A DNA stretch of 64,000 nt, taken from contig JAGCDQ010000051.1 of NCBI GenBank assembly GCA_017651245.1, forward strand, positions 56,536 to 120,535, in the 5' to 3' direction. The notes beneath the pieces were generated by a model. It saw only the letters and a program-made list of their open reading frames with translations. It was not told the origin of the DNA and made no database searches. Positions 1 to 64,000 of the stretch are shown here, piece after piece. The first letter of the stretch is position 1, and each line of letters starts with the position of its first letter. The translations under genes were made by a program, and so were the position numbers. Source of the DNA: Bacteroidaceae bacterium (GTDB taxonomy: Bacteria > Bacteroidota > Bacteroidia > Bacteroidales > Bacteroidaceae).

Positions 1-702
1 TCCCATTACTCCACTTGAAGGTATAAGATCACGATAAATGTTCAATAAGAAATATACAATGACACATATTGTCAAAGTATACCATTTGTCCAATAAATGT
101 TGTACAAGATCAAAATGTTTCTTTAGAAGTGTACCTATAAGGAAGAAACAGAAATAATACCATTGTTCTATTCCAAGAGCCGTTTTTACATCAGTAGTGA
201 ATGGTATGGAATCATAGAGTGGTGGCCAATTGATTACATAGAAAACCGCAGCAATGATAATGATTACAATCTCCTCATATTTTCTGCATGTAAATCGGAT
301 AATAGAATAGAATATAAAAAAGATAAATAAGGTGTATGTAAACCAATAGCCAGATTTGTAGGTGTCAAGAATTCCATGCATGAAGTCCTTACCTGAATAG
401 TGAATATATAATGTAAAGAATAATAGCGTGGATAGTATCTGAACAGAGAACTTCTTTTTAAGGAAGCCCCCAATATGTTTTAGGTTCCATGTTATTCCTG
501 CCTTATACAGCACAAAGCCACTGATGAGGAAAAACAATGGCATACGTAATTGTTGTAAATAATGATGATATGCAGGAGTATCGTCAAGGCCAATACACAA
601 AGACGACACATGCTGTAGCACCACTAGCATCATGGTAAATCCACGCATGGCATCAATATACTCAATACGTTTTGTAGGAGCAGTGGCTTCCGTGTTCATC
701 AT
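1..702 (-). CDS. Acyltransferase 3 family membrane protein (partial)
   Basis: The minus strand is open from a double ATG at 702/699 to the window edge, with no stop, so the 3' part of the gene is missing. The translated start carries the acyltransferase-3 signature (YIDAMRGFTMMLVVLQH, with the R and H of the family's catalytic region) followed by LRMPLFFLISGF and several hydrophobic helices. Members of this family are integral inner-membrane enzymes that O-acetylate extracellular polysaccharides. It is downstream of the flippase and probably the last or a late gene of the exopolysaccharide operon. The family call is firm; acetyl as the acyl group and the glycan as substrate are inferred from context. 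Confidence 0.82.
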   Translation of the reverse strand, partial: MMNTEATAPTKRIEYIDAMRGFTMMLVVLQHVSSLCIGLDDTPAYHHYLQQLRMPLFFLISGFVLYKAGITWNLKHIGGFLKKKFSVQILSTLLFFTLYIHYSGKDFMHGILDTYKSGYWFTYTLFIFFIFYSIIRFTCRKYEEIVIIIIAAVFYVINWPPLYDSIPFTTDVKTALGIEQWYYFCFFLIGTLLKKHFDLVQHLLDKWYTLTICVIVYFLLNIYRDLIPSSGVMG

Positions 703-806
703 TTCTGTTATATTTTTATTAACTTACTAAAGTTTCACACCCTTTCAGTGGATTAATTCTCTCTATGCAGCCTCGACGAATTTTCGTAGCACATCCTTTG
801 TTACGA

Positions 807-2276
807 TTAAGAATCTTTCCGTGAAACATATTTCTTCCACACACTCTGTTTGACAATATCAACAAGATAAAAAAGTTCCATTGACTTCATCATCCTAGAA
901 AGAGCCACATAAGACATTATACCCAAAATCAGACCAAATATTAATTGCAGAACTCCCGAAGAGATAAACAATGTCAAACTCCACACTAATAAAGCCATGA
1001 ATATTGAGTATAATATGGTCGGAAACAAATCCCTCATCTGCTTAAAGAAACCTACATTTATAAACTTTCCAGTATAATATGTGTTCATGACCAAAAATAA
1101 GATGGCTGCACCTAATTGACCATAACACATCGCTAATAAGCCAAAAGGTATCGTTATAAATAAAACAGTAACACCTATAATCTTCTTTATCACTTCCAAA
1201 CGCAGATACAGATCGGAGTGTCCTTTAACAAGCAGAAGATTTAGATTGAGGGAATGTATAGGATTCCACATAGCAGCAAAACACAACACTTGCAAATAGG
1301 GGATACAAGACACCCATTTTTCCGTTATGAGCACTATTACAAATGGACGTGCCAAAACAAAAAGGAGGAAGGCCAAAGGAAACACCACATATGCTGTCAC
1401 ACGTATCATTCTACGATAAATCACGCTCAATGTCTCATCATCGTCTTGTATTTTCGATAAAACGGGAAATGTCACTCTATAAATGGCCCCTCCTAATACA
1501 GAAGAAGACAAACCTGCATAGTTTTGAGCCTTTGTATAGTATCCCAACCTCGATGATGAGTAGTATTTACCAATAATCAGAGGATAGACATTTCCATATA
1601 TCGTATTTAACATGTTTGTCAGCATCAACTTAGAGCCATAAGAAAAGTATTCCTTATATAGGGCCCAAGAAAAATTCAATTTAGGCAACCAACGTTGATA
1701 CCTCCAATACAATACAAAACGAATAGCAATAGAGATGAAATTAGGAAATATCAATGACCATACACCCCATCCCATATAAGCCAAGACAATTGATATGAGT
1801 CCTGTAACAACAGTGGCTATTACATTGATAATACTCTTTGCCTTAAAATTCAGTTGAATACTTAAACGAGCTGTCTGGACTGCTACAAAAGACCATAAAA
1901 ACAACAATACAGCATTTACATATACGATGTATTGTAATATAGGTTCGTTATAAAAGTCTGCTATCCATCTTGCACATATACACAAGATAGCACATAGAAT
2001 GAATGAAAGAACGAGGTTTGTGACATAGACTGTCGAATAATCCATCTCGGTTCTCTCCTTCTTCCGTATAAGGGCAGAAGTAAACCCTGAATCCATCAAT
2101 GTATATGAAACAGCAAAGAATATACCAGTCATCGCTATTAGACCATAATCTGAAGGCATCAATAAACGGGCCAATATGATACCTTGGACAAAACCAAATC
2201 CCTGTAGCACAAAAGTTTCCAAGAAATTCCAGACTAATCCAGAGAATGTCCTTTGTTTTAATGAATCTTCCATCAA
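807..2276 (-). CDS. Wzx-type oligosaccharide flippase
   Basis: 489 residues, almost entirely hydrophobic helices, with the N-terminal pattern of the polysaccharide transporter branch of the MATE/MOP superfamily (FSGLVWNFLETFVLQG and RLLMPSDYGLIAMTGIF). Such proteins flip lipid-linked repeat units across the inner membrane. Length fits the family (about 480). It is the sixth or seventh gene of a co-directional operon with glycosyltransferases and a Wza/Wzc export pair, which supports a Wzx/Wzy-type pathway. No Wzy polymerase is seen in the window; it may lie beyond position 1. Start could be either of two adjacent Met codons (2276 or 2273). Confidence 0.88.
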   Translation of the reverse strand: MMEDSLKQRTFSGLVWNFLETFVLQGFGFVQGIILARLLMPSDYGLIAMTGIFFAVSYTLMDSGFTSALIRKKERTEMDYSTVYVTNLVLSFILCAILCICARWIADFYNEPILQYIVYVNAVLLFLWSFVAVQTARLSIQLNFKAKSIINVIATVVTGLISIVLAYMGWGVWSLIFPNFISIAIRFVLYWRYQRWLPKLNFSWALYKEYFSYGSKLMLTNMLNTIYGNVYPLIIGKYYSSSRLGYYTKAQNYAGLSSSVLGGAIYRVTFPVLSKIQDDDETLSVIYRRMIRVTAYVVFPLAFLLFVLARPFVIVLITEKWVSCIPYLQVLCFAAMWNPIHSLNLNLLLVKGHSDLYLRLEVIKKIIGVTVLFITIPFGLLAMCYGQLGAAILFLVMNTYYTGKFINVGFFKQMRDLFPTILYSIFMALLVWSLTLFISSGVLQLIFGLILGIMSYVALSRMMKSMELFYLVDIVKQSVWKKYVSRKDS

Positions 2277-2352
2277 AACTCTATTTTATGTCTTGGATAT
2301 AAACCTAATACCAATTTTCTCATAGACAGCAATGAAGAAAAACTACTTCAAA

Positions 2353-3420
2353 CTATTTAAATTTAGCAGACAATCTTAGTAGACTATGTTCAATCCTTTC
2401 TTTCAATGACTTAGGACGATATCGAATCTCCAAGGTTTCATAGATGTTTCTTGCATTTTTCTCGAGAATATCTTCTACAAGACTTTCTTCCTTGTAATCT
2501 TCCCCTTTCAAAATGTGAACTCTATTCCATATTGGGTTTTCCAAGGCATTTGTCAATTGCTGTAACCTTTTTTCTCTATTATCAGCATCAAATATGGTAC
2601 AATTACGTACAAAAGTTTTTATGTAGTTCACCATCTCTATCGCCTGATACCTATATGCACGCATAAAATTATATTTCTCCAGCATTTTCCACTTTAGATC
2701 AAACAATACGCATGCTAAGTCAAGCCATCCATTCAGATATTTTGGTGAAGCTCCAGGAAGGCCTATCAAATATGAATACACAACATCAGGAATAATTGTC
2801 AACCGCTGAATATGAGGATGCAAAAGCATTGACATATATAAATCATCCGCACCTATCTTAGGCCAGGGAGACGGAAAATCCACTTTATCAAAAAGTTCCT
2901 TTCTATACATTTTCCCCCAAACCGATACAGGCAAAATGTTATGTCCAAAATACGATTCAAAATACTCTCCCATCAACTCGTCATGTTCCAAAACTTTTCC
3001 TGTATCAGGCAACAATTTTTTGGGAGGAAAAGTTTGTACCCACGGTCCAATCTTCAACACCTTTGACACCTGACCTATCACAACATCTACATCTTGTTCG
3101 GCTGCTGCCTTGTACATCGTTGCTATTGCATCTTTTGGCATCCAATCATCTTGGTCTATCAAAACAATATATTCACCACGTGCAATTTTTATACCATCCA
3201 GTCGAGGACCTCCATTAACATCCTTCTCCAATAATCTCACACGAGCATCCTTTTTCGTCCACTCACGAAGGATTTCCACAGTACTTCTATCAGGAGATTT
3301 ATCATCCACCAAGATAATTTCCACATTTTTATAAGTTTGAGCCAGCAAAGACCGCATACATGGATTTATCTTCGTGCCTGCATTATATACTGGAATAACA
3401 ATACTGATTAACGTTTCCAT
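2353..3420 (-). CDS. Glycosyltransferase family 2
   Basis: 355 residues. The N-terminus is a textbook GT-A fold start (ISIVIPVYNAGTKI, then VEIILVDDKSPD, then GEYIVLIDQDDW), giving the nucleotide-sugar and metal-binding DxD-type residues in the first 100 positions. The C-terminal 150 residues are less conserved and probably dictate acceptor choice. It probably adds one sugar to the lipid-linked repeat on the cytoplasmic face of the inner membrane. Lies 76 bp upstream of the flippase gene in the same direction. Sugar specificity cannot be read from sequence. Confidence 0.9.
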   Translation of the reverse strand: METLISIVIPVYNAGTKINPCMRSLLAQTYKNVEIILVDDKSPDRSTVEILREWTKKDARVRLLEKDVNGGPRLDGIKIARGEYIVLIDQDDWMPKDAIATMYKAAAEQDVDVVIGQVSKVLKIGPWVQTFPPKKLLPDTGKVLEHDELMGEYFESYFGHNILPVSVWGKMYRKELFDKVDFPSPWPKIGADDLYMSMLLHPHIQRLTIIPDVVYSYLIGLPGASPKYLNGWLDLACVLFDLKWKMLEKYNFMRAYRYQAIEMVNYIKTFVRNCTIFDADNREKRLQQLTNALENPIWNRVHILKGEDYKEESLVEDILEKNARNIYETLEIRYRPKSLKERIEHSLLRLSAKFK

Positions 3421-3457
3421 TTTCAGTTCTACTATACAGAGATTATTCGAAACTCTG

Positions 3458-4099
3458 TTATCTCTCCCTTAACACTCTTGCTGGACTACCTGCTGCCACA
3501 ATCTCATCTGGCATTGGCTTTGTAACAAGAGAACCAGCCCCAATTAATGTATTTTTCCCAATATGTTTAGCCTTTTCTGAAATCAGAACAGAACATTGAC
3601 CTATAAAAGCTCTCTCCTCTATTTCTGTATACGCTCCCACATATGCTTTCGGACCGAAAAAAACATATTCGTGTATCTGACAACCATGTTCTATGATTAC
3701 GTTGGACCACAGTACACATCCCTGTTCAATCGTACTATCGGAATGAATTTCTGAATAAGAACACACCAACACCCCACTTTGAGAAATCATAGAAAATCTG
3801 GAAATGATAGCGGTAGGATGGATTAAGGTTGGTGTAACACCTCCCATCTGTATGAGGCGAGAGCTAACGTCTTGCTTGATTTTCATATTTCCCATTGTTA
3901 ACACAAAATTACGCCCACTCACATCAGAATTGAAAAGGTCGTCGAATGACCCCAAAATGGGGAATCCATGATCCATTTCACCCGTACGAGAATCATCATA
4001 ATGATACAGACCAACGACTCTATACCCACATGACTCAGCAAGTTCAATGAAAATAGGTGTTGCACGCCCAACCCCTAATGCGTAAATTTCTTTCATCAC
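3458..4099 (-). CDS. Sugar O/N-acyltransferase, NeuD/PglD/VioB type
   Basis: 213 residues. The first about 80 residues form a Rossmann-like sugar-binding domain (ALGVGRATPIFIELAESCGY); the rest is a left-handed beta-helix with hexapeptide periodicity (for example CVLWSNVIIEHGCQIHEYVF), typical of acetyl-CoA dependent sialic acid/bacillosamine O/N-acetyltransferases. It abuts the aminotransferase gene with no gap. The PglE/PglD and VioA/VioB pairs have the same two-gene layout, so the pair probably makes a 4-acetamido-dideoxy sugar nucleotide. That product is an inference. Confidence 0.85.
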   Translation of the reverse strand: MMKEIYALGVGRATPIFIELAESCGYRVVGLYHYDDSRTGEMDHGFPILGSFDDLFNSDVSGRNFVLTMGNMKIKQDVSSRLIQMGGVTPTLIHPTAIISRFSMISQSGVLVCSYSEIHSDSTIEQGCVLWSNVIIEHGCQIHEYVFFGPKAYVGAYTEIEERAFIGQCSVLISEKAKHIGKNTLIGAGSLVTKPMPDEIVAAGSPARVLRER

Positions 4100-5218
4100 C
4101 TATTTGTAGATAATACAATCTATTACACGCTGTATATCCTTTTGACTTAAAGCATGATGCATCGGTAAACAAATCACTTCACTTGCCATCTGTGTGGCTA
4201 CAGGTAAGTTTTCTTTAACAGCACTCGGCAATCCTCTATAAGTGGAGAATTCACTAATAAGGGGATAGAAATATCTTCTTCCAAGAACATTTTGTTCTTT
4301 CATCTTGAGATATAACTCATCACGAGTCATATCATATTTTTCAGATTTTACAAAAATGGGGAAATAGCTATAGTTGTGCTTTACGCCAGGCGCATCTTCC
4401 CAAAAATCAATACCATCCACCCCACGAAGTGCTTCACGATAACGAATTGCCACCTGATGACGCGCCTCAATAGAGGCATCCACATGCTTCAAATTTAATA
4501 GACCATAGGCAGAACGCACTTCATCCATTTTGGAATTAATGCCAGGAGCAACAACTTCTGTCTCACCAGCAAAACCAAAGTTCTTCAAATAATCAATACG
4601 TTTTTTGGTCTTTTCATCATGCATAATCATGGCCCCGCCTTCAATCGTATTGTACACCTTCGTTGCATGGAAAGAAAGAGTAGCCATATCCCCTGCATTC
4701 AATATACTCTCACCATCCACCTCCACACCAAAAGCATGAGCTGCGTCATAGATTACTTTCAATCCATATTTGTCAGCAATCTCTTGGATCTTTTTTACTT
4801 TACAAGGCTGACCATACACATGAACAGGCATAATGGCAGTAGTTTGAGGTGTAATTGCCGCCTCAATCTTATTCGGATCCATATTACCTGTATCCCGTTC
4901 TATATCTACAAAAACAGGCTTAATGCCATTCCACCATAAGGAATGAGTAGTGGCCACAAAACTATAAGGAGTCGTTATAACTTCACCAGTGATACGAAGT
5001 GCTTGTAATGCGGTAATAAGTGGTAGAGTACCATTGGTAAACAAACTCACGTATGGTACTTTCAAATATTCCGCCAATGCCTTTTCCAACTGATTGTGGA
5101 AAAAACCATTATTTGTAATCCACTTACTTTTCCAGATTTCCTCCAGCATTGAATAAAAATCTTTCAAATCAGGAAGAAGTGGGGAAGTAACCGTGAGAGT
5201 TTCGTTATTCGTGACCAT
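4100..5218 (-). CDS. DegT/DnrJ/EryC1/StrS sugar aminotransferase
   Basis: 372 residues, normal length for PLP-dependent nucleotide-sugar aminotransferases. Visible landmarks are VSLFTNGTLPLITALQAL (PLP phosphate region), VIYDAAHAFGV (Asp contacting the pyridine nitrogen) and TLSFHATKVYNTIEGG, whose Lys near residue 190 should form the Schiff base. It transfers an amino group from glutamate to a keto-deoxy sugar nucleotide. It is directly followed by the acetyltransferase, arguing for an N-acetylated amino sugar in the polysaccharide. Whether the carrier is UDP or dTDP is unknown. Confidence 0.92.
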   Translation of the reverse strand: MVTNNETLTVTSPLLPDLKDFYSMLEEIWKSKWITNNGFFHNQLEKALAEYLKVPYVSLFTNGTLPLITALQALRITGEVITTPYSFVATTHSLWWNGIKPVFVDIERDTGNMDPNKIEAAITPQTTAIMPVHVYGQPCKVKKIQEIADKYGLKVIYDAAHAFGVEVDGESILNAGDMATLSFHATKVYNTIEGGAMIMHDEKTKKRIDYLKNFGFAGETEVVAPGINSKMDEVRSAYGLLNLKHVDASIEARHQVAIRYREALRGVDGIDFWEDAPGVKHNYSYFPIFVKSEKYDMTRDELYLKMKEQNVLGRRYFYPLISEFSTYRGLPSAVKENLPVATQMASEVICLPMHHALSQKDIQRVIDCIIYK

Positions 5219-5266
5219 TGTTTATGTTTTTTCATTATCCGAAACAGAAGACACGTTATATCACAC

Positions 5267-6376
5267 TTATGCTTGGAAAAGGGTCTCGTAGGGCGCCATG
5301 AGGGCTTCTATATCAAAGTCCCAACCACGCGCCTCGCCTTTCTGCCTATATTGCTCCAAAAGAGTTGGATCATCGAGCAGACTCTTGATGCCTTTATACA
5401 ATGCCTCTTCGGTATTTGGCGTCATCAAGCCACTATCACCATTTTTGAGAATTTCCTTCAATTCTGGCGTTTCTGTTGCCACCACGGGCAAGCCTAAAAT
5501 CAATGCCTTCATCACACTTGAATGGTAAGCAGAACAAACAAAAAGTTGACCCTGAATCATAAATCGATAGGGATTGGGGTGAGCGCCAAAAAATTTCACA
5601 CGAGTCTGCAAATCATTCTCTTGGACATAACGTTCCAAGACAACACGTTCTACTCCATCACCAAATATCCAAAGTCCGAGGTCATAACCCTCTTTAGCCA
5701 ATCGATTAATAATACGGAGCAGACGACCATACTGATACTGAGGTTCCAATCTGCCCTGTGATATCAGACGTATCTTCACAGGATTTTCATCAGGGTTGCT
5801 AGCGTTCAATGATTTCAGACGAACAGATAAAGAATCTATCGGATCATAAACAGTTTCTATTGGGACTTTCACGTCAGGGAATTGCTTCTTAAAAGCTTCG
5901 GTAATCAAATTGGTGACACCAATTATTTTGTCATATTTATTATATGCCTCTGTCTCCTCTTTAATTCCACTAAAGAAATCACTGGTCCAGTGATTCTTTG
6001 CCAAATCTGAATGCACCCAAGCATATCGTTTCTTCTTTCCCCTTGAGGCATGACTCAACAATTTCGTCACAAAACCTTCGGAGTAGGCAATCTCCACATC
6101 ATTTCCCTGAGGAATAAAGAATTTGTAAACCCAAGACAAAGGAAGACCGCCATAAACCATTTGATGTTTGAATCCATCTGGCTCTGTAAGGACAGCCTTA
6201 TAATTTACATTTTCTCGAATGATCGCTTCATATTGTCCACCACCATTGATGGCACATACCGTGATATCATACTTTGATTTGTCTATGTACTGTACCAATA
6301 CAGAAAGAGCTTTCCCCGCATCACCAGAATCAAGGGTTTCAACAAGAAATAGAATTTTACGCTTAGAATTACTCAT
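5267..6376 (-). CDS. Glycosyltransferase family 4
   Basis: 369 residues with the GT-B layout: an N-terminal acceptor domain beginning KILFLVETLDSGDAGKAL and a C-terminal donor domain with IRLISQGRLEPQYQYGRLLR, LWIFGDGVER and the ALILGLPVVATETPELKEIL block that carries the donor-binding Glu of GT4 enzymes. It should act on the cytoplasmic face in repeat-unit synthesis. It is the first sugar-transfer gene after the Wza/Wzc pair. No initiating sugar-phosphate transferase (WbaP/WecA type) is visible between Wzc and this gene, so the repeat is probably primed elsewhere. Confidence 0.88.
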   Translation of the reverse strand: MSNSKRKILFLVETLDSGDAGKALSVLVQYIDKSKYDITVCAINGGGQYEAIIRENVNYKAVLTEPDGFKHQMVYGGLPLSWVYKFFIPQGNDVEIAYSEGFVTKLLSHASRGKKKRYAWVHSDLAKNHWTSDFFSGIKEETEAYNKYDKIIGVTNLITEAFKKQFPDVKVPIETVYDPIDSLSVRLKSLNASNPDENPVKIRLISQGRLEPQYQYGRLLRIINRLAKEGYDLGLWIFGDGVERVVLERYVQENDLQTRVKFFGAHPNPYRFMIQGQLFVCSAYHSSVMKALILGLPVVATETPELKEILKNGDSGLMTPNTEEALYKGIKSLLDDPTLLEQYRQKGEARGWDFDIEALMAPYETLFQA

Positions 6377-6452
6377 AGTACTATCTTTTTTTATATTATT
6401 CGAAATAAAGTTTATTTGTAACGATAACCTTAACCCTAACCTTAACTAATTA

Positions 6453-8948
6453 TTAATCATCATCCTTCGTGTATCCACCATATGCAGATCCGCCATAATA
6501 ACCATAACGAGAACCATAACGGCCAGATCCATAATAGGAGAAGCCTTCATTCGTTCCATTCAGAATGATAGACATCTTTGGCAAACGGTTATCATCGTAA
6601 TACTTCTGCACATCTGGAAGTTGGTTACGGTCAAGATTCTCAGCACGAATGATGAAAAGTGTTGAATCAGCACAACGACCAACAATCGTTGCATCAGCCA
6701 CAATCTCGATTGGTGGACAGTCTAGAAGAATGTAAGCATACTGATTCCGTAACTCATCCAGCAGTTTTCCAAGACGTTCATCAAAGAGTAACTCCGTTGG
6801 ATTCGGTGGAATCGTTCCTACAGGTACCACATCCAAATAATCGTGCGTCGCATTACGAATCACAATATCATCAAAACTATCCGTCACACCTGACAAATAA
6901 TCCGCAATACCAATCTTAGGCTTGTCAACCATCGCAGAAAGAGATGCTTTGCGGAGGTCAAGGTCAATCGCCACCACTCGCTGTTTTTTGATGGCAAAAG
7001 AAGTAATCAGGTTAGTAATTACGAATGTCTTACCAGAGTTCGGGTTAAAGGACGTCAACATGATGACCTTACCACGATTCCCCTTGGCTGTCATGAATTC
7101 TATATTTGTTCGAATCACGCGGAATGCTTCATTAATGACATTACGAGAATGATCCTTCACCAATATATGCAATGTCTTATCCTCTTCGTCCTTAGCAAGC
7201 TTCAACAATACTAAAATATTGTGCCACAATTTCTTCCAAGGGCCAAACATCTTTTCTTTCAAAGTACGATGACGACGATGGATTGGAATCTCACCAATGA
7301 ACGGAATGGATAATTCATTCAAATCTTTACGTCCACGCACCTGATTGTTGATGGCTTCCAACAAGAAGATGATTAAAGCAGGAACGGCAATACCCACAAT
7401 GGCGCCAATTGCCCATACCATACTAGGGATTGGTGATGTTGGAACATTCGAGCCATTCGCTGGTGTAATGACACGGTTATTATATGCTGTAAATGCCTGT
7501 GAAAGCTCGTTCTCTTCACGCTTTTGCAGGAGATACAAATACAGATTCTCTTTCACCTTCTGCTGACGTTCCTGATTCAACAAGTATTTCGATTGTGACG
7601 GAGAGGAAGCAATCTTACTATTTGCCTGACCTCTAATAGACTGTGCCGAACGCAACTCCACATTCAAGGATGCAATATGATTGTCAACAGAAGCAATCAG
7701 TGCATTGCGAAGTTCAGCCAACTGAAGGTCTTTTTCCTGAATAATCGGGTTTTGCAAAGAACTGGCACTCAACAAATTGTTTCGAGACAACAATAAAGCA
7801 TTATATTCTGCAATTTGACCACTGATATTGGGACTGTTCACACCTTGATTGGCAGGGATCAATGTGTATCGATTCGCTTCGTTCGTCAAATAATTTCGCA
7901 CATACCGTGCCATGTGCAACTGATTACTAATTTCTGTCGATTGGGCAGTGGCAGAACTTGCTTGACTTATATAAATTCCCGCCACATCACTTTGACCTGC
8001 AGGAATCAAATTCTCAGATTTGAAAGTTGAGATATCATCCTCCACATTACCCAATTCCTTTTCAATGGCCTGCAGACGTTCACCTATAAACTCTGATGTA
8101 GAAACTGATCTACGGTTACAATCTTTCACCCAGTTCTCATTATAGACGGCAATAATGGTAGAAAGCACATCTTCCGCACGCTGAGGACTTTCGTCATCAT
8201 AAGATAGTTTGATGATGGTAGACAATTCACTCACAGCACTTACATTCAAGCCACTTGTAATCTCATTCACTGCAGCATGAATTGGGATACGCTCCACTCG
8301 AAGCGTAATCTCCTGCGGGAAATAATTCACCGACTTATTCACTTCAATCTGTCCAATCGGGGTTCTAACCGTTCGTCCCACTTTTCCTGTGATAGAACCA
8401 GAAACCTTCTTACCTCCACGAACGAAATTGCTCATCATATACGTTCCATCACTCTTCATATCGAACATGAACTCCGCTGACTCTGAATCATTCAAATCCA
8501 GTGGAACAATCTGTACACTTAGCGCCGTGCCATAAATAATTTCTTCATGAAAACGTCCTTGTGCATAACAATTCACTTCCAAATGGAGATTGTGCACCGT
8601 AGATTCTGCCAGACTTGGGGAGCGAAGTGTAAAAAGTTCATTCTGAACATCCACACTTCCGCCAAACATATTCAAACCGGCAGTATTTCCACTCGAACTT
8701 GATTGAAAATCATTCTTGATAAGGATAGATGCTGTACGAGTATAGATCGGTGGGGTCATCTGAAGATAAAAGTAGGAACCCGCAAGTCCTAATGCCAAAC
8801 AAAGAATGAACCAATACCATTTTGACGCATAGACCGTCAACATGTCAATTACTTTTGCATAAGCAGAAGGACCCTTGGGCGCAGATGCCAAAGAACCACC
8901 CGTGGGTTGATATCCAGTATTTGCGGGTTGATTATTTAGAGGTAACAT
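6453..8948 (-). CDS. Wzc-like polysaccharide co-polymerase / BY-kinase
   Basis: 831 residues from the ATG at 8948. Order of parts: a TM helix (WYWFILCLALGLAGSYFYL), a large periplasmic Wzz/GNVR region, a second TM (MVWAIGAIVGIAVPALIIF), then a cytoplasmic bacterial tyrosine kinase with Walker A (FNPNSGKTFVITNL), Walker A' (VVAIDLDLRKASL) and Walker B (YILLDCPPIEIV). The tail is a tyrosine cluster (Tyr/Gly-rich last 30 residues), the autophosphorylation site of such kinases. It controls chain length and export with Wza. An upstream ATG at 9011 is in frame but would overlap the Wza gene and encode a low-complexity heptad stretch, so 8948 is preferred. Confidence 0.9.
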   Translation of the reverse strand: MLPLNNQPANTGYQPTGGSLASAPKGPSAYAKVIDMLTVYASKWYWFILCLALGLAGSYFYLQMTPPIYTRTASILIKNDFQSSSSGNTAGLNMFGGSVDVQNELFTLRSPSLAESTVHNLHLEVNCYAQGRFHEEIIYGTALSVQIVPLDLNDSESAEFMFDMKSDGTYMMSNFVRGGKKVSGSITGKVGRTVRTPIGQIEVNKSVNYFPQEITLRVERIPIHAAVNEITSGLNVSAVSELSTIIKLSYDDESPQRAEDVLSTIIAVYNENWVKDCNRRSVSTSEFIGERLQAIEKELGNVEDDISTFKSENLIPAGQSDVAGIYISQASSATAQSTEISNQLHMARYVRNYLTNEANRYTLIPANQGVNSPNISGQIAEYNALLLSRNNLLSASSLQNPIIQEKDLQLAELRNALIASVDNHIASLNVELRSAQSIRGQANSKIASSPSQSKYLLNQERQQKVKENLYLYLLQKREENELSQAFTAYNNRVITPANGSNVPTSPIPSMVWAIGAIVGIAVPALIIFLLEAINNQVRGRKDLNELSIPFIGEIPIHRRHRTLKEKMFGPWKKLWHNILVLLKLAKDEEDKTLHILVKDHSRNVINEAFRVIRTNIEFMTAKGNRGKVIMLTSFNPNSGKTFVITNLITSFAIKKQRVVAIDLDLRKASLSAMVDKPKIGIADYLSGVTDSFDDIVIRNATHDYLDVVPVGTIPPNPTELLFDERLGKLLDELRNQYAYILLDCPPIEIVADATIVGRCADSTLFIIRAENLDRNQLPDVQKYYDDNRLPKMSIILNGTNEGFSYYGSGRYGSRYGYYGGSAYGGYTKDDD

Positions 8949-8954
8949 ATTTGG

Positions 8955-8982
8955 TTTAGAGTTTAGAGTTGAGGGTTTAGAG
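8955..8982. repeat. Heptad tandem repeat TTTAGAG before the kinase start
   Basis: Four consecutive 7-bp units (tttagag, tttagag, ttgaggg, tttagag) fill the short gap between the Wza stop codon (8983-8985) and the Wzc-like start (8948). The repeat is open in frame with the kinase gene, which makes the start site ambiguous. Confidence 0.7.
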
Positions 8983-9753
8983 TTATTTGAACCAAGCAAT
9001 TGCACTAACAATAAATGTAGCCATGCTTATCCAGAAGGATGGCTGAACAGTGGAATTACCCAAGACAGTCGCATTCCGTTTTTCTTTCTTGTTCATCTCC
9101 ACATAGATCACGTCATTTTGTTGCAAATAATATACGGGTGAGGAATACAAATCCTCTGCAGAACATAGATTCACTTCATAAACCGTTTTCTTTCCGTAAT
9201 TCTCACGAATCACCTTCACATTGGTACGCAACCCATTAATGTTCAAATCCCCTTGAGAGCCAATGGCATCAAGAATCGTGAACTTGTCCCTATCTATCTG
9301 GACACGACCAGTACCAGCTGAGCCCAATATTATTACATATAAATTTGAATAATCAACTGTCACGATCGGATCACGAATCAACCCCTTTTCCATAATCTGC
9401 TCACGAATGGATTCCTGAAGTTCTTGGCGATTCAAACCTGCCACATGAATCTTACCTAACATAGGAAAACGAATGCAGCCTTCCGAGTCGATTGTATAAC
9501 GAGAACCTTCGCCTCCACCACTTCCTCCAGAAGACAAACTGAACTGAGCGGCGAGTTCAGGTCTATCCGAACTCACCATAATTCTAATTTCATCGTCAGC
9601 TTTGAACTTAATCTCCACTGGATTCTGAACAACGATGGATTTACCTGGATTAAAATCTTGGAAATAAGCAATGTCTTTGGGTACTGAGCATGAGCTCAAC
9701 ATTGCGAGAATAACCACAAAAGTGATTCCAAGAAACAAATGCGCTTTTTTCAT
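8983..9753 (-). CDS. Wza-like polysaccharide export lipoprotein
   Basis: 256 residues. The N-terminus is a lipoprotein signal with lipobox (LAMLSSC, Cys about residue 22). The polysaccharide-export domain follows (FKADDEIRIMVSSDRPELAAQ) and then two SLBB-like segments, ending in a hydrophobic C-terminal helix. It should form the outer-membrane export channel for the polysaccharide and pair with the Wzc-like kinase immediately downstream. First gene of the operon. Length fits the Bacteroidales members (about 260), shorter than E. coli Wza. Confidence 0.9.
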   Translation of the reverse strand: MKKAHLFLGITFVVILAMLSSCSVPKDIAYFQDFNPGKSIVVQNPVEIKFKADDEIRIMVSSDRPELAAQFSLSSGGSGGGEGSRYTIDSEGCIRFPMLGKIHVAGLNRQELQESIREQIMEKGLIRDPIVTVDYSNLYVIILGSAGTGRVQIDRDKFTILDAIGSQGDLNINGLRTNVKVIRENYGKKTVYEVNLCSAEDLYSSPVYYLQQNDVIYVEMNKKEKRNATVLGNSTVQPSFWISMATFIVSAIAWFK

Positions 9754-9959
9754 ATTTAATATTTTTTAACTTTCTGAAAATAATAGTTATCTGTAAAACA
9801 ATGACATTTCGCGATTTATATAGATTCTGGCTATTGAATACAACCTTACTTCACCCCTTTATTTATAAAAGAGTGTCTATCAAAGCGTTAGAAGCAAAGG
9901 AAAACATATTCAGACCACAAAAAGTCATTTTTTTCGAATGCTTAATTTCAAATCAGGGT

Positions 9960-9992
9960 CAAATTTACAAAAAAATCTTAAATATAAACAAA
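9960..9992 (-). promoter_or_regulatory. Predicted promoter of the exopolysaccharide operon
   Basis: On the minus strand TAAATTTG (9967-9960) fits the Bacteroidetes -7 consensus TAnnTTTG, and TTTG (9992-9989) lies 21 bp upstream. Transcription would start near 9953 and leave an untranslated leader of about 200 nt before the Wza-like gene. The remaining part of the 9754-10057 gap is AT-rich with no convincing gene; a long leader of this kind could host antitermination control, as in Bacteroides capsule operons, but no UpxY-like gene is seen here. Confidence 0.45.
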
Positions 9993-10057
9993 CAAAATGA
10001 GAAAAAAATCAAGGTACAGACTATGCAAGTACTAAATCCTAGGGCTTCTTCCTCTTT

Positions 10058-11386
10058 TTAATTGCCATCTGGCTTTACAATGTCCACGAAGGGTCCATCG
10101 TTCCAATGAAAAGTGCGCCAGTCATCAGGTTTAGATGGAGTGAATGGTGTATAATCCTCACGAAGAAACTCTGCAATCGGGAGATTCAGCCCTTTCATTT
10201 CCTCAACAATCATCTTGGAAATTTCATAGGCACCATAAGGATTGAAATGCGTGTTATCTTCAAAAGCATTGGCTTGACCTGGGTAGGTGTGCGCGGGATA
10301 ATGAACAAAAGCATGCTTACTGTTTTCCACACCCAACGTTTCATAAAACACGCGAGTCATATCATGAAGTTCTATCAATTGGACCCCCAAATCTTTTGCT
10401 GCCCATCGCATTGCTTCTGGATAATTGGAATGTGTTTCCTGTATTTTCCCATTTCCATCAAACGATCGGCGTTGTGTAGGAGTGACAAAGATAGGAGTCA
10501 CTCCTTTAGCACGAGCCTCATCAACAAATTGCTTCAATGCATACACATAATTGTAGAAAGCTCCACTACCAGGACGTTTTTCCTTCTGGTCATTGTGTCC
10601 AAACTCCATGAAGAGATAATCACCTTCCTTCATCAGGGAGACAATTTTCTTCAGACGTCCAGCCGCAATGAAAGATGTTGCAGTTTCCCCACTTTCCGCA
10701 TAATTTGCAATCGCCACCTGGTCAGTAAACCAACGAGTGATCATCTGTCCCCAAGATGCCCAAGGTTCATAATCTTGGTCAACAACCGTAGAATTTCCGC
10801 AAAGCCAAATTGTCGGAACATCATTTGCTGGTTCTATGGTAATAGAAGAAACTGCAGGCATATCACCATTCACCTCTATCGTCAGCTTATCATCCCAATT
10901 CATCTTTCCTTCTTCACGCTTCTTGATACGCACATAGTCCATTTTACCATCAGGAAGATGAATGGTCGTATTACGTTTATTCACCACAAAGGAACACGTT
11001 TTGAATTCTCCTCTTTTCGTCTCTACATTTTGGATGAAAAGACGACGTGATTCTGCTCGAACAGTTGTATTTCCTTTCGATTTCATCGAGCCCAACGTAA
11101 CTGTGACCTTGTAATTTCCATCTGGTACTGCAACAGAGAAATAGAAGATTCCATCCGACAAGCGATAGGTTTCATTCTGAGACTTACGAGCCTCAGCAAT
11201 GACTTCCTGAAAATCATATCCGTATCCTTTCTCTTCGGTATAAACATCTGAAAACTTCACTTGGATAGCCTCCTTATCTCTTCCATCAAAGGAAAAAGTC
11301 TGTGCCATTAGAGGCATAAAGATTGTCTGAATCGACAAGAAAAAGAGGATAAAAAATCGTTGTTCGAACAAATTCATTTGCATCAT
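10058..11386 (-). CDS. Rhamnogalacturonan acetylesterase-like SGNH hydrolase (CE12)
   Basis: 442 residues with an N-terminal signal peptide (FILFFLSIQTIFMPLMAQ). Residues about 30-185 form a beta-sandwich that resembles a galactose-binding module. The C-terminal half has SGNH blocks: WLCGNSTVVDQ (nucleophile Ser), YLFMEFGHNDQKEK (Asn block) and EDNTHFNPYGAYEI (catalytic Asp/His). This is the order in CE12 enzymes that remove acetyl groups from rhamnogalacturonan-I. It is 66 bp downstream of the GH2 gene and near a GH105 gene, consistent with pectin use. Start may be any of three closely spaced Met codons (11386, 11383, 11377). Confidence 0.85.
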   Translation of the reverse strand: MMQMNLFEQRFFILFFLSIQTIFMPLMAQTFSFDGRDKEAIQVKFSDVYTEEKGYGYDFQEVIAEARKSQNETYRLSDGIFYFSVAVPDGNYKVTVTLGSMKSKGNTTVRAESRRLFIQNVETKRGEFKTCSFVVNKRNTTIHLPDGKMDYVRIKKREEGKMNWDDKLTIEVNGDMPAVSSITIEPANDVPTIWLCGNSTVVDQDYEPWASWGQMITRWFTDQVAIANYAESGETATSFIAAGRLKKIVSLMKEGDYLFMEFGHNDQKEKRPGSGAFYNYVYALKQFVDEARAKGVTPIFVTPTQRRSFDGNGKIQETHSNYPEAMRWAAKDLGVQLIELHDMTRVFYETLGVENSKHAFVHYPAHTYPGQANAFEDNTHFNPYGAYEISKMIVEEMKGLNLPIAEFLREDYTPFTPSKPDDWRTFHWNDGPFVDIVKPDGN

Positions 11387-11409
11387 TTTTTGTTCCCTTA
11401 CTGGGAAAA

Positions 11410-11445
11410 TATTTTTTCCTAACGAGGGAATTATTTTTTCCTAAC
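11410..11445. repeat. Two 14-bp direct repeats upstream of the CE12-like gene
   Basis: TATTTTTTCCTAAC occurs twice (11410-11423 and 11432-11445), with starts 22 bp apart, about two helical turns. The gap between GH2 and CE12-like genes is only 66 bp, so these may be an operator or a simple duplication. No known regulator site is recognised. Confidence 0.5.
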
Positions 11446-11452
11446 TATGTAC

Positions 11453-14446
11453 TCATTTTAGCGTCGGCTTTAATTCATCCGGCGAGCCCTTCGTGTACAT
11501 ATTAACTTCTCCTGCCACTTTCGTGAACAAATCGGCTATTCGTTGAGTGTCTATCGTCCATTGCGGCATAAATTGATCAGATTGCATATAGTGAAGTATG
11601 GACTCTCGCATCTGACGAGCTACTACACGTCGATCCAGATTATTCGAGATGTCCATTGTCGTCATCACCAACTTTCCCTTCCCCACATTTGCTTCAAAAA
11701 GCATGCCAATCTTGCGAGAAACAAACCATGTGTCAATGCTTTGCACAAGAGGCTGGAAATCCTTTGGGAAATCCGTGAATTGCATCACTTGTGCGCGATT
11801 CACCAACTCCCACCATTGCATATCCGAATGATAATCAGTCGGGAACAGGTCAAAGATGGAATGGGTGTTCTCCACAAAGATGCCAGTCGTATGCGGCGGA
11901 CGCATCTTGAACCAAGAAGTATTCCAGAAAACAGGCGTGAATTGTTGCACCACCTCTTTACCATAAGTGACTTTTCCAGCAGCACACACTAACACTTTCC
12001 CGCCTTTGTTCAATGTTTTTATTGCTTTCTCATCCAAGGAATCCGTCACATAAACGCCCTTAGGTTCAAGTTTCTTTTCATTCTGAATCTTCTCGGAAGG
12101 TGCAGAAGGATAAACCCAAAAATTCCAACGATTAACAGCCTCCGAACCTGGAACAGAAACAACAAGCGTCATTTTTGTTGGTTCCTTGACATCATCAAGT
12201 GGCACAGATATCTCTCCCAACTCAATATTTCCACCTATAGGCAAATCAAGGGTTGGTAGTTCACCTTCTGCATACACCTCCTCTGAAGGAATGGATGACA
12301 CAGATTGGTTCAGAACGACATTACCCGTCTTATAAATTGTCCACGATGGTGTCACACCTTTCATTTCATGACCCGAGAACTGACTCAACTCAACACTTGC
12401 CTTAAAGGTTTCATCATTCTTGAATGTAAACTTCTCCATTTTCGCCAATGGTACGACAGGAGAACAGAACTCACGGAATAGGTTGTTCGTCATATATCCC
12501 TTGTCATCAAAAAAAACATCCGTCACACCCACCAAAGCAGTACCTTGTCCTGAATAATCATTCAACGAGAGCAACTGAAAACCTGCATACTTGGGTGTTC
12601 TTAACGTGCGTTCAATCTCTGCCTTGTAACACAATGCCTGAAGTTTTCCCGACGCCATCATGAAGTTACGAGCTCGCGACTCCATACCATTGTCCCTCAA
12701 CAAATCGCGGAATATCTCGAAATTCTTTGCTTTGTTCACACCCGTGTATTTGCCAATTTCGTCAAAGTTAGGAAAGGCACACCACTGACCCGTCTCGTGA
12801 CTGACAAACGGCATCGTGATAGGAGTGTTTGGCATATCTTTCCCATTATAAGTGGTGATGTTTTTCTCGAAGGTCACCACCGACTCTGGTGCACTTCTTG
12901 ACCATTCGCTCAAACCTCTGGCACCAGCTTTCACCGCATACTCGCTACCTGGCTGCCAAGCCCATCCACCACCGACACTGAATCCACAATACAAATGACG
13001 AGGATCATATGCCTTCATCGCAGCCACATGCTCCGTTGACCATTTCACCCAATCTCCTGCTGGCTCATTGCCGAAAGCATAAAAAGTGAACGATGGATGA
13101 TTACCGTATTCATTCACAATAGCAATACTTTCATCCATCAGGTACTCATCAATGGGTTCTCCCCTACCCAACCTCACTCCATGATTTGGCCATGAAGGAC
13201 CTTCTGGCTGAAGATAAAAGCCTGTCATATCGGCAGCAAGGAATGCCGCTTCTGGCGGACAATAGCTATGGAAACGCATGTGATTGAGACCATACGACTT
13301 GCAAGTTCTGAATAGTTTCAGCCAAGATTCCACATCCATCGGAGGATAACCTGTATTAGGGAAGTCACAATTCTCCACCGTACCACGTAAAAGAATCTCA
13401 TGCCCATTCAAGTAGAACATCTTATCTTTTATCTCCAGTTTCCGCATTCCAAAAACAGTTTCCTTACGACATACATCTCCATCCTTGGCTTTCACCTCCA
13501 CTTCCAATCGATAAAGTTGCGGATTAAATTCATCCCATAGCAACATTCCCTCCCCCATCTGCAAAGTAATATCGCAGAGAACCACCTTTGAGTCATTCAG
13601 CATCACCTCCACAGGCTTGCTTTCCACCACATGCTGTCTATCGGTATTGAACGCTGTAGCCCTCAATGTGACAGTTGCTTTCCGTGATTTGTAGTCAAGC
13701 ATCTCCAAATGTACCCGTGCTGTTCGCGAATCGATATCGGGATAAACATTCACCTCGTCAATTGAGTTAAACGGCTGTAATTCAATCTTTCCGACGACGC
13801 CATTCCAATCTCCTTGAGTCTGATCAGTCACAGAATGTGAATCCTGTCCCACTTTCACCGTTTCAGGATCATTATCCACACAGATAGCAATCGTGTTCTC
13901 TCCTGGCTTCAGCAAACCATACAAATAAAATACATGAGGGACAGACAGTGAGTTCTGAGTTCTCTCCACTTTCTCACCATTCACCCACACCTCCGTTGTG
14001 ATGTGTGGACGTTCAAGATACAGCGTGTACATGGGTACAACCTCATTCTCTGGCAATCGTACAATCTTCTTATACCACGCCTTCCCCACATAATGCTTAT
14101 CGGGCGTCAAGAAAAACTGCAATTTCATATCCTTTCCTGGCTGACGATATTTCGCCATATAAGGATTATAGAAATAGCTGGAATCATACAGCGAACCCAC
14201 CCATCTCGTATCCACACTGATATCATCGCCCTTCAGTTGCTGTGGCATCGAAGCGGGCAACGTGATAACATCATTCAATTTGTAATCAGGCAGGAACCAT
14301 TTTTCTTCCACACCCTTCCCTTCTCGGTCAATCTGAAAATCCCATGCTCCGCTCAAATCAATCGATTGAGCAAAACTCGTCAAGAAGAAAGATAGAACAA
14401 GGGCACAAGCCTCCAATCGTCTTACAATAAATAGGTCATTTCTCAT
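11453..14446 (-). CDS. Glycoside hydrolase family 2 (beta-galactosidase-like)
   Basis: 997 residues with a signal peptide ending around FFLTSFAQS. Order: sugar-binding jelly roll (about 30-230, LSGAWDFQIDREG), Ig-like domain (about 235-330), TIM barrel (about 335-640), then extra beta domains to the C-terminus. The barrel has FYAFGNEPAGDW (acid/base Glu) and PFVSHETGQWCAF (likely nucleophile Glu). Similar proteins occur in Bacteroides pectin (RG-I/RG-II) loci, and the neighbours here are CE12-like and GH105 genes. It is probably periplasmic. Exact sugar (beta-galactoside, glucuronide or other) is not decidable from sequence. Confidence 0.88.
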   Translation of the reverse strand: MRNDLFIVRRLEACALVLSFFLTSFAQSIDLSGAWDFQIDREGKGVEEKWFLPDYKLNDVITLPASMPQQLKGDDISVDTRWVGSLYDSSYFYNPYMAKYRQPGKDMKLQFFLTPDKHYVGKAWYKKIVRLPENEVVPMYTLYLERPHITTEVWVNGEKVERTQNSLSVPHVFYLYGLLKPGENTIAICVDNDPETVKVGQDSHSVTDQTQGDWNGVVGKIELQPFNSIDEVNVYPDIDSRTARVHLEMLDYKSRKATVTLRATAFNTDRQHVVESKPVEVMLNDSKVVLCDITLQMGEGMLLWDEFNPQLYRLEVEVKAKDGDVCRKETVFGMRKLEIKDKMFYLNGHEILLRGTVENCDFPNTGYPPMDVESWLKLFRTCKSYGLNHMRFHSYCPPEAAFLAADMTGFYLQPEGPSWPNHGVRLGRGEPIDEYLMDESIAIVNEYGNHPSFTFYAFGNEPAGDWVKWSTEHVAAMKAYDPRHLYCGFSVGGGWAWQPGSEYAVKAGARGLSEWSRSAPESVVTFEKNITTYNGKDMPNTPITMPFVSHETGQWCAFPNFDEIGKYTGVNKAKNFEIFRDLLRDNGMESRARNFMMASGKLQALCYKAEIERTLRTPKYAGFQLLSLNDYSGQGTALVGVTDVFFDDKGYMTNNLFREFCSPVVPLAKMEKFTFKNDETFKASVELSQFSGHEMKGVTPSWTIYKTGNVVLNQSVSSIPSEEVYAEGELPTLDLPIGGNIELGEISVPLDDVKEPTKMTLVVSVPGSEAVNRWNFWVYPSAPSEKIQNEKKLEPKGVYVTDSLDEKAIKTLNKGGKVLVCAAGKVTYGKEVVQQFTPVFWNTSWFKMRPPHTTGIFVENTHSIFDLFPTDYHSDMQWWELVNRAQVMQFTDFPKDFQPLVQSIDTWFVSRKIGMLFEANVGKGKLVMTTMDISNNLDRRVVARQMRESILHYMQSDQFMPQWTIDTQRIADLFTKVAGEVNMYTKGSPDELKPTLK

Positions 14447-14476
14447 TGTTAGTTAGTGATTTTGTGTGCGAAGGTA

Positions 14477-14511
14477 TAAAAAAAGCGGCAAACTCACAAG
14501 AGTATGCCGCT
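14477..14511 (-). terminator. Rho-independent terminator of the ferredoxin gene
   Basis: On the minus strand AGCGGCA (14511-14505) pairs with TGCCGCT (14490-14484) and is followed by a run of T residues (14484-14477), 42 bp after the ferredoxin stop codon. A one-mismatch -7 box (TACCTTCG, 14476-14469) directly follows and may drive the GH2 gene. Confidence 0.8.
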
Positions 14512-14552
14512 AAAATCATAAAAACACGTGTAAATAAACACGGTAACTATCC

Positions 14553-14726
14553 TTACTCACCTGGAGCGATAGCACCTGCAGGACAAGCATCAGCGCAAGT
14601 ACCGCAATCTACACATGCATCAGCATCAATAACATACTTGCCATCGCCTTCGTTGATAGCACCTGATGGACACTCACCTGCGCAAGTTCCACACATTACA
14701 CAATCGTCACTAATTACGTAAGCCAT
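14553..14726 (-). CDS. 2[4Fe-4S] ferredoxin, 57 residues
   Basis: A short gene of 58 codons including stop. The protein begins MAYVISDDCVMCGTC and shows two classic cluster motifs, CVMCGTCAGECP and CVDCGTCADACP, each C-x2-C-x2-C-x3-C-P, ending in GAIAPGE. It is the clostridial-type low-potential electron carrier of anaerobes, cytoplasmic, probably serving pyruvate:ferredoxin oxidoreductase and related enzymes. It has its own promoter and terminator and is therefore a single-gene unit inserted between the GH2 and DUF4837 genes. Confidence 0.97.
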   Translation of the reverse strand: MAYVISDDCVMCGTCAGECPSGAINEGDGKYVIDADACVDCGTCADACPAGAIAPGE

Positions 14727-14785
14727 AAAATAATTTACAATTTAACAATTTACTATTTACTATTTATAATCTCTCATTGAGGGTG

Positions 14786-14818
14786 CAAATGTAGGAAAAC
14801 TTTTCGTTTCCTACCAAA
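14786..14818 (-). promoter_or_regulatory. Predicted promoter of the ferredoxin gene
   Basis: Minus-strand TACATTTG (14793-14786) fits TAnnTTTG and TTTG (14818-14815) lies 21 bp upstream. The leader to the ATG at 14726 is about 50 nt and made of AT-rich ATTTACT-type repeats. Confidence 0.65.
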
Positions 14819-14858
14819 TTTTAGGTAGAGAAAATGCTTTTATCCACCAAAATCATAC

Positions 14859-15848
14859 TTATTTATGAGTACCTGGCACAAAAAAGACTGTCTGCAAGGC
14901 GGCTTCCAAGGGTCGAATGATGGGACGTTTCTTTTTGTCGGGAGCAAACACAAAACCTTCCACAATCAGCAAACGGTCACGCACAATGTCGGGATAGGCA
15001 TAGCACACAAAAGGTCCGCCCATCGCATCATTCCGCATATCCCACAAACCACGCATGGTGAGCACATCATTCTCCTCCACCTTCATCGAACGAACCGACA
15101 CGGTTCGGAAATCTGTTTCCATCCATTGGTCTTCTCTGTCACCTGGGATGTTCACCTTCATCACAGAGTCACGCACTTCCACCCATCTTTCTTCTGTCAA
15201 GTCTTGCATGGGAATCGTATAAAGGCACACATTTTGTTTGAAATCTTGTTTGCTTGCCGATGCCCAAAGAAAATTCTTTCCCTCTTTCATGTCATCAATT
15301 TCTTCTGGCACATTCATGCTCACCCCGAACAATGTCTGTGTCTTTCTTGTCACCACACCACTATGATGTTTTTCTAACAAAGCACGTTCGCGAGCGAATT
15401 CATTCTCGTTAAAGATATCCAACAATTGTTGACTTTCCTGTTGTACCAATGTCACAAGAGACTTGTAGTCAGGAGCAAGCAGATGAACCACCACCTGGGG
15501 ACGAGCATACCTATCATGCAACACACCCATGACTGGTTCCCTTGTTTTCTTGTCAATATCCACCGTCAGAATATTGGCATAATATTGGAACGTTCCCTTG
15601 AAAGCTTCTGGATTGATGTACGTCACGCGGAAATTGCCTTCTCGCTGTGGAAGTCCAAGAATTGGCGCCTCCACCACTTCCACCAAATGCTGTCCCATTT
15701 CGGTTTTCAGCCACTCCTTATCAGCGACCACCAACAGCTCGTAAGGTGCACTTTGCACCTTTCCTTTTACGGCAGATTTCTTCTCATTGCCCGATGAACA
15801 GCTTGCCAACAGGCACACACACATTAATATATATATACAATGTCTCAT
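14859..15848 (-). CDS. DUF4837 family lipoprotein
   Basis: 329 residues. The N-terminus is a lipoprotein signal (MCVCLLASCSSGNEKK, Cys at about 16). The body begins YELLVVADKEWLKTEMGQHL and matches the pattern of DUF4837, a family restricted to Bacteroidetes, with no known function. It overlaps the end of the GH105 gene by 4 bp, so it is translationally coupled to it, although the link is probably historical rather than metabolic because DUF4837 genes occur in many contexts. No catalytic motif is apparent. Confidence 0.8.
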   Translation of the reverse strand: MRHCIYILMCVCLLASCSSGNEKKSAVKGKVQSAPYELLVVADKEWLKTEMGQHLVEVVEAPILGLPQREGNFRVTYINPEAFKGTFQYYANILTVDIDKKTREPVMGVLHDRYARPQVVVHLLAPDYKSLVTLVQQESQQLLDIFNENEFARERALLEKHHSGVVTRKTQTLFGVSMNVPEEIDDMKEGKNFLWASASKQDFKQNVCLYTIPMQDLTEERWVEVRDSVMKVNIPGDREDQWMETDFRTVSVRSMKVEENDVLTMRGLWDMRNDAMGGPFVCYAYPDIVRDRLLIVEGFVFAPDKKKRPIIRPLEAALQTVFFVPGTHK

Positions 15849-17164
15849 TTTTCCAATAATTTAAAGATTTCTGTTCCACAAAGCAAGAAGCAACCTAACC
15901 CAAAATCATCAAAGTCGGGTTCCTTTGTATAAGTGACAGGTTGTGCATCTTTCGGCTCCTTACCCGTACCCTGCACATAACCCAAGAAGCCATTCGCATG
16001 CAGACAAGTCTTCACCATCGCTTCCCAACTCGTATAAATAAGGGGGGTGTACTTTTTCCTTGGAAGATACCCGTGACGCACACCCCAAGCCATACCATAA
16101 ATGAACAAAGCCGTACCAGATAATTCTGCACCACCGTAATTACTTTCATCATGCAATGACACATTCCAGAATCCATCTGAACGCTGGCACTTCACGAGTG
16201 CTTTTGTCATTGCCAGATAATCCTTCTTATAATCGTTGAAATGGGCATCCACACCAATATCCGTCCACTTTTTTGTGCCCAATAGTTCCCAATATTGTGG
16301 CACTTGAGCACCATCAGCCAGCAACATCGCATCCATCGCACGCACCAAGGCTGCATACACCCATCCATTGCCACGACTCCAATAACAATCCTCCCCGTTT
16401 GGCTCTTTGTATGGAGGCACAAAATCCTTGTCACGCCACCACAATCCATCAGTGGTATTGAACAATCCTCCACCAATTGTATTGCGTGCCATTTCATACA
16501 TTTTCCAACCTTGCTCCGTATAACGAGAAGCCTCCTTATCGCCTTCGAGATGACGTAATCTTGCCAATTTTGAGAACACTGGCAATCCCATTTGAATCGC
16601 ATCAATCCACGTCCAATCACTTGCACTACCAGCAGACTTATCTTGACCGCCAATCACCCAAGGGATGTCATTTGCCGCAATCACATTATCCATACATTCC
16701 CTCGTGGGCGCAATAAGCAATTCAGACCCACGAATCTTATCCTCCCGTTTCCGCTCTGCCGCACTCGTCGAAGCCGATCGAACATACTGATAGATATCAA
16801 GATAGGTTTGACAGCAGCAGTAATCGTCCGCATCACGTGTGGTCACGCCATTACGTGGCTGCCATTTGTGCGCCTCACCCCAATCATAAATGTATTTCTT
16901 GTAGATTTCATGTTTTGTGCTCCCCATCAATCGTTCCACCTCTGCCAAAGCCATCAATCCCTCGAAATACACGCCTCTCGTCCAAAGATTCGACGGGCGT
17001 TCCTTTCCCACAAATGTTGGCTTTCCCGGATCAGGGTATTTCTGCATGAAATGGTCATTTGCCAATTCCAACATATGTATCACCTCCTCTTGTTGAGGCT
17101 GAGCAATCAAATCCAAACTGAATAAGAAAAGAAAAATAGAAACAATCAAGACGTTCTGTTTCAT
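15845..17164 (-). CDS. Unsaturated rhamnogalacturonyl hydrolase (GH105/GH88-like)
   Basis: 439 residues with a signal peptide (MKQNVLIVSIFLFLFSLDLIAQ). The (alpha/alpha)6-barrel family signature is visible in NLWTRGVYFEGLMALAEVE, ASDWTWIDAIQMGLPVFSKL (catalytic Asp region), CYWSRGNGWVYAALVRAM and GGAELSGTALFIYGMAWGVR. GH105 enzymes hydrate the 4,5-unsaturated sugar left by rhamnogalacturonan lyases. First gene after a -7 box at 17193-17186. With the CE12-like and GH2 genes it makes a small pectin module, but no SusC/SusD pair or lyase is present in the window. Confidence 0.88.
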   Translation of the reverse strand: MKQNVLIVSIFLFLFSLDLIAQPQQEEVIHMLELANDHFMQKYPDPGKPTFVGKERPSNLWTRGVYFEGLMALAEVERLMGSTKHEIYKKYIYDWGEAHKWQPRNGVTTRDADDYCCCQTYLDIYQYVRSASTSAAERKREDKIRGSELLIAPTRECMDNVIAANDIPWVIGGQDKSAGSASDWTWIDAIQMGLPVFSKLARLRHLEGDKEASRYTEQGWKMYEMARNTIGGGLFNTTDGLWWRDKDFVPPYKEPNGEDCYWSRGNGWVYAALVRAMDAMLLADGAQVPQYWELLGTKKWTDIGVDAHFNDYKKDYLAMTKALVKCQRSDGFWNVSLHDESNYGGAELSGTALFIYGMAWGVRHGYLPRKKYTPLIYTSWEAMVKTCLHANGFLGYVQGTGKEPKDAQPVTYTKEPDFDDFGLGCFLLCGTEIFKLLEK

Positions 17165-17185
17165 TTATTTGAGCGATTTTGAAGA

Positions 17186-17193
17186 CAAAGGTA
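17186..17193 (-). promoter_or_regulatory. Predicted -7 box of the GH105-DUF4837 unit
   Basis: TACCTTTG on the minus strand, 21 bp upstream of the GH105 start codon. No good TTTG is found at the normal upstream distance, so the -33 element is weak or replaced by an activator. Confidence 0.5.
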
Positions 17194-17275
17194 GCGAATA
17201 TTTGAATATTCTCGACTACATTACAAGAATAATTTTAGTTTTTTCGCTTTCCTTAACCTTTTTCTCTAAAAAATA

Positions 17276-17307
17276 TTTGTTTTTTCTATTAACATTCAAT
17301 ATCTTTG
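17276..17307 (+). promoter_or_regulatory. Predicted promoter of the T6SS/Ubl operon
   Basis: TTTG (17276-17279), 20 bp spacer, then TATCTTTG (17300-17307), an exact match to the Bacteroidetes primary sigma pattern. It points into the operon starting at 17536. No other promoter of this quality was noticed inside the following 29 kb, where most genes are separated by fewer than 60 bp. Confidence 0.7.
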
Positions 17308-17535
17308 CGACAAATTTACCTCTTTTCGGCAAAAAAGGAATTCACCAAAACCATGACGGCTTTTAACGAGCCCTATTCCTTTCTGTATGCAGTTAATAGA
17401 CTGAAAGACACCCTCTTGCAAACAGGTAGGGTGAAGTAAGAATATGCATTTAACTCAGAAAAAGTTGGTGGCGACATATTAAAAGCAGCATACTTCCATA
17501 TTTAAGAATCTAGACTTATATTAAACCTATCACCT
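17308..17535 (+). other. Long 5' leader of the T6SS operon
   Basis: About 220 nt separate the predicted start of transcription from the tssH ATG. The leader contains a 28-codon reading frame (ATG 17353, TAA 17437-17439; product begins MTAFNEPYSFLYAVNRLKD) and an inverted repeat CACCCT (17409-17414) / AGGGTG (17428-17433) overlapping its end. Whether this is a leader peptide, a riboregulator or only spacer cannot be told from one sequence. Confidence 0.35.
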
Positions 17536-19833
17536 ATGGACAAATATTCTAAATTGTTGGAAAATCTCCCTATTGATTTGCTTCACATTGCACAATCGTA
17601 TGCAACAGACAACAAGTCACCCAAAATTGAACCAGCCCACCTTTTACGCGCCTTGCTCCATAAGAGCGTTGGTCTCGTTTCATTCATTGAGGACACACTC
17701 GACGAGGACTACTATTATATGGTGGACTGGGCTGACATGCGCATGAAACAATGCGAAAAGTCACCTTACGGGATGAAAGGCATCGAGCTCTCTCATGACA
17801 CGCAGAATGTCATCAAAGAGGCGCAAGAGATCAGTGAAACATGTGGGCTTGACAGTGTAACGCTTGAAAGCCTCCTTGCTTCTTTGGTCACTCCTGGTAT
17901 TGGTTTCTCTTATGAGCAACTGAAGACGCTTCCACTACAATCCGACAAAATCAAAAAGGTCATTCAAAGTGGAGCACCAGTCAAGCCTGCTGCAACAAGT
18001 TCTTCACCCAAACCTGCATCAGCCTCACAGGCTGCTGGCGGCATGGATGAATATTGTATTTCCATGTTATCTGAAGTACCAGAAGCACCCATTATGGGCT
18101 TTGATAAGGAAATTCTTTCAGTCGTGGAAGTGTTGGCACGCAAAGACCGTGCCAACATCCTCATCGTAGGTGAGACTGGTGTGGGAAAGACGAGTCTTAT
18201 TGACGGCATTCTGCAACGTCTACGCGATAAAAAGGTACCTGCATCGTTGGAAAATCTGCAACCTTACGAACTCGATCTCATCGCACTGAGCCAAGGTGTA
18301 AGTTACAAAGGTGAAATTGAAGATCGTTTTAAGAAGGTGACGGAGGCTCTGTTAGCTGAAACACAACCGTTACTAGTGATCGAGAACTTCCACCGAGTAG
18401 AGGATAAACAGTCTACATTGAACGGAATTCTCCCTGGTTTGAAAAAGTTGTTGTCGAAGAATCAATTGCAGGTACTCTGCACATCAACCATCGACGGCTA
18501 CACGAAAGATATAGAAAAAGACAAGGAATTCACGGCTTTCTTTGAGAAAATCACAGTGGAAGAACCCACAGAAGAGCAGGCTGTTGAAATCATCCAAAGC
18601 AAACGCGAAAGTTACGAGAAATTCCACAACCTGCCGATTGAGGACGAAGTGCCTGCGGAAATTGTCCGTTTGGCTAAGCGATATATGCCAGACCGTCATT
18701 TACCATCATCGGCTCTCGACCTACTCGACCGTGCTATGTCATCGACAAAGATTGCCAATGAGATGGCAGCTTTGACCGAGAACCCTGAAGAAACAAATTC
18801 CTTCAACAAAACAGAAAAACTCCAAAAGGATGCAGTGCGCGATGTCGTATCGAAGATGACAGGTATCCCTATGGGCAACATCCAATCAGAGGAACGTGAA
18901 CGCCTCTCTAATGCTGAGGAAATTTTACACAAGCGTGTGGTAGGTCAGAATCATGCAATTAAGAGCATCCTTGACGCAGTGTACGAGTCTCGTTCCGGTT
19001 TGAACAAGAAGGGACAACCCATGGGTTCATTCTTCTTCCTTGGCCCCACGGGTACAGGTAAGACAGAGTTAGCCAAGTCTTTGGCAGAATTTCTGTTCAA
19101 CGACGAAACCAGCATTCTTCGATTTGACATGTCTGAATATAAGGAAGAACACTCTGTGGCTCTGCTCTATGGAGCGCCTCCGGGATACGTAGGTTACGAA
19201 GAAGGTGGTCTGTTGGTCAATCAGATTCGCCAGCACCCTTATTCCGTTGTGTTGTTTGACGAGATTGAGAAGGCTCACAAGTCCGTATTTGACCTTTTCC
19301 TCCAGATTCTGGACGAAGGTAAACTCCACGACCGTCTTGGTCGCGTCGGTGACTTCTCTAACTCGCTCATCATTTTCACATCAAACATCGGTAGTGACTA
19401 TATCTTTAAATCGTTTGGCGAAGGTAAGGTGCCGACTCACGACCAAATGCTCGAAGTGATGCAGGGGCAGTTCCGTCCAGAGTTTTTAGCTCGTTTGACG
19501 GAAATTGTTCCGTTCTCGCCTATTACTGAAGAGATGATTGACCGCATCTTCGACATCCACATCAAAAACCTGCTCAAGACACTTAACGAGCAGAACGTGA
19601 AACTAGAAATTGATGAGTCTGCACGTAAGTATGTGACCAAGGTCGGTTTCAATGCCCATTATGGCGCACGCCCAATCCTCGGTATCATCCGTAAGGAAAT
19701 TCGTCGTCCACTCTCGAAACTTATCATTTCTGGCGACATCACCCCAGGTGACACTGTTATCATGAAGTATGACGAGGAGCAAAAGCAGATTTGTTGGGAT
19801 ATAGACACTCCTGACGAAGAACCAACAGAATAA
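17536..19833 (+). CDS. tssH: TssH (ClpV-like) AAA+ sheath-recycling ATPase
   Basis: 765 residues. An N-terminal Clp-N-like double repeat (about 1-145) is followed by a Pro/Ser/Ala linker, AAA1 with Walker A GETGVGKTSLIDG (about 215), and AAA2 with GPTGTGKTELAKSLAEF (about 505), sensor and C-terminal D2-small domain. The Ala-rich linker at 150-170 and the shortened middle domain distinguish it from ClpB (about 860). It should disassemble contracted TssB/TssC sheath in the cytoplasm. First gene of the operon and followed directly by tssB and tssC, which fixes the assignment to the T6SS rather than general proteostasis. Confidence 0.93.
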   Translation: MDKYSKLLENLPIDLLHIAQSYATDNKSPKIEPAHLLRALLHKSVGLVSFIEDTLDEDYYYMVDWADMRMKQCEKSPYGMKGIELSHDTQNVIKEAQEISETCGLDSVTLESLLASLVTPGIGFSYEQLKTLPLQSDKIKKVIQSGAPVKPAATSSSPKPASASQAAGGMDEYCISMLSEVPEAPIMGFDKEILSVVEVLARKDRANILIVGETGVGKTSLIDGILQRLRDKKVPASLENLQPYELDLIALSQGVSYKGEIEDRFKKVTEALLAETQPLLVIENFHRVEDKQSTLNGILPGLKKLLSKNQLQVLCTSTIDGYTKDIEKDKEFTAFFEKITVEEPTEEQAVEIIQSKRESYEKFHNLPIEDEVPAEIVRLAKRYMPDRHLPSSALDLLDRAMSSTKIANEMAALTENPEETNSFNKTEKLQKDAVRDVVSKMTGIPMGNIQSEERERLSNAEEILHKRVVGQNHAIKSILDAVYESRSGLNKKGQPMGSFFFLGPTGTGKTELAKSLAEFLFNDETSILRFDMSEYKEEHSVALLYGAPPGYVGYEEGGLLVNQIRQHPYSVVLFDEIEKAHKSVFDLFLQILDEGKLHDRLGRVGDFSNSLIIFTSNIGSDYIFKSFGEGKVPTHDQMLEVMQGQFRPEFLARLTEIVPFSPITEEMIDRIFDIHIKNLLKTLNEQNVKLEIDESARKYVTKVGFNAHYGARPILGIIRKEIRRPLSKLIISGDITPGDTVIMKYDEEQKQICWDIDTPDEEPTE

Positions 19834-19870
19834 ACAAAATCCATATTATTAATTTTTAAGCACTAAAACT

Positions 19871-20323
19871 ATGGCAAGAAAAACTGTTATTACTAAAGTC
19901 TTGGACGTTGAAGCACAAGACGGCATCATCGAGTTTCCACAGAACAGAACGCTCTATGCCGATCAGTTCACAGACGAAGCTCCAACGAGCGACGAAGACC
20001 GTGAGGGTTTCAAGGCCAAAAGCATGAAAGAAGTGTTTGAGCACTACCAACCCAGCAAGAACGGTGTGACACTCGAAACTGAAGAGGGTGGAGCCATCTA
20101 TGAAGACTTTGATTTCAAGTCTATCAAGGACTTCGAAGATGAGCAACTCATCGCCCAAAGCGAACTTTTGAGTGAAACAAAGGGGCGTATTGATGCCTAC
20201 AACTCGGTTATCCGTCAATTGGAGAAAAACAAGACTCTACGCAACACGTTGAAAGACGAGGCTGCTCGTGGCAATTTGAAAAATGCCCTCAAAGCACTGC
20301 TTGCAGAACTTGAAGAGGCATAA
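19871..20323 (+). CDS. tssB: TssB, small sheath protein
   Basis: 150 residues, the length expected for subtype iii TssB. Sequence ends with a charged helical stretch (AYNSVIRQLEKNKTLRNTLK) typical for the region that packs against TssC. With TssC it polymerises into the contractile cytoplasmic sheath. Position between tssH and tssC, 42 bp from tssC, is the standard Bacteroidetes order. Confidence 0.88.
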   Translation: MARKTVITKVLDVEAQDGIIEFPQNRTLYADQFTDEAPTSDEDREGFKAKSMKEVFEHYQPSKNGVTLETEEGGAIYEDFDFKSIKDFEDEQLIAQSELLSETKGRIDAYNSVIRQLEKNKTLRNTLKDEAARGNLKNALKALLAELEEA

Positions 20324-20364
20324 TGAATAGTAGTAAAATATAACTGATTAAATAAGAAAACATT

Positions 20365-21747
20365 ATGGCAGCAGAAGAACTGAAAAAAGAAGCCCAGGGC
20401 GAGGCTTTGGAACTTCGCGAGAAAGAAAAAATAGAAAACCCTGCGGAACTCTTGCAAAGCAGCCTTGGTGGGCTTGACAAGTTCGGCGGTTTCCAATTGC
20501 TCAAGGGGCTTATTAAAGGCGTTGAGAATATGGATCCCCGCCGCAAGGCCATCAAGAACATCTTCCTCCAAGATGCCGCATATGCTGACAATCGTCAAAA
20601 ACTGAAGAACGAACTGGCACTTTGGGTATCCATTCTCGAATCAGGAGGTACTGACCCCGTGGCCATCATCGACTCATGCAAGAGCAAATGCGATAAAGCA
20701 GAACAGAACCTTAAGAACAACCTCTTCGCCATCCACGACGAAGTACACAACCTTGAAGTGACATACCGTTCTCTCGATTCCTTTTTCTCCAATGCAGGAC
20801 AAGGCAAGATTGACTGTCTCACTTTGATGAATGTGAACAAGACAGAGTTGGAATACAATGACTCTGAGGACACGCTCGCTATCCGTGACGAGTTGGAACG
20901 TTACTATGACCGTCTAAGTCTGAAGAACAACTACAGTCTCGTGGTTCTTCCTGGTTATCTGGGCGATGCTACGACCGTGCGCATGTGGGCTGATACAGCT
21001 TACCGCAACAAGGTTATTCTTTTGACTGATTTCAAGGACAGCCAGAACTTCAGCATGTTGAAAGACGAGTTGGACGATGCCAATCTGCAAGGCCAGGAAG
21101 CTAAGATGGCTAACGTCGTAATGACTTGCAACTATATTCTTGGTCGCAAAAAGTCAGAACTCGCTGGCGAGGATGACGACGTGTATATCCCTGCATCAGC
21201 TGCATTGGCTGGTCGTATGAGTAACACTGAGGAAACCGTTATCGCACAGGGTGCAGCAGGTAAGAAATATGGTACGCTGGGCAACGTGAAAGGTGCACGT
21301 CTTGACCTTCGCAAGTCTGAAATTGCCGCACTCATCGATCAAGGTGTCATTCCTATGGTGGAAGAAGATGGTCGCACAATGGCATTCTCCAACCGTTCAC
21401 TTTACAATGGTGCCACACTCGGTTTACAAGAATATCCTATCGTCCGCACTTTTGACTGGATTGGTAAGGTGTTCCAGAACTTCTTCAATGACGAAGCATT
21501 TATCAACTGGAACTCATCTGTGAAAGCAGAACTGCAGCAAGCCATTCACGACTTCCTGAGCGATTACAAGGGTCCTGGCAAGCTCATCGAGAACTACAAT
21601 CTCAAGGGCATCAATCAAGATCCACGCACTAAGGATATCAAGATTGAGGTGGAACTCAAGCCTTTCTTTGCAGCCAAGAACTTCTTCATCGAACTCACAG
21701 GTCACAACGGAGATGCAGGCGTGGAATGGGAACAGAATGTACAATAA
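20365..21747 (+). CDS. tssC: TssC, large sheath protein
   Basis: 460 residues. Recognisable sheath signatures are LPGYLGDATTVRMWADTAYR and NRSLYNGATLGLQEYPIVR, followed by the C-terminal FFAAKNFFIELTGHNGD strand that takes part in inter-subunit beta exchange. With TssB it forms the sheath whose contraction drives the Hcp tube. Normal length for Bacteroidetes TssC (about 455). Confidence 0.93.
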   Translation: MAAEELKKEAQGEALELREKEKIENPAELLQSSLGGLDKFGGFQLLKGLIKGVENMDPRRKAIKNIFLQDAAYADNRQKLKNELALWVSILESGGTDPVAIIDSCKSKCDKAEQNLKNNLFAIHDEVHNLEVTYRSLDSFFSNAGQGKIDCLTLMNVNKTELEYNDSEDTLAIRDELERYYDRLSLKNNYSLVVLPGYLGDATTVRMWADTAYRNKVILLTDFKDSQNFSMLKDELDDANLQGQEAKMANVVMTCNYILGRKKSELAGEDDDVYIPASAALAGRMSNTEETVIAQGAAGKKYGTLGNVKGARLDLRKSEIAALIDQGVIPMVEEDGRTMAFSNRSLYNGATLGLQEYPIVRTFDWIGKVFQNFFNDEAFINWNSSVKAELQQAIHDFLSDYKGPGKLIENYNLKGINQDPRTKDIKIEVELKPFFAAKNFFIELTGHNGDAGVEWEQNVQ

Positions 21748-21794
21748 AACAAAACCTATTTTATTAACAACTATCAATTAAAACAAAAAACATT

Positions 21795-22199
21795 ATGGCA
21801 ACAAGAACTGTAACTCTTAACGCTGACGGCATTGCCGAGCGCGAGGTAATGTATGTACGTTATGAATTGAGCCAGCAGACTGACGTTGAAGGTCAGCCCA
21901 CAGGCACAACTCGTGGTGGGAAAATCTACTTCAAGGTCAAGTCTAACGATGATGGAAACACAGACCTGCTCGAATGGATGTGCGACACTTACATGAGCAA
22001 GAGCGGTACTATCTCATGGCCCAATCGTCAAGGTGGCGAAATGAAGCACCTCGACTTCAAAGAGGGCTATATGGTGGAATACGCTGAGACCTACGACAAC
22101 AAGAATGAAACTCAGCAGTATGAAGAGTTTACCATCTCTGCCAAGGAAATCGCCATTGGCAACGCTCGTCATAACAACCGCTGGACTATCGACAACTAA
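21795..22199 (+). CDS. tssD: Hcp (TssD) tube protein
   Basis: 134 residues, the size of Bacteroidetes Hcp. The family core is visible: EVMYVRYELSQQTDVEGQP, GGKIYFKVKSNDDG and DLLEWMCDTYMSKSGTISW. Hexameric rings of it form the inner tube. An imperfect hairpin follows the stop codon, which may let this structural subunit be made in excess over downstream genes. Confidence 0.95.
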   Translation: MATRTVTLNADGIAEREVMYVRYELSQQTDVEGQPTGTTRGGKIYFKVKSNDDGNTDLLEWMCDTYMSKSGTISWPNRQGGEMKHLDFKEGYMVEYAETYDNKNETQQYEEFTISAKEIAIGNARHNNRWTIDN

Positions 22200-22212
22200 T
22201 CCTCTCTCCGAG

Positions 22213-22252
22213 TGGGTGTGCCAACATGGAAACGTGTTTGGCACACCCATTT
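22213..22252 (+). terminator. Hairpin after hcp, possible partial terminator
   Basis: TGGGTGTGCCAACA pairs with TGTTTGGCACACCCA across a short loop, with one bulge, and is followed by TTTAAAAAC rather than a long T run. It sits in the 70-bp gap between hcp and the extended hcp gene. The weak U-tract suggests attenuation or RNA stabilisation rather than a full stop, since the operon plainly continues. Confidence 0.55.
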
Positions 22253-22269
22253 AAAAACAATTATCGCTT

Positions 22270-24279
22270 ATGGATTTATCGGACATATTCGGCAGCAAAG
22301 AAATCTCTGAATTGTTTGACGGAGCAGGGAAAGCCGCGAAAGGTGCTGCGAAAGGTGTAGCCAAAACGGTTGAAAGTACCGCTAAGGGAGCAGCAAAATC
22401 AGTCGAAGGTGCTGCACGTGGTGCTGCCAACAGCCTTGGAAATGCCACCGAGGCTGTAGGAAAAACAGCAAGTCAAGCTGCACAATCAGCTTCCAATGCT
22501 GCAAGCGGAGCGCTCAAGGATGCGCAAGCAACGGCTAATAGTGCACTGAGCGAGGTCAAGTCTGCTGCCAGTGACGTGGCAAATTCCGTGAAAGACCAGG
22601 CTACCGCATTCAAAGGTCAAATGACTGATGCCGTGAACTCCGCAAAACAGGCAGCAACAGATGCGGCTAGTTCTGCCAAAGAAGCGGCAACAGAGGCCAT
22701 GAACTCGGCTAAAGAGACAGCACAAGAAGCCGTTAAATCAGCACAAGAGGCAGCACAAGAGGCTGTACAACAAGCCAAGGATGTGGCACAAGAGGCTGCA
22801 CAACAAGCCAAAGATGCAGCACAAGAAGCTCTCGATTCTGCCAAAGAGGCTGCGAATGCTGCCAAGGAACAGGCTACCGATGCCATCAACTCTGCCAAAG
22901 AGACGGCACAGAATGCGGCTAACTCTGCTAAAGATGCGGCACAAGAAGCTGTTGATTCGGCAAAAGAAGCTGCAGAAGGCATGAAGGCACAGGCTGAGAG
23001 TGCTTTGAATGAAGCCAAGGAATCCATCAGCAACACGGTGAGCGAGATGCAAGACTCCATCAGCGACACCGTCAGTGGCATACAAGATGCCGCACAAGAG
23101 AAACTCAACGCCCTGCAAGACAAAGCAGGAGAACTGCAGCAAGCCGCCAGCGACAAACTAAACGAGATACAAAATGCCGCTGCAGAAAAGGTTGAAGCCT
23201 TGCAGAACGCTGCAGAAGAAAAACTCGGCGAAATACAAAACGCCGCAGAAGAAAAACTTGGCGAACTACAGAACAAAGCAGAAGAAGCCCTTGAAAACGC
23301 CAAGCAGGCTGCGTCTGACGCATACGAAAACATCAAAGAACAAGCAGGCGAAGCCTATGAAGAAGCCAAACAGGCTGTTAGCGAAGCATACGAAGAAACG
23401 AAACAAGCCATCAGTGATGCATACGATGAAGCCAAGCAAGCTGTCAGTGAGGCATACGACGAAGCAAAGCAAGCTGTCAGCGATGCTTACAATGAAGCAA
23501 AGCAAGCAGTTAGTGATGCCTATGACGAGGCAAAGCAAGCTGTCAGTGAGGCATACGATGAAGCAAAGCAAGCCGTCAGCGATGCATACGATGAAGCAAA
23601 GCAAGCTGTCAGCGATGCATACGATGAAGCAAAGCAGGCCATCAGCGATGCATACGATGAAGCAAAACAGGCAGTCAGCGATGCATACGATGAAGCAAAG
23701 CAGGCCATCAGCAACGCCTATAACGAGGCAAAGCAAGCTGTATCCGGAGCTTTGCAAGATGCTTTGGGAGACTTAAGTTCCCTCTCCGATCGCACAGAAG
23801 CCACATTAGGGGCAATGGCAGCAGGCTTTATGGGTGGAACAGCCCTCGGCGGCGGAGCAGATTTGGAAGATTCAGCTTTCCATGGTATGCTAAAAATTGG
23901 TAACCGTAAATTCAATATTGTCGATTGCACCTACAAGTTCTCACAAACAGTGGACAATACAGGCAAACCATCCTCACGCCCACGTGGGGGAGCCATTACT
24001 TTCATTATGCCATCGCTCAGTGATGACAGCATGTTTTTCTACCGTTGGATGTTCAGCAAAACAGAAGTGCAGTCAGGTTATTTCAAATTCGTTGTTTACT
24101 CCTCCAACAACAAGCGCAGTTATAAGACTCTCCAGTTCGAGAATGCTTACTGTACGGAACTACAAGACCACTTCAACGACAGCGATAGTCTTCTTATGCG
24201 CACCACCGTCACCATCGTTGCGGAAAAGATTAAGATGGGTAGCAACGATACGGCTGAATATGACAATGAGTGGACCTAA
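22270..24279 (+). CDS. Extended Hcp with long N-terminal repeat domain
   Basis: 669 residues in two parts. Residues 1 to about 525 are Ala/Lys/Glu/Gln-rich and predicted helical: a leading segment of AAKGAAKGVA-type repeats, then AKEAAQEA-type LEA/apolipoprotein-like repeats, then twelve near-identical 11-residue units (361-492, consensus DAYDEAKQAVS), then a Gly-rich hinge (AAGFMGGTALGGG). Residues 537-669 are an Hcp domain (MLKIGNRKFNIVDCTYKF, PRGGAITFIMPS, FFYRWMFSKTEVQSG). Most known evolved Hcps carry a toxin at the C-terminus; here the extension is N-terminal and repetitive, so it may be a spacer, lumen filler, membrane-active rod or cargo. It sits between hcp and vgrG. No catalytic motif is seen in the extension. 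Confidence 0.85.
   Translation: MDLSDIFGSKEISELFDGAGKAAKGAAKGVAKTVESTAKGAAKSVEGAARGAANSLGNATEAVGKTASQAAQSASNAASGALKDAQATANSALSEVKSAASDVANSVKDQATAFKGQMTDAVNSAKQAATDAASSAKEAATEAMNSAKETAQEAVKSAQEAAQEAVQQAKDVAQEAAQQAKDAAQEALDSAKEAANAAKEQATDAINSAKETAQNAANSAKDAAQEAVDSAKEAAEGMKAQAESALNEAKESISNTVSEMQDSISDTVSGIQDAAQEKLNALQDKAGELQQAASDKLNEIQNAAAEKVEALQNAAEEKLGEIQNAAEEKLGELQNKAEEALENAKQAASDAYENIKEQAGEAYEEAKQAVSEAYEETKQAISDAYDEAKQAVSEAYDEAKQAVSDAYNEAKQAVSDAYDEAKQAVSEAYDEAKQAVSDAYDEAKQAVSDAYDEAKQAISDAYDEAKQAVSDAYDEAKQAISNAYNEAKQAVSGALQDALGDLSSLSDRTEATLGAMAAGFMGGTALGGGADLEDSAFHGMLKIGNRKFNIVDCTYKFSQTVDNTGKPSSRPRGGAITFIMPSLSDDSMFFYRWMFSKTEVQSGYFKFVVYSSNNKRSYKTLQFENAYCTELQDHFNDSDSLLMRTTVTIVAEKIKMGSNDTAEYDNEWT
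23350..23745 (+). repeat. 12 x 33-bp coding tandem repeat
   Basis: Twelve in-frame 33-bp units encode the 11-residue motif DAYDEAKQAVS with changes only at a few positions (D/E/N first, D/E/N fourth, A/T sixth, V/I tenth). DNA identity between units is high in the centre of the array (23570-23710), so copy number may vary between strains. Confidence 0.92.
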
Positions 24280-24331
24280 CGCACCTATCCCTTATACTTA
24301 TATATGTAATAATGTATAATAAATTCTTCTC

Positions 24332-26497
24332 ATGTCCATTTCTGTCAAAAATATTCTTTTAAGCATCGATGGAACCAATTCCAACAAGTTCAAGATGCAG
24401 TTGGATGGAGCACTTTATCATTTCGACAACTTCCGCATGAGGCAACGACTTATGCAACCATGCGAGTTAGCTTTCACCATGTTCAAAGACCCGATAGAGG
24501 ATATCAGTGAGCCCCAATTCTCTATCTGCAGCTATCTCATCGGTAAAGAAATCCGTCTCACTCTTCAAACAGAGGAGATGGAAACAGAAATCACCAACAA
24601 TAAAGACGAGGGCAAGACGTCAGAAATCGAATTTGAGGGATTCATAACCTCAACACGTGGTACACGTATCGAAAGCAAACAGGCAATCATGGTTACAGCT
24701 TATAGCAAAGACGTTGTACTCGAAGATCATCCTCATTGCCAAATCTTCAATGAAGAAAAGCTAGCAGATATCATCAAGACCATTTATTCCGTTGCTAAAC
24801 TTGATGACAAGGAGATACAGCCCGAGATGGAAGATGAAATATTCTACACAGCACAATATAACGAGACGAACTACAATTTCTTGCGTCGAATGGCACGCAG
24901 ACATAGCGAATGGTTTTTTAACAATGGGACGCTACTTCACTTCGGTAAAATTGAAAATTCCGAAAACATACAACTCGTATATCCCAGTCGTGACATTCCC
25001 TATTATGGAGTGCGATTACAAACCTTTCATCCCAATTTCATTCAAGTAGGCATTTGTTATAACGAAGACGGGAACAATCTTGAATACGCACAAAATACCA
25101 AAGAGGAAATTGGCAACACACTGAGCGATGCAGCATTTAAAGCCTCTGCTGAGAATTATCCACATGAAACAATTCAGACGATGCCTGCTGCATATCTTGA
25201 ATCAGATAAAGAATCAGAAAATTCCAGTCTGGACAAGCCCACCTTTTACGAAGACCCGAAATCCGAGAAATTATGTCAGCGTGCAAACCAACTTATCTAC
25301 GAGGGTAAGACATACTGTTCACGTCTGGAAATTGGAGTACACCTGACCATCAAGGACAACTACATCAGTAATAACGAAGCAAATAACAAAAGCGAGGTCC
25401 AACAAGACGAAATTATTATCACGGAAGTGGTTCATGTTTTCAAAGCAAATGAACAATATGAGAATTCTTTTAGGGGAATAACTGCAGCCTATCCTCACCC
25501 TCCCTACAAAAAAGGAGATATACATCCACGTTGTGATCACCCTATCAAGGCATACGTGGTTGATAATGAAGATCCCAAGCATTGGGGACGTGTGCGATTA
25601 CAATTTCCATGGCAAAGCAAACAATATGCAGAAGGTGACAAAAACGGCCAAACGCCATGGGTACATGTTTTGCAACCCTACACAGGTATGAATGCGGGAC
25701 AGGGTGCGCACCTCATTCCTGAAATTTGGAGTCAAGCACTCGTCAATTTTGAAGAGGGCGACTTCGAACGTCCTTATGTATGTGGTACGCACTATTCCTC
25801 CGCTTACCAAGACGACGAGAAATGGTACGAAGAGCACAACCACATTAAAGCTATTCGCACAGCCAGTGGACACACCATTGAGGTACATGACAAAGACGAG
25901 GATAAAGGAGGATTCATCAAGATATATGACCATCAGTCCAACCACTATGTCATTACGCTCGATACCGACAAAAAACTAATCAGATTAGAATCAGCTGGCA
26001 ACATTGAACTTTCTGCAAAGAAAGACATTGTCATGAATGCAGGGAACAACATGACTATCAATGTTGGAAAACCCAAGGACGGATACAACCTCGACGAAGG
26101 CGACTCAGGTTCCTTCGTCCTCAACGTGGAAAACTACTACTACAACTATGTCGGCTTCGAGCAGCGCGTCAAAGCCGAATTCCTTAGCATGCTCACTACC
26201 AAGAGACGACGCGTCAAAGCCCCCACCTATATTCTCAATTCCGAAGAGTACAACGTGGAAGTACATTCCGAAACGTCAGAAACTCCTGGCAGCTTCATCA
26301 CAGCCACAGACTCCGAACTCAACCTTAGGAGCGACGGAAATGTCAATGTCCGTTCACGCAACGACCTCACCCTCTACGGAGGTACCAATGTCAACATTTC
26401 AGCCAACTTCGAAGCCAAGCTCACCTCCTCCGAAAGCGTCAGCATCAGTGGCACCAGCAGCGTCATCGTGAAAGGATTGCAAATCGAGCTTAACTAA
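24332..26497 (+). CDS. tssI: VgrG (TssI) spike protein
   Basis: 721 residues. An N-terminal gp27-like region contains YNETNYNFLRRMARRHSEWFF; the gp5-like OB fold follows (DHPIKAYVVDNEDPKHWGRV, PWVHVLQPYTGMNAGQG), then VNFEEGDFERPYVCG and a C-terminal beta-helix with AGNIELSAKKDIVMNAGNN and NVNVRSRNDLTLYGGTN. The trimer caps the Hcp tube. From about 26070 the DNA becomes clearly more GC-rich with C-ending codons, and this continues through the next gene, suggesting that the spike tip and the PAAR protein have been exchanged as a block. Confidence 0.95.
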   Translation: MSISVKNILLSIDGTNSNKFKMQLDGALYHFDNFRMRQRLMQPCELAFTMFKDPIEDISEPQFSICSYLIGKEIRLTLQTEEMETEITNNKDEGKTSEIEFEGFITSTRGTRIESKQAIMVTAYSKDVVLEDHPHCQIFNEEKLADIIKTIYSVAKLDDKEIQPEMEDEIFYTAQYNETNYNFLRRMARRHSEWFFNNGTLLHFGKIENSENIQLVYPSRDIPYYGVRLQTFHPNFIQVGICYNEDGNNLEYAQNTKEEIGNTLSDAAFKASAENYPHETIQTMPAAYLESDKESENSSLDKPTFYEDPKSEKLCQRANQLIYEGKTYCSRLEIGVHLTIKDNYISNNEANNKSEVQQDEIIITEVVHVFKANEQYENSFRGITAAYPHPPYKKGDIHPRCDHPIKAYVVDNEDPKHWGRVRLQFPWQSKQYAEGDKNGQTPWVHVLQPYTGMNAGQGAHLIPEIWSQALVNFEEGDFERPYVCGTHYSSAYQDDEKWYEEHNHIKAIRTASGHTIEVHDKDEDKGGFIKIYDHQSNHYVITLDTDKKLIRLESAGNIELSAKKDIVMNAGNNMTINVGKPKDGYNLDEGDSGSFVLNVENYYYNYVGFEQRVKAEFLSMLTTKRRRVKAPTYILNSEEYNVEVHSETSETPGSFITATDSELNLRSDGNVNVRSRNDLTLYGGTNVNISANFEAKLTSSESVSISGTSSVIVKGLQIELN

Positions 26498-26510
26498 CCC
26501 CTACCTCACC

Positions 26511-27506
26511 ATGAACACCGTTAAGAATTCAGCAGGCATACCCTACGTTACGCAGAACGCCATCCTCCGATGCCCCTTCGGACTCATGACCTCCATACTC
26601 AATGTCGTTGACCCCACCCGAGCCTCCATCGGAAAGAACAAGATGGCCGTGCAGTCCGACAAGCTACCCCTCGTCAACATCCCCGTCTTTGGCATGTGCA
26701 CCAGCATCGTAAACCCCGCCGTGCAAGCCGCCACCTTCGCTGCCATGGGGACACTCACCCCAGCAGCCTGTCCAGGAGTCAAGGCCATGATGGGCTGGAG
26801 TCCTCCACCCAGCAACGTGCTCAACGCCACCAGTCGTTACCTTCTCCAGACCTGCACCCTCCTTTGTGCTTTCGGAGGGAACATCCATATCGTTCACTCA
26901 GGGCAAGGAGTAGTCAACCCCATAGCTGTACCCTGTAAGCCCGAAGAAAGCAATTACGAACTGCCCGGATGGCTCGAAGGTGTGAGCACCGTGGCAGGAC
27001 TTACCCCTTGGGGAGCAGGCCTTAGCCTCTACGAGGCAGCCGGAAACGTTTACAACGGCAAATACCTTGATGCAGCCTTGGGCATCCTTCCCCTCAAAAA
27101 AATAGGGAAACTTGCCGGCAAGCCCACCAGCAAAATTTTCAATAAAATGGGCGTCAACACCGAAAACATTGGGCTAAAGATTGACGACGCGCTCGTTTCC
27201 ATCAACCGAAGCAACCTCGGACAGAAAGTTCAGAAAGCCGTCGACACACCCCTCGGGCAGAAACTCACCCACAACGTCTTTGGCGAGTCGGCAAACTCCG
27301 TAGGTCAGAAGGTTGCCAGCGACATCGGCGACACTACCGAGAATTTAGCGAAGAAAGGCATCAGCACCCTATTGAGTTCAGACGAACCAACAGGATTTGA
27401 GGACAACACTGACATCGCAAAGGCTGCAACGGGACTTCCTGCTGATGAATTCGACAAATTCATCGATTATGGAAGTGATTCTTACAAAGAAACAAATGAA
27501 AAATAA
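26511..27506 (+). CDS. PAAR-like (DUF4280) tip protein with C-terminal extension
   Basis: 331 residues. Residues 1 to about 140 match the DUF4280 PAAR-like family: conserved cysteines in AILRCPFG, FGMCTSIV, TPAACPGVKAMMGW and LLQTCTLLCAFGGNI, with a SGQ end. Residues 150-215 (VAGLTPWGAGLSLYEAAGNV, DAALGILPLKKIGKLAGK) resemble the hydrophobic linker that precedes toxin domains in polymorphic toxins. The last 120 residues are unrecognised, with no catalytic motif. It should sharpen the VgrG tip and may carry an effector, yet the next gene is the ubiquitin-like protein and no immunity gene is evident. 14 bp after vgrG. Alternatively the tail is only an adaptor. Confidence 0.82.
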   Translation: MNTVKNSAGIPYVTQNAILRCPFGLMTSILNVVDPTRASIGKNKMAVQSDKLPLVNIPVFGMCTSIVNPAVQAATFAAMGTLTPAACPGVKAMMGWSPPPSNVLNATSRYLLQTCTLLCAFGGNIHIVHSGQGVVNPIAVPCKPEESNYELPGWLEGVSTVAGLTPWGAGLSLYEAAGNVYNGKYLDAALGILPLKKIGKLAGKPTSKIFNKMGVNTENIGLKIDDALVSINRSNLGQKVQKAVDTPLGQKLTHNVFGESANSVGQKVASDIGDTTENLAKKGISTLLSSDEPTGFEDNTDIAKAATGLPADEFDKFIDYGSDSYKETNEK

Positions 27507-27523
27507 AATATATATCACCAACT

Positions 27524-27850
27524 ATGACAGATCAAGAATTTTATCAAGAAGAGTTTATCGTGCTGTTGACGATAGACGGCACGTCTTACGACGAGATTGA
27601 AGTGAAAGTGACGGACCCGAACAGAACGATTCGTGACCAGATCAACAGCATCGTGCAGGTGTTCGAATTGCCCAAGATGGATAATGGTGGTAATCCCATC
27701 CAATACCTATTGGGCAAGTTAATGGAAGATGACGAGGAACCCGCTATTTTGGAGTTTGAGGATGAGAATGGTCGTGAAATGGCACTTATTGACTACGACA
27801 TCCAGCCAATGGATCATCTGCACCTCATCTCTGTGCCTATCGCAGGCTGA
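27524..27850 (+). CDS. Ubiquitin-like (beta-grasp, YukD-type) protein
   Basis: 108 residues. Predicted order is beta-beta-alpha-beta-beta-(alpha)-beta: EFIVLLTIDGTSYDEIEVKV, helix TIRDQINSIVQVFELPK, IQYLLGKLM, AILEFEDENGREMALIDYD, then IQPMDHLHLISVPIAG. The spacing matches ubiquitin-fold proteins of the YukD/EsaB class found with bacterial E1/E2 genes. It ends in a single Gly, directly usable by an E1 without processing. Immediately precedes the E2 gene, in an operon that also has E1, JAB and RING-like genes, so conjugation rather than a T7SS role is the best reading. The target is unknown. Confidence 0.78.
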   Translation: MTDQEFYQEEFIVLLTIDGTSYDEIEVKVTDPNRTIRDQINSIVQVFELPKMDNGGNPIQYLLGKLMEDDEEPAILEFEDENGREMALIDYDIQPMDHLHLISVPIAG

Positions 27851-27891
27851 GATATTCAAAATTTGTGAATCGTATAATTGTAAATGAGAAG

Positions 27892-28554
27892 ATGAATCCT
27901 GCCATAAAGAATTTTGACGAGAAAGAATTGTCAGGCCGCGATGCGCGCCTGCTTCAGGAGTGGAAAGAACTCGATGCCGTGTGCACCAAACGCAGAGCCT
28001 CCAGCCCAGACATCCGCAAACCCTCACTCTCTTATATCATACGCCGTAAGAATGCAACGGGGCTGCCCACCGAGTATGAAATCTGGTATCGTGTGAAATC
28101 CATCGTAGGTGTCGAAGATACAGAGCCACCACGTAAACCCATTTTCGGCAATCTGCACAAGATGAGCGTAGTGCTCCCTAACAATTACCCATCGGCTGAC
28201 GGTAACCCTGTTTTTACGTTCATCACAGATATCTGGCACCCCAACATTCGTTACTCGGGTAGTTTTAAGGGACATGTTTGTCTCACCATCAAGGAGATGG
28301 GTGTATTGGCTTCCATCAAGGACTTGGTACTGCGTGTGGAACGTTATTTGAAATATCAGATGTATCATGCCCAGAACACCTATCCTTACCCCGAAGACCA
28401 AAGTGTGGCAGAATGGGTACGCGAAGAAGGTGAACCCAACGGCTGGGTGAAATTCTCGCAGGAAACACCTGAACCAGAGACGCCCAAACTTGTCGCTGAG
28501 ACACCTGTGGAAGAGGAAAAGCCTACGAAACCTAAGATTTCGTTGAGCATATAA
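27892..28554 (+). CDS. E2 ubiquitin-conjugating-like enzyme
   Basis: 220 residues from ATG 27892 (a GTG at 27865 would add 9). The core matches the UBC fold: SVVLPNNYPSADGNPVFTF, then ITDIWHPNI with the diagnostic HPN tripeptide at 116-118, then GHVCLTI with the candidate thioester Cys at 130. Spacing HPN to Cys is that of eukaryotic E2s. A helix-rich region follows, with a Pro/Glu tail (about 185-220). It should accept the Ubl from the E1 encoded at 35013 and pass it to a target, perhaps through the RING-like protein at 32605. Cytoplasmic, no signal peptide. An E2 this close to the eukaryotic pattern is rare in bacteria. Confidence 0.85.
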   Translation: MNPAIKNFDEKELSGRDARLLQEWKELDAVCTKRRASSPDIRKPSLSYIIRRKNATGLPTEYEIWYRVKSIVGVEDTEPPRKPIFGNLHKMSVVLPNNYPSADGNPVFTFITDIWHPNIRYSGSFKGHVCLTIKEMGVLASIKDLVLRVERYLKYQMYHAQNTYPYPEDQSVAEWVREEGEPNGWVKFSQETPEPETPKLVAETPVEEEKPTKPKISLSI

Positions 28555-28595
28555 TCAGAGCATTTTACTAATGACCCATAAAACCTATCACAAAC

Positions 28596-29654
28596 ATGAG
28601 AAGAACAGTTCTATTCATATTCACATGCTGTCTGTTCAGTCTTATCGCAATGGCCGATGAGCAGAAGAAGGTGCTGCTGAGCAATGATCAGAGCGAGCGG
28701 ACCATCAATTTGGGCTACTGCAACATCTTTGCCCGTCTGAACGCAGAAGATGAGGAAGGTACTGTAAGTATTGAGTTGGAGAACCTTGACGAGTCTAAAG
28801 CCCTCATCGTTTTCGACCGTGCCTATCCAGAAAAGATCATCAAGAAAATGTCGAAGTCTATGTCCATTGTCTATGACAAGACATTTGGTGGCAAAACCAA
28901 GAATCGACTCATTGACCCATGTACGACACCGATGGAGGGCGTACAATTAGTGAAACCATCGGATAAGGCACAATTGACGGAGGTGACGGTGACCAATGGT
29001 GAGAACTCTGTGTGCCTCATTCCTATCTACATCGCCAAACTGAAGGGGAAGAAAGTGATCCTGTTGGAAAAGCAACTCATTGAGTTGAACATCGAGGCAG
29101 ACCTAAAACCAAGTCCTGAATATGTAGCACTGGAGGGCAAATTCACTACACTTGAGAATGAGATTAATCGTCAGACATTTTGTCCCAATCCTAAACATAA
29201 GACTTCGTTGGAAAAACAGGAAGCTGTGTATGTGAAGAAGATCAATGATTTAAAGGCTGAGATTGATCAACAGATTGTTTCTCACAATTGGACGGAAGAA
29301 GATGGTGGATACGTTCGCTACACCGCCCTGAAGAACAAACTCAATGCCATCGACTTGAGTAGTCGTGAACGCGATTGCGGACGCCACAAAGGTGGTGGTG
29401 GTACAAGTGGTCATAGTTGTTCTTACTGCTCATTGTCACTCCAGCAGATTTATCACAAGATGGATGATTACTACAAAAAGATATACAGCAGCAGCGATCG
29501 CAAGGCTGCCAAAGCTAAGGTCATCAAGGAGGTGAATGCACTCTACCAGTGCTGCACAGATTCTTCCTGTAGTAAACATGCCTCTGCATGGAAGAGCGGA
29601 GGTGAGTACAAAACTAAAATCATCGAACGCTACAACCGCATTTCCAACTTATGA
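28596..29654 (+). CDS. Secreted Cys-rich protein of the T6SS/Ubl operon
   Basis: 352 residues with a signal peptide (MRRTVLFIFTCCLFSLIAMA). Residues about 25-170 form a predicted beta-rich domain that resembles the N-terminal domain of the next gene product (compare LIPIYIAKLKGKK here with NLPIYLASYEGKR there). Residues 180-352 are helical and contain pairs of cysteines (SCSYCSLS, YQCCTDSSCSKH), which in the periplasm would be disulfide-bonded. No known family recognised. The position suggests a periplasmic part of the trans-envelope complex. It overlaps the next gene by 4 bp. Confidence 0.6.
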   Translation: MRRTVLFIFTCCLFSLIAMADEQKKVLLSNDQSERTINLGYCNIFARLNAEDEEGTVSIELENLDESKALIVFDRAYPEKIIKKMSKSMSIVYDKTFGGKTKNRLIDPCTTPMEGVQLVKPSDKAQLTEVTVTNGENSVCLIPIYIAKLKGKKVILLEKQLIELNIEADLKPSPEYVALEGKFTTLENEINRQTFCPNPKHKTSLEKQEAVYVKKINDLKAEIDQQIVSHNWTEEDGGYVRYTALKNKLNAIDLSSRERDCGRHKGGGGTSGHSCSYCSLSLQQIYHKMDDYYKKIYSSSDRKAAKAKVIKEVNALYQCCTDSSCSKHASAWKSGGEYKTKIIERYNRISNL

Positions 29655-31171
29655 CAATGCGCTTTTTCAAATTTATCTGTATAGGTGCGTTTGCCCTCAG
29701 CTGCGTGACTGCCTCTGCCAAAGAAGTGAAGGACACGCTCTACTCCAACTCTGGCGATCGCATCATCCTCACCTACAATGTCACCCATTCTGGCAATCAA
29801 ATGAGTGTCCGCTTTACGGGCGCTCAGAAGAAACTCGGTCAAAGCAACCAGAAAAAATATAAGAAACTGGATGAGGTAGCAGTAGTGTTCTTCGACCGCA
29901 ACGGCAACTACCCAGACATGAAGTTCGACGGTATGGAAACCCGAGCTTTCATGGTACCAGCCAATGTAACTTATTCCCGTTCTGGAGATGGTTATTTCCT
30001 TATCAACGATAATCCCTCCCTGCTATTCACTGTGGCACAAAACGAAGATGCCGTATTGAATCTGCCTATCTATTTGGCCAGTTACGAAGGGAAACGTCAC
30101 TACAAGGTGTTCACCCAATGTGGCACACTTGCCTTGAGTAGCAAGCAGACGAAGAAAAGTGGTGGCAGCCAAGGAGGTGGTAGCAGAAGTAACGGAGGAG
30201 GTAGTGGCGATATTCATGCAGCCAATGCTGACAACATCCAGATTGAGGGCATCACCTCTGAGGAACTCGTGGATGAGGGACTTTCTCCGTCAGAAGAAGC
30301 ACTCATTCGTATTAATGGCGTGAAGTCCATGCTGGAAGAGGCTACAGAATACCCCTTCGATGAGGAACTGACACATGAAGTGTCCATGTTGCGCGAACTC
30401 CGTTTCAAAGTCACTGACGATGAAGATGTCAGCAAGCAGATAACAGAGGTACTCGTACTCTACGATGCCAAGAAGAAAGAACTGGCTGGGGCAGCCAAAG
30501 CCAACCAGCAGGCACAGGCGGCCCAGCAAGCTCAAGAAGCACAAGCCGCTCAGGCACGTAGCGATTCTATTTCTGCTGCACAAATCATGCAATCTGAAGA
30601 AGACAAGAAGAACATGATGTGGATTGGCGGTGGCATTGGCGCACTCGTCCTTCTCTTTATAGGTGGTAAGCAAATCATGCAAATGGTCAATCAGAATAAA
30701 CTCCAGAAGCAGCAAAAAGCGATGATGGAGAAGATGATGAAGATTACCCAGCAACAGACGAATTCAATGACAAATATACCAGGCTTAAATGGTATGTCAG
30801 GAATGCCTGGGGCGAACGAAGAGATGCTAGACTTCACTAATTTAGGCGGAGCGGCTGCCGCCACTCCAGGCGTGAAAGATACTCAACAAGCCATCAACAA
30901 CGCTAAATCAACAACCCAACAGGTTCAGCAACAGACGCGCACTTTGAGCCGAGAAGCTGAGGCTGCTAAGCAAAAGTTGATAAGCCTGCGAGCAGCCAAA
31001 CAGGGAAAAGCCGATTCAACTATGGAGCAATCCACATCATTACAAGAAGTAACTGGAACATCACATCCACAAGTTGCAGCTAAACCTCAAGCACACACTT
31101 CTCTCAACGATGCCATACCTGCTAAATATAAACGTTTGGCACCCAAACGAAAAGATACACCCAATACCTAA
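29651..31171 (+). CDS. Single-pass membrane protein, possible T6SS envelope component
   Basis: 506 residues: signal peptide (FFKFICIGAFALSCVTASAK), a periplasmic beta-rich domain (about 25-160) paralogous to that of the preceding gene, a Gly/Ser linker (GGSQGGGSRSNGGGSG), a helical and Gln/Ala-rich coiled-coil segment, one TM helix at about 322-341 (MMWIGGGIGALVLLFIGGKQ), and a cytoplasmic Gln-rich tail with further coiled coil. The topology, periplasm outside and long tail inside, suits a connector between envelope complex and baseplate. No family recognised; it could replace one of the usual TssN-TssQ proteins. Confidence 0.6.
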   Translation: MTMRFFKFICIGAFALSCVTASAKEVKDTLYSNSGDRIILTYNVTHSGNQMSVRFTGAQKKLGQSNQKKYKKLDEVAVVFFDRNGNYPDMKFDGMETRAFMVPANVTYSRSGDGYFLINDNPSLLFTVAQNEDAVLNLPIYLASYEGKRHYKVFTQCGTLALSSKQTKKSGGSQGGGSRSNGGGSGDIHAANADNIQIEGITSEELVDEGLSPSEEALIRINGVKSMLEEATEYPFDEELTHEVSMLRELRFKVTDDEDVSKQITEVLVLYDAKKKELAGAAKANQQAQAAQQAQEAQAAQARSDSISAAQIMQSEEDKKNMMWIGGGIGALVLLFIGGKQIMQMVNQNKLQKQQKAMMEKMMKITQQQTNSMTNIPGLNGMSGMPGANEEMLDFTNLGGAAAATPGVKDTQQAINNAKSTTQQVQQQTRTLSREAEAAKQKLISLRAAKQGKADSTMEQSTSLQEVTGTSHPQVAAKPQAHTSLNDAIPAKYKRLAPKRKDTPNT

Positions 31172-31199
31172 CAACACTCTTCCCTCATATTTTGACACA

Positions 31200-32594
31200 A
31201 TGAAAAAGAGACTTTTCTTATTCTTTTTAGTAGGCTTCCTATCTGTAAGCCTTAACGTACTATCGGCCAAAGAAGTGGAAAACACCGTTATCATTTCGGA
31301 TTTTCGCCAACATATCGAAGCCATACCTTATTTAAACGAAGCCAACATGCAGACGTTGAATACAGAAATCAGCGAACATGTAAAGTGCTTACAGAACTGG
31401 TCAGACAAGGAAGCATATATCAAAGACCATGAACTTCAAGATTATCTGGATCGTCAAAAAGGCTCATTGAAATACTACCAAAATAGTGCTTATGCCATGA
31501 TTGACGATTTTCTGTTGCAATATGCAGAGCAAGGTATTGAGAACGAGCAAGCTTGCCGAGATAGTTTGCTCGCTGTTCTCAATGATCGCACTGGCATGTG
31601 TGAGACCAATCTAAATCTGCTTGAAAGAGAAATGAATAACAATGATGAGCAATCATTCTTCGATAAGATAAACTGGACATGGGTGATTATCGTGGCCGTA
31701 CTTTTGATATGCATTATCTTGTTGATTTCTCTTTCAGGAAGGAAACAAAAAGGAGTTGTTCCACAGCCTAAACCCATGCCCTCCAATGGAGGTTCTGGCG
31801 GCAATACTGCTGGCATCGTCGTTCGACGCAAGACTGCCACTATTCTCAAGAAGCAGAGTCTGGAAGATGTGATAGAAAACCCAGCCTATCTGAAAGTGGA
31901 TGCCATTGATTTTTGTGAGGAGTCGGCTGTCAGAAGACTCTATATTAAAAACACATGCATTATAGATTTATATAACATGTACGCAAGTGACTTGGCCAAT
32001 CCTAATAATGCCAAAGAAAACGGTTGCATGGTATTGGGTAGATGGGTTCACGATACTGAATCTGGCGAATATTATGTATCTCTTGAACAGTTGGTGATGC
32101 CAGGTGACGACGCCATCTTTAAGGAATACGAGTTGAACTTCGGTGGAAAAATCAAGTTAAGCGTACTGGAGCAACTGCGTCGTTTACGTCGTGAAACCAA
32201 TATGCAGTACGACCTCACTTGTTGGGTGCATTCTCATCCTGGATTGTCCGTATTCTTCAGCAACTCCGATTTGAGTGTACAAATGCAGTTGAAACACCCC
32301 ACTCATCCGAACTTCCTCACCGCTCTTGTGGTTGACACGCTCACGCCAAAAGAAGATGTGGGTATTTTCACCTTCCGTCGTGACGGAAACATCAACTCCA
32401 AGAATGAGTTGACAAAGATGTATTCATTGAAGGAATGGTACGCATGGGCACAGCAGAGCATTGCCGAACCACCGATAACGCCCAAAGAACCCACAACGGA
32501 GACAGAAACTGAGACACCTGTTGAACCTGCTCCCACCATCACATCCACCACGACTTCTTCGGATGGAGCCAGTTATCAATATTCCAGCAATTAA
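31200..32594 (+). CDS. Membrane-anchored JAB/JAMM isopeptidase-like protein
   Basis: 464 residues from ATG 31200, chosen because it starts a signal sequence (MKKRLFLFFLVGFLSVSLNV); an upstream in-frame ATG overlaps the previous gene by almost 100 bp. Residues 25-155 are helical and periplasmic; TM at about 158-180 (WTWVIIVAVLLICIILLISL); the cytoplasmic part holds a JAB domain with ENGCMVLGRW (Glu candidate) and WVHSHPGLSVFFSNSD, a full HxHPx6SxxD zinc signature starting at His344. The tail is Thr/Pro-rich. In Ubl systems such enzymes process the Ubl or cut it from targets. As the Ubl already ends in Gly, deconjugation is more likely here. A membrane-fixed, two-sided JAB protein is unusual. 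Confidence 0.82.
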   Translation: MKKRLFLFFLVGFLSVSLNVLSAKEVENTVIISDFRQHIEAIPYLNEANMQTLNTEISEHVKCLQNWSDKEAYIKDHELQDYLDRQKGSLKYYQNSAYAMIDDFLLQYAEQGIENEQACRDSLLAVLNDRTGMCETNLNLLEREMNNNDEQSFFDKINWTWVIIVAVLLICIILLISLSGRKQKGVVPQPKPMPSNGGSGGNTAGIVVRRKTATILKKQSLEDVIENPAYLKVDAIDFCEESAVRRLYIKNTCIIDLYNMYASDLANPNNAKENGCMVLGRWVHDTESGEYYVSLEQLVMPGDDAIFKEYELNFGGKIKLSVLEQLRRLRRETNMQYDLTCWVHSHPGLSVFFSNSDLSVQMQLKHPTHPNFLTALVVDTLTPKEDVGIFTFRRDGNINSKNELTKMYSLKEWYAWAQQSIAEPPITPKEPTTETETETPVEPAPTITSTTTSSDGASYQYSSN

Positions 32595-32604
32595 GAACAA
32601 AACA

Positions 32605-34989
32605 ATGATAAAGAAATTATGGTTAATGGGCGTTCTGTGCGCCATGGTGCTGCAAGTAGCAGCACAAGATGTGTCGCGACTTGAATTCTGCGACAAGAAA
32701 TACGAATATGGAATCGGGCGAGACAGTATTACGCTATTTATGAAAGTGGTGGATTCTGAAGGTAAATCTTGCAAGGAAATATCACCAAGCGACTTAGAAA
32801 AATATCTGGTCATATATGAGGACAAAGCCATCATTGCACCAGACCGCCGGCATATTTCGTTTGTAAATTCGGGACAGAGAATTCCATCCGATTTCACCTT
32901 CTCAGTGCTGGTTGATCTTAGCATTCCCGAAGAGGGAAAAGGTCAAATTTATGAGGCGTTTGGGCAGTTAGTGGAAAGTGCTCCAGACAGCAGTGTGTAT
33001 CTCTCTTTCTTTGGCGATGACGTTACAGCCAGTCAGTTGGTGACAAAGCAGAACCTGAAGAGTTTTGAGTCAAAATTCAAAACGCACTCTGAGAATAAAT
33101 ATTTTTATGGTGCGCTCTATGCTAAATTGGCTGAATTCAATACTACTGGAGCGGAGATGGAAGGCGAGGTAAACACGGCTGATAACTATAGTCGAAATGC
33201 TGCCATCACGGCTCGTGCCCAACGGGCAAAAGACAAAAACATCCTCTTTATTTTCACCGAGGGCAACAAGCGTCCAGATGATGAAATCATTTCATTCATT
33301 GAGGTGACCGACTATCAATCGGATGCTTCGAAGTTAGTACCTCGTGTCTATGCTTTTTATTACACAGGGGAGGGTATAGATGAGAATGTCGAATTGACTT
33401 TACAAGGTGTATCTACTCCACGTGATGCCAATGGTAAGGTATTAGGTGACCGCAAGGGTTCCTACATTCCTTCGGCAGATCTCGGCAATGTATTGAGCAA
33501 TTTCGAGCAAGTGGTGAAAGATGCCATGTATGACTTTGCTTTCACATACCGTGCCACAGAAGGCAAGGCATATACTGGACGCGTATCTTATTCAGCGGAA
33601 TGGAAAGGGATGGAGGCTGGCACAGGTGACTACTCCATCGGTACAGCCGAAACGCCATGGCCATTGCACGAAGAGAATGCTGGGGACCTAGTAACGAAGA
33701 TTTTTGTGGCACTGCTTGTAGCTGTGCTGACCATTGTATTCTTTTTCCTCGTAATGAAGGTGCTGGTACCATTCTTCAAATCAAAAAGTTTCGAATCCAA
33801 ATATTATAAGAAATATGTGCCCGAAGAGAATGTACAGCGTCGCATCTGTACCTACTGTCGTCAAAATATCGAACCAGGACAACTAGTTGTAACAAAATGC
33901 AAGCACATCATCCATGTGAATTGTTGGCAACAGAACGGTTACAAGTGCGTGGAGTATGGTCAAAATTGCAAGGATGGCATCCAAGAACATGTTGATTTGA
34001 AGGATATGTTCAGTGCCTCATCTATGAGAGAAAGCATGCAGGTGTTTTCAGGTATTGGTGCAGGTCTCATCAGTTGGATTATCTTCGAATTGACAGGACG
34101 TGGTCTGTTCCCCTTCATTGGTGACTTCTTTGCTAAAACTTTCTTTCTGAACAAAGAACAAGTCAGCAATTTCTTCGACGACTGCTCTGGCAAGGTATCT
34201 GCTTTCTTGACAGTAGGTCTGTTATTGGGCTTCTTCCTCTCACTAGTGTTCCGCTTCAACGATGAGTACCGCAACAAGAGTGCTTTGATTTACTTGAAGA
34301 TTGTCGGTCTCTCCCTGCTCACAGGCATCATTGGTATGGTGGCAATGGCCATAGGTGGCATCATCTTCTGTCTGCTGCTTTCCGCAGTAGGAACCACCTA
34401 CATCCCTTGGTACTGCTCATTGCCAGCCTATATCTTGTTCTCTATCTGCACGGCATTGAGTCTCACGATCAAATCGTCCATTCCTTTGAAGAGTGCCTTC
34501 CTTGGCGGTCTCTGCTCTGCAGTCATCGGTTTCATCGTACTTTACTTCAGTGGCAGCATCAGCGGCAAGTATGGGTGGATGAATATGCTCCTCGATTTCA
34601 TTATCTATGGTGGTGGACTGGGAGCCTCCCTCGTTACGGTACGTATGTTGGCAGAGAAATATTTCCTTGTCATCAAGAACGGCGTGAAGGCAGGCCAACG
34701 TATTCCAATCCACAAGTGGATGAATGCTACAGGAGGTGGCAAGAAGGTGTCTATCGGTATGACAGGCGAATGCGAAGTGCAGATGAACTGGGAAAAGAGC
34801 AGCAAGGTGGCAAAGGAACATGTGCAACTCTACATCGATCAGGTCAAAACGTTGCCAATGGTGAAACCACTTGCTCCAGGTGTCATCTACAATGTGCGTT
34901 CAGAACTCACTGTAGGCAAACCAATGATTCTCTCAAATGGTGACACATTCAAGATTGGTGACACCATCTTTGAATATGAGGAACAATAA
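32605..34989 (+). CDS. vWA-like / RING-H2-like / multi-TM / FHA-like membrane protein
   Basis: 794 residues from ATG 32605, where a signal sequence begins (MIKKLWLMGVLCAMVLQVAA). Residues about 95-260 resemble a vWA domain (FSVLVDLSIPEE, NILFIFTEGN) with an incomplete MIDAS. TM1 is about 363-389. Residues 415-455 follow a RING-H2 order: C415-x2-C418, C432-x-H434-x2-H437-x2-C440, then C448-x6-C455 (last pair wider than the usual C-x2-C). About six TM helices follow (478-678), then an FHA-like C-terminus (700-794; KEHVQLYI, ILSNGDTFKIGD). RING would face the cytoplasm, so it is the best E3 candidate. The vWA part recalls TssR and the TM part TssN of subtype iii T6SS, but homology is not established. 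Confidence 0.72.
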   Translation: MIKKLWLMGVLCAMVLQVAAQDVSRLEFCDKKYEYGIGRDSITLFMKVVDSEGKSCKEISPSDLEKYLVIYEDKAIIAPDRRHISFVNSGQRIPSDFTFSVLVDLSIPEEGKGQIYEAFGQLVESAPDSSVYLSFFGDDVTASQLVTKQNLKSFESKFKTHSENKYFYGALYAKLAEFNTTGAEMEGEVNTADNYSRNAAITARAQRAKDKNILFIFTEGNKRPDDEIISFIEVTDYQSDASKLVPRVYAFYYTGEGIDENVELTLQGVSTPRDANGKVLGDRKGSYIPSADLGNVLSNFEQVVKDAMYDFAFTYRATEGKAYTGRVSYSAEWKGMEAGTGDYSIGTAETPWPLHEENAGDLVTKIFVALLVAVLTIVFFFLVMKVLVPFFKSKSFESKYYKKYVPEENVQRRICTYCRQNIEPGQLVVTKCKHIIHVNCWQQNGYKCVEYGQNCKDGIQEHVDLKDMFSASSMRESMQVFSGIGAGLISWIIFELTGRGLFPFIGDFFAKTFFLNKEQVSNFFDDCSGKVSAFLTVGLLLGFFLSLVFRFNDEYRNKSALIYLKIVGLSLLTGIIGMVAMAIGGIIFCLLLSAVGTTYIPWYCSLPAYILFSICTALSLTIKSSIPLKSAFLGGLCSAVIGFIVLYFSGSISGKYGWMNMLLDFIIYGGGLGASLVTVRMLAEKYFLVIKNGVKAGQRIPIHKWMNATGGGKKVSIGMTGECEVQMNWEKSSKVAKEHVQLYIDQVKTLPMVKPLAPGVIYNVRSELTVGKPMILSNGDTFKIGDTIFEYEEQ

Positions 34990-35012
34990 TTCCTGAACAA
35001 AATGCATTTCCT

Positions 35013-36215
35013 ATGGCAGAAGTGAAACTGCCCTATGAATGGGGCGATGGGGTCTATACCCTACTCTCTTGGTTCAAGAAAGAAAAAGTGAAGGATGCAC
35101 GCGTGCTCGTGGCTGGTGCTGGAGCATTAGGTAATGAAGTGGTGAAGAACCTAGCACTCTTCGGTGTGGGACATATCTACGTGGTCGATTTCGACCAAAT
35201 AGAAATTTCCAACCTAACACGTTCTATCCTATTCCGTGAAGAAGATGCTTACAGCCATGCCTTCAAAGCTGACATCGTAGCTAAACGTGCCATGGAAATC
35301 AATCCACAGATCAAGGTCACCCCTATTGTGGGCAACCTCTTCTCTGAAGTTGGCTTCGGATTATATAACTCCGTCGATGTTGTCATTGGTTGCCTCGACA
35401 GCCGCATTGCCCGTTATCAACTTAACCGTCTCTGCATGCGGGCTGGTAAGACATGGATTGATGGCAGCATCGAAAATATGACGGGAGCAGTAAGAGTCTA
35501 TGCGCCAGGCAAAAGTTGTTATGAGTGTGGACTTTCACGTGAGGAATTCAACAACATCATGCTCCGCACTGGTTGTGCCGATGTAGTGCGTACACAAGGT
35601 AAGGCGGGACGTATAGCCACCACACCCATCAGTGCCTCCATTGTGGGTGCCATGCAAGTACAAGAAGCCATGAAGGTGATCCATCAAGAAGACGGTCAAG
35701 AAACGCCATTCAAGACCTTGGAGGGTAAGATGCTACGCTACGAAGGCATGACCAACACGATGAATATCTACAAGTTTGCTTCGTGGAAGGGCAATTGCCC
35801 AGCCCATGAACGATGGGACAAAATCACGCAAGGTATAGAACTTTCAGCCACACAAACCGTTGCTCAAGTGCTGAAGAAGTTGAAGGATGTGCTCAATACA
35901 AATATGGTGGAAATCAACATGCGCAACAACAAATTCATTGACAAAATCATCTCAGACCATCCTGAGAAGGAGTTTGAGGTGATGATGCCAGAGTCAAAAC
36001 TTGATGCCTACATCAAGCAGAATGAGGAATTGCGCAAACTCAGTTATCGTACACTGTTCCATAAACACTTTTATGAGAACATCGATAAATCTTTTCCATA
36101 TAAAAACTTGACATTGCAACAGATTGGCATTCCACTTTTCGATGTCATCGAAGTGTCAACCGATAAGGGAGTGTATCATGTGGAACTGACGAATGACGCC
36201 AGTCTATACAACTAA
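35013..36215 (+). CDS. ThiF/E1-like Ubl-activating enzyme
   Basis: 400 residues. Residues 1-260 are the adenylation domain: VLVAGAGALGNEVVKNLALF (ATP loop), YVVDFDQIEISNLTRSILF (with the Asp and Arg of the family), VIGCLDSRIARYQLNRLC. C169 and C172 (CYEC) with C262 and a nearby His (NCPAH) could bind structural zinc. C188 (RTGCADVVRTQGKAGR) is the candidate thioester residue because it lies just ahead of the crossover loop. Residues 270-400 are an extra C-terminal domain, which may recruit the E2. It should adenylate the Ubl C-terminal Gly. 24 bp after the RING-like gene and 2 bp before tssG, so it is embedded between T6SS genes. Confidence 0.87.
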   Translation: MAEVKLPYEWGDGVYTLLSWFKKEKVKDARVLVAGAGALGNEVVKNLALFGVGHIYVVDFDQIEISNLTRSILFREEDAYSHAFKADIVAKRAMEINPQIKVTPIVGNLFSEVGFGLYNSVDVVIGCLDSRIARYQLNRLCMRAGKTWIDGSIENMTGAVRVYAPGKSCYECGLSREEFNNIMLRTGCADVVRTQGKAGRIATTPISASIVGAMQVQEAMKVIHQEDGQETPFKTLEGKMLRYEGMTNTMNIYKFASWKGNCPAHERWDKITQGIELSATQTVAQVLKKLKDVLNTNMVEINMRNNKFIDKIISDHPEKEFEVMMPESKLDAYIKQNEELRKLSYRTLFHKHFYENIDKSFPYKNLTLQQIGIPLFDVIEVSTDKGVYHVELTNDASLYN

Positions 36216-36217
36216 AG

Positions 36218-37114
36218 ATGCAAGAAACAGTGACCCTACCACAACTGCTGCCAGTTGACATCAATGCAGAGTTACTCTTGGCTTATTACCCAGAGGGAGC
36301 CTGCAAAATATCGTTCAGTGGTTTACACAAACGTAACACCTACAACGATATTGTGGACATAGAGCAGCTATCCAATGAAGCCATACACCTCACCCTCAGT
36401 CGCAATAGCCTTTACAATGCGCTCCCCGAGTACATGTTCCACCCCATCGACCGCTTTGATAATCTGCCCAAAGCAGAAGAGAAGGAGCGGTTCGAGCAAG
36501 AATTGGACAAACAGGCTGAGGAGATTGCCAATGCTTACAAATTCTTCTCCCCAATTGACATCCTTTTGTTCCGCCTGAGAGCGCAGGTAAGGGAAAAAGT
36601 TGAAGCCTATGTCAAGGACAATGTCATCATACAACAGATAGTAGGGGACACCATCACACAACAGCAATACAGCAACCGTTTCATTCAGCAACTGCTCCCT
36701 TATCTTCCCCAAAGCCGACTAATACGTGGCAACAAGACATTGCTCACGCTGATGCTCAGAAAGGTTTTTCTTGAAGAAGGGCTTCATATCCGTCTGGAGA
36801 CACATTCTCGTCAGCAACATGATGAAAGTCCACGCTATGCAGATAGCCTTGACATGGAGGTTGGCGACGGATTTATAGGACGTGACTATGAAGATACGGT
36901 GACAACATACTGCATTCAGTATTGGAACGAACAGGAAAGCAGTGAAAACCTTTTCCACTTCCTTGACGAGATAGAAGAATTCAGACAGTTCGTGCAAGAT
37001 TACTTTCTGTCAATCGAGGAAGAGCTGCGTTTCGATATCTCTCACGATGATGCACCCATGCTGCTGACCGACACAGACGCTTCTCATTATCTTAATTATA
37101 ACATCAACATCTAA
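36218..37114 (+). CDS. tssG: TssG-like baseplate protein
   Basis: 298 residues. The subtype iii TssG pattern is present: an N-terminal region opening with ELLLAYYPEGACKISFSGL, then SRNSLYNALPEYMFHPIDR, an acidic helix, YKFFSPIDILLFRLRAQVRE, and QQLLPYLPQSRLIRGNKTLL followed by LRKVFLEEGLHIRLE. TssG forms the baseplate wedge with TssE, TssF and TssK around the VgrG hub in the cytoplasm. It is adjacent to tssK, tssE and tssF. Assigned by pattern recall, so less certain than TssE or TssF. Confidence 0.75.
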   Translation: MQETVTLPQLLPVDINAELLLAYYPEGACKISFSGLHKRNTYNDIVDIEQLSNEAIHLTLSRNSLYNALPEYMFHPIDRFDNLPKAEEKERFEQELDKQAEEIANAYKFFSPIDILLFRLRAQVREKVEAYVKDNVIIQQIVGDTITQQQYSNRFIQQLLPYLPQSRLIRGNKTLLTLMLRKVFLEEGLHIRLETHSRQQHDESPRYADSLDMEVGDGFIGRDYEDTVTTYCIQYWNEQESSENLFHFLDEIEEFRQFVQDYFLSIEEELRFDISHDDAPMLLTDTDASHYLNYNINI

Positions 37115-37129
37115 CATCTATACCATATT

Positions 37130-38104
37130 ATGTCAAAAAGAATTAGCTGGAAAAAGGGCATGCGCCTGACCGACGAAGTATTACTCGCTGCAGACAAATG
37201 CACAGCTGAGGCAATCAACCAATCCCTCATGCTGGCATCTGCCGGACGTTTTGGTCTGCTGCCCTCGTTACGCCCATTCCAATTATCACTCAACATCGCA
37301 AATGGATATGTGGAAGTGACGAATCTTGACCTGTTAGCCATCACACGAGCAGGCGATGTCATAGATTTCACGTTGGCTGGAAGTATCACCGACACTTCCA
37401 ACACACAAATACCCCTTTCCGATGATGAAGAAGAACTTTTCCTCACCATCAACGTTCATCCCGATACGTGGAAAGATGACGAGGATGGCTATATGGAGCC
37501 CACATGCACATTTGAACTCATCACACCTCAAAGCAACCTTTCTGAGCATGCTGTGCCAATTGCCCACCTCATACACAATGGCAATTGGGAGGAGGATACA
37601 GCCCGTTTCCTGCCTCCTGCCATCTATCTTTCAGGACATCATCGTTGGGAAGAATTGCGCATTCAGTTAATTGACATATTGAAAAGCATCCACGAAAAGA
37701 CAAAGCCTCAAGCCCAGTCGCTGGTAAAGACAGCCATCAGCATCTATTGGCCTATCGTGCAGAAGGAGTTGATTCGGATTAACACCGAATATGAGACCTT
37801 GTCACCAGCCATGTTGTTGGGAAGCATCCAAAACGTAGTGAGTGGTTTTGCCATTGCCTGTGAAGTGGATGAAATACTGACATTGGAAGATGCAGCCGTC
37901 TTCTACAATTTTACTCAGGTTTCTTACAACTACCAGAAAGCATATCTACGCATTAAGCAGGGTATTGGCATGTGTCGCGCCATCAATGACAAGATTGACA
38001 AGTTCAGTCTTTTGAATGCGGCACCCAAACCAGAACCGGAACCGGCACCCAAGACAGAACCGAAACCAGATCCACGCCGGAGTTGGCTCGGTAAGCAAAT
38101 ATGA
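37130..38104 (+). CDS. tssK: TssK-like baseplate-membrane connector
   Basis: 324 residues. It begins RISWKKGMRLTDEVLLAADK, like Bacteroidetes TssK, and continues LLPSLRPFQLSLNIANGYVE and LLAITRAGDVIDFTLAGSI, then an all-helical second half and a Pro/Lys/Glu tail (PKPEPEPAPKTEPKPDPRR) that probably is flexible. TssK trimers attach the baseplate to the membrane complex. If the membrane complex here is non-standard, this tail is a candidate contact. It overlaps tssE by 4 bp. Confidence 0.8.
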   Translation: MSKRISWKKGMRLTDEVLLAADKCTAEAINQSLMLASAGRFGLLPSLRPFQLSLNIANGYVEVTNLDLLAITRAGDVIDFTLAGSITDTSNTQIPLSDDEEELFLTINVHPDTWKDDEDGYMEPTCTFELITPQSNLSEHAVPIAHLIHNGNWEEDTARFLPPAIYLSGHHRWEELRIQLIDILKSIHEKTKPQAQSLVKTAISIYWPIVQKELIRINTEYETLSPAMLLGSIQNVVSGFAIACEVDEILTLEDAAVFYNFTQVSYNYQKAYLRIKQGIGMCRAINDKIDKFSLLNAAPKPEPEPAPKTEPKPDPRRSWLGKQI

Positions 38105-38598
38105 AATTCATCAGCACGCCATTGGTCTTCACCAACGATGGGTCACAAATGTTGCGTAACATTGAGGACCGCATTGCCATGCTCGACAACCTGGTAGAAC
38201 TCATCGTGTTCACACCTCGGGGCAGCTTTGAGTCCGATCCAGACTTTGGCTTTGAGTATTGGAACCACGAGTTCTCCAATGTTCACTATCGTGAGTTCAA
38301 CACCAACCAGACCGGTCTGCCCAATCAGGGAGGACTGAAAAATGAAGTCACGCGCAAAGAATGTGAAGATAGCATACGCATCAGCCTTGCCACTTACGAA
38401 CCTATGCTCAAACAGGTGGCCGTGTCCATACAACTCGACTCGGCAGTGGCCAAACAACGGCGCAAAAGACGTATCGCCTCCAAATACGAGGTGATCGTCA
38501 TCGTGGAAGGGAAACTTGATGATGGATTGGGCACCATGCAACCCTATCGCAAAAGTGTTGTGTTCTTGGTCGAGCCCACTGTGCGACGCAATCGATAA
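38101..38598 (+). CDS. tssE: TssE, gp25-like baseplate protein
   Basis: 165 residues. The gp25/lysozyme-like T4 baseplate signature is clear: NIEDRIAMLDNLVELIVFTP, RGSFESDPDFGFEYWNHEF, then CEDSIRISLATYEPMLKQV and a late beta strand. It nucleates sheath assembly at the baseplate. ATG overlaps the tssK stop (ATGA). Size is normal for Bacteroidetes TssE. Confidence 0.9.
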   Translation: MKFISTPLVFTNDGSQMLRNIEDRIAMLDNLVELIVFTPRGSFESDPDFGFEYWNHEFSNVHYREFNTNQTGLPNQGGLKNEVTRKECEDSIRISLATYEPMLKQVAVSIQLDSAVAKQRRKRRIASKYEVIVIVEGKLDDGLGTMQPYRKSVVFLVEPTVRRNR

Positions 38599-38653
38599 AC
38601 TCTTCCCTTCTTTTCCCCATCTCAAATTACAATAAACACCCTATCCATCATAT

Positions 38654-40444
38654 ATGGACGTAGAATTAGAAAAAGGCATAAACGAGGCAATGGCGGCATT
38701 ACGCCAACTGTCAGTCGGCAACATCGACTTCTCCCAACTTGACCCTGTGGCCAAGATGATGATCGTTACCCTTGTCTCCGAAACCAAGAAAATAAACGAC
38801 TATGTAGATAGCATGGGGCAAAGGCTCGTAGAACGCTTCTGCACCGACTTCATACCCAGAAACAAGGTCGAGGCCATGCCAGCCGTCTGCGTGCTCTGTC
38901 CGACACTCAAGAAGGGCTATGACGAGGCCATCAGTTATGTGGGCACAGACTCAGCCTTTGCTTATAAGACATCACAAAGCAAGTCGCCCCTCAATTACAT
39001 CCCCATCTTCAACACAGCCATCCTGCCACATAAGAGCCTTTATCTCATCACCCCCAACAAACTGTGGAGTGAAGAGGGCACCACACGTATCAAGATGCCC
39101 AAGACCAATCAAATCTGGTTAGGCATCCGCACACGTACTGAGGTGGACTGTCTCAAAGGTCTGTCGCTCTTCATCAAGGGAACCAATGGCATCACGCCAA
39201 CACATATTTGTAGTGGTATAGATGACCACGAACTCGACTTTGCCACCATGCTCGAGATGGAAAATATCGAGATGGCAGAACCCTTCGATGCGCAACAAAC
39301 ATCGGGACAATTCTTCTCCTTTGTGGAAAGCTGGAAGGATAGCCTGTTAGGCATAAGTGGTGCGGCCTTGCTATATATTACAGATGATGTGGTGGATCGT
39401 GACCACTTCAAACATCGTGCCTATCCACGTGCCTTCCACGACTGGTTGGACGATTCTGTACTGGAGCAACTCGACCCTTCCACCATTTGGCTTCGTATTG
39501 ATTTTCCAGAGGATTACGACGTGCAAGACACCTGCCAGATTCAGCTCAATGCAATGCCGGTGACCAACATTGACGTGTGTGACCTCACGTTGACCCAGAC
39601 ACAGCCCATTGCCAAGTTGCAAAATCAGGAAAATTCCTACTTCCTGCGCATCTTGGAAACCAGCACAGATTCGATGCAACAAGGTTTCAATGCTACAAAC
39701 GATGAAATTGTGGTGCGCGACTTTGATGCCGCCTGCTACAGCAACGACGACCTCTATCGTGACGTGCGCAATCTTTATAATCGCTTCATCGATGATTACT
39801 ACGCTTTCATAGAATATAATGGTATCAAGGACGGCGAGGCGTTGAAGCAATTGCGAGAGACCATCAACAAACTGGGCAAGAGCGTGGGCACGCAGAATGC
39901 CAAGTACAAGTTCGACAGTGGCACTTTTGTCATGAAGAACATGAACCAATACCCACCTTCACTCTCGACCAAGGTCACTTACCTGACTACGATGGGAAAA
40001 CTCGGAAATCTTCCTCAGCGAGGAGACACCATGGAAAACCGCAAGCAGCCCAGCCTCGAACAGAAGGTCAGCGTGCTTGTGGCAGCCACAGGTGGAGCAG
40101 ACAAGGCCACAACAGATGAGCGTTATGAACTGCTACGCTACTATTCCCTGACCGGTGACCGTCTTTACACTCGCATGGATATAGATGCCTATCTCCGCAA
40201 AGAGATTCTCGCCGAATTTGGCAAAGATGAATTCAAGCGCATCTTCATCAAGATCAATATCGAAGGAACCGGTAACGACAAACACCTACAACGCGGACTT
40301 TATATCGACATCGAATTCAAAGACCGCAAGAACTACGAACAGGCATGTGCTATCGCGTTCGACCGCCTGATGCAGCAACGCATCACAAACAAGTCGTGCA
40401 TCGCCATGCCCATCATTGTTACATTGACCAATTTGGACGAATGA
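38654..40444 (+). CDS. tssF: TssF baseplate protein
   Basis: 596 residues. The VasA/ImpG family start is visible (INDYVDSMGQRLVERFC, later FIPRNKVEAMPAVCVLCPTL), and the length fits subtype iii TssF. With TssG it builds the wedges of the baseplate. The gene ends with an ATGA overlap with the next gene. Confidence 0.87.
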   Translation: MDVELEKGINEAMAALRQLSVGNIDFSQLDPVAKMMIVTLVSETKKINDYVDSMGQRLVERFCTDFIPRNKVEAMPAVCVLCPTLKKGYDEAISYVGTDSAFAYKTSQSKSPLNYIPIFNTAILPHKSLYLITPNKLWSEEGTTRIKMPKTNQIWLGIRTRTEVDCLKGLSLFIKGTNGITPTHICSGIDDHELDFATMLEMENIEMAEPFDAQQTSGQFFSFVESWKDSLLGISGAALLYITDDVVDRDHFKHRAYPRAFHDWLDDSVLEQLDPSTIWLRIDFPEDYDVQDTCQIQLNAMPVTNIDVCDLTLTQTQPIAKLQNQENSYFLRILETSTDSMQQGFNATNDEIVVRDFDAACYSNDDLYRDVRNLYNRFIDDYYAFIEYNGIKDGEALKQLRETINKLGKSVGTQNAKYKFDSGTFVMKNMNQYPPSLSTKVTYLTTMGKLGNLPQRGDTMENRKQPSLEQKVSVLVAATGGADKATTDERYELLRYYSLTGDRLYTRMDIDAYLRKEILAEFGKDEFKRIFIKINIEGTGNDKHLQRGLYIDIEFKDRKNYEQACAIAFDRLMQQRITNKSCIAMPIIVTLTNLDE

Positions 40445-41457
40445 ACACCCATTTATCGGTGATACGACACCTCTGCACGGCATACCTCCTTTGCTTCCTT
40501 AGCATCGGAGCATCGGCACAATCCTCTGCTGACATTCAGGAATACATCCGCCTATACAGCAAGGCTGCGCTTGACCAAGAACGTGCCTATGGCGTTCCAG
40601 CCTCCATCACCTTAGCACAGGGCATCCTTGAGTCTGGAGCCGGCAAGAGTGGACTGACACGCAACACCAACAACCACTTCGGCATCAAGGCACTGGGAGG
40701 ATGGAACGGTCCTGTGTATTACGCTTGGGATGACGAACCCAACAAGAGCAAGTTCCGTGTCTATGCCTCGGCAGCCGAGTCATTTCGCGACCACTCCGAG
40801 TTTCTGAGGCGCAACAGCCGCTACCAAAGCCTCTTCTCCAAGAGCGTCTATGACTATCGCGGCTGGGCCATAGGACTACAGAAGGCAGGATACGCGACAG
40901 CCAAGAACTATGCGGCGGCACTCATCGGCTTTATCGATGCATACCGCCTTTATGCTGTTAATGGTGGTGTGAAACTCAAGGCAGGCAAGACCGTCATTGT
41001 AACCACCACCCCATCAACGGCTTCAGGAGGCACGGCGGCACGCCCCGTCTTCGATGCCTCTTGTCAACAAGACGAGGAGGAAACCTCCGAAGAGGAAGAG
41101 AGTGTGGGTCAGGCCATCCGCCGTTACGTTGTCGATATCAACGACGTGCGCTGCACCATCCTCTATCCAGGCATGACGCTTTCATCCATCGCCATGAAGT
41201 ACGACATCTCCAAGCAGAAACTGCTGGAATATAACGAAACCACCAGCGAAGAGGATTTGAAGGAAGGTGACATTGTCTTCATTGATAAAAAGAAATCGAA
41301 ATATACAGGCGCAAAAGACTTTCATCACGTAAAAGCCGACGAGACCATCTACAGCATCTCCCAAGAATACGGCATCAAGATGGAGAGTCTGATGAAGATG
41401 AATAAGTTGGATCTCTTCTCACGTCTGAAAGAAGGTGATAAATTAAAACTGAAATAG
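40441..41457 (+). CDS. Secreted glucosaminidase with two LysM domains
   Basis: 338 residues from ATG 40441. Signal peptide (CTAYLLCFLSIGASAQ), glucosaminidase/FlgJ-type domain at about 30-180 (ASITLAQGILESGAGKSGL with the catalytic Glu, NTNNHFGIKALGG, YRGWAIGLQKAGYATAKNYA), an acidic linker, then LysM units near residues 225-280 and 295-338 (SIAMKYDISKQKLLEYN, SISQEYGIKMESLMKMN). It cleaves or remodels peptidoglycan. In a T6SS operon it could clear the wall for the trans-envelope complex; the N-terminal Sec signal argues against it being an injected effector. Confidence 0.85.
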   Translation: MNTHLSVIRHLCTAYLLCFLSIGASAQSSADIQEYIRLYSKAALDQERAYGVPASITLAQGILESGAGKSGLTRNTNNHFGIKALGGWNGPVYYAWDDEPNKSKFRVYASAAESFRDHSEFLRRNSRYQSLFSKSVYDYRGWAIGLQKAGYATAKNYAAALIGFIDAYRLYAVNGGVKLKAGKTVIVTTTPSTASGGTAARPVFDASCQQDEEETSEEEESVGQAIRRYVVDINDVRCTILYPGMTLSSIAMKYDISKQKLLEYNETTSEEDLKEGDIVFIDKKKSKYTGAKDFHHVKADETIYSISQEYGIKMESLMKMNKLDLFSRLKEGDKLKLK

Positions 41458-41481
41458 TAAACATAAATAGCAAAAGATACA

Positions 41482-42975
41482 ATGCTTGACATAGAACAAT
41501 TCGCAGAGAGCGGTGAACTTTTCGACGGACACTACAAACTCATCCGTCCACTCAGTACCGATGGTGCCACTGCTGACGTATGGACTGCACTCGACACCAA
41601 CACGATGAGTGATATCAGTCAGCTCAAGGAGATTGAAGGTCTCACCGAAGATGAGATTGAAGCCTACGGACTGGTCATCGCCATCAAGATTTACCGTCCG
41701 CACAATGCACTTGACATCGAAGGTGAACAGCGTTTCCGTGACGAATACATGATTGTGTTCAACTGTCACCACACCAACCTCATTCACCCTACCCATTTCT
41801 CCATCTTCCAAGGCATTCCCTATTTGGTACTGCCCTATTGCCGTTTCGGTTCCTCCGAGCGTCTGATGGGTCGGGAGATAGACGAAAATGAAATCTGGAA
41901 ATACATCCTCGATGTTTCCTCCGGGCTTGCCTATCTGCATGCCCTCCAGCCACCCATTATTCATCAGGACATCAAGCCGGGCAATATCCTCATCGATGAC
42001 AACAACAACTTCGCCATCACAGACTTCGGCATCAGTTCCAAGCGTGGCGGACAGCATGGCTATTACGAAGAGGAGAACAGCGGAACGATGGCTTACATGG
42101 CACCCGAACGCTTTGAAGAGGAGGTGGAGCCAGAGCCTGAAAGCGACATCTGGGCAGTCGGAGCCACCCTGTGCGAGATCCTGACAGGCAATGTGCCGTT
42201 CGGCGAAGAAGGAGGTTGGGCACAGTTGCAGGATGCCACCATTGGTATGCCCGCCCTTCCCAAGATTTCGCCTGACTTGCAGAGGCTCATCTACGCTTGC
42301 CTTGCCAAGGACAAGGCTCAGCGTCCTACAGCCCAGGAACTGATCGAGTCAGCCAAGGCAAAGCAATACCCCATCAAGTCCAAGAAGTCGCTCTACATCA
42401 CCTTGATTATTGTCGGCATTCTGCTCATCGGTGGTCTCTCCTTCGGTCTCACACGCTTCTTCACAGAACCCGAGGTGGTTGTGACGCCTGCTATACAAGA
42501 GACGCCCATCAATGAGCGCTACGACACAGCCTTGCGGAACATGAACAGCGAAAATCTTGACTCCCTCAACCAAGGTCTTCTTGAAATGGAAAAGTTGGCA
42601 GGACGCGACTACGTGCCCGCCCTCTACCAGATGGCTTTCACTTACGGCTGGTACTCCGATTCCATCTCCGTCAAGCGTAAGCAAATGCTCGGCATTGAGA
42701 TGGACGAGACCTACATTCCCAAAGCCGACCGTTACAGCAACAAGGCCGTGGCATTCTTCACCCGCATCATGGAGTTGAACGACTCCACCTATGCTGATCT
42801 GAACGCCAATGCCACTTACCGCTTGGCTTGCTACTATGTGATGCCCAACAGCATCTATCAACCCAACTACGAGAAAGGCAAACGCTATCTCCTCCGTTCC
42901 AAAGAGTGGGCCACCCTTGCTGGCGACCAGACGCTCATCGAAAAGATTGACCGAGGATTAGCGACATTCGAATAA
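41482..42975 (+). CDS. Transmembrane Ser/Thr protein kinase
   Basis: 497 residues. Kinase domain about 1-295 with ATP-site Lys69 (VIAIKIY), catalytic loop HQDIKPGNIL (161-170, HQD in place of the common HRD; the Asp is kept), DFG at 181-183 and MAPERF (206-211). One TM at about 303-325, then about 170 periplasmic residues rich in helices that resemble Sel1/TPR repeats. It should phosphorylate Thr residues on cytoplasmic partners, with the FHA-like domain of the 32605 product as a plausible reader. Like PpkA of other T6SSs it pairs with a PP2C phosphatase in the same operon. Confidence 0.92.
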   Translation: MLDIEQFAESGELFDGHYKLIRPLSTDGATADVWTALDTNTMSDISQLKEIEGLTEDEIEAYGLVIAIKIYRPHNALDIEGEQRFRDEYMIVFNCHHTNLIHPTHFSIFQGIPYLVLPYCRFGSSERLMGREIDENEIWKYILDVSSGLAYLHALQPPIIHQDIKPGNILIDDNNNFAITDFGISSKRGGQHGYYEEENSGTMAYMAPERFEEEVEPEPESDIWAVGATLCEILTGNVPFGEEGGWAQLQDATIGMPALPKISPDLQRLIYACLAKDKAQRPTAQELIESAKAKQYPIKSKKSLYITLIIVGILLIGGLSFGLTRFFTEPEVVVTPAIQETPINERYDTALRNMNSENLDSLNQGLLEMEKLAGRDYVPALYQMAFTYGWYSDSISVKRKQMLGIEMDETYIPKADRYSNKAVAFFTRIMELNDSTYADLNANATYRLACYYVMPNSIYQPNYEKGKRYLLRSKEWATLAGDQTLIEKIDRGLATFE

Positions 42976-42976
42976 C

Positions 42977-43000
42977 CTTCAATTCTTCAACTCTTCAATC
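42977..43000 (+). repeat. 8-bp tandem repeat CTTCAATT before a start codon
   Basis: Three units (cttcaatt, cttcaact, cttcaatc) fill the gap between the kinase stop and the next ATG at 43003. The unit is the reverse complement of the one ahead of ackA (57073-57102). Confidence 0.7.
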
Positions 43001-43002
43001 CT

Positions 43003-44769
43003 ATGAAAAGAATATTACTGGCACTCATGGCACTCATGGCCATTGCCACCACCCGTGCACAAATCGCTCATTGGGTCGTACCACCTATTTATGATGTTAT
43101 CCAAGCCACTAGTGGACAGAGCATGGTCATTGTCGATTCTGCCAATATCAGTATGCTCATGACCATTGACGGCAAGTGCATTGTCCGTTCTAATGATGTG
43201 CTCCATGCCGTAGGCGACGACATTTCCGTCACAACCCAACAAAGCACGCCCAACATTACAGGTTATTACACGCTCAACGGTAAGTTCAAGCCACTCGAAG
43301 GCTACCGCGTGGCACATAATTACCCCAGTTACGCTGAGGGGAACCTGCTCGTCAAGCAAGGGACAGACTACCTCTATCTGGATGTGGACGGAAGACCTGT
43401 CGGTGCTGCCGCTCAGGCACGTCCCTTCTTCCACGGCTTCTCTGCCTGCCAGAAATATCCCAGCCTCGACAAGCGGAAGAGTCCCACATGGTGCCTCATC
43501 ACCGGTGACATGCAACCTGCACAGATTCTGCTGAAAGGCAAGGATGTATCGGCTGGTGACATCGACTTCATCTCATCCGTAAACGGTGAAGGGCAATGCC
43601 TCGTCATCCTGAAAGGTCAACTCTACCTGTTCAGCGATGCAGACTGGTCACTCACCCCTATCTCAGGAGTGGAGAATGGTGCCCCAGCCAAATTGGTGGG
43701 CAGCATCACTGACTACATCAACGCTGACACCGAAAGTGCCGTCACGTTGAAAGCCAAGGGCAAAGGTGGCGATGTCAAGGTGCAACTCGACAAGCAACTC
43801 ATCCTCCAGTCCGTTCAGTGTGGAAACAATACACAGACCTTCCCTACTATCTCAGCCTTCAACGACCCCACATCCCGTCTCTCCATCACCAAGGACAAGG
43901 GGAAGTTGGGCATTGCCTACAATGGTACAGAAGTGCTGGCTCCGCAGTTTGAAAGTGTTGACCTCTGTGCCAACAACCACGCCGCCATCAACCTCAACGG
44001 CAAGAGCGGCATCATTCATATTGACCCGAAGGAGCAGTTTGAGTTCTCCTTCAATGGTGGCAACGGACTGGCCTTCCGTCATCAGACCCTGCAGACCACC
44101 CTTCGCCTCGACACCCCACCAAGTGTATCGATGGAGACTGCCACTCTGCAATCGTCGCCAGACGGCACTTGCCGTTTCGACGCCACTTCGAAGAAGGCAA
44201 AAGACACCTCATACGGCAATGCCATCCAATATAACTGTACGCTCACCATTCCTGAGGGGCTGTCAGATGACATCACCGACGTGACTTTCCCCGTACAGGT
44301 AGTCTATGAAGGGCTCACGTCTGCCGTCATCCCCTGTCCTGCCAAAGCTTGGCACTACAAATACTTCTCCATCAACGTGCATGAGGACAAGTCCATCATC
44401 AATGATGGCAATCTGACCTTCACGTTCAACATCAAGGCAGAGCGTCGTGCTGGAGAGAAGGATGTGCCGCATACCGTAACTGTTCAGGCAGGCAACCGCA
44501 AGACCGACCTCACCAAAGTGTCCGAGTCGCTCTACCGTTGTCAGGTTTATGGACTTCAGGAAGGCATGAACACCATTACCGTGCAAGTTACGGAGACGGG
44601 ATGCCCTCCTTCCTCCTACCCCTTTGAGGTGAACTACGACAAGAACAAGGCGGCGCAACAAGCCACCCAAAAGCGACCTGTTAAGATGGTGAACAGGGTT
44701 AAGGCGAATCCCGTCCTCACACAACCAGCACAGCCGCAGAAGCCCAACAGACCGCATCTTGACATCTAA
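43003..44769 (+). CDS. Secreted protein with WG-like repeats, T6SS-associated
   Basis: 588 residues. Signal peptide (MKRILLALMALMAIATTRAQ). The N-terminal 330 residues contain repeated beta motifs with the feel of WG or beta-propeller units (for example GKLGIAYNGTEVLAPQFE, NLNGKSGIIHI). A beta-sandwich region follows (about 400-540) and a Pro/Gln/Lys tail. No enzyme motif. It lies between the kinase and the phosphatase. It might sense or bind glycan or peptidoglycan on the periplasmic side; this is inference from location only. Confidence 0.6.
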   Translation: MKRILLALMALMAIATTRAQIAHWVVPPIYDVIQATSGQSMVIVDSANISMLMTIDGKCIVRSNDVLHAVGDDISVTTQQSTPNITGYYTLNGKFKPLEGYRVAHNYPSYAEGNLLVKQGTDYLYLDVDGRPVGAAAQARPFFHGFSACQKYPSLDKRKSPTWCLITGDMQPAQILLKGKDVSAGDIDFISSVNGEGQCLVILKGQLYLFSDADWSLTPISGVENGAPAKLVGSITDYINADTESAVTLKAKGKGGDVKVQLDKQLILQSVQCGNNTQTFPTISAFNDPTSRLSITKDKGKLGIAYNGTEVLAPQFESVDLCANNHAAINLNGKSGIIHIDPKEQFEFSFNGGNGLAFRHQTLQTTLRLDTPPSVSMETATLQSSPDGTCRFDATSKKAKDTSYGNAIQYNCTLTIPEGLSDDITDVTFPVQVVYEGLTSAVIPCPAKAWHYKYFSINVHEDKSIINDGNLTFTFNIKAERRAGEKDVPHTVTVQAGNRKTDLTKVSESLYRCQVYGLQEGMNTITVQVTETGCPPSSYPFEVNYDKNKAAQQATQKRPVKMVNRVKANPVLTQPAQPQKPNRPHLDI

Positions 44770-44793
44770 TCGCCGACATTTCTTTCTATTTCC

Positions 44794-45657
44794 ATGCAAA
44801 TCACTCTTTCCGCCACCACCCATCCAGGCCACGAACGCACCAACAACGAAGACGCCTTTGCCTTTTGTCCCGACATCGCCCATCCTCAATGGGTACATGA
44901 TGCCAACACCGTCCGCAAACCTCTCGGTGACCATGGTGCTCTCCTTTTGGTAGCCGATGGTATCGGTGGTTTCAATGCCGGCGAGGTGGCATCAGACATT
45001 GCTGTCCACACCGTAGCAGACACCATGAGGGTAGAGGCCGTCACAAAGGCTGTGTCTTCTGACGAGCGCCAAGAAGAGCGCTGCACGGAACTCCTCCGCA
45101 GTGCCATTGCCAATGCTGACGAGCAAATCAATCAGCACATTCTTTCCGATTTCCACACCGTCGGCATGGGCACCACCATCGTCTTGGCATGGATACTTCC
45201 CCAACGCACATACATTGCTTGGTGTGGCGATAGTCGCTGCTATCGTTACAACTCCCGCGATGGGCTTTGTCCCCTCACCCAAGACCACTCCTACGTACAG
45301 CAGTTAGTGGACAAGGGCGAAATTACGCCTGAGGAGGCACTCACCCACCCCGACAACAACATCATTACACGGGCCCTTGGCGATGTCGATTGTCCGTCAG
45401 AGCCTGAAGTTACCTCCATCCCTACAGAGACGGACACCATGCTCATCCTCTGCACCGATGGACTCTGTGGCTACCTCGCCGACGACGTCATCCAGCAGAC
45501 CGTGCAGGCTCATGCAGGGAAGGCAGACAAGTGCTGCAACGCGCTTCTCCAACTGGCACTCGATGCAGGTGGACACGACAACATCGCAGTAGGCGTGGCT
45601 TATCTCTCCGATACCCAACCTAACTTCTTCCAACGACTTCTAAAACTTACGAAATAA
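44794..45657 (+). CDS. PP2C-family Ser/Thr phosphatase
   Basis: 287 residues, a compact PPM/PP2C domain with all metal-site motifs: HERTNNEDAF (near 13-22), LVADGIGGFNAGE (near 52-64), GMGTTIVLAW, AWCGDSRCYRY, DHSYVQQLVDKG, NIITRALG, ILCTDGLCGYL and GGHDNIAV. It is cytoplasmic and should reverse phosphorylation by the kinase at 41482. T6SSs with threonine-phosphorylation control use this pair (PpkA/PppA). It shares one base with the next gene. Confidence 0.93.
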   Translation: MQITLSATTHPGHERTNNEDAFAFCPDIAHPQWVHDANTVRKPLGDHGALLLVADGIGGFNAGEVASDIAVHTVADTMRVEAVTKAVSSDERQEERCTELLRSAIANADEQINQHILSDFHTVGMGTTIVLAWILPQRTYIAWCGDSRCYRYNSRDGLCPLTQDHSYVQQLVDKGEITPEEALTHPDNNIITRALGDVDCPSEPEVTSIPTETDTMLILCTDGLCGYLADDVIQQTVQAHAGKADKCCNALLQLALDAGGHDNIAVGVAYLSDTQPNFFQRLLKLTK

Positions 45658-46517
45658 TGAAAAAAGTCCTTTCACTTTTAGTTTTTAGTTTCTCACTCTT
45701 GGCTTCTTATGCCCAAACGGGTGAGCAGGCTGACACCGTGCCCGACATTCAGGCAGCCATCCAGGCAGCCAACGAGGGCAATGTGGATGCACAATGCTTC
45801 TTAGGCATCGTCTATTCAGTAGGACAATACGACGTGGAGCAGAACTACGCTGAAGCCATCAAATATTTCACGATGGCAGCCGAAAAGGGGGAACCTACTG
45901 CACAGTACAACCTCTCCCTCTTCTACATTGAAGGCTTTGGTGTGGAACCAGACACCGTGCAGGCACAAAAATGGTATGACCTGGCACTCAAGCAACGTGC
46001 CGACCTGCCACCACTCATCGTGGAGCGTCCCGCTACCAACGACATCGACTTGACGATTAACACCAAGAAGAAAGGAAAAAGCGATAAGATTACGTCCAAG
46101 ACCAAGAACAAGTTTGCCAAAGCCATTCCAACCTTCCGCACCCGTGCTGAAGCAGGCGATGCCGTCGCCCAATATAATCTCGGCGTCCTCTACTACGATG
46201 GCATTGGCACTGAGCGCAACTACAAGGAGGCACTCAAGTGGTTCCGTTTGGCTGCAGAACAAGGCGATGCTGATGCACAAAACAATCTCGGCATCATGTA
46301 CTACCACGGACATGGCGTAGGTAAGAACTACAGTCAAGCCTTCCATTGGTACTCTCTTGCCGCCGAACAAGGACATGTGGCAGCACAATACAACATCGCC
46401 ATCATGTACGAGCAAGGTATCGGGACAGAGAAAGATCGAGCTAAGGCCAAGCAGTGGTTCCGCAAGGCTGCTGACCAGGGCTATGCACCTGCTGAGCAGC
46501 GGATGCAGAACTTATAA
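45657..46517 (+). CDS. Secreted Sel1-repeat protein
   Basis: 286 residues with a signal peptide (VLSLLVFSFSLLASYAQ). It contains about five Sel1/SEL1-like TPR units: two in the first half (AQCFLGIVYSVGQYDVEQNY, AQYNLSLFYIEGFGVEPDT) and three in the second (AQYNLGVLYYDGIGTERNY, AQNNLGIMYYHGHGVGKNY, AQYNIAIMYEQGIGTEKDR), separated by a basic linker. Such repeats mediate protein contacts. It is the last gene of the T6SS/Ubl operon and could bind the related helices in the periplasmic part of the kinase. Confidence 0.85.
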   Translation: MKKVLSLLVFSFSLLASYAQTGEQADTVPDIQAAIQAANEGNVDAQCFLGIVYSVGQYDVEQNYAEAIKYFTMAAEKGEPTAQYNLSLFYIEGFGVEPDTVQAQKWYDLALKQRADLPPLIVERPATNDIDLTINTKKKGKSDKITSKTKNKFAKAIPTFRTRAEAGDAVAQYNLGVLYYDGIGTERNYKEALKWFRLAAEQGDADAQNNLGIMYYHGHGVGKNYSQAFHWYSLAAEQGHVAAQYNIAIMYEQGIGTEKDRAKAKQWFRKAADQGYAPAEQRMQNL

Positions 46518-46547
46518 TCCGACTTATCTTCTGGAACTTTTACAACC

Positions 46548-47474
46548 ATGATGCTACAGAAGCTCTTTGGTTTCGACCCCTCGAAACACAATGTCAAGAC
46601 AGAAATGATGGCAGGAATGACATCGTTCCTGACCATGGCGTACATCCTTGCCGTCAATCCTAACATCTTCTCGGCATTGTCCGTTCAAGGCATGGACACA
46701 AGGGCAGTGTTCACAGCCACTGTGATTGCATCCGTCATTGGCACATTGGTTATGGCGTTCTATGCCAAGATGCCGTTCGGCCTTGCCCCTGGCATGGGCT
46801 TGAACGCATTCTTTGTCTATAACGTCTGCATCCAGATGGATTATTCATAGCAGTTCGCACTGACAGCCATCCTCTTGGAGGGCATTCTCTTCATCATCCT
46901 GAGTGTGACGAAAGTGCGTGCGATGATTGTCAATGCCATCCCCACATCGCTGAAAGCCTCCATCTCCGTGGGCATCGGCTTGTTCATCGCCTCCTTGGGT
47001 CTGAAAAACGCGGACTTGATTGTGGCAGACAAGGAGACACTCATGAAATTGGGCGATGTCACATCAGGCACAGCCATCTTGTGCGTCATCGGCATCGTCA
47101 TCATCAGCGTGTTGCTCATCTATAAGGTAAAGGGAGCCATGCTCATCGGAATTCTCGCCACCACACTCATTGGCATACCTATGGGTGTGACAGAATTTAA
47201 GGGCATCATCGGCATGCCGCCCGATGTCACGCCCCTGTGTTTCCAGTTCGAGTGGCACAACATCTTTACCCTCGATCTCTACAATTATACACAGATTGTG
47301 CCCTGCTTCCTCACGCTCTTTATGATGCTGATGACAAGCAGTATCAGCGACGGCATCCTGCTCGGCATCATCTCCTACGTGCTCATCAATGCGTTGTCGA
47401 GAAAGTGGCAGAAACTCAATCTCACCCTTATCATCCTCGCCATCATCTCCCTCATCCGATTCATTTTTATGTAA
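46548..47474 (+). pseudogene. Purine permease (AzgA/NCS2-like), disrupted
   Basis: One reading frame from 46548 to 47474 encodes recognisable AzgA-like guanine/hypoxanthine permease (LFGFDPSKHNVKTEMMAGMT, MPFGLAPGMGLNAFFVYNV) but has two lesions. An in-frame TAG at 46848-46850 falls where relatives have Trp (DYS-stop-QFALTA), a single-base change from TGG. In addition about 120 residues are missing near 47277: FTLD is joined to LYNYTQIVPCFLTLF, skipping the segment with the usual MFDTIGT motif. The frame is kept across the deletion. The remaining 308 codons compare with about 430 in the family. Both defects argue for a pseudogene. Confidence 0.85.
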
Positions 47475-47481
47475 TTAGCCC

Positions 47482-48207
47482 ATGAGAAAAATCACTCTAC
47501 TCGCTACACTGCTCATTGCCACCATCAGTGCCCATGCGCAGAATATCCAATTCCACCACGACTTCGGGCGCGACCTCTACCCTAAGGAAGAGGCAGGCCG
47601 ACAGCGACACACCATGACCGTCGAGCAGTTCAAAGCCGACAAATGGGGCTCCTGGTTCTACTTCATCGATATAGATTTCAGCAGCAGGTTCACCGAGGGA
47701 GCCTACACCGAGGTATCCCGCGAGTTCAACCTCGGCAAGCAATCCCCTCTCGCCGCACACATCGAATACAACGGAGGCCTCGGACGCGGCTATACCATCC
47801 AGCACGCTACCCTCATCGGCTCCGCCTGGAACGGTCACAGCGCCGACTTCTCCAAGACCTACGCCGTACAGCTCATGTACAAGCAATACTTCAAGGGCGA
47901 CGAAGGTACCCACGCCTACTCCAGCGTGCAGCTCACAGGCGTGTGGGGCATCACCTTCGCCCACAAGGCCTGCACCTTCTCAGGCTACATCGACTTCAGT
48001 CGCGGCGAGAAAGCCAACCGCCACGGCCAGCTCGTCATCCTCTCCGAGTCCCAGTTCTGGTACAACCTCAACACCCTTAAGGGCCTCGAAGACGTCAACC
48101 TGAGCCTCGGCACCGAAGTGAAAATCAGCCACAACTTCATTTTCAACACCTACAACAACCGCGACACATTCATCAACCCAACTCTCGCCTTGAAGTGGAC
48201 GTTTTGA
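47482..48207 (+). CDS. DUF5020/Tsx-like outer-membrane protein
   Basis: 241 residues with a signal peptide (KITLLATLLIATISAHAQ). The remainder alternates like a 12-strand beta barrel, with WGSWFYFIDIDFSSRF and a C-terminal strand ending in Phe (NPTLALKWTF), the outer-membrane insertion signature. It resembles Bacteroidetes DUF5020 proteins, related to the nucleoside channel Tsx. 7 bp after the permease remnant, so the pair once served purine or nucleoside uptake. Codon use is strongly C-ending compared with neighbours. Confidence 0.7.
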   Translation: MRKITLLATLLIATISAHAQNIQFHHDFGRDLYPKEEAGRQRHTMTVEQFKADKWGSWFYFIDIDFSSRFTEGAYTEVSREFNLGKQSPLAAHIEYNGGLGRGYTIQHATLIGSAWNGHSADFSKTYAVQLMYKQYFKGDEGTHAYSSVQLTGVWGITFAHKACTFSGYIDFSRGEKANRHGQLVILSESQFWYNLNTLKGLEDVNLSLGTEVKISHNFIFNTYNNRDTFINPTLALKWTF

Positions 48208-48238
48208 CGAACGGACATTGGTGAATAATAGAAACTTG

Positions 48239-48275
48239 CAGCCTCACCTTCATCCCCCGAAGGTGAGGCTGTTTT
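48239..48275 (+). terminator. Rho-independent terminator
   Basis: Perfect 13-bp inverted repeat CAGCCTCACCTTC (48239-48251) / GAAGGTGAGGCTG (48259-48271) with a 7-nt loop and TTTT. It ends the permease remnant/Tsx-like transcript. Confidence 0.92.
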
Positions 48276-48296
48276 GAATAAAAACAAACCCTGTTT

Positions 48297-48327
48297 TTTG
48301 TATTCTGCTCGTTTTTTCGTACCTTTG
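48297..48327 (+). promoter_or_regulatory. Predicted prfB promoter
   Basis: TTTG (48297-48300), 19 bp, TACCTTTG (48320-48327), then 19 nt to the prfB ATG. An exact Bacteroidetes-type promoter. Confidence 0.85.
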
Positions 48328-48346
48328 CACCCAAAATCAAATAATT

Positions 48347-49459
48347 ATGATTACAGCAGAACAACTAAAAGATATCAAAGACAGGACGGAGGCACTGCAT
48401 CGGTACTTGCAGATTGACCAAAAGCTGATTGAGGTGGAAGAGGAAGAATTGAGGACTCAGGCACCAGGCTTTTGGGATGATCAGAAGGCTGCCGAGGCGC
48501 AGATGAAGAAAGTGAAGACCCTGAAGAAATGGATTGATGGCTACAACGAGGTGAAGGCTGCCACAGATGATACGGAAGTGGCTTTCGACTTCTACAAAGA
48601 GGAGATGTCCACCGAAGAAGAAGTGGATGATTATTATGAAAAAGCACTCGCACTCATCGAGGATTTAGAGATGAAGAACATGTTGCAGGGTGAGGCTGAC
48701 AATATGGATGCCGTGCTGAAAATCAATGCAGGTGCAGGTGGTACTGAGGCACAAGACTGGGCACAGATGCTGATGCGCATGTATCAGCGGTATGCTGAGC
48801 AGCACGGATACAAAGTGACCATTAGCAACTTTCAAGATGGTGAGGATGCTGGTATCAAAACCGTGACGATGGAGATTGTGGGTGATATGGCGTATGGTTA
48901 TCTGAAGGGTGAGAGTGGCGTGCATCGTTTGGTGCGTGTCAGCCCTTACAATGCACAGGGAAAGCGCATGACATCCTTTGCGAGTGTGTTCGTGACACCT
49001 TTGGTGGATGACACCATCAACGTGGAGATTGAACAGGCACGCATCTCTTGGGACACCTTCCGTTCGAGTGGCGCCGGTGGTCAGAATGTGAACAAGGTGG
49101 AATCTGGTGTGCGTCTGCGTTATCAATACAAAGACCCCTACACTGGGGAGGAAGAAGAGATTCTCATTGAGAACACGGAAACACGTGACCAACCCAAGAA
49201 TAAAGAGAACGCCTTACGATTGTTGCGTTCAATACTCTACGACAAGGAGTTGCAGCACCGTATGGCAGAGCAGGCAAAAGTAGAGGCTGGCAAGAAGAAG
49301 ATTGAATGGGGTAGCCAAATTCGCTCTTATGTCTTTGACGACCGTCGTGTGAAAGACCATCGCACAAACTACCAAACTAGTGACGTGGGTGGGGTGATGG
49401 ATGGTAAACTGGATGATTTCATTAAGGCTTATCTCATGGAATTTGCTACGGAAAACTAA
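48347..49459 (+). CDS. prfB: Peptide chain release factor 2
   Basis: 370 residues. Domain order is normal: N-terminal helical domain, the recognition region VRVSPYNAQGKRMTSFAS (SPY where E. coli has SPF), the peptidyl-hydrolysis loop SGAGGQNVNK and the end HRTNYQTSDVGGVMDGKLDD. It releases peptides at UGA and UAA. Unlike many bacterial prfB genes there is no in-frame TGA and frameshift after the first about 25 codons (LHRYLQIDQKLIEVEEEE is continuous), so the autoregulatory +1 frameshift is absent. Confidence 0.97.
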   Translation: MITAEQLKDIKDRTEALHRYLQIDQKLIEVEEEELRTQAPGFWDDQKAAEAQMKKVKTLKKWIDGYNEVKAATDDTEVAFDFYKEEMSTEEEVDDYYEKALALIEDLEMKNMLQGEADNMDAVLKINAGAGGTEAQDWAQMLMRMYQRYAEQHGYKVTISNFQDGEDAGIKTVTMEIVGDMAYGYLKGESGVHRLVRVSPYNAQGKRMTSFASVFVTPLVDDTINVEIEQARISWDTFRSSGAGGQNVNKVESGVRLRYQYKDPYTGEEEEILIENTETRDQPKNKENALRLLRSILYDKELQHRMAEQAKVEAGKKKIEWGSQIRSYVFDDRRVKDHRTNYQTSDVGGVMDGKLDDFIKAYLMEFATEN

Positions 49460-49471
49460 AACCAAATATCT

Positions 49472-49993
49472 ATGGTGCATCAAGAGATAGAAAGAAAGTT
49501 CTTGGTTAAGAATGACACCTATAAGTCGTTAGCATATAGCAAGACACACATCGAACAAGGCTATTTTGCCACCGAACCAGGACGGACAGTACGGATCAGG
49601 ATCCGTAATGACAAGGGATATCTGACCATCAAAGGAGCACCAAAAGAAGGTGGGTTTGCCAGATATGAGTTTGAGCGAGAAATACCAATGGAGGATGCCC
49701 GTGAGATGATGGAGCTTTGTATGCCTGGCCGTGTGAATAAGGATCGGTATTTGGTGAAGAGTGGCAAGCACATCGTGGAGGTGGATGAGTTCTTTGGTGA
49801 CAACGAGGGTTTGGTGCTGGCAGAGATTGAATTAGAGAGAGAAGATGAACCATATGAGATGCCCGATTTTTTAGGCAAGGAAGTAACGGGGGATTATCAT
49901 TATTACAATAAATACATGCTCCGTCGTCCATATAAGTTATGGAAAGACGAGGTGGTGTTTGAAAAGTCTGAAAGTTCAAAGGAACAGTTATGA
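49472..49993 (+). CDS. CYTH-domain protein (triphosphatase-like)
   Basis: 173 residues. Starts with the CYTH signature ExExK (QEIERKFLV), followed by alternating charged strands of the triphosphate tunnel (TVRIRIRNDKGYLTIKG, RYEFEREIP, VEVDEFFGDNEGLVLAEIEL). Bacterial single-domain CYTH proteins hydrolyse inorganic triphosphate or related substrates. ATGA overlap with the next gene. Physiological substrate unknown. Confidence 0.92.
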   Translation: MVHQEIERKFLVKNDTYKSLAYSKTHIEQGYFATEPGRTVRIRIRNDKGYLTIKGAPKEGGFARYEFEREIPMEDAREMMELCMPGRVNKDRYLVKSGKHIVEVDEFFGDNEGLVLAEIELEREDEPYEMPDFLGKEVTGDYHYYNKYMLRRPYKLWKDEVVFEKSESSKEQL

Positions 49994-50382
49994 TACTGAA
50001 AAATTATTTAGGTACAACATTAGTGACGATCGCCATCATAATATTGAGCACAATGCCCATTCCAGAGAACGCTCCATTGGATGATGTTCCACTCATAGAC
50101 AAGTGGGTTCACATGCTGATGTATGCAGGTTTTGCATTTACTATATGGTTTGACCATGTAATCAGGAACAAAAAGACCATCAGTTGGAAGCATTACTTGT
50201 GCATATTCCTTTACGCCACATTGTTAGGTGGTCTGATGGAATTGGTGCAAGCCAACTTGACTACTTGTCGTTCGGGAGAATGGATTGATTTCGAGGCGGA
50301 TGCCATTGGTGCTGCAATAGGTATAGGATTAAGCATATTGGCCAATAAAATATGGGCAGAGAAAATTTCGGTTCAAAGTTAG
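49990..50382 (+). CDS. VanZ-like small membrane protein
   Basis: 130 residues with four TM helices and the VanZ-like pattern IDKWVHMLMYAGFAF and GGLMELVQ, then EWIDFEADAIGAAIG. Members include the teicoplanin-resistance protein VanZ, but most are of unknown role. The 3' end overlaps the start of the transporter gene by 31 bp. Confidence 0.85.
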   Translation: MILKNYLGTTLVTIAIIILSTMPIPENAPLDDVPLIDKWVHMLMYAGFAFTIWFDHVIRNKKTISWKHYLCIFLYATLLGGLMELVQANLTTCRSGEWIDFEADAIGAAIGIGLSILANKIWAEKISVQS

Positions 50383-51728
50383 GAGCCATTCTTGCAGCGG
50401 CTGGTTCAGCCGTGGGACTTGGCAACGTGTGGCGTTTCCCCATCGAGACAGGACAGAATGGTGGAGCGGCATTCATCATCATCTATGTATTATGCATCCT
50501 GGTGTTGGGCTTACCCATCATGATTAGCGAGTTTCTCATCGGACGTCACACCCATGCCAACACGGTAGGAGCTTACCGCATATTGTCTAATGGAACTCCG
50601 TGGAAATGGGTTGGACGTTTAGGCGTGTTTACAGGCTGGTTCATTCTATGCTACTATGTGGTGGTAGGTGGATGGACAATGCAATACACGTTCCTCTCTG
50701 TCACCAATGCCTTCTATGATGTACCTGCCACACAATATACGAATGTGTTCAACAACTTCGTGTCGAGCCCTTGGCTGCCGACACTTTGGCTGTTCATTTT
50801 CATTGGAGTGATTCATTATGTCATCACGCGTGGGGTACAGTCGGGCATTGAGAAATCAGCCAAACTGATGATGCCCACCCTGTTCATCATCACCCTCTTC
50901 CTGGCCGTGTGTTCCGTGTGCCTTCCTGGTGCATCGAAGGGCATAGAATTCCTGTTGAAACCCGACTGGAGCAAGGTGGACAGCACAACGGTGCTGGATG
51001 CGATGGGACAGGCTTTCTTCTCGCTGAGTCTCGGCATGGGCTGTCTCTGCACTTACGCCAGCTATTTCGACAAAAAGACTCCGTTAGCGAAATCGGCGGT
51101 GAATGTCTCTTTCATCGACACCTTCATCGCCATCATGGCAGGTTTCATCATCTTCCCGTCGGTGTTCAACATCGGCATGGATCCCAATGAGGTGGGCGCA
51201 GGCGCAGGTTTGACATTCGTGTCACTTCCCAACGTGTTCCAACAAGCATTTGGTAATGGCAGCATCTTGGCAGTCGTGTTCTCCTCGCTGTTCTATTTCC
51301 TCCTTTTCGTGGCGGCATTGACCAGTGCCATCTCCCTGCATGAGGTGGCCACCGCATACGTGACGGAAGAATTCAACATGTCGCGCAAGAAAGGAGCGAC
51401 CTTGGTCACCCTCACCATTCTAGTGTTGGGCACCTTGTGCTCCCTGTCGTTTGGGCCATTGAGTGGACTCACCCTCTTCGACCGCAACATCTTTGAGATA
51501 TTCGACGACCTCTCAGGCCGCATCCTCCTGCCATTGAGCGGCATGCTTATCAGCATCTTTGCCGGATGGGTGCTTGACCGTCAACTCTATCGTGATGAAA
51601 TCAGCAATGGCGGCGACCTAAAGACCCCTTATTTCAAAATGTTGATTATCTCTTTACGGTACGTCGCACCGCTTGCCATCGGCTTGGTCTTCCTTGACCA
51701 GTTGGGACTGTTTGAGTTTATGAAGTAA
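50352..51728 (+). CDS. Neurotransmitter:sodium symporter (SNF) family transporter
   Basis: 458 residues, 11-12 TM helices. TM1 has the unwound Na+/substrate site GSAVGLGNVWRFPIETGQNGG, characteristic of LeuT-like transporters, and the later helices include SLSLGMGCLCTYASYFD. It imports an amino acid with Na+; the exact substrate is not predictable. Length matches bacterial NSS proteins. Confidence 0.93.
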   Translation: MGRENFGSKLGAILAAAGSAVGLGNVWRFPIETGQNGGAAFIIIYVLCILVLGLPIMISEFLIGRHTHANTVGAYRILSNGTPWKWVGRLGVFTGWFILCYYVVVGGWTMQYTFLSVTNAFYDVPATQYTNVFNNFVSSPWLPTLWLFIFIGVIHYVITRGVQSGIEKSAKLMMPTLFIITLFLAVCSVCLPGASKGIEFLLKPDWSKVDSTTVLDAMGQAFFSLSLGMGCLCTYASYFDKKTPLAKSAVNVSFIDTFIAIMAGFIIFPSVFNIGMDPNEVGAGAGLTFVSLPNVFQQAFGNGSILAVVFSSLFYFLLFVAALTSAISLHEVATAYVTEEFNMSRKKGATLVTLTILVLGTLCSLSFGPLSGLTLFDRNIFEIFDDLSGRILLPLSGMLISIFAGWVLDRQLYRDEISNGGDLKTPYFKMLIISLRYVAPLAIGLVFLDQLGLFEFMK

Positions 51729-51740
51729 GGAAAAGGATAA

Positions 51741-51806
51741 GACTTCTCCTAGACCTCTCCATGACTTCTCATAGACTTCTCATAGACCCCTCTATGACTA
51801 CTCATA
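51741..51806. repeat. 6 x 11-bp degenerate tandem repeat
   Basis: Six consecutive 11-bp units (gacttctccta, gacctctccat, gacttctcata twice, gacccctctat, gactactcata) start 13 bp after the transporter stop codon. The rest of the gap up to the terminator at 51983 holds no gene that I can recognise, only a short TTGAAGAA repeat at 51953-51966. Confidence 0.75.
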
Positions 51807-51982
51807 CCTAACCCCTTCTTTATGGAGTATGAGCACCCCATTCTGTAGCTATTTCACCACTATTGGAAAGATTGCTGAAGCGTTGTATGGTGTTATCGGT
51901 AGAACATGCCGATGGCATTGACGAGTCGGGTCATATAGGGCATTTAGGGGAATTGAAGAATTGAAGTTCCGTAAGAAGGAAG

Positions 51983-52035
51983 AGAAAAACAGAGAGAGGG
52001 ATGACATCCGCAATGGGTGTCACCCCTCTCTCTGT
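51983..52035 (-). terminator. Terminator of the GH98 gene
   Basis: Arms ACAGAGAGAGGGATGACA (51989-52006) and TGTCACCCCTCTCTCTGT (52018-52035) pair over 18 bp with one mismatch. On the minus strand the stem is followed by TTTTT, 18 bp after the GH98 stop codon. The stem may also act on the plus strand for the transporter. Confidence 0.88.
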
Positions 52036-52052
52036 TTGGTGTATCACACACG

Positions 52053-55000
52053 TTATTTCACATACACCTTTCGAGTCTTGCCCTTCGCATCCCTGACGAT
52101 GTTGATGCCTGGTTGCATGCGCTCCATCATCACACCTGAGGTGTTGTAGATGCCGATGGGGTGTGACTCGTTGGAGAAGTCCTCCACCAGTTCGATGCCT
52201 GTGGATGTCTCGACGATGCTGATGCGGCATTCTGCCAACAGGAACTCATCCAAGTCGCTACCGCCCGTCATGTTGCTGAAGCGGATGACGTAGTTGGCCT
52301 TCTGGTCGATGGTGAAAGGCAGTTCGTACTTCTTGGTAGCGGCGATGCTGGCTGACTGGCTGCCGTTGACATTGGGTGTGGCGCTGTAGGTGGTCGATGC
52401 GGCAATCACGCTGCCGGTGCTCTTGTTGAGAATCTCCACCTTGTACTTCGGCGTGCCCTTCCATGCGGCACAGGCGAAGGACAGCTTGTACTCGCCTGGT
52501 TCGAGGTTCAATGGGTAGGCAGTCTGGCGTCCATACTCAGCCCGCTGCTTGCGCCAGTAGATGGCTGCCTTCTGATAGCCTGAGAATCCGGTCATGACAC
52601 GTGCGCCACGGTCAAACGTGTTGGGGTATTCGTGCACGGCATCGTCCTCCTGCACACAACGCCATCCGGGAGCCATCGCTCCGTTGTTGACGCCTGTGAA
52701 GTCGAGGTAGTAAACCGCAGTGGCATCCTTGAACACAGGCATGATGGTGACGTTGTCGTCTGGCATCGTGAAGGTGATCGTGTTGCCAGCATCGGGATTC
52801 ACGGCAATCGTCTTCGACATGGTGTAATAGACGGAGTTGACCACACGCAGCTGTGTGAGCTTGTAGCCTTCGTCAGGCTTCACATTCAGGGTGACGGTCT
52901 TGCCTTCCTCCACTTCGTTCTCCACAGGCTCCACCTTGCCGTTCTGAGCACTGCGCACCGTCACGAGGTACTTCTCAGGTGTCGAATTGACAGGCGAGTA
53001 GATAATCTGGTCGATGATCATGTTCACGCCGCCCGTGTTGGTGAGGGTGAGGAGGTTCGTGCCCGCCTTCAAGGTGGTGGTGATCTTCGCCTTGTGCCAG
53101 TCGTTCTTCGACACCTTCTCGATGGCCATCACCTTGCTGTCGTCATTCACCTTGACGCGGATATTGCCCGCCTTGCTGCTGTTGCAGTAGCGCACGTAGA
53201 TGTTGTATTCGCCACCCTTCTTCAGTTTGAGTCGGTGGCGCAGGGATGCGGTGGTCTTGGAGCCCAAGGTGATGTAGCCCAGGCCCGCAAACTCATTCAT
53301 GTCTGATGCCCACCATCCAGAGTGGGTCAGGGAGATGCCACCAACATCCTTGCGGTCCATGTTCTCCGCCTCGATGATGATGGGGCCCTCGAAGTCGTCT
53401 GGCTGCTTCGGTGTGGCGAGTGGCTCCGATGGGAGCACGTCGGTGTTGCGTTCTGTGGCATCACCCTCGCAGTTGATGGTGATGTCGAGCGGAGCACAGT
53501 GCCTAACCTGCACGGTGTAGGTCTGAGCCTCAGCGTCATAGGTCGGTGTCACAAAGACCGAATAGGTGGTTGTGCCGGCATTGTTGTTGGGATGCTTCTT
53601 CAGCGTGTAGGATGGCTGCTTGGTGACACCCTTCACGACAATCTTGTCTGTCTGCATGGTGGTGGTGTCGGCACGGAAGTTGTTCAGGTAGAAGTCGATG
53701 TGGTCGGAATACTCACGGATGTGTCCGCTGCTCAGCTTGCCCCACGTCAGTTCGAGGCTCTCGCAGGTGTTGTACTGCAAAGGAATCACAGCCGACGCCG
53801 TCTTGTTCTTGTTCATATAGGTGTAAGGCGTGTAAGTGACCAACTGGTTGCGGTAGCGGTTCACGTAGAGGTCACCCGTGCTCACCTCAGGATACAGTTT
53901 GTTGAAGTCGTTGACCTTCGTGGTGAGTGATGACCACTTGGAACTCTTGTACACTTTCTTCTGGATGCTCTTGGCCAAGTCATCATAGAGGACTGGGACG
54001 ATAGGGATGGCACCGTAGCGTCCTGTCTTCTTGAAGTAGCAGTAGTTGTCCATCCATTGTCCATTCCCCTTGTTGAAGGGGTCTGTCTGCTTGTAGAGTC
54101 CGTCGTAGAGGTCGCCCCACGCCGCATACTTGTCCTCGTCACTGCCGCTGGTCAAGTTGTTGATCACCACAATCTTCGTCTTCTTGACCACCTCCTCACG
54201 GGTGGGGATGTAGAGGGTGCCGTCGATGATCTTGCGCCACATGTCCAGCCAGACGCCCCTGAAGTTGGGGAAGATGCCCCAGTTCCTTTGTATGTAGTCT
54301 TCCGAATCCTTCGAGTCGTCCAGATTCTTGAAGTCCTCCGTCCAGATCAGCTCAGGGCCGTCCCACACAGCACCACCGTTCACACACGTCTGCTCCATCA
54401 CCGTGCCGATGCCCGCAGCACCAGGGTACGTCTTGCCGTGATTCTTGCCCAGAATACCTTCCAGCGCACCGTTCCAACCACAGTTGTCATAGCGCACGCC
54501 ATAGTTTTTGGCAAGACCTGCAATGAAGGGACCGAACGTCACACTCTCGTTGTTGTAGAAACAGGAGGAGGTCGTGTATTTGTACAGCCACAGGATGGCC
54601 TCTGGGTATTCCTTGCAAGCTGCCATCAATTTGCTGTTCTTCTTCAGCATGCCAATGGGGTTCAGCGGATGCGACCAGATATTGCCGCAGAAAGAGACGG
54701 TCAGCACACCGCCATACTGATGATGCATCGGCACCAACTTGGCAAACAGGGCAATGCGCGAAGCCTGCGTGCTCGAACTCATGTCGCCTGCCTCGTCAAA
54801 GCCCCAGAACTGCTCGGCGTAGTTCCAGCCCAAGAAATTCGGGTATGCCTTGAAGAAATACTCAAACGTCTCCAGGTCGTCATCCTGAATGTGGGTGTGA
54901 CCACCAGAGGCTGGCTGGCAAGTGAACCACATGCCGTTTGCCTGACACACTGAAGCCCACGACTTGTAAGTGCGCACAGCACAGCGGGGCATCCTGTACA

Positions 55001-55268
55001 TCTGAGTGCCAGGACCTTCGGAGTGGTCTTTGTCGTTCTTCCAAGCGTCGAACTGGCATGAAAGCGACAGGTTCATGCACACATACGGCTTGATGTCGTC
55101 AGGAATCAGGTCGATAATCTTCTGTGGGTCAGCACTGTTCCACACGTCGATGTGTATCATCCACAGCGGGTGTTCAGAGTCAATGGGTCGGCGTTCCTGA
55201 GCCGACACCGTCAGCGATGCCATCAAGAACATCACTGCCATGATTACAGAGGTAAAAATCTTCTTCAT
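52053..55268 (-). CDS. Secreted GH98-like glycosidase, multi-domain
   Basis: 1071 residues from the ATG at 55268, which begins a signal peptide (MKKIFTSVIMAVMFLMASLT). The catalytic region (about 25-330) has the GH98 pattern: HPLWMIHIDVWNSADPQKII, ANGMWFTCQPASGGHTH, YPNFLGWNYAEQFWGFDEA and GPELIWTEDF. A beta domain follows (to about 620), then a CBM35/CBM6-like module starting IIIEAENMDRKDVGGISLTH, a bacterial-repeat beta-grasp unit (VRSAQNGKVEPVENEVEEGK), a further jelly roll, and a C-terminal tail (IGIYNTSGVMMERMQPGIN ending KVYVK) like type IX secretion sorting domains. GH98 enzymes are endo-beta-galactosidases (blood-group glycans) or endo-xylanases; the substrate here is open. Confidence 0.85.
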   Translation of the reverse strand: MKKIFTSVIMAVMFLMASLTVSAQERRPIDSEHPLWMIHIDVWNSADPQKIIDLIPDDIKPYVCMNLSLSCQFDAWKNDKDHSEGPGTQMYRMPRCAVRTYKSWASVCQANGMWFTCQPASGGHTHIQDDDLETFEYFFKAYPNFLGWNYAEQFWGFDEAGDMSSSTQASRIALFAKLVPMHHQYGGVLTVSFCGNIWSHPLNPIGMLKKNSKLMAACKEYPEAILWLYKYTTSSCFYNNESVTFGPFIAGLAKNYGVRYDNCGWNGALEGILGKNHGKTYPGAAGIGTVMEQTCVNGGAVWDGPELIWTEDFKNLDDSKDSEDYIQRNWGIFPNFRGVWLDMWRKIIDGTLYIPTREEVVKKTKIVVINNLTSGSDEDKYAAWGDLYDGLYKQTDPFNKGNGQWMDNYCYFKKTGRYGAIPIVPVLYDDLAKSIQKKVYKSSKWSSLTTKVNDFNKLYPEVSTGDLYVNRYRNQLVTYTPYTYMNKNKTASAVIPLQYNTCESLELTWGKLSSGHIREYSDHIDFYLNNFRADTTTMQTDKIVVKGVTKQPSYTLKKHPNNNAGTTTYSVFVTPTYDAEAQTYTVQVRHCAPLDITINCEGDATERNTDVLPSEPLATPKQPDDFEGPIIIEAENMDRKDVGGISLTHSGWWASDMNEFAGLGYITLGSKTTASLRHRLKLKKGGEYNIYVRYCNSSKAGNIRVKVNDDSKVMAIEKVSKNDWHKAKITTTLKAGTNLLTLTNTGGVNMIIDQIIYSPVNSTPEKYLVTVRSAQNGKVEPVENEVEEGKTVTLNVKPDEGYKLTQLRVVNSVYYTMSKTIAVNPDAGNTITFTMPDDNVTIMPVFKDATAVYYLDFTGVNNGAMAPGWRCVQEDDAVHEYPNTFDRGARVMTGFSGYQKAAIYWRKQRAEYGRQTAYPLNLEPGEYKLSFACAAWKGTPKYKVEILNKSTGSVIAASTTYSATPNVNGSQSASIAATKKYELPFTIDQKANYVIRFSNMTGGSDLDEFLLAECRISIVETSTGIELVEDFSNESHPIGIYNTSGVMMERMQPGINIVRDAKGKTRKVYVK

Positions 55269-55295
55269 AAAAAACTGGTTTTGATATTCTGCGTG

Positions 55296-55303
55296 CAAAG
55301 GTA
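55296..55303 (-). promoter_or_regulatory. Predicted -7 box of the GH98 gene
   Basis: TACCTTTG on the minus strand, 27 bp upstream of the GH98 start codon. A correctly spaced TTTG is not seen, so only the -7 element is supported. Confidence 0.5.
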
Positions 55304-55539
55304 CGTCAAATTCCACACGCCCACTTTACGCCACGTTTCCTATCCTTTTTCTCACGTTACATTTGTGAAATTCACATACAGAATGCAATAGAAGGAAGAA
55401 CAAAAGGGTGAATAACAATTGGGAACTCACTTTTCACACAAAAACTAAAGTAGTTAGTGGGTAACTCTAAATGGCTTAAAAACTTACGCTCGCATTCTTT
55501 CCATACAATGAAAAAGTTTCATAAAAACATCATGTTCGA

Positions 55540-55671
55540 ATTAGAGCTCAATTAGAACTCGATTAGAACTCGATTAGAACTCAATTAGAACTCAATTGGA
55601 ACTCGATTAGAACTCAATTGGAACTCGATTGGAACTCGATTAGAACTCGATTAGAACTCAATTGGAACTCA
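55540..55671. repeat. 12 x 11-bp phased tandem repeat
   Basis: Twelve uninterrupted 11-bp units with consensus ATTRGAACTCR. All differences except one (GAGCTC in the first unit) are A/G changes at positions 4 and 11. The array lies in the 0.8-kb intergenic region between the divergently transcribed GH98 and pta genes. The flanks (55304-55539 and 55683-55757) show no gene. Function unknown; the period is close to one DNA turn. Confidence 0.95.
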
Positions 55672-55757
55672 ATCGGACATTCTTTACTGAAAAAGTTGTC
55701 AAAAATGAAGGTGAACACTTGATGTGCCCACCTTCGTTTATTGATTATTTATGAGGA

Positions 55758-55901
55758 TTATTTTTGAGTGCTTCCATTCTTATATTTGATGATGTTCACG
55801 CCCTTCTGCAAAGTCTCAACTTGCCTGTCCTCAAGCGTGTAAATCAGATATTCACCTAAGGGTAAATAAATTTTGAAAGTTTCAAAATATTTTTCTAAAC
55901 T
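55758..55901 (-). pseudogene. Remnant of a secreted-protein C-terminal sorting domain
   Basis: A 47-codon open stretch on the minus strand without a start codon ends at TAA 55760-55758. Its last 32 residues (GEYLIYTLEDRQVETLQK, then GVNIIKYKNGSTQK) match the form of the C-terminal tail of the adjacent GH98 protein (IGIYNTSGVMMERMQPGIN) and of type IX sorting domains in this group. The rest of the gene is absent, so this is the end of a deleted secreted-protein gene. Confidence 0.55.
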
Positions 55902-56007
55902 TTAGAAATTTTTCGAGAGCATAGGGAAATATGAAATAATAAAGAAGGAGTATTTATTGGCTAAGGTACTCACATTCGACAAAAAAAGTAAAAACTTGAG
56001 TTTTTCC

Positions 56008-56038
56008 TTTGTATTGTGCTCATTTAATCGTACCTTTG
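56008..56038 (+). promoter_or_regulatory. Predicted pta-ackA promoter
   Basis: TTTG (56008-56011), 19 bp, TACCTTTG (56031-56038), 27 nt before the pta ATG. Same architecture as the prfB promoter. Confidence 0.85.
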
Positions 56039-56065
56039 CACCATAACTAATCACATTTCATTACA

Positions 56066-57076
56066 ATGGCTTTAATTGAAAGTATCGTTGCACGCGCAAA
56101 AGCAAACAAGCAACGCATTGTGCTCCCTGAATCTTTGGAGGAGCGCACTTTGACTGCCGCCGACAAGTGTCTTGCTGACGACATAGCCGACATCATCCTA
56201 ATCGGCAACAAGAATGAGATTTTTGCCCAGGCTGAAAAGCTGGGACTGAACCACGTGGACAAGGCGACCATCATCGACCCTGCCACTTCGGAGAAGACGG
56301 AGGAGTATGCACAGCTGCTCTTCGAACTTCGCAAGAAGAAGGGCATGACCATCGAGGAGGCTCGCAAGCTGGTGATGAACCCGTTGTACTTCGGATGCCT
56401 CATCATCAAGAGCGGTGATGCTGACGGACAGATCAGCGGTGCCCTCTCCACAACAGGTGACACACTCCGTCCTGCCCTGCAAATCATCAAGTGTGCCCCT
56501 GGCATCACTTGTGTGAGCGGTGCGATGCTGCTCATCACCCAGACGCCTCAGTATGGCGAGGAGGGTGTGCTCGTGATGGGCGATGTGGCGGTGACCCCGA
56601 TGCCAGATGCCAGTCAGTTGGCACAGATTGCTGTGTGCACGGCACAAACAGCGAAGAGTGTGGCAGGCTTTGCCGACCCTCGCGTGGCAATGCTGTCATT
56701 CTCCACGAAGGGAAGCGCGAAGCACGAAGTGGTCGACAAGGTGGTGGAGGCAACTCGGCTTGCCAAGGAACTCGACCCTGCCTTGAAGATTGATGGTGAG
56801 TTGCAGGCAGATGCCGCATTGGTTCCATCGGTCGGTCAGAAGAAGGCACCAGGCAGCGAGATAGCCGGAAAGGCAAATGTGCTGGTAGTGCCTTGTCTGG
56901 AAGTGGGCAACATCGCCTATAAGCTGGTGCAGCGTCTCGGCAATGCCGATGCCATCGGTCCGATCCTTCAGGGTATCGCCCGACCAGTGAATGACCTTTC
57001 AAGAGGTTGCAGTGTAGATGACATTTACAAGATGGTGGCAATCACCGCTTGCCAAGCAATGGACGCAAAGGATTGA
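56066..57076 (+). CDS. pta: Phosphate acetyltransferase
   Basis: 336 residues, the short single-domain Pta form. Family signatures include RIVLPESLEERTLTAADKCL, GCLIIKSGDADGQISGALST and LVVPCLEVGNIAYKLVQRLG. It converts acetyl-CoA and phosphate to acetyl phosphate in the cytoplasm. Followed by ackA after a 26-bp repeat-filled gap, making the standard acetate-forming ATP pathway of fermenting Bacteroidales. Confidence 0.97.
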   Translation: MALIESIVARAKANKQRIVLPESLEERTLTAADKCLADDIADIILIGNKNEIFAQAEKLGLNHVDKATIIDPATSEKTEEYAQLLFELRKKKGMTIEEARKLVMNPLYFGCLIIKSGDADGQISGALSTTGDTLRPALQIIKCAPGITCVSGAMLLITQTPQYGEEGVLVMGDVAVTPMPDASQLAQIAVCTAQTAKSVAGFADPRVAMLSFSTKGSAKHEVVDKVVEATRLAKELDPALKIDGELQADAALVPSVGQKKAPGSEIAGKANVLVVPCLEVGNIAYKLVQRLGNADAIGPILQGIARPVNDLSRGCSVDDIYKMVAITACQAMDAKD

Positions 57077-57102
57077 AGAATTGAAAAATTGAAGAATTGA
57101 AG
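57073..57102 (+). repeat. 8-bp tandem repeat TTGAAGAA abutting the ackA start
   Basis: Units ttgaagaa, ttgaaaaa, ttgaagaa and ttgaag run from the pta stop codon right up to the ackA ATG at 57103. The unit overlaps the last codons of pta. Confidence 0.85.
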
Positions 57103-58299
57103 ATGAAGAAAATATTAGTTCTTAACTGTGGCAGCAGTTCTATTAAATATGCATTGTATGACATGACGGATCAGAGCGTGATCACGTCGGGAGGTATTGA
57201 AAAGATTGGGTTGCCTGACTCGTTCATCACCGTGAAACTGCATGGTGAGAAACATAAAATGGAGAAGCCCGTGAAGGAACACACAGCAGGTGTGCAGTGG
57301 ATTTTCGAGGTGCTGACCAAAGGCGAGTTCTCCGTGTTGAGAAGCCTTGACGAACTGGACGCTGTGGGTCACCGCATGGTGCATGGTGGCGAGAAGTTCA
57401 ACAAGTCGGTGCTGCTCACTCCTGAGGTGATGGAGGCATTTGCCGCTTGCAACGACTTGGCGCCCCTCCACAACCCTGCCAACATCAAGGGTGTGAATGC
57501 GGTGAGTGCTTTGCTCCCCAACATTCCACAGGTGGGCGTGTTCGACACCGCCTTCCATCAGACGATGCCTGACTACGCTTATATGTACGCCCTGCCCTAC
57601 GAGCTGTATGCAAAGTATGGCGTGCGTCGCTATGGTTTCCACGGAACGAGCCACCGCTACGTGAGTCAGCGCGTTTGTGAGTTCTTGGGCGTGAAGCCTG
57701 AAGGCAAGAAAATCATCACCTGCCACATCGGCAACGGTGCTTCCATCGCTGCCGTGAAGGATGGCAAGTGTGTGGACACCTCAATGGGTTTGACGCCATT
57801 GGAGGGATTGATCATGGGTACTCGTTCGGGTGACATCGACGCTGGTGCCGTGACCTTCCTGATGGACAAACTGGGATTGGACACAAAGGGCATCAGCAAC
57901 CTCCTGAACAAGCAATCAGGCTTGCTGGGTGTGAGCGAAGGTTCTTCTGACTTCCGCGACATTTTGGCAGGCATTGCCAACGGCAACGACAAGGCGCGTC
58001 TTGCCAAGGACATGTATTGCTACCGCATCAAGAAATACATTGGCGAGTACGCTGCCGCAATGGGTGGTGTGGACATCATCCTCTTCACCGGTGGTGCTGG
58101 CGAGAACCAGTATGAGGTGCGTGAGGGCGCCACGAAGGGCTTGGAGTTCATGGGCATCAAACTCGACGACGCTAAAAACAAGGCTTGTCGTGCGAAGGAG
58201 GCGATCCTCTCTGCCGACGACTCGAAGGTGACCATCTGCTGCATCCCAACGGATGAGGAGCTGATGATTGCATTGGACACATTGGAATTGACAAAATAA
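57103..58299 (+). CDS. ackA: Acetate kinase
   Basis: 398 residues from ATG 57103; a TTG two codons upstream is in frame but belongs to the repeat. Motifs: ILVLNCGSSSIKYALYD (phosphate 1), VGVFDTAFHQTMPDYAYMY, RRYGFHGTSHRYVS, ITCHIGNGASIAAVKDGK and LFTGGAGENQYEVRE. It makes acetate and ATP from acetyl phosphate. Confidence 0.97.
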   Translation: MKKILVLNCGSSSIKYALYDMTDQSVITSGGIEKIGLPDSFITVKLHGEKHKMEKPVKEHTAGVQWIFEVLTKGEFSVLRSLDELDAVGHRMVHGGEKFNKSVLLTPEVMEAFAACNDLAPLHNPANIKGVNAVSALLPNIPQVGVFDTAFHQTMPDYAYMYALPYELYAKYGVRRYGFHGTSHRYVSQRVCEFLGVKPEGKKIITCHIGNGASIAAVKDGKCVDTSMGLTPLEGLIMGTRSGDIDAGAVTFLMDKLGLDTKGISNLLNKQSGLLGVSEGSSDFRDILAGIANGNDKARLAKDMYCYRIKKYIGEYAAAMGGVDIILFTGGAGENQYEVREGATKGLEFMGIKLDDAKNKACRAKEAILSADDSKVTICCIPTDEELMIALDTLELTK

Positions 58300-58307
58300 A
58301 AAATAGA

Positions 58308-61061
58308 ATGAGCGAAGATTATAACGACAGCGAAGAAATCATGGAAGAGCCATTGGAGGACGAGGCGCTGGATGCTTCTCCTCCTGCTTCGGGACAGCCA
58401 CCCAAGAGTGACTATGACCCCACCGTGATGAAAGACAGTATCACGCACCATCTGAGTGGCATGTACCAGAACTGGTTCCTGGATTATGCCTCATACGTGA
58501 TTCTGGAACGTGCGGTGCCTCACATCATGGACGGCTTGAAGCCTGTGCAGCGACGCATTCTCCACTCAATGAAGCGGATGGATGACGGACGCTACAACAA
58601 GGTGGCAAACATCGTGGGACACACCATGCAGTTCCACCCTCACGGCGATGCCTCCATCAAGGATGCGTTGGTGCAGATGGGACAGAAGAACCTGCTCATC
58701 GACTGCCAGGGTAACTGGGGCAACATCCTCACGGGTGACGATGCCGCTGCTGGTCGTTATATCGAGGCTCGACTCTCAAAGTTTGCACTCGACATCTTGT
58801 TCAACCCCAAGACCACCGAGTGGAAGCTTTCTTACGACGGACGAAACAAGGAACCCATCTCATTGCCAGTCAAATTCCCACTCCTCCTCGCTCAGGGAGT
58901 GGAAGGCATCGCGGTGGGCTTGAGTTCCAAGATTCTACCCCATAACTTCAACGAATTGTGTGACGCTGCCGTGCATTACCTGCATGAGGAGCCTTTCCAA
59001 CTCTATCCCGACTTCCAGACGGGTGGCTCCATCGATGTGTCGAAGTATAACGACGGTCAGCGTGGCGGCACGGTACGAGTGCGTGCCAAGATTGAGAAAC
59101 GCGACAGCAAGACCCTTGCCATCACGGAGCTTCCTTACGGCAAGACAACCGGTTCGCCCTCGAAGCCCAGCCAGTTCATCGACTCCATCCTGAAAGCCAT
59201 TGAGAAGGGAAAGATCAAGGCGCGCAAGGTGGAAGACCTGACGGCTGCAGGTGTGGAGATTGTCATCCACCTGATGCCTGGTGCATCGAGCGACAAGACC
59301 ATCGATGCCTTGTATGCCTTCACCGATTGTGAAATCAGCATCTCACCGAACTGCTGCGTCATCGACGATAGAATGCCGAAGTTCCTGACGGTGAGCGACG
59401 TGCTGCGCAAGAGTGTGGATTACACGAAGTACCTCATCAAGCGAGAACTGGAAATCCGTCGAGGTGAACTCTTGGAGCAACTGCATTTCTGTTCGTTGGA
59501 GAAAATCTTCATTGAGGAGCGCATCTACAAGGCAAAGGAATTTGAGAACGCCAAGACGATGGACATCGCTTGTGAATATGTCGATGGACGCTTGAAACCT
59601 TTCTATGAGCAGTTTGTGCGTGAGGTGACGAAGGATGACATCCTGAAACTCATGGAAATCAAGATGGCTCGCATCCTCAAGTTCAACAAGGACAAGGCGG
59701 ATGAGCTGATTGCCCGTCTGAAGGCAGAACTGGAACAGATTGAACGCGACCTTGCCAACCTCGTGGAGGTGACCGCCGACTGGTTCCGTTTCCTGAAGAA
59801 GAAATATGGTGCAGAGCATCCACGCTTGACGGAGATTCGCAACTTCGACACCATCCAGGCAGCCACCGTGGCAGAAGCCAACCAGAAGCTCTATATCAAC
59901 CGTACAGAAGGATTCATCGGCACTGGCTTGAAGAAGGACGAGTTCGTCACCAACTGCTCCGACATCGACGACATCATCATCTTCTACAAGGATGGCACCT
60001 ACAAGGTCATCAAGGTGGCAGAGAAGGTGTTCATTGGTGAAACGGAACGCAGCAAGGCTGAGAAACGGAAGGTGGAGGTGATTCATGTGGCGGTGTTCAA
60101 GAAGAACGACACGCGCACCATCTACAATGCCACCTACAAGGACGGCAAGACGGGCATCACCTACATCAAACGCTTCAATGTGTCGGGTGTGACCCGCGAC
60201 CGCGAATACGACATCACGATGGGTACACCTAAGTCGAAAGTGACATGGTTCTCAGCCAACAGCAACGGTGAAGCCGAAATCATCAAGGTGACGCTGAAAC
60301 CACAGGAGAAGCTGAAGAAGCTGGTGTTTGAGAAGGATTTCAGCGAGGTGGACATCAAAGGCAGGGCAGCACGAGGCAATCAGCTGACCAAGCACGAGAT
60401 ATTCCGCATCCAGCTGAAAGCTCATGGTGGCAGCACGTTGGGCGGCTTGAAAGTGTGGTGGGATCCTGACATCCAGCGTATCAACTACGATGAGCACGGC
60501 GAGTATCTGGGTGAGTTCATGAACAACGACCAGATTCTGGTGGTGCTGAAGACAGGCGAGTACTACCTGACCAACTTCGATGCCAACAACCACTACGAGC
60601 AGAACGTCCTGCGCATTGAGAAATACAAGGAGAAGAAAGTGTGGACGGCGGTGTTGTGGGATGCGGAGAATCAGAACCAGCCCTACATCAAGCGTTTCAT
60701 GTTTGAGGACTCTAAGAAGAAGCAGAGCTTCCTCGGCGAGAATCCCGACAGCACCCTGATTCTCTTGACAGACACCCCTTACCCGTTGCTGGAACTGACG
60801 TTCAACGAACCTGACAAGTTCCGCGGTCCGCTGCAGGTGGATGCCGAAGAGTTCATCGGTGTGAAAGGTTTCAAGGCAAAGGGTAAGCGTCTCACTACAT
60901 TTGCATTGGCAAAGGTGAAGGAACTGGAACCTGTCCGCGTGCCTGAACCCGAAGTGGAAGAAGAACCTGTGGAGGAAATAGAAGAGGTGATCGACCCCGA
61001 CGAGGGCAAGAGCGATGGCGACATCCGCGATGAAATCACAGGACAGCTGAAACTCTTCTAA
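58308..61061 (+). CDS. parC: DNA topoisomerase IV subunit A (ParC/GyrA-like)
   Basis: 917 residues. An acidic N-terminal extension (about 45) precedes the breakage-reunion domain: YASYVILERAVPHIMDGLKP, MQFHPHGDASIKDALVQMG and the catalytic Tyr in AAGRYIEARLSKFALDIL. A coiled coil with the C-gate follows, then a C-terminal beta-pinwheel with a divergent basic motif (KGRAARGNQLTKHEIF) instead of a clean GyrA box, which favours ParC. An acidic tail ends the protein. It starts 9 bp after ackA, so the genes may be co-transcribed by proximity. Confidence 0.9.
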   Translation: MSEDYNDSEEIMEEPLEDEALDASPPASGQPPKSDYDPTVMKDSITHHLSGMYQNWFLDYASYVILERAVPHIMDGLKPVQRRILHSMKRMDDGRYNKVANIVGHTMQFHPHGDASIKDALVQMGQKNLLIDCQGNWGNILTGDDAAAGRYIEARLSKFALDILFNPKTTEWKLSYDGRNKEPISLPVKFPLLLAQGVEGIAVGLSSKILPHNFNELCDAAVHYLHEEPFQLYPDFQTGGSIDVSKYNDGQRGGTVRVRAKIEKRDSKTLAITELPYGKTTGSPSKPSQFIDSILKAIEKGKIKARKVEDLTAAGVEIVIHLMPGASSDKTIDALYAFTDCEISISPNCCVIDDRMPKFLTVSDVLRKSVDYTKYLIKRELEIRRGELLEQLHFCSLEKIFIEERIYKAKEFENAKTMDIACEYVDGRLKPFYEQFVREVTKDDILKLMEIKMARILKFNKDKADELIARLKAELEQIERDLANLVEVTADWFRFLKKKYGAEHPRLTEIRNFDTIQAATVAEANQKLYINRTEGFIGTGLKKDEFVTNCSDIDDIIIFYKDGTYKVIKVAEKVFIGETERSKAEKRKVEVIHVAVFKKNDTRTIYNATYKDGKTGITYIKRFNVSGVTRDREYDITMGTPKSKVTWFSANSNGEAEIIKVTLKPQEKLKKLVFEKDFSEVDIKGRAARGNQLTKHEIFRIQLKAHGGSTLGGLKVWWDPDIQRINYDEHGEYLGEFMNNDQILVVLKTGEYYLTNFDANNHYEQNVLRIEKYKEKKVWTAVLWDAENQNQPYIKRFMFEDSKKKQSFLGENPDSTLILLTDTPYPLLELTFNEPDKFRGPLQVDAEEFIGVKGFKAKGKRLTTFALAKVKELEPVRVPEPEVEEEPVEEIEEVIDPDEGKSDGDIRDEITGQLKLF

Positions 61062-61119
61062 AAACCCTCTCTGTCCTACAGACATCCCCCCTTGATGGGG
61101 AGCGGAGTAATTGAAGATC

Positions 61120-62016
61120 ATGAGATATCTGTATATAATAATGTATAAAGGCTTGGCAATGGCAATCCTGCTATTGCTAAGTCTTTATGCTTATAGCCAA
61201 GACTCTCAACCCTCAAATCTCAACCTTCAGCTCGGCGGAGCCAATCCTCAAACCTCAAATCTTAACAAGGAAGTCCTTCACTCCTCCATGATTGGTGTGG
61301 GTTCTTCCAACATCCTTGACACTTATCTCTCTTCCTACAACTATACGGGCACAGACATCCGCATCCAGCGAGAAACGATGCGCATGACGAATCTGTGGGG
61401 AGGGCGAGTGTCCAACCAGTCATTGATTGACCTCAATGGCGACATCAACAAGAATCATGCCCGCAACATTGATGAATATGCTGGAGGCATCCGCTATTCG
61501 CAGGGATGGTTCTACAACTTCTTCAACGGAAACACCGTCAATCCGGTGGAGCATTCCGCGGCTCGGTTCAATGTGGCGGCGGGTTTAGCGGCTTCGGGCT
61601 ATCTGGGTGTGGTGTATATAGACAGGAGCGGCAACAACCCTGCTCAGGCAAAGGCGGATTTGATGATTGACGTGAGTGCTTTGGCAACCTACGATATGGT
61701 GATTGCCAGGCATCATTACCTTTGGCGCTACCAAGTCACCTTCCCCTTGATAGGAATGGCTTTCTCGCCGAATTACGGACAAAGCTATTACGAGGCATTT
61801 GTGGCGAAACACTATGACCACAACGTAGTCTTTGCATATCCGGGTAACATGCCGTCCATGCGTCACAAGCTGACTCTCGACGTTCCCATCAAGCGTTACA
61901 CCCTGCGTGTAGGCTATGTGGCTCAGTTCAATCAATCGATGTTCAACCACCTGAAGTATCACAGCTACTCGCATGACTTCATGATTGGCTTCAACAAATA
62001 CCTGTATCGCCGATGA
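61120..62016 (+). CDS. DUF3316 family protein
   Basis: 298 residues from ATG 61120 (a TTG at 61111 is less likely). A signal peptide (GLAMAILLLLSLYAYSQ) is followed by a low-complexity segment (QPSNLNLQLGGANPQTSNLN) and then a body with the DUF3316 look: NILDTYLSSYNYTGTDIRIQ, LWGGRVSNQSLIDLNGDINK and beta-strand rich repeats. Probably an outer-membrane or periplasmic barrel-like protein of unknown role. Overlaps the next gene by 4 bp. Confidence 0.75.
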   Translation: MRYLYIIMYKGLAMAILLLLSLYAYSQDSQPSNLNLQLGGANPQTSNLNKEVLHSSMIGVGSSNILDTYLSSYNYTGTDIRIQRETMRMTNLWGGRVSNQSLIDLNGDINKNHARNIDEYAGGIRYSQGWFYNFFNGNTVNPVEHSAARFNVAAGLAASGYLGVVYIDRSGNNPAQAKADLMIDVSALATYDMVIARHHYLWRYQVTFPLIGMAFSPNYGQSYYEAFVAKHYDHNVVFAYPGNMPSMRHKLTLDVPIKRYTLRVGYVAQFNQSMFNHLKYHSYSHDFMIGFNKYLYRR

Positions 62017-63062
62017 GACACTTCGCACATAACATATTTAGATTCTTCACCCTGCACCTTTCACTTCTCACTATCGCAGCATGCCTGCTCGCATCCTGTG
62101 TGAAGGAAGACTACTTTGACAACTCCAAGCAGGGAAACTACGAAGCTCTTTGGCGCATCATGAATGAGCACTACTGCTTTTTCGACTACAAGAAGCAAGA
62201 GTTGGGTGTGGATTGGGACGAGATACACGGACGCTATGCCTACAAGATCAATGAGAAGATGACCAATGCCCAACTGTTTGAGGTGTTGACGGAGATGCTT
62301 TCCGAACTGCAAGATGGACATGTGAACCTCAGTGCTTCCTTTGATTTTGGACGCAACTGGAGTTTCTTCGAGGATTATCCTGAGAACTACAACGACAGCA
62401 TTGCTAAACTCTACTTGGGACACAACTACCGCATCGCTTCGGGCTTGAAGTATATCATCTTGGATGACAATATTGGATATGTGCGTTGTGAATCTTTCGA
62501 GGATGGTGTAGGTGACGGCAATGTCAGTGTCATGCTACAAAGTCTAGCATTATGCAAGGGGTTGATTATAGATGTGCGTGGAAATGGAGGAGGGCAACTC
62601 GATAAGGCACGCACATTGGCATCACATTTCACAAATGAACGTTTGCTTGTGGGGTATATCTCCCACAAGACAGGAAAGGGACGCAATGACTTATCTTCCC
62701 CCAAAGCAGAATATCTCGACCCTGCCTCTGATGGCATCCGTTGGCAGAAGCCTGTGGTGGTGCTCACCAACCGTGGCGTCTACTCAGCTGCCAACGACTT
62801 CATCAAATGCATAAAACTCTGTCCCAATGTCACCATTATGGGTGACCGTACAGGAGGAGGCTCTGGTATGCCTTTCAATAATGAATTACCTAATGGATGG
62901 ACGGTCCGTTATAGTGCGGTGATCTTTTATGACAAAGATATGAAACATACGGAATTCGGCATTGACCCAGACATCTTCCTATCGTTTTCTGGTGCGGACA
63001 TCGCTCAGAATAAGGATACTTATATTGAAAAAGCACGGGAATATTTGTCCAAGTCCCAATAA
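62013..63062 (+). CDS. S41 family peptidase, lipoprotein
   Basis: 349 residues with a lipobox (ACLLASC, Cys near 29). An N-terminal helical cap (about 45-95), then the tail-specific protease fold: GLIIDVRGNGGGQLDKA and VVLTNRGVYSAANDFIKC, in which Ser is the expected nucleophile, followed by IMGDRTGGGSGMPFNNELPNG. There is no evident PDZ domain, as in several Bacteroidales S41 lipoproteins. Presumably faces the periplasm; substrate unknown. The tRNA promoter overlaps its 3' end. Confidence 0.88.
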   Translation: MRHFAHNIFRFFTLHLSLLTIAACLLASCVKEDYFDNSKQGNYEALWRIMNEHYCFFDYKKQELGVDWDEIHGRYAYKINEKMTNAQLFEVLTEMLSELQDGHVNLSASFDFGRNWSFFEDYPENYNDSIAKLYLGHNYRIASGLKYIILDDNIGYVRCESFEDGVGDGNVSVMLQSLALCKGLIIDVRGNGGGQLDKARTLASHFTNERLLVGYISHKTGKGRNDLSSPKAEYLDPASDGIRWQKPVVVLTNRGVYSAANDFIKCIKLCPNVTIMGDRTGGGSGMPFNNELPNGWTVRYSAVIFYDKDMKHTEFGIDPDIFLSFSGADIAQNKDTYIEKAREYLSKSQ

Positions 63063-63075
63063 AGTGCTACCTTTG
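63044..63075 (+). promoter_or_regulatory. Predicted tRNA-Leu promoter
   Basis: TTTG (63044-63047), 20 bp, TACCTTTG (63068-63075). The upstream element lies in the last codons of the S41 peptidase gene and the -7 box lies in the terminator loop. Confidence 0.8.
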
Positions 63076-63091
63076 CAGCACTTTAATTTTT
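63061..63091 (+). terminator. Terminator of the S41 peptidase gene, overlapping a promoter
   Basis: AAAGTGCT (63061-63068) and AGCACTTT (63077-63084) form an 8-bp stem with an 8-nt loop and are followed by AATTTTT. The stem starts within the stop codon of the peptidase gene. Confidence 0.8.
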
Positions 63092-63109
63092 AATCGTTAA
63101 TTAACCCAA

Positions 63110-63190
63110 GCGCTTGTGGCGGAATTGGTAGACGCGCCAGACTTAGGATCTGGTATCTCCGATGTGCAGGTTCGAGTCCTGTCAGGCGCA
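63110..63190 (+). tRNA. tRNA-Leu (anticodon UAG)
   Basis: 81 nt. The acceptor arm GCGCTTG (63110-63116) pairs with CAGGCGC (63183-63189; one G-T pair), the discriminator is A, the anticodon stem-loop is CCAGA-CTTAGGA-TCTGG with TAG as anticodon, there is a class II long variable arm, and the T arm is GCAGG-TTCGAGT-CCTGT. CCA is not encoded. Confidence 0.97.
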
Positions 63191-63193
63191 CAA

Positions 63194-63225
63194 AAAAGGG
63201 AACAGCAGACGCTGTTCCCTTTTGT
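63194..63225 (+). terminator. Terminator after tRNA-Leu
   Basis: AAAAGGGAACAGC (63194-63206) and GCTGTTCCCTTTT (63211-63223) form a 13-bp stem with a 4-nt loop, ending in TTTTG. It may work for both strands, as the flavoprotein gene on the minus strand ends at 63241. Confidence 0.9.
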
Positions 63226-63240
63226 TATATTCCTTGGATT

Positions 63241-64000
63241 TTATTTCTCTTTGTCAGCAGTTCGTGCAGCAATACGTCCTGACACCATAATCTCCGTGAG
63301 GGCATTGCCACCCAATCGGTTACCACCATGAATGCCACCCGTCACCTCACCTGCTGCAAAAAGTCCAGGAATGGGTTTGCCGGAATTGTCCAACACCCTA
63401 CGCCAAGTGTCCACCTTCAATCCACCCATCGTATGATGTGCTGCGGGTGCCATCACTCGAATAGTCAGCACAACACTATCCAATGAATACGTGGAAGGAT
63501 CGTATGAGCCGTCGGCTTTCTTCTGGGCACGACCAATCAACGAAGTGGCAAACTTCTTCCCTACTCCCTCTGGCTCTTTTCCAGCCATGATGGCTTGATC
63601 GTAAGCACGGATGGTCTTGACGATGGTGCCTGGATCCGCACTCAACTTGAGCGATTTCAGCAGTTCGGGCAGCTGTTCCACCGTTCGTGCATATTGCTTG
63701 CCAGGAATGTCAACACCTCTAATGTCGTTAGGTTCCGTTGTGGTTTCGCCTCCAATATAAAGGAATGCGCCAGCTTTGCCATTGATGTTGGCACCCGTCT
63801 TGAAGGCCTTGATACACAACACGTCACGTTCTTGGGCTTCATCCACGAAACGCTTACCCGTCTCAGGATTGACAAAGATGGCATCGGAAATGCTTCCGAA
63901 AGCGATGTTACCATAATCAGCAAATGATAGCGGCATCAATTGTGTCCATCCCATACCCGTCACCGATGCCCCCACATCTTGCGCCATCTCAATGCCATCG
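63241..64000 (-). CDS. FAD-dependent fumarate reductase/flavocytochrome c-like protein (partial)
   Basis: The C-terminal about 253 residues of a flavoprotein. The frame is open past the Met at 63987 to the window edge (DGIEMAQDVGAS), so the N-terminal FAD-binding part lies outside. Visible parts are VMAPAAHHTMGGLKVDT (His-rich substrate region) and IPGLFAAGEVTGGIHGGNRLGGNALTEIMVSG, the FAD-contacting end shared by soluble fumarate and urocanate reductases. An anaerobic electron sink role is likely; the acceptor cannot be told. Confidence 0.9.
   Translation of the reverse strand, partial: DGIEMAQDVGASVTGMGWTQLMPLSFADYGNIAFGSISDAIFVNPETGKRFVDEAQERDVLCIKAFKTGANINGKAGAFLYIGGETTTEPNDIRGVDIPGKQYARTVEQLPELLKSLKLSADPGTIVKTIRAYDQAIMAGKEPEGVGKKFATSLIGRAQKKADGSYDPSTYSLDSVVLTIRVMAPAAHHTMGGLKVDTWRRVLDNSGKPIPGLFAAGEVTGGIHGGNRLGGNALTEIMVSGRIAARTADKEK

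What the first reader, a model, noticed from the sequence alone, without database searches (positions are those of the whole stretch)
27524..36215. Complete ubiquitin-type cassette embedded in a type VI secretion operon
Seen: in one directional run without large gaps there are genes for a ubiquitin-fold protein, an E2 (HPN plus Cys130), a JAB isopeptidase (HxHPx6SxxD), a RING-H2-like membrane protein and a ThiF-type E1. They are flanked directly by T6SS genes (VgrG and PAAR upstream; TssG, TssK, TssE and TssF downstream), and E1 and tssG are 2 bp apart. Known: bacterial Ubl-E1-E2-JAB operons exist (for example Bil antiphage operons, in which phage tail structures are modified), but I know of no described T6SS with such a cassette. 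Inference: the Ubl is conjugated to a component of the contractile machine (Hcp, extended Hcp, VgrG or PAAR) or regulates its assembly, with membrane-fixed deconjugation.
Basis: partly seen in the sequence, partly recalled or inferred. Interest (0 to 1): 0.95.

Follow-up and report, generated by a model that had tools for sequence, protein, structure and literature searches.

The report
Ubiquitin-like cascade inside a T6SS
In some gut and rumen bacteria, a protein-injecting nanomachine (type VI secretion system) carries a complete ubiquitin-style tagging pathway within its own gene cluster, while many relatives carry different membrane-anchor genes, which suggests that bacteria may use ubiquitin-like tagging to run a weapon.

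Summary
Active sites are conserved in relatives: E2 HPN/Cys 79 of 79, RING ligands 75 of 75, JAMM motif 70 of 71, terminal Gly on the Ubl 76 of 78. Profiles point to ubiquitin (weakly), eukaryotic E1 and E2, and RPN11. Of 164 E2 relatives found, 79 loci were kept; 77 hold T6SS genes. In 52 genomes with a Bacteroidota T6SS sheath gene, 33 carry TssN (known membrane complex), 9 the E2, none both, 10 neither. Three distant cassettes lack a T6SS; two adjoin an extracellular contractile injection system with PAAR next door. I read it as a conjugation cascade serving contractile injection machines, with membrane-anchored ligase and usually deconjugase, probably controlling assembly or docking. Ten literature searches, several with capped listings, showed no description; the 2011 paper on bacterial RING cascades was not readable here.

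The parts
17536..19833 (+). TssH (ClpV-like ATPase)
   Evidence: AAA_2, ClpB_D2-small
19871..20323 (+). TssB sheath
   Evidence: T6SS_VipA 0.0068, under cut-off; position; its profile also recruits TssB of canonical loci
20365..21747 (+). TssC sheath
   Evidence: PF17541 2.9e-130
21795..22199 (+). Hcp (TssD)
   Evidence: PF17642 3.6e-32
22270..24279 (+). Hcp domain behind about 500 aa of coiled repeats
   Evidence: TssD 1.7e-31 at residues 536-668
24332..26497 (+). VgrG (TssI)
   Evidence: Phage_base_V 6.7e-16, Phage_GPD 2.3e-10
26511..27506 (+). PAAR-like DUF4280 protein
   Evidence: PF14107 2.7e-20
27524..27850 (+). ubiquitin-like protein, ends in a free Gly (..VPIAG)
   Evidence: alignment A3; profile finds ubiquitin in the PDB, weakly per copy; distant kin hit YukD and ubiquitin Pfam models under cut-off
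27892..28554 (+). E2 conjugating enzyme (HPN, Cys130)
   Evidence: UQ_con 1.7e-6; UBE2K (E2-25K) 3.9e-8; HPN and Cys in 79 of 79
28596..29654 (+). envelope protein a: signal-peptide-like start, Cys/His-rich tail, no known family
   Evidence: N-terminal half homologous to envelope protein b, hhalign 97.5%
29651..31171 (+). envelope protein b: signal-peptide-like start, one further TM helix, then a long tail
31197..32594 (+). membrane-anchored JAB/JAMM isopeptidase: signal-peptide-like start, TM, JAB domain
   Evidence: Prok-JAB 0.0022, under cut-off; RPN11 2.7e-9; HxHPx6SxxD in 70 of 71; hydropathy
32605..34989 (+). RING membrane protein: signal-peptide-like start, vWA-like domain, TM, RING, five TM, FHA-like domain
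   Evidence: vWA and FHA recognised in relatives
35013..36215 (+). E1 activating enzyme (ThiF fold) with an extra C-terminal domain of unknown fold
   Evidence: ThiF 4.8e-52; eukaryotic E1s and MoeB in the PDB; C-terminal domain unmatched
36218..37114 (+). TssG
   Evidence: no Pfam hit; iterative profile also recruits TssG of canonical loci
37130..38104 (+). TssK, short form
   Evidence: NCBIfam TssK 0.0056, far under cut-off; profile; block of about 50 columns missing against TssN types
38101..38598 (+). TssE
   Evidence: GPW_gp25 5.7e-6, just under cut-off
38654..40444 (+). TssF
   Evidence: no Pfam hit; iterative profile also recruits TssF of canonical loci
40435..41457 (+). glucosaminidase with LysM
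   Evidence: 1.6e-35 and 1.6e-16
41482..42975 (+). Ser/Thr kinase with one TM
   Evidence: Pkinase 2.9e-41; hydropathy
43003..44769 (+). WG-repeat-like secreted protein
   Evidence: WG_beta_rep 0.0019, under cut-off
44794..45657 (+). PP2C phosphatase
   Evidence: 1.8e-19
45657..46517 (+). Sel1-repeat protein, last gene of the run
   Evidence: 3.8e-57

Best explanation
It is a ubiquitin-like conjugation pathway dedicated to a contractile injection machine, here a Bacteroidota T6SS subtype without the TssNOPQR membrane complex. Proposed mechanism: the Ubl has a mature free C-terminal Gly; E1 adenylates it and passes it to the E2 Cys; the membrane RING protein, whose RING lies between an N-terminal vWA-like domain plus one TM helix and a five-helix bundle, brings charged E2 to a tail component arriving at the inner membrane; the membrane-anchored JAB takes the Ubl off again. 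The cycle would license or time docking, assembly or recycling of the tail at its envelope site, and the cassette's four envelope proteins (a, b, JAB, RING) would provide the membrane module. Shown by sequence: gene set, catalytic residues, order, predicted topology, exclusion with TssN in the genomes tested. Inferred: conjugation itself, the target (tip or tube: VgrG, PAAR, Hcp) and the role. My odds: working cascade 0.85; dedicated to the contractile machine 0.85; membrane module standing in for TssN-R 0.45; tail tip or tube as target 0.35.
For: Conserved active sites. Solved relatives of the profiles: E2 to UBE2K 3.9e-8; JAB to RPN11 2.7e-9; E1 to UBA7 2.6e-35 (two stretches added), SAE2 1.6e-29 and MoeB 2.4e-28 (one stretch each, so about equal), BubCD 2.9e-12; RING weakly to RING-H2 proteins, best RCHY1 0.0076; Ubl to ubiquitin, weakly per copy. 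Of the 79 loci kept (of 164 E2 relatives), 77 hold T6SS genes and 72 hold Ubl, E2, RING and E1. Ubl dN/dS about 0.01-0.05 in three pairs. TssN in 33 and E2 in 9 of 52 TssC-positive genomes, overlap 0, 5.7 expected, chance 2.5e-5 ignoring relatedness. No TssN, TssO or TssR hit in 91 loci, 88 cassette-type plus G258, G273, G247. Four cassette proteins have signal-peptide-like or TM helices. TssK lacks a block of about 50 columns found in TssN-type TssK, in 8 of 9 cassette rows shown; TssN contacts TssK in B. fragilis (PMC10781749, passages). Two of three non-T6SS cassettes adjoin eCIS tail genes and PAAR.
Against: No biochemistry; structure prediction off. The Ubl match is weak per copy (mono-ubiquitin E 0.0086 at best). 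Layout II loci (5 of 79, plus G325 and G299) show no JAB in the stretch held. Sister T6SSs (G258, G332, G459, G487, G273) have neither cassette nor TssN, so an envelope solution without the cascade exists; G258 TssK also lacks the block, and G046 (cassette) keeps it. Cassettes occur without a T6SS (G016, G555, G649), so RING and JAB need not have arisen as T6SS anchors; L088 shows none in 20.6 kb. PAAR-like lies within 4 kb upstream of Ubl in only 38 of 57 layout I loci with both. hhalign finds no homology of cassette proteins to TssN/O/P/Q/R; best is RING helices to TssN helices at 22.7%. The window's vWA metal site (DLSIP) and FHA phospho-binding residues look degenerate; G555 has lost most RING ligands. 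No lysine reaches 90% conservation in TssG, K, E or F of cassette loci.
Confidence: 0.6

Rival explanations
1. An anti-phage Ubl cassette (Bil or BUB/CBASS type) that sits in the T6SS gene run and acts on invading phage tails.
For: Bil operons also hold Ubl, E2, JAB and E1 (PMC11354881, passage). The E1 matches PADLOC CBASS E1-E2 models at about 1e-14. The G555 cassette starts with an nSTAND ATPase, a domain common in defence (recalled).
Against: Of seven cassette proteins scanned, PADLOC hits only the E1, and generically. The window E2 has no tblastn match in 72,556 plasmid and 50,697 phage records, and viral-contig scans with two E2 alignments confirmed none. Synteny with core T6SS genes is high, which I would not expect of a mobile defence island.
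Confidence: 0.12
2. The Ubl is a non-covalent structural or regulatory part of the machine, like YukD/EccD in T7SS or the Ub-like domain of TssN, and the enzymes keep only residual or regulatory roles.
For: TssN itself has a Ub-like cytosolic domain proposed to dock the baseplate (PMC10781749, passages). Distant Ubl relatives hit YukD (1.3e-5, just under cut-off). JAB is not seen in layout II; G555 has lost most RING ligands.
Against: E2 HPN and Cys, E1 Cys and zinc residues and RING ligands are kept in the T6SS-type relatives; the terminal Gly is kept in 76 of 78. A purely structural Ubl needs none of these. Ubl to TssN hhalign probability 0.4%.
Confidence: 0.15
3. The enzymes are secreted effectors that tamper with the ubiquitin system of eukaryotic neighbours such as rumen protists.
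For: Similarity to eukaryotic E1, E2 and RPN11; many hosts are rumen and gut bacteria (record titles).
Against: RING and JAB proteins have signal-peptide-like and TM helices; a whole cascade with its own Ubl and E1 is not needed to act on host ubiquitin; the genes are core in the subtype, not variable cargo.
Confidence: 0.05
4. A sulfur-carrier pathway (ThiS/MoaD type) lodged in the T6SS gene run.
For: The E1 is a ThiF-fold enzyme, TIGR02356 7.1e-37 but far under its cut-off, and per single stretch its profile is about as near to MoeB (2.4e-28) as to SAE2 (1.6e-29); JAB genes occur in such operons (PMC1779556, passages).
Against: E2 and RING with intact residues; no cofactor or sulfur family seen among the 23 proteins of the run by Pfam, apart from the E1's ThiF fold.
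Confidence: 0.04

Closest known systems
T6SSiii of Bacteroidota (GA1-3; TssNOPQR membrane complex)
   Same: TssB, C, Hcp, VgrG, PAAR-like, TssE, F, G, H, K homologues; Bacteroidota
   Different: No TssN, O or R found; Ubl, E2, E1 and four envelope proteins instead; TssK usually shorter; kinase and phosphatase genes in the window
Candidatus Caldiarchaeum subterraneum Ub/E1/E2/RING/Rpn11 operon (PMC5654768, passages)
   Same: Same five activities encoded together; RPN11-type JAMM enzyme; RING E3
   Different: There the Ub is a pro-protein ending in GG after cleavage; here 76 of 78 Ubls end in a bare Gly (AG or PG); RING and JAB here are membrane proteins; contractile-machine context
vWA-MoxR/FtsH ternary conflict systems with Ubl conjugation (PMC7159879, passages)
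   Same: JAB, E1, RING-type E3, Ubl and E2 together, in a vWA-bearing system
   Different: There Ubl and E2 are combined in one protein and MoxR and FtsH-type ATPases are present; no T6SS or eCIS link in the passages seen
Bil anti-phage operons (BilABCD; PMC11354881, passage)
   Same: Ubl, E1, E2 and JAB
   Different: RING present; single Ubl; locus is a T6SS or eCIS; no match in phage and plasmid records searched
Bacterial BUB and CBASS Cap2 E1-E2 systems
   Same: E1 and E2 chemistry
   Different: E1 and E2 are separate genes here; E1 profile far from BubCD (2.9e-12) compared with SAE2 (1.6e-29), one stretch each
Prokaryotic RING / YukD-like Ubl cascades of Burroughs 2011 (recalled; PMC5938088 not held)
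   Same: Prok-RING_1 and Prok-RING_4 weakly matched in L108 (0.001 and 0.002, under cut-off); YukD-like Ubl in distant kin
   Different: A link to T6SS or eCIS is not known to me from that work and could not be checked

Membership tests
T6SSiii | TssB, C, D, E, F, G, H, I, K homologues in one locus | tested here: met
   TssG, TssF and TssK essentially by iterative profiles
T6SSiii | TssN and TssP, mandatory in the published model (PMC4793230, passages) | tested here: not met
   TssN in 0 of the 9 cassette T6SS genomes; in cassette-type loci TssN, O and R gave no hit, TssP best 0.012 and TssQ best 6e-5 (L113)
Ubiquitin-type conjugation cascade | E1 with ATP-binding site, zinc Cys and a candidate catalytic Cys | tested here: met
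   GxGALGNE and CYxC in 73 of 73; Cys188 and four zinc ligands invariant in 23 of 23 aligned; a stricter pattern around Cys188 fits 66 of 73
Ubiquitin-type conjugation cascade | E2 with HPN and catalytic Cys | tested here: met
   79 of 79 (73 by pattern; the other 6 by eye)
Ubiquitin-type conjugation cascade | RING with eight zinc ligands | tested here: met
   75 of 75 T6SS-type with a RING ORF (73 by pattern; two with one extra residue); mostly lost in eCIS-type G555
Ubiquitin-type conjugation cascade | beta-grasp Ubl with C-terminal Gly | tested here: inconclusive
   terminal Gly 76 of 78; fold only by weak profile similarity; structure prediction off
Ubiquitin-type conjugation cascade | covalent attachment to a substrate Lys | not testable with these tools
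   needs biochemistry
Bil | BilA with two tandem Ubl domains and defence context | tested here: not met
   single 108-aa Ubl; T6SS context; PADLOC gives only generic E1 hits
BUB / CBASS Cap2 | E1 and E2 fused or CD-NTase neighbour | tested here: not met
   separate genes; no CD-NTase family seen among the 23 proteins of the run

The most novel reading that the evidence does not exclude
Contractile injection machines of Bacteroidota, both T6SS and eCIS, share an envelope-anchored ubiquitin cascade that tags their tail tip or tube at the membrane as an assembly and docking checkpoint, taking the place of the TssN complex in this T6SS subtype; anti-phage Bil systems would then be a defensive use of the same tail-tagging chemistry.
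Probability: 0.27. Interest if true: 0.96.

Novelty: new variant of a known kind. Interest (0 to 1): 0.88.

Why it matters
If it works as proposed, a ubiquitin-like modification would be a built-in part of a bacterial injection machine rather than a defence or cofactor pathway. It would define a T6SS subtype that detection models requiring TssN would miss, give an alternative envelope module, and offer a compact cascade in named isolates (Xylanibacter muris, Palleniella intestinalis, Barnesiella sp. An22; record titles) in which the function of prokaryotic ubiquitin-like tagging can be tested directly. The open question of what bacterial RING-E1-E2-JAB systems modify would get a candidate answer: their own contractile tails.

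Tried and rejected
Viral contigs with the RING protein and with two E2 alignments: 1, 57 and 18 pattern hits, none confirmed. E2 in plasmids (window E2 and G555 E2) and phages (window E2): no match. E1 C-terminal domain as a UFD: the profile finds only eIF4A at 0.19 or worse, so that idea stays untested. Homology of cassette envelope proteins to TssN/O/P/Q/R by hhalign: rejected; only RING helices to TssN helices at 22.7%, which hydrophobic helices alone could give. TssP and TssQ profiles gave isolated weak hits in cassette-type loci (best 6e-5, L113), not taken as real; one stronger TssP hit (4.1e-11) is in G247, which has neither E2 nor TssN. 'Always between PAAR and tssG' was rejected after layout II. 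'Only with T6SS' was rejected after G016, G555 and G649. 'E1 nearer to eukaryotic E1 than to MoeB' was dropped: UBA7's score adds two stretches; per single stretch SAE2 and MoeB are about equal; for this I raised the sulfur-carrier rival from 0.03 to 0.04. Polyubiquitin E-values near 1e-24 sum many weak repeats (each i-E about 9) and are not counted beyond the mono-ubiquitin hits. Conserved-lysine comparison: Hcp K43 and K117 are Lys in 0.95 of 37 cassette Hcp rows, 0.10 and 0.05 of 20 TssN-type rows, and in neither of the two sister rows; but TssC (K159, K187, K309, K402) and TssH also have such columns, rows are related, and the window is in twice, so this is a lead only. L095 and L044 (contigs of the same lengths as those of G404 and G413) were dropped before the tree and lysine counts; L102/G178 and, for the lysine counts, L072/G324 (contigs of matching length) were left in. 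The TssC tree has 54 rows: loci fetched by then with a TssC of 300 aa or more, so G273, G299, L120, L121, L124 and genomes fetched later are not in it. dN/dS could be computed for 7 of 24 pairs. The Fisher test (43 genomes) was replaced by the 52-genome count.
Full report
What is in the window. From 17536 to 46517 there are 23 genes on the + strand with no gap over 70 bp: TssH, TssB, TssC, Hcp, a repeat-Hcp, VgrG, PAAR-like, Ubl, E2, envelope protein a, envelope protein b, JAB, RING, E1, TssG, TssK, TssE, TssF, a LysM glucosaminidase, a Ser/Thr kinase, a WG-like protein, a PP2C phosphatase and a Sel1 protein. Co-transcription is inferred from spacing. Pfam supports most T6SS parts, with TssB and TssE under cut-off. 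TssG, TssK and TssF have no Pfam hit; they were assigned because iterative profiles started from them recruit the same genes in canonical Bacteroidota loci.

The cascade genes. E1 is a ThiF-fold enzyme (4.8e-52), E2 matches UQ_con just above cut-off, JAB and RING match below cut-off. Profiles built from relatives were searched against solved structures. The E2 profile finds UBE2K (3.9e-8), the JAB profile RPN11 (2.7e-9), and the RING profile RING-H2 proteins weakly (RCHY1 0.0076). The E1 profile finds UBA7 first (2.6e-35, two stretches added); with one stretch each, SAE2 (1.6e-29) and MoeB (2.4e-28) are about equal and BubCD (2.9e-12) is far. The Ubl profile finds ubiquitin, weakly per copy (mono-ubiquitin 0.0086 at best; smaller values for polyubiquitin only add up repeats), over its last third. 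Distant relatives of the Ubl match YukD (1.3e-5) and ubiquitin (8.9e-4) Pfam models under cut-off.

Active sites. Among the 79 related loci, the E2 keeps WHPN and the Cys in 79 of 79 and the RING keeps its eight ligands in 75 of 75 (two with one extra residue). E1 keeps GxGALGNE and CYxC in 73 of 73 and Cys188 in 23 of 23 aligned. JAB keeps HxHPx6SxxD in 70 of 71, the exception (L054) being cut by the contig end. The Ubl ends in Gly in 76 of 78; the other two carry IAG followed by GSKK or GR, which might need trimming. The Ubl is under strong purifying selection (dN/dS about 0.01 to 0.05 in three pairs).

Topology. By hydropathy, proteins a, b, JAB and RING start with a signal-peptide-like helix. 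JAB has one further TM helix before its catalytic domain. RING has one before the RING finger and five after it, followed by an FHA-like domain. The vWA and FHA assignments come from relatives: VWA_2 1.6e-7 and FHA 3.2e-8 in G555, VWA_2 1.3e-5 (just under cut-off) in L100. In the window the vWA metal motif reads DLSIP and the FHA lacks the usual Arg and Ser, so both look degenerate (reading of motifs is mine). Proteins a and b share an N-terminal domain (hhalign 97.5%).

How common and how fixed. An E2 alignment found 164 relatives in the 84,980-species collection; the best 80 gave 79 loci, whose titles name Bacteroidota groups, including Xylanibacter muris, Palleniella intestinalis, Barnesiella sp. 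An22 and a record titled Parabacteroides distasonis. The other 84 were not seen. Of the 79, 77 hold at least one and 74 at least two T6SS genes; the two exceptions are L054 (6.7 kb contig) and L088 (20.6 kb without a T6SS gene). 72 hold Ubl, E2, RING and E1, and 68 also JAB. Of 70 loci with both E1 and TssG, 65 have them overlapping slightly or within 100 bp; PAAR-like lies within 4 kb upstream of Ubl in 38 of 57 layout I loci with both. Layout I is the window's order. Layout II (L107, L108, L111, L114, L115, G325, G299) is E1-TssG-K-E-F-Ubl-E2-x-x-RING, without any JAMM-motif ORF in the stretch held (L111's E1 is cut off by the contig end). In even draws the E2 was in 5 of 295 genomes of the order and 3 of 395 of the phylum; the RING protein was in 6 of 201 of the family.

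Mutual exclusion with TssN. TssC was found in 15 of 295, 25 of 395 and 16 of 201 genomes, 52 different genomes. TssN is in 33, the E2 in 9, both in 0, neither in 10. With independence 5.7 overlaps are expected, chance of none 2.5e-5, not corrected for relatedness. The 'neither' set: G258, G332, G459, G487 (one genus) and G273 form, as far as their contigs show, a kinase- and FHA-rich sister class; G389 is a window-type system whose contig ends just after PAAR, so its cassette may be in a gap or absent; G239, G247, G270 and G514 are divergent, incomplete or unexamined. On the TssC tree TssN types (with G247) and Ubl types are separated with few changes (3, against 18.6 in shuffles), with G258 inside the Ubl side and G046 next to the TssN side; quick method, root unknown, several long branches. 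No TssN, TssO or TssR profile hit occurs in 91 loci, of which 88 are cassette-type and three are G258, G273 and G247. TssK lacks a block of about 50 alignment columns present in TssN-type TssK in 8 of 9 cassette rows shown (G046 keeps it); G258 lacks it too. TssN is reported to bind TssK and to have a Ub-like domain (PMC10781749, passages), so this fits a different docking route; that step is inference.

Cassettes without a T6SS. G016 (order draw, no TssC) has E1-Ubl-E2-JAB-RING beside SrfB (1e-213) and a Virul_Fac protein (SrfC by recall); its Ubl has a YLVV tail after IIAG; the genome has an eCIS-type sheath and PAAR on another contig. G555 and G649 (another family of the class, no TssC) have nSTAND-E1-Ubl-E2-JAB-RING. 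On the other strand, next to the nSTAND gene, lies a PAAR gene, then eCIS_core proteins and, 23 kb and 46 kb from the E2, the sheath. In G555 I scanned the tail genes: sheath, tube, CIS_tube, gp25 and VgrG-like; in G649 they were matched to G555 by BLAST. In the window too a PAAR-like gene is the cascade's neighbour. In G555 most RING zinc ligands are lost. This widens the finding from T6SS to contractile injection systems, on three genomes only.

Interpretation. The residues argue that the pathway conjugates. The high synteny and the lack of matches in the phage, plasmid and viral collections searched argue that it serves the machine rather than defence. Membrane placement of RING and JAB and the exclusion with TssN suggest a role at the envelope, where the tail docks. 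The sister class without either module, the JAB-less layout II and the non-T6SS cassettes are the main results against a simple 'replacement membrane complex'. For the target I have only leads: Hcp K43 and K117 (with other columns in TssC and TssH behaving alike) and the PAAR neighbourhood. The kinase and PP2C genes next door might feed signals to the RING protein's FHA-like domain, but that domain looks unable to bind phosphothreonine.

Literature. Ten searches listed no paper whose title or abstract start ties a Ubl cascade to a T6SS or eCIS; the listings were capped (25 of 91, 15 of 1,385, 15 of 108, 25 of 2,386). Passages only were read in PMC10781749, PMC4714493 ('ubiquitin' 0 times), PMC1779556, PMC7159879, PMC11354881, PMC3482391, PMC8213781 (one 'ubiquitin', in a reference), PMC5654768 and PMC4793230. 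The library holds open-licence papers only; Burroughs 2011 on bacterial RING systems (cited, not held) and a 2012 companion could not be read, so the cassette as such may have been noted there. The published T6SSiii model makes TssN and TssP mandatory (PMC4793230), which may explain why these loci were missed.

Verdict. Observation confirmed; interpretation partly supported and widened. A new T6SS variant with an integral ubiquitin-like cascade; the mechanism is a proposal.

Noticed in passing
L018, L035, L019 (G258), L144-L145 (G459), L146-L147 (G487): A T6SS class with neither TssN nor the Ubl cassette, rich in kinases, with FHA, M23 peptidase and PG-binding genes (M23, PG-binding and one FHA scanned by Pfam in G258 only); its membrane module is unknown.
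   Followed up: partly
L148, L153, L154 (G016): Ubl cassette beside SrfB and a Virul_Fac protein (PF07520, PF10139), a second JAB gene and a protein with two Ubl-like repeats.
   Followed up: partly
L158:18473-19999: TssR-like protein (barrel 2e-16, vWA 7e-11) in G555, a genome without a TssC match, although the 2024 paper's abstract reports no such homologues outside T6SS loci.
   Followed up: no
L098:9415-10543: Two E2 genes in tandem in a T6SS cassette, both with HPN and Cys.
   Followed up: no
L100:8946-9404: A second, divergent Ubl-like gene next to the Ubl in a Sphingobacteriia T6SS cassette.
   Followed up: no
L092 and L116: Two cassette loci of different types carry the same MAG name (RUG11296), so one genome may hold two such systems.
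   Followed up: no
window 22270-24279: An Hcp domain behind about 500 aa of apolipoprotein-like coiled repeats; not all relatives have the extension.
   Followed up: no
window 46548-47474: Two consecutive ORFs that look like pieces of one NCS2-type permease (family recalled, not scanned); real break or assembly error.
   Followed up: no
L088: Ubl, E2, JAB, RING and E1 in a Muribaculaceae MAG with no T6SS gene found within the 20.6 kb held.
   Followed up: no
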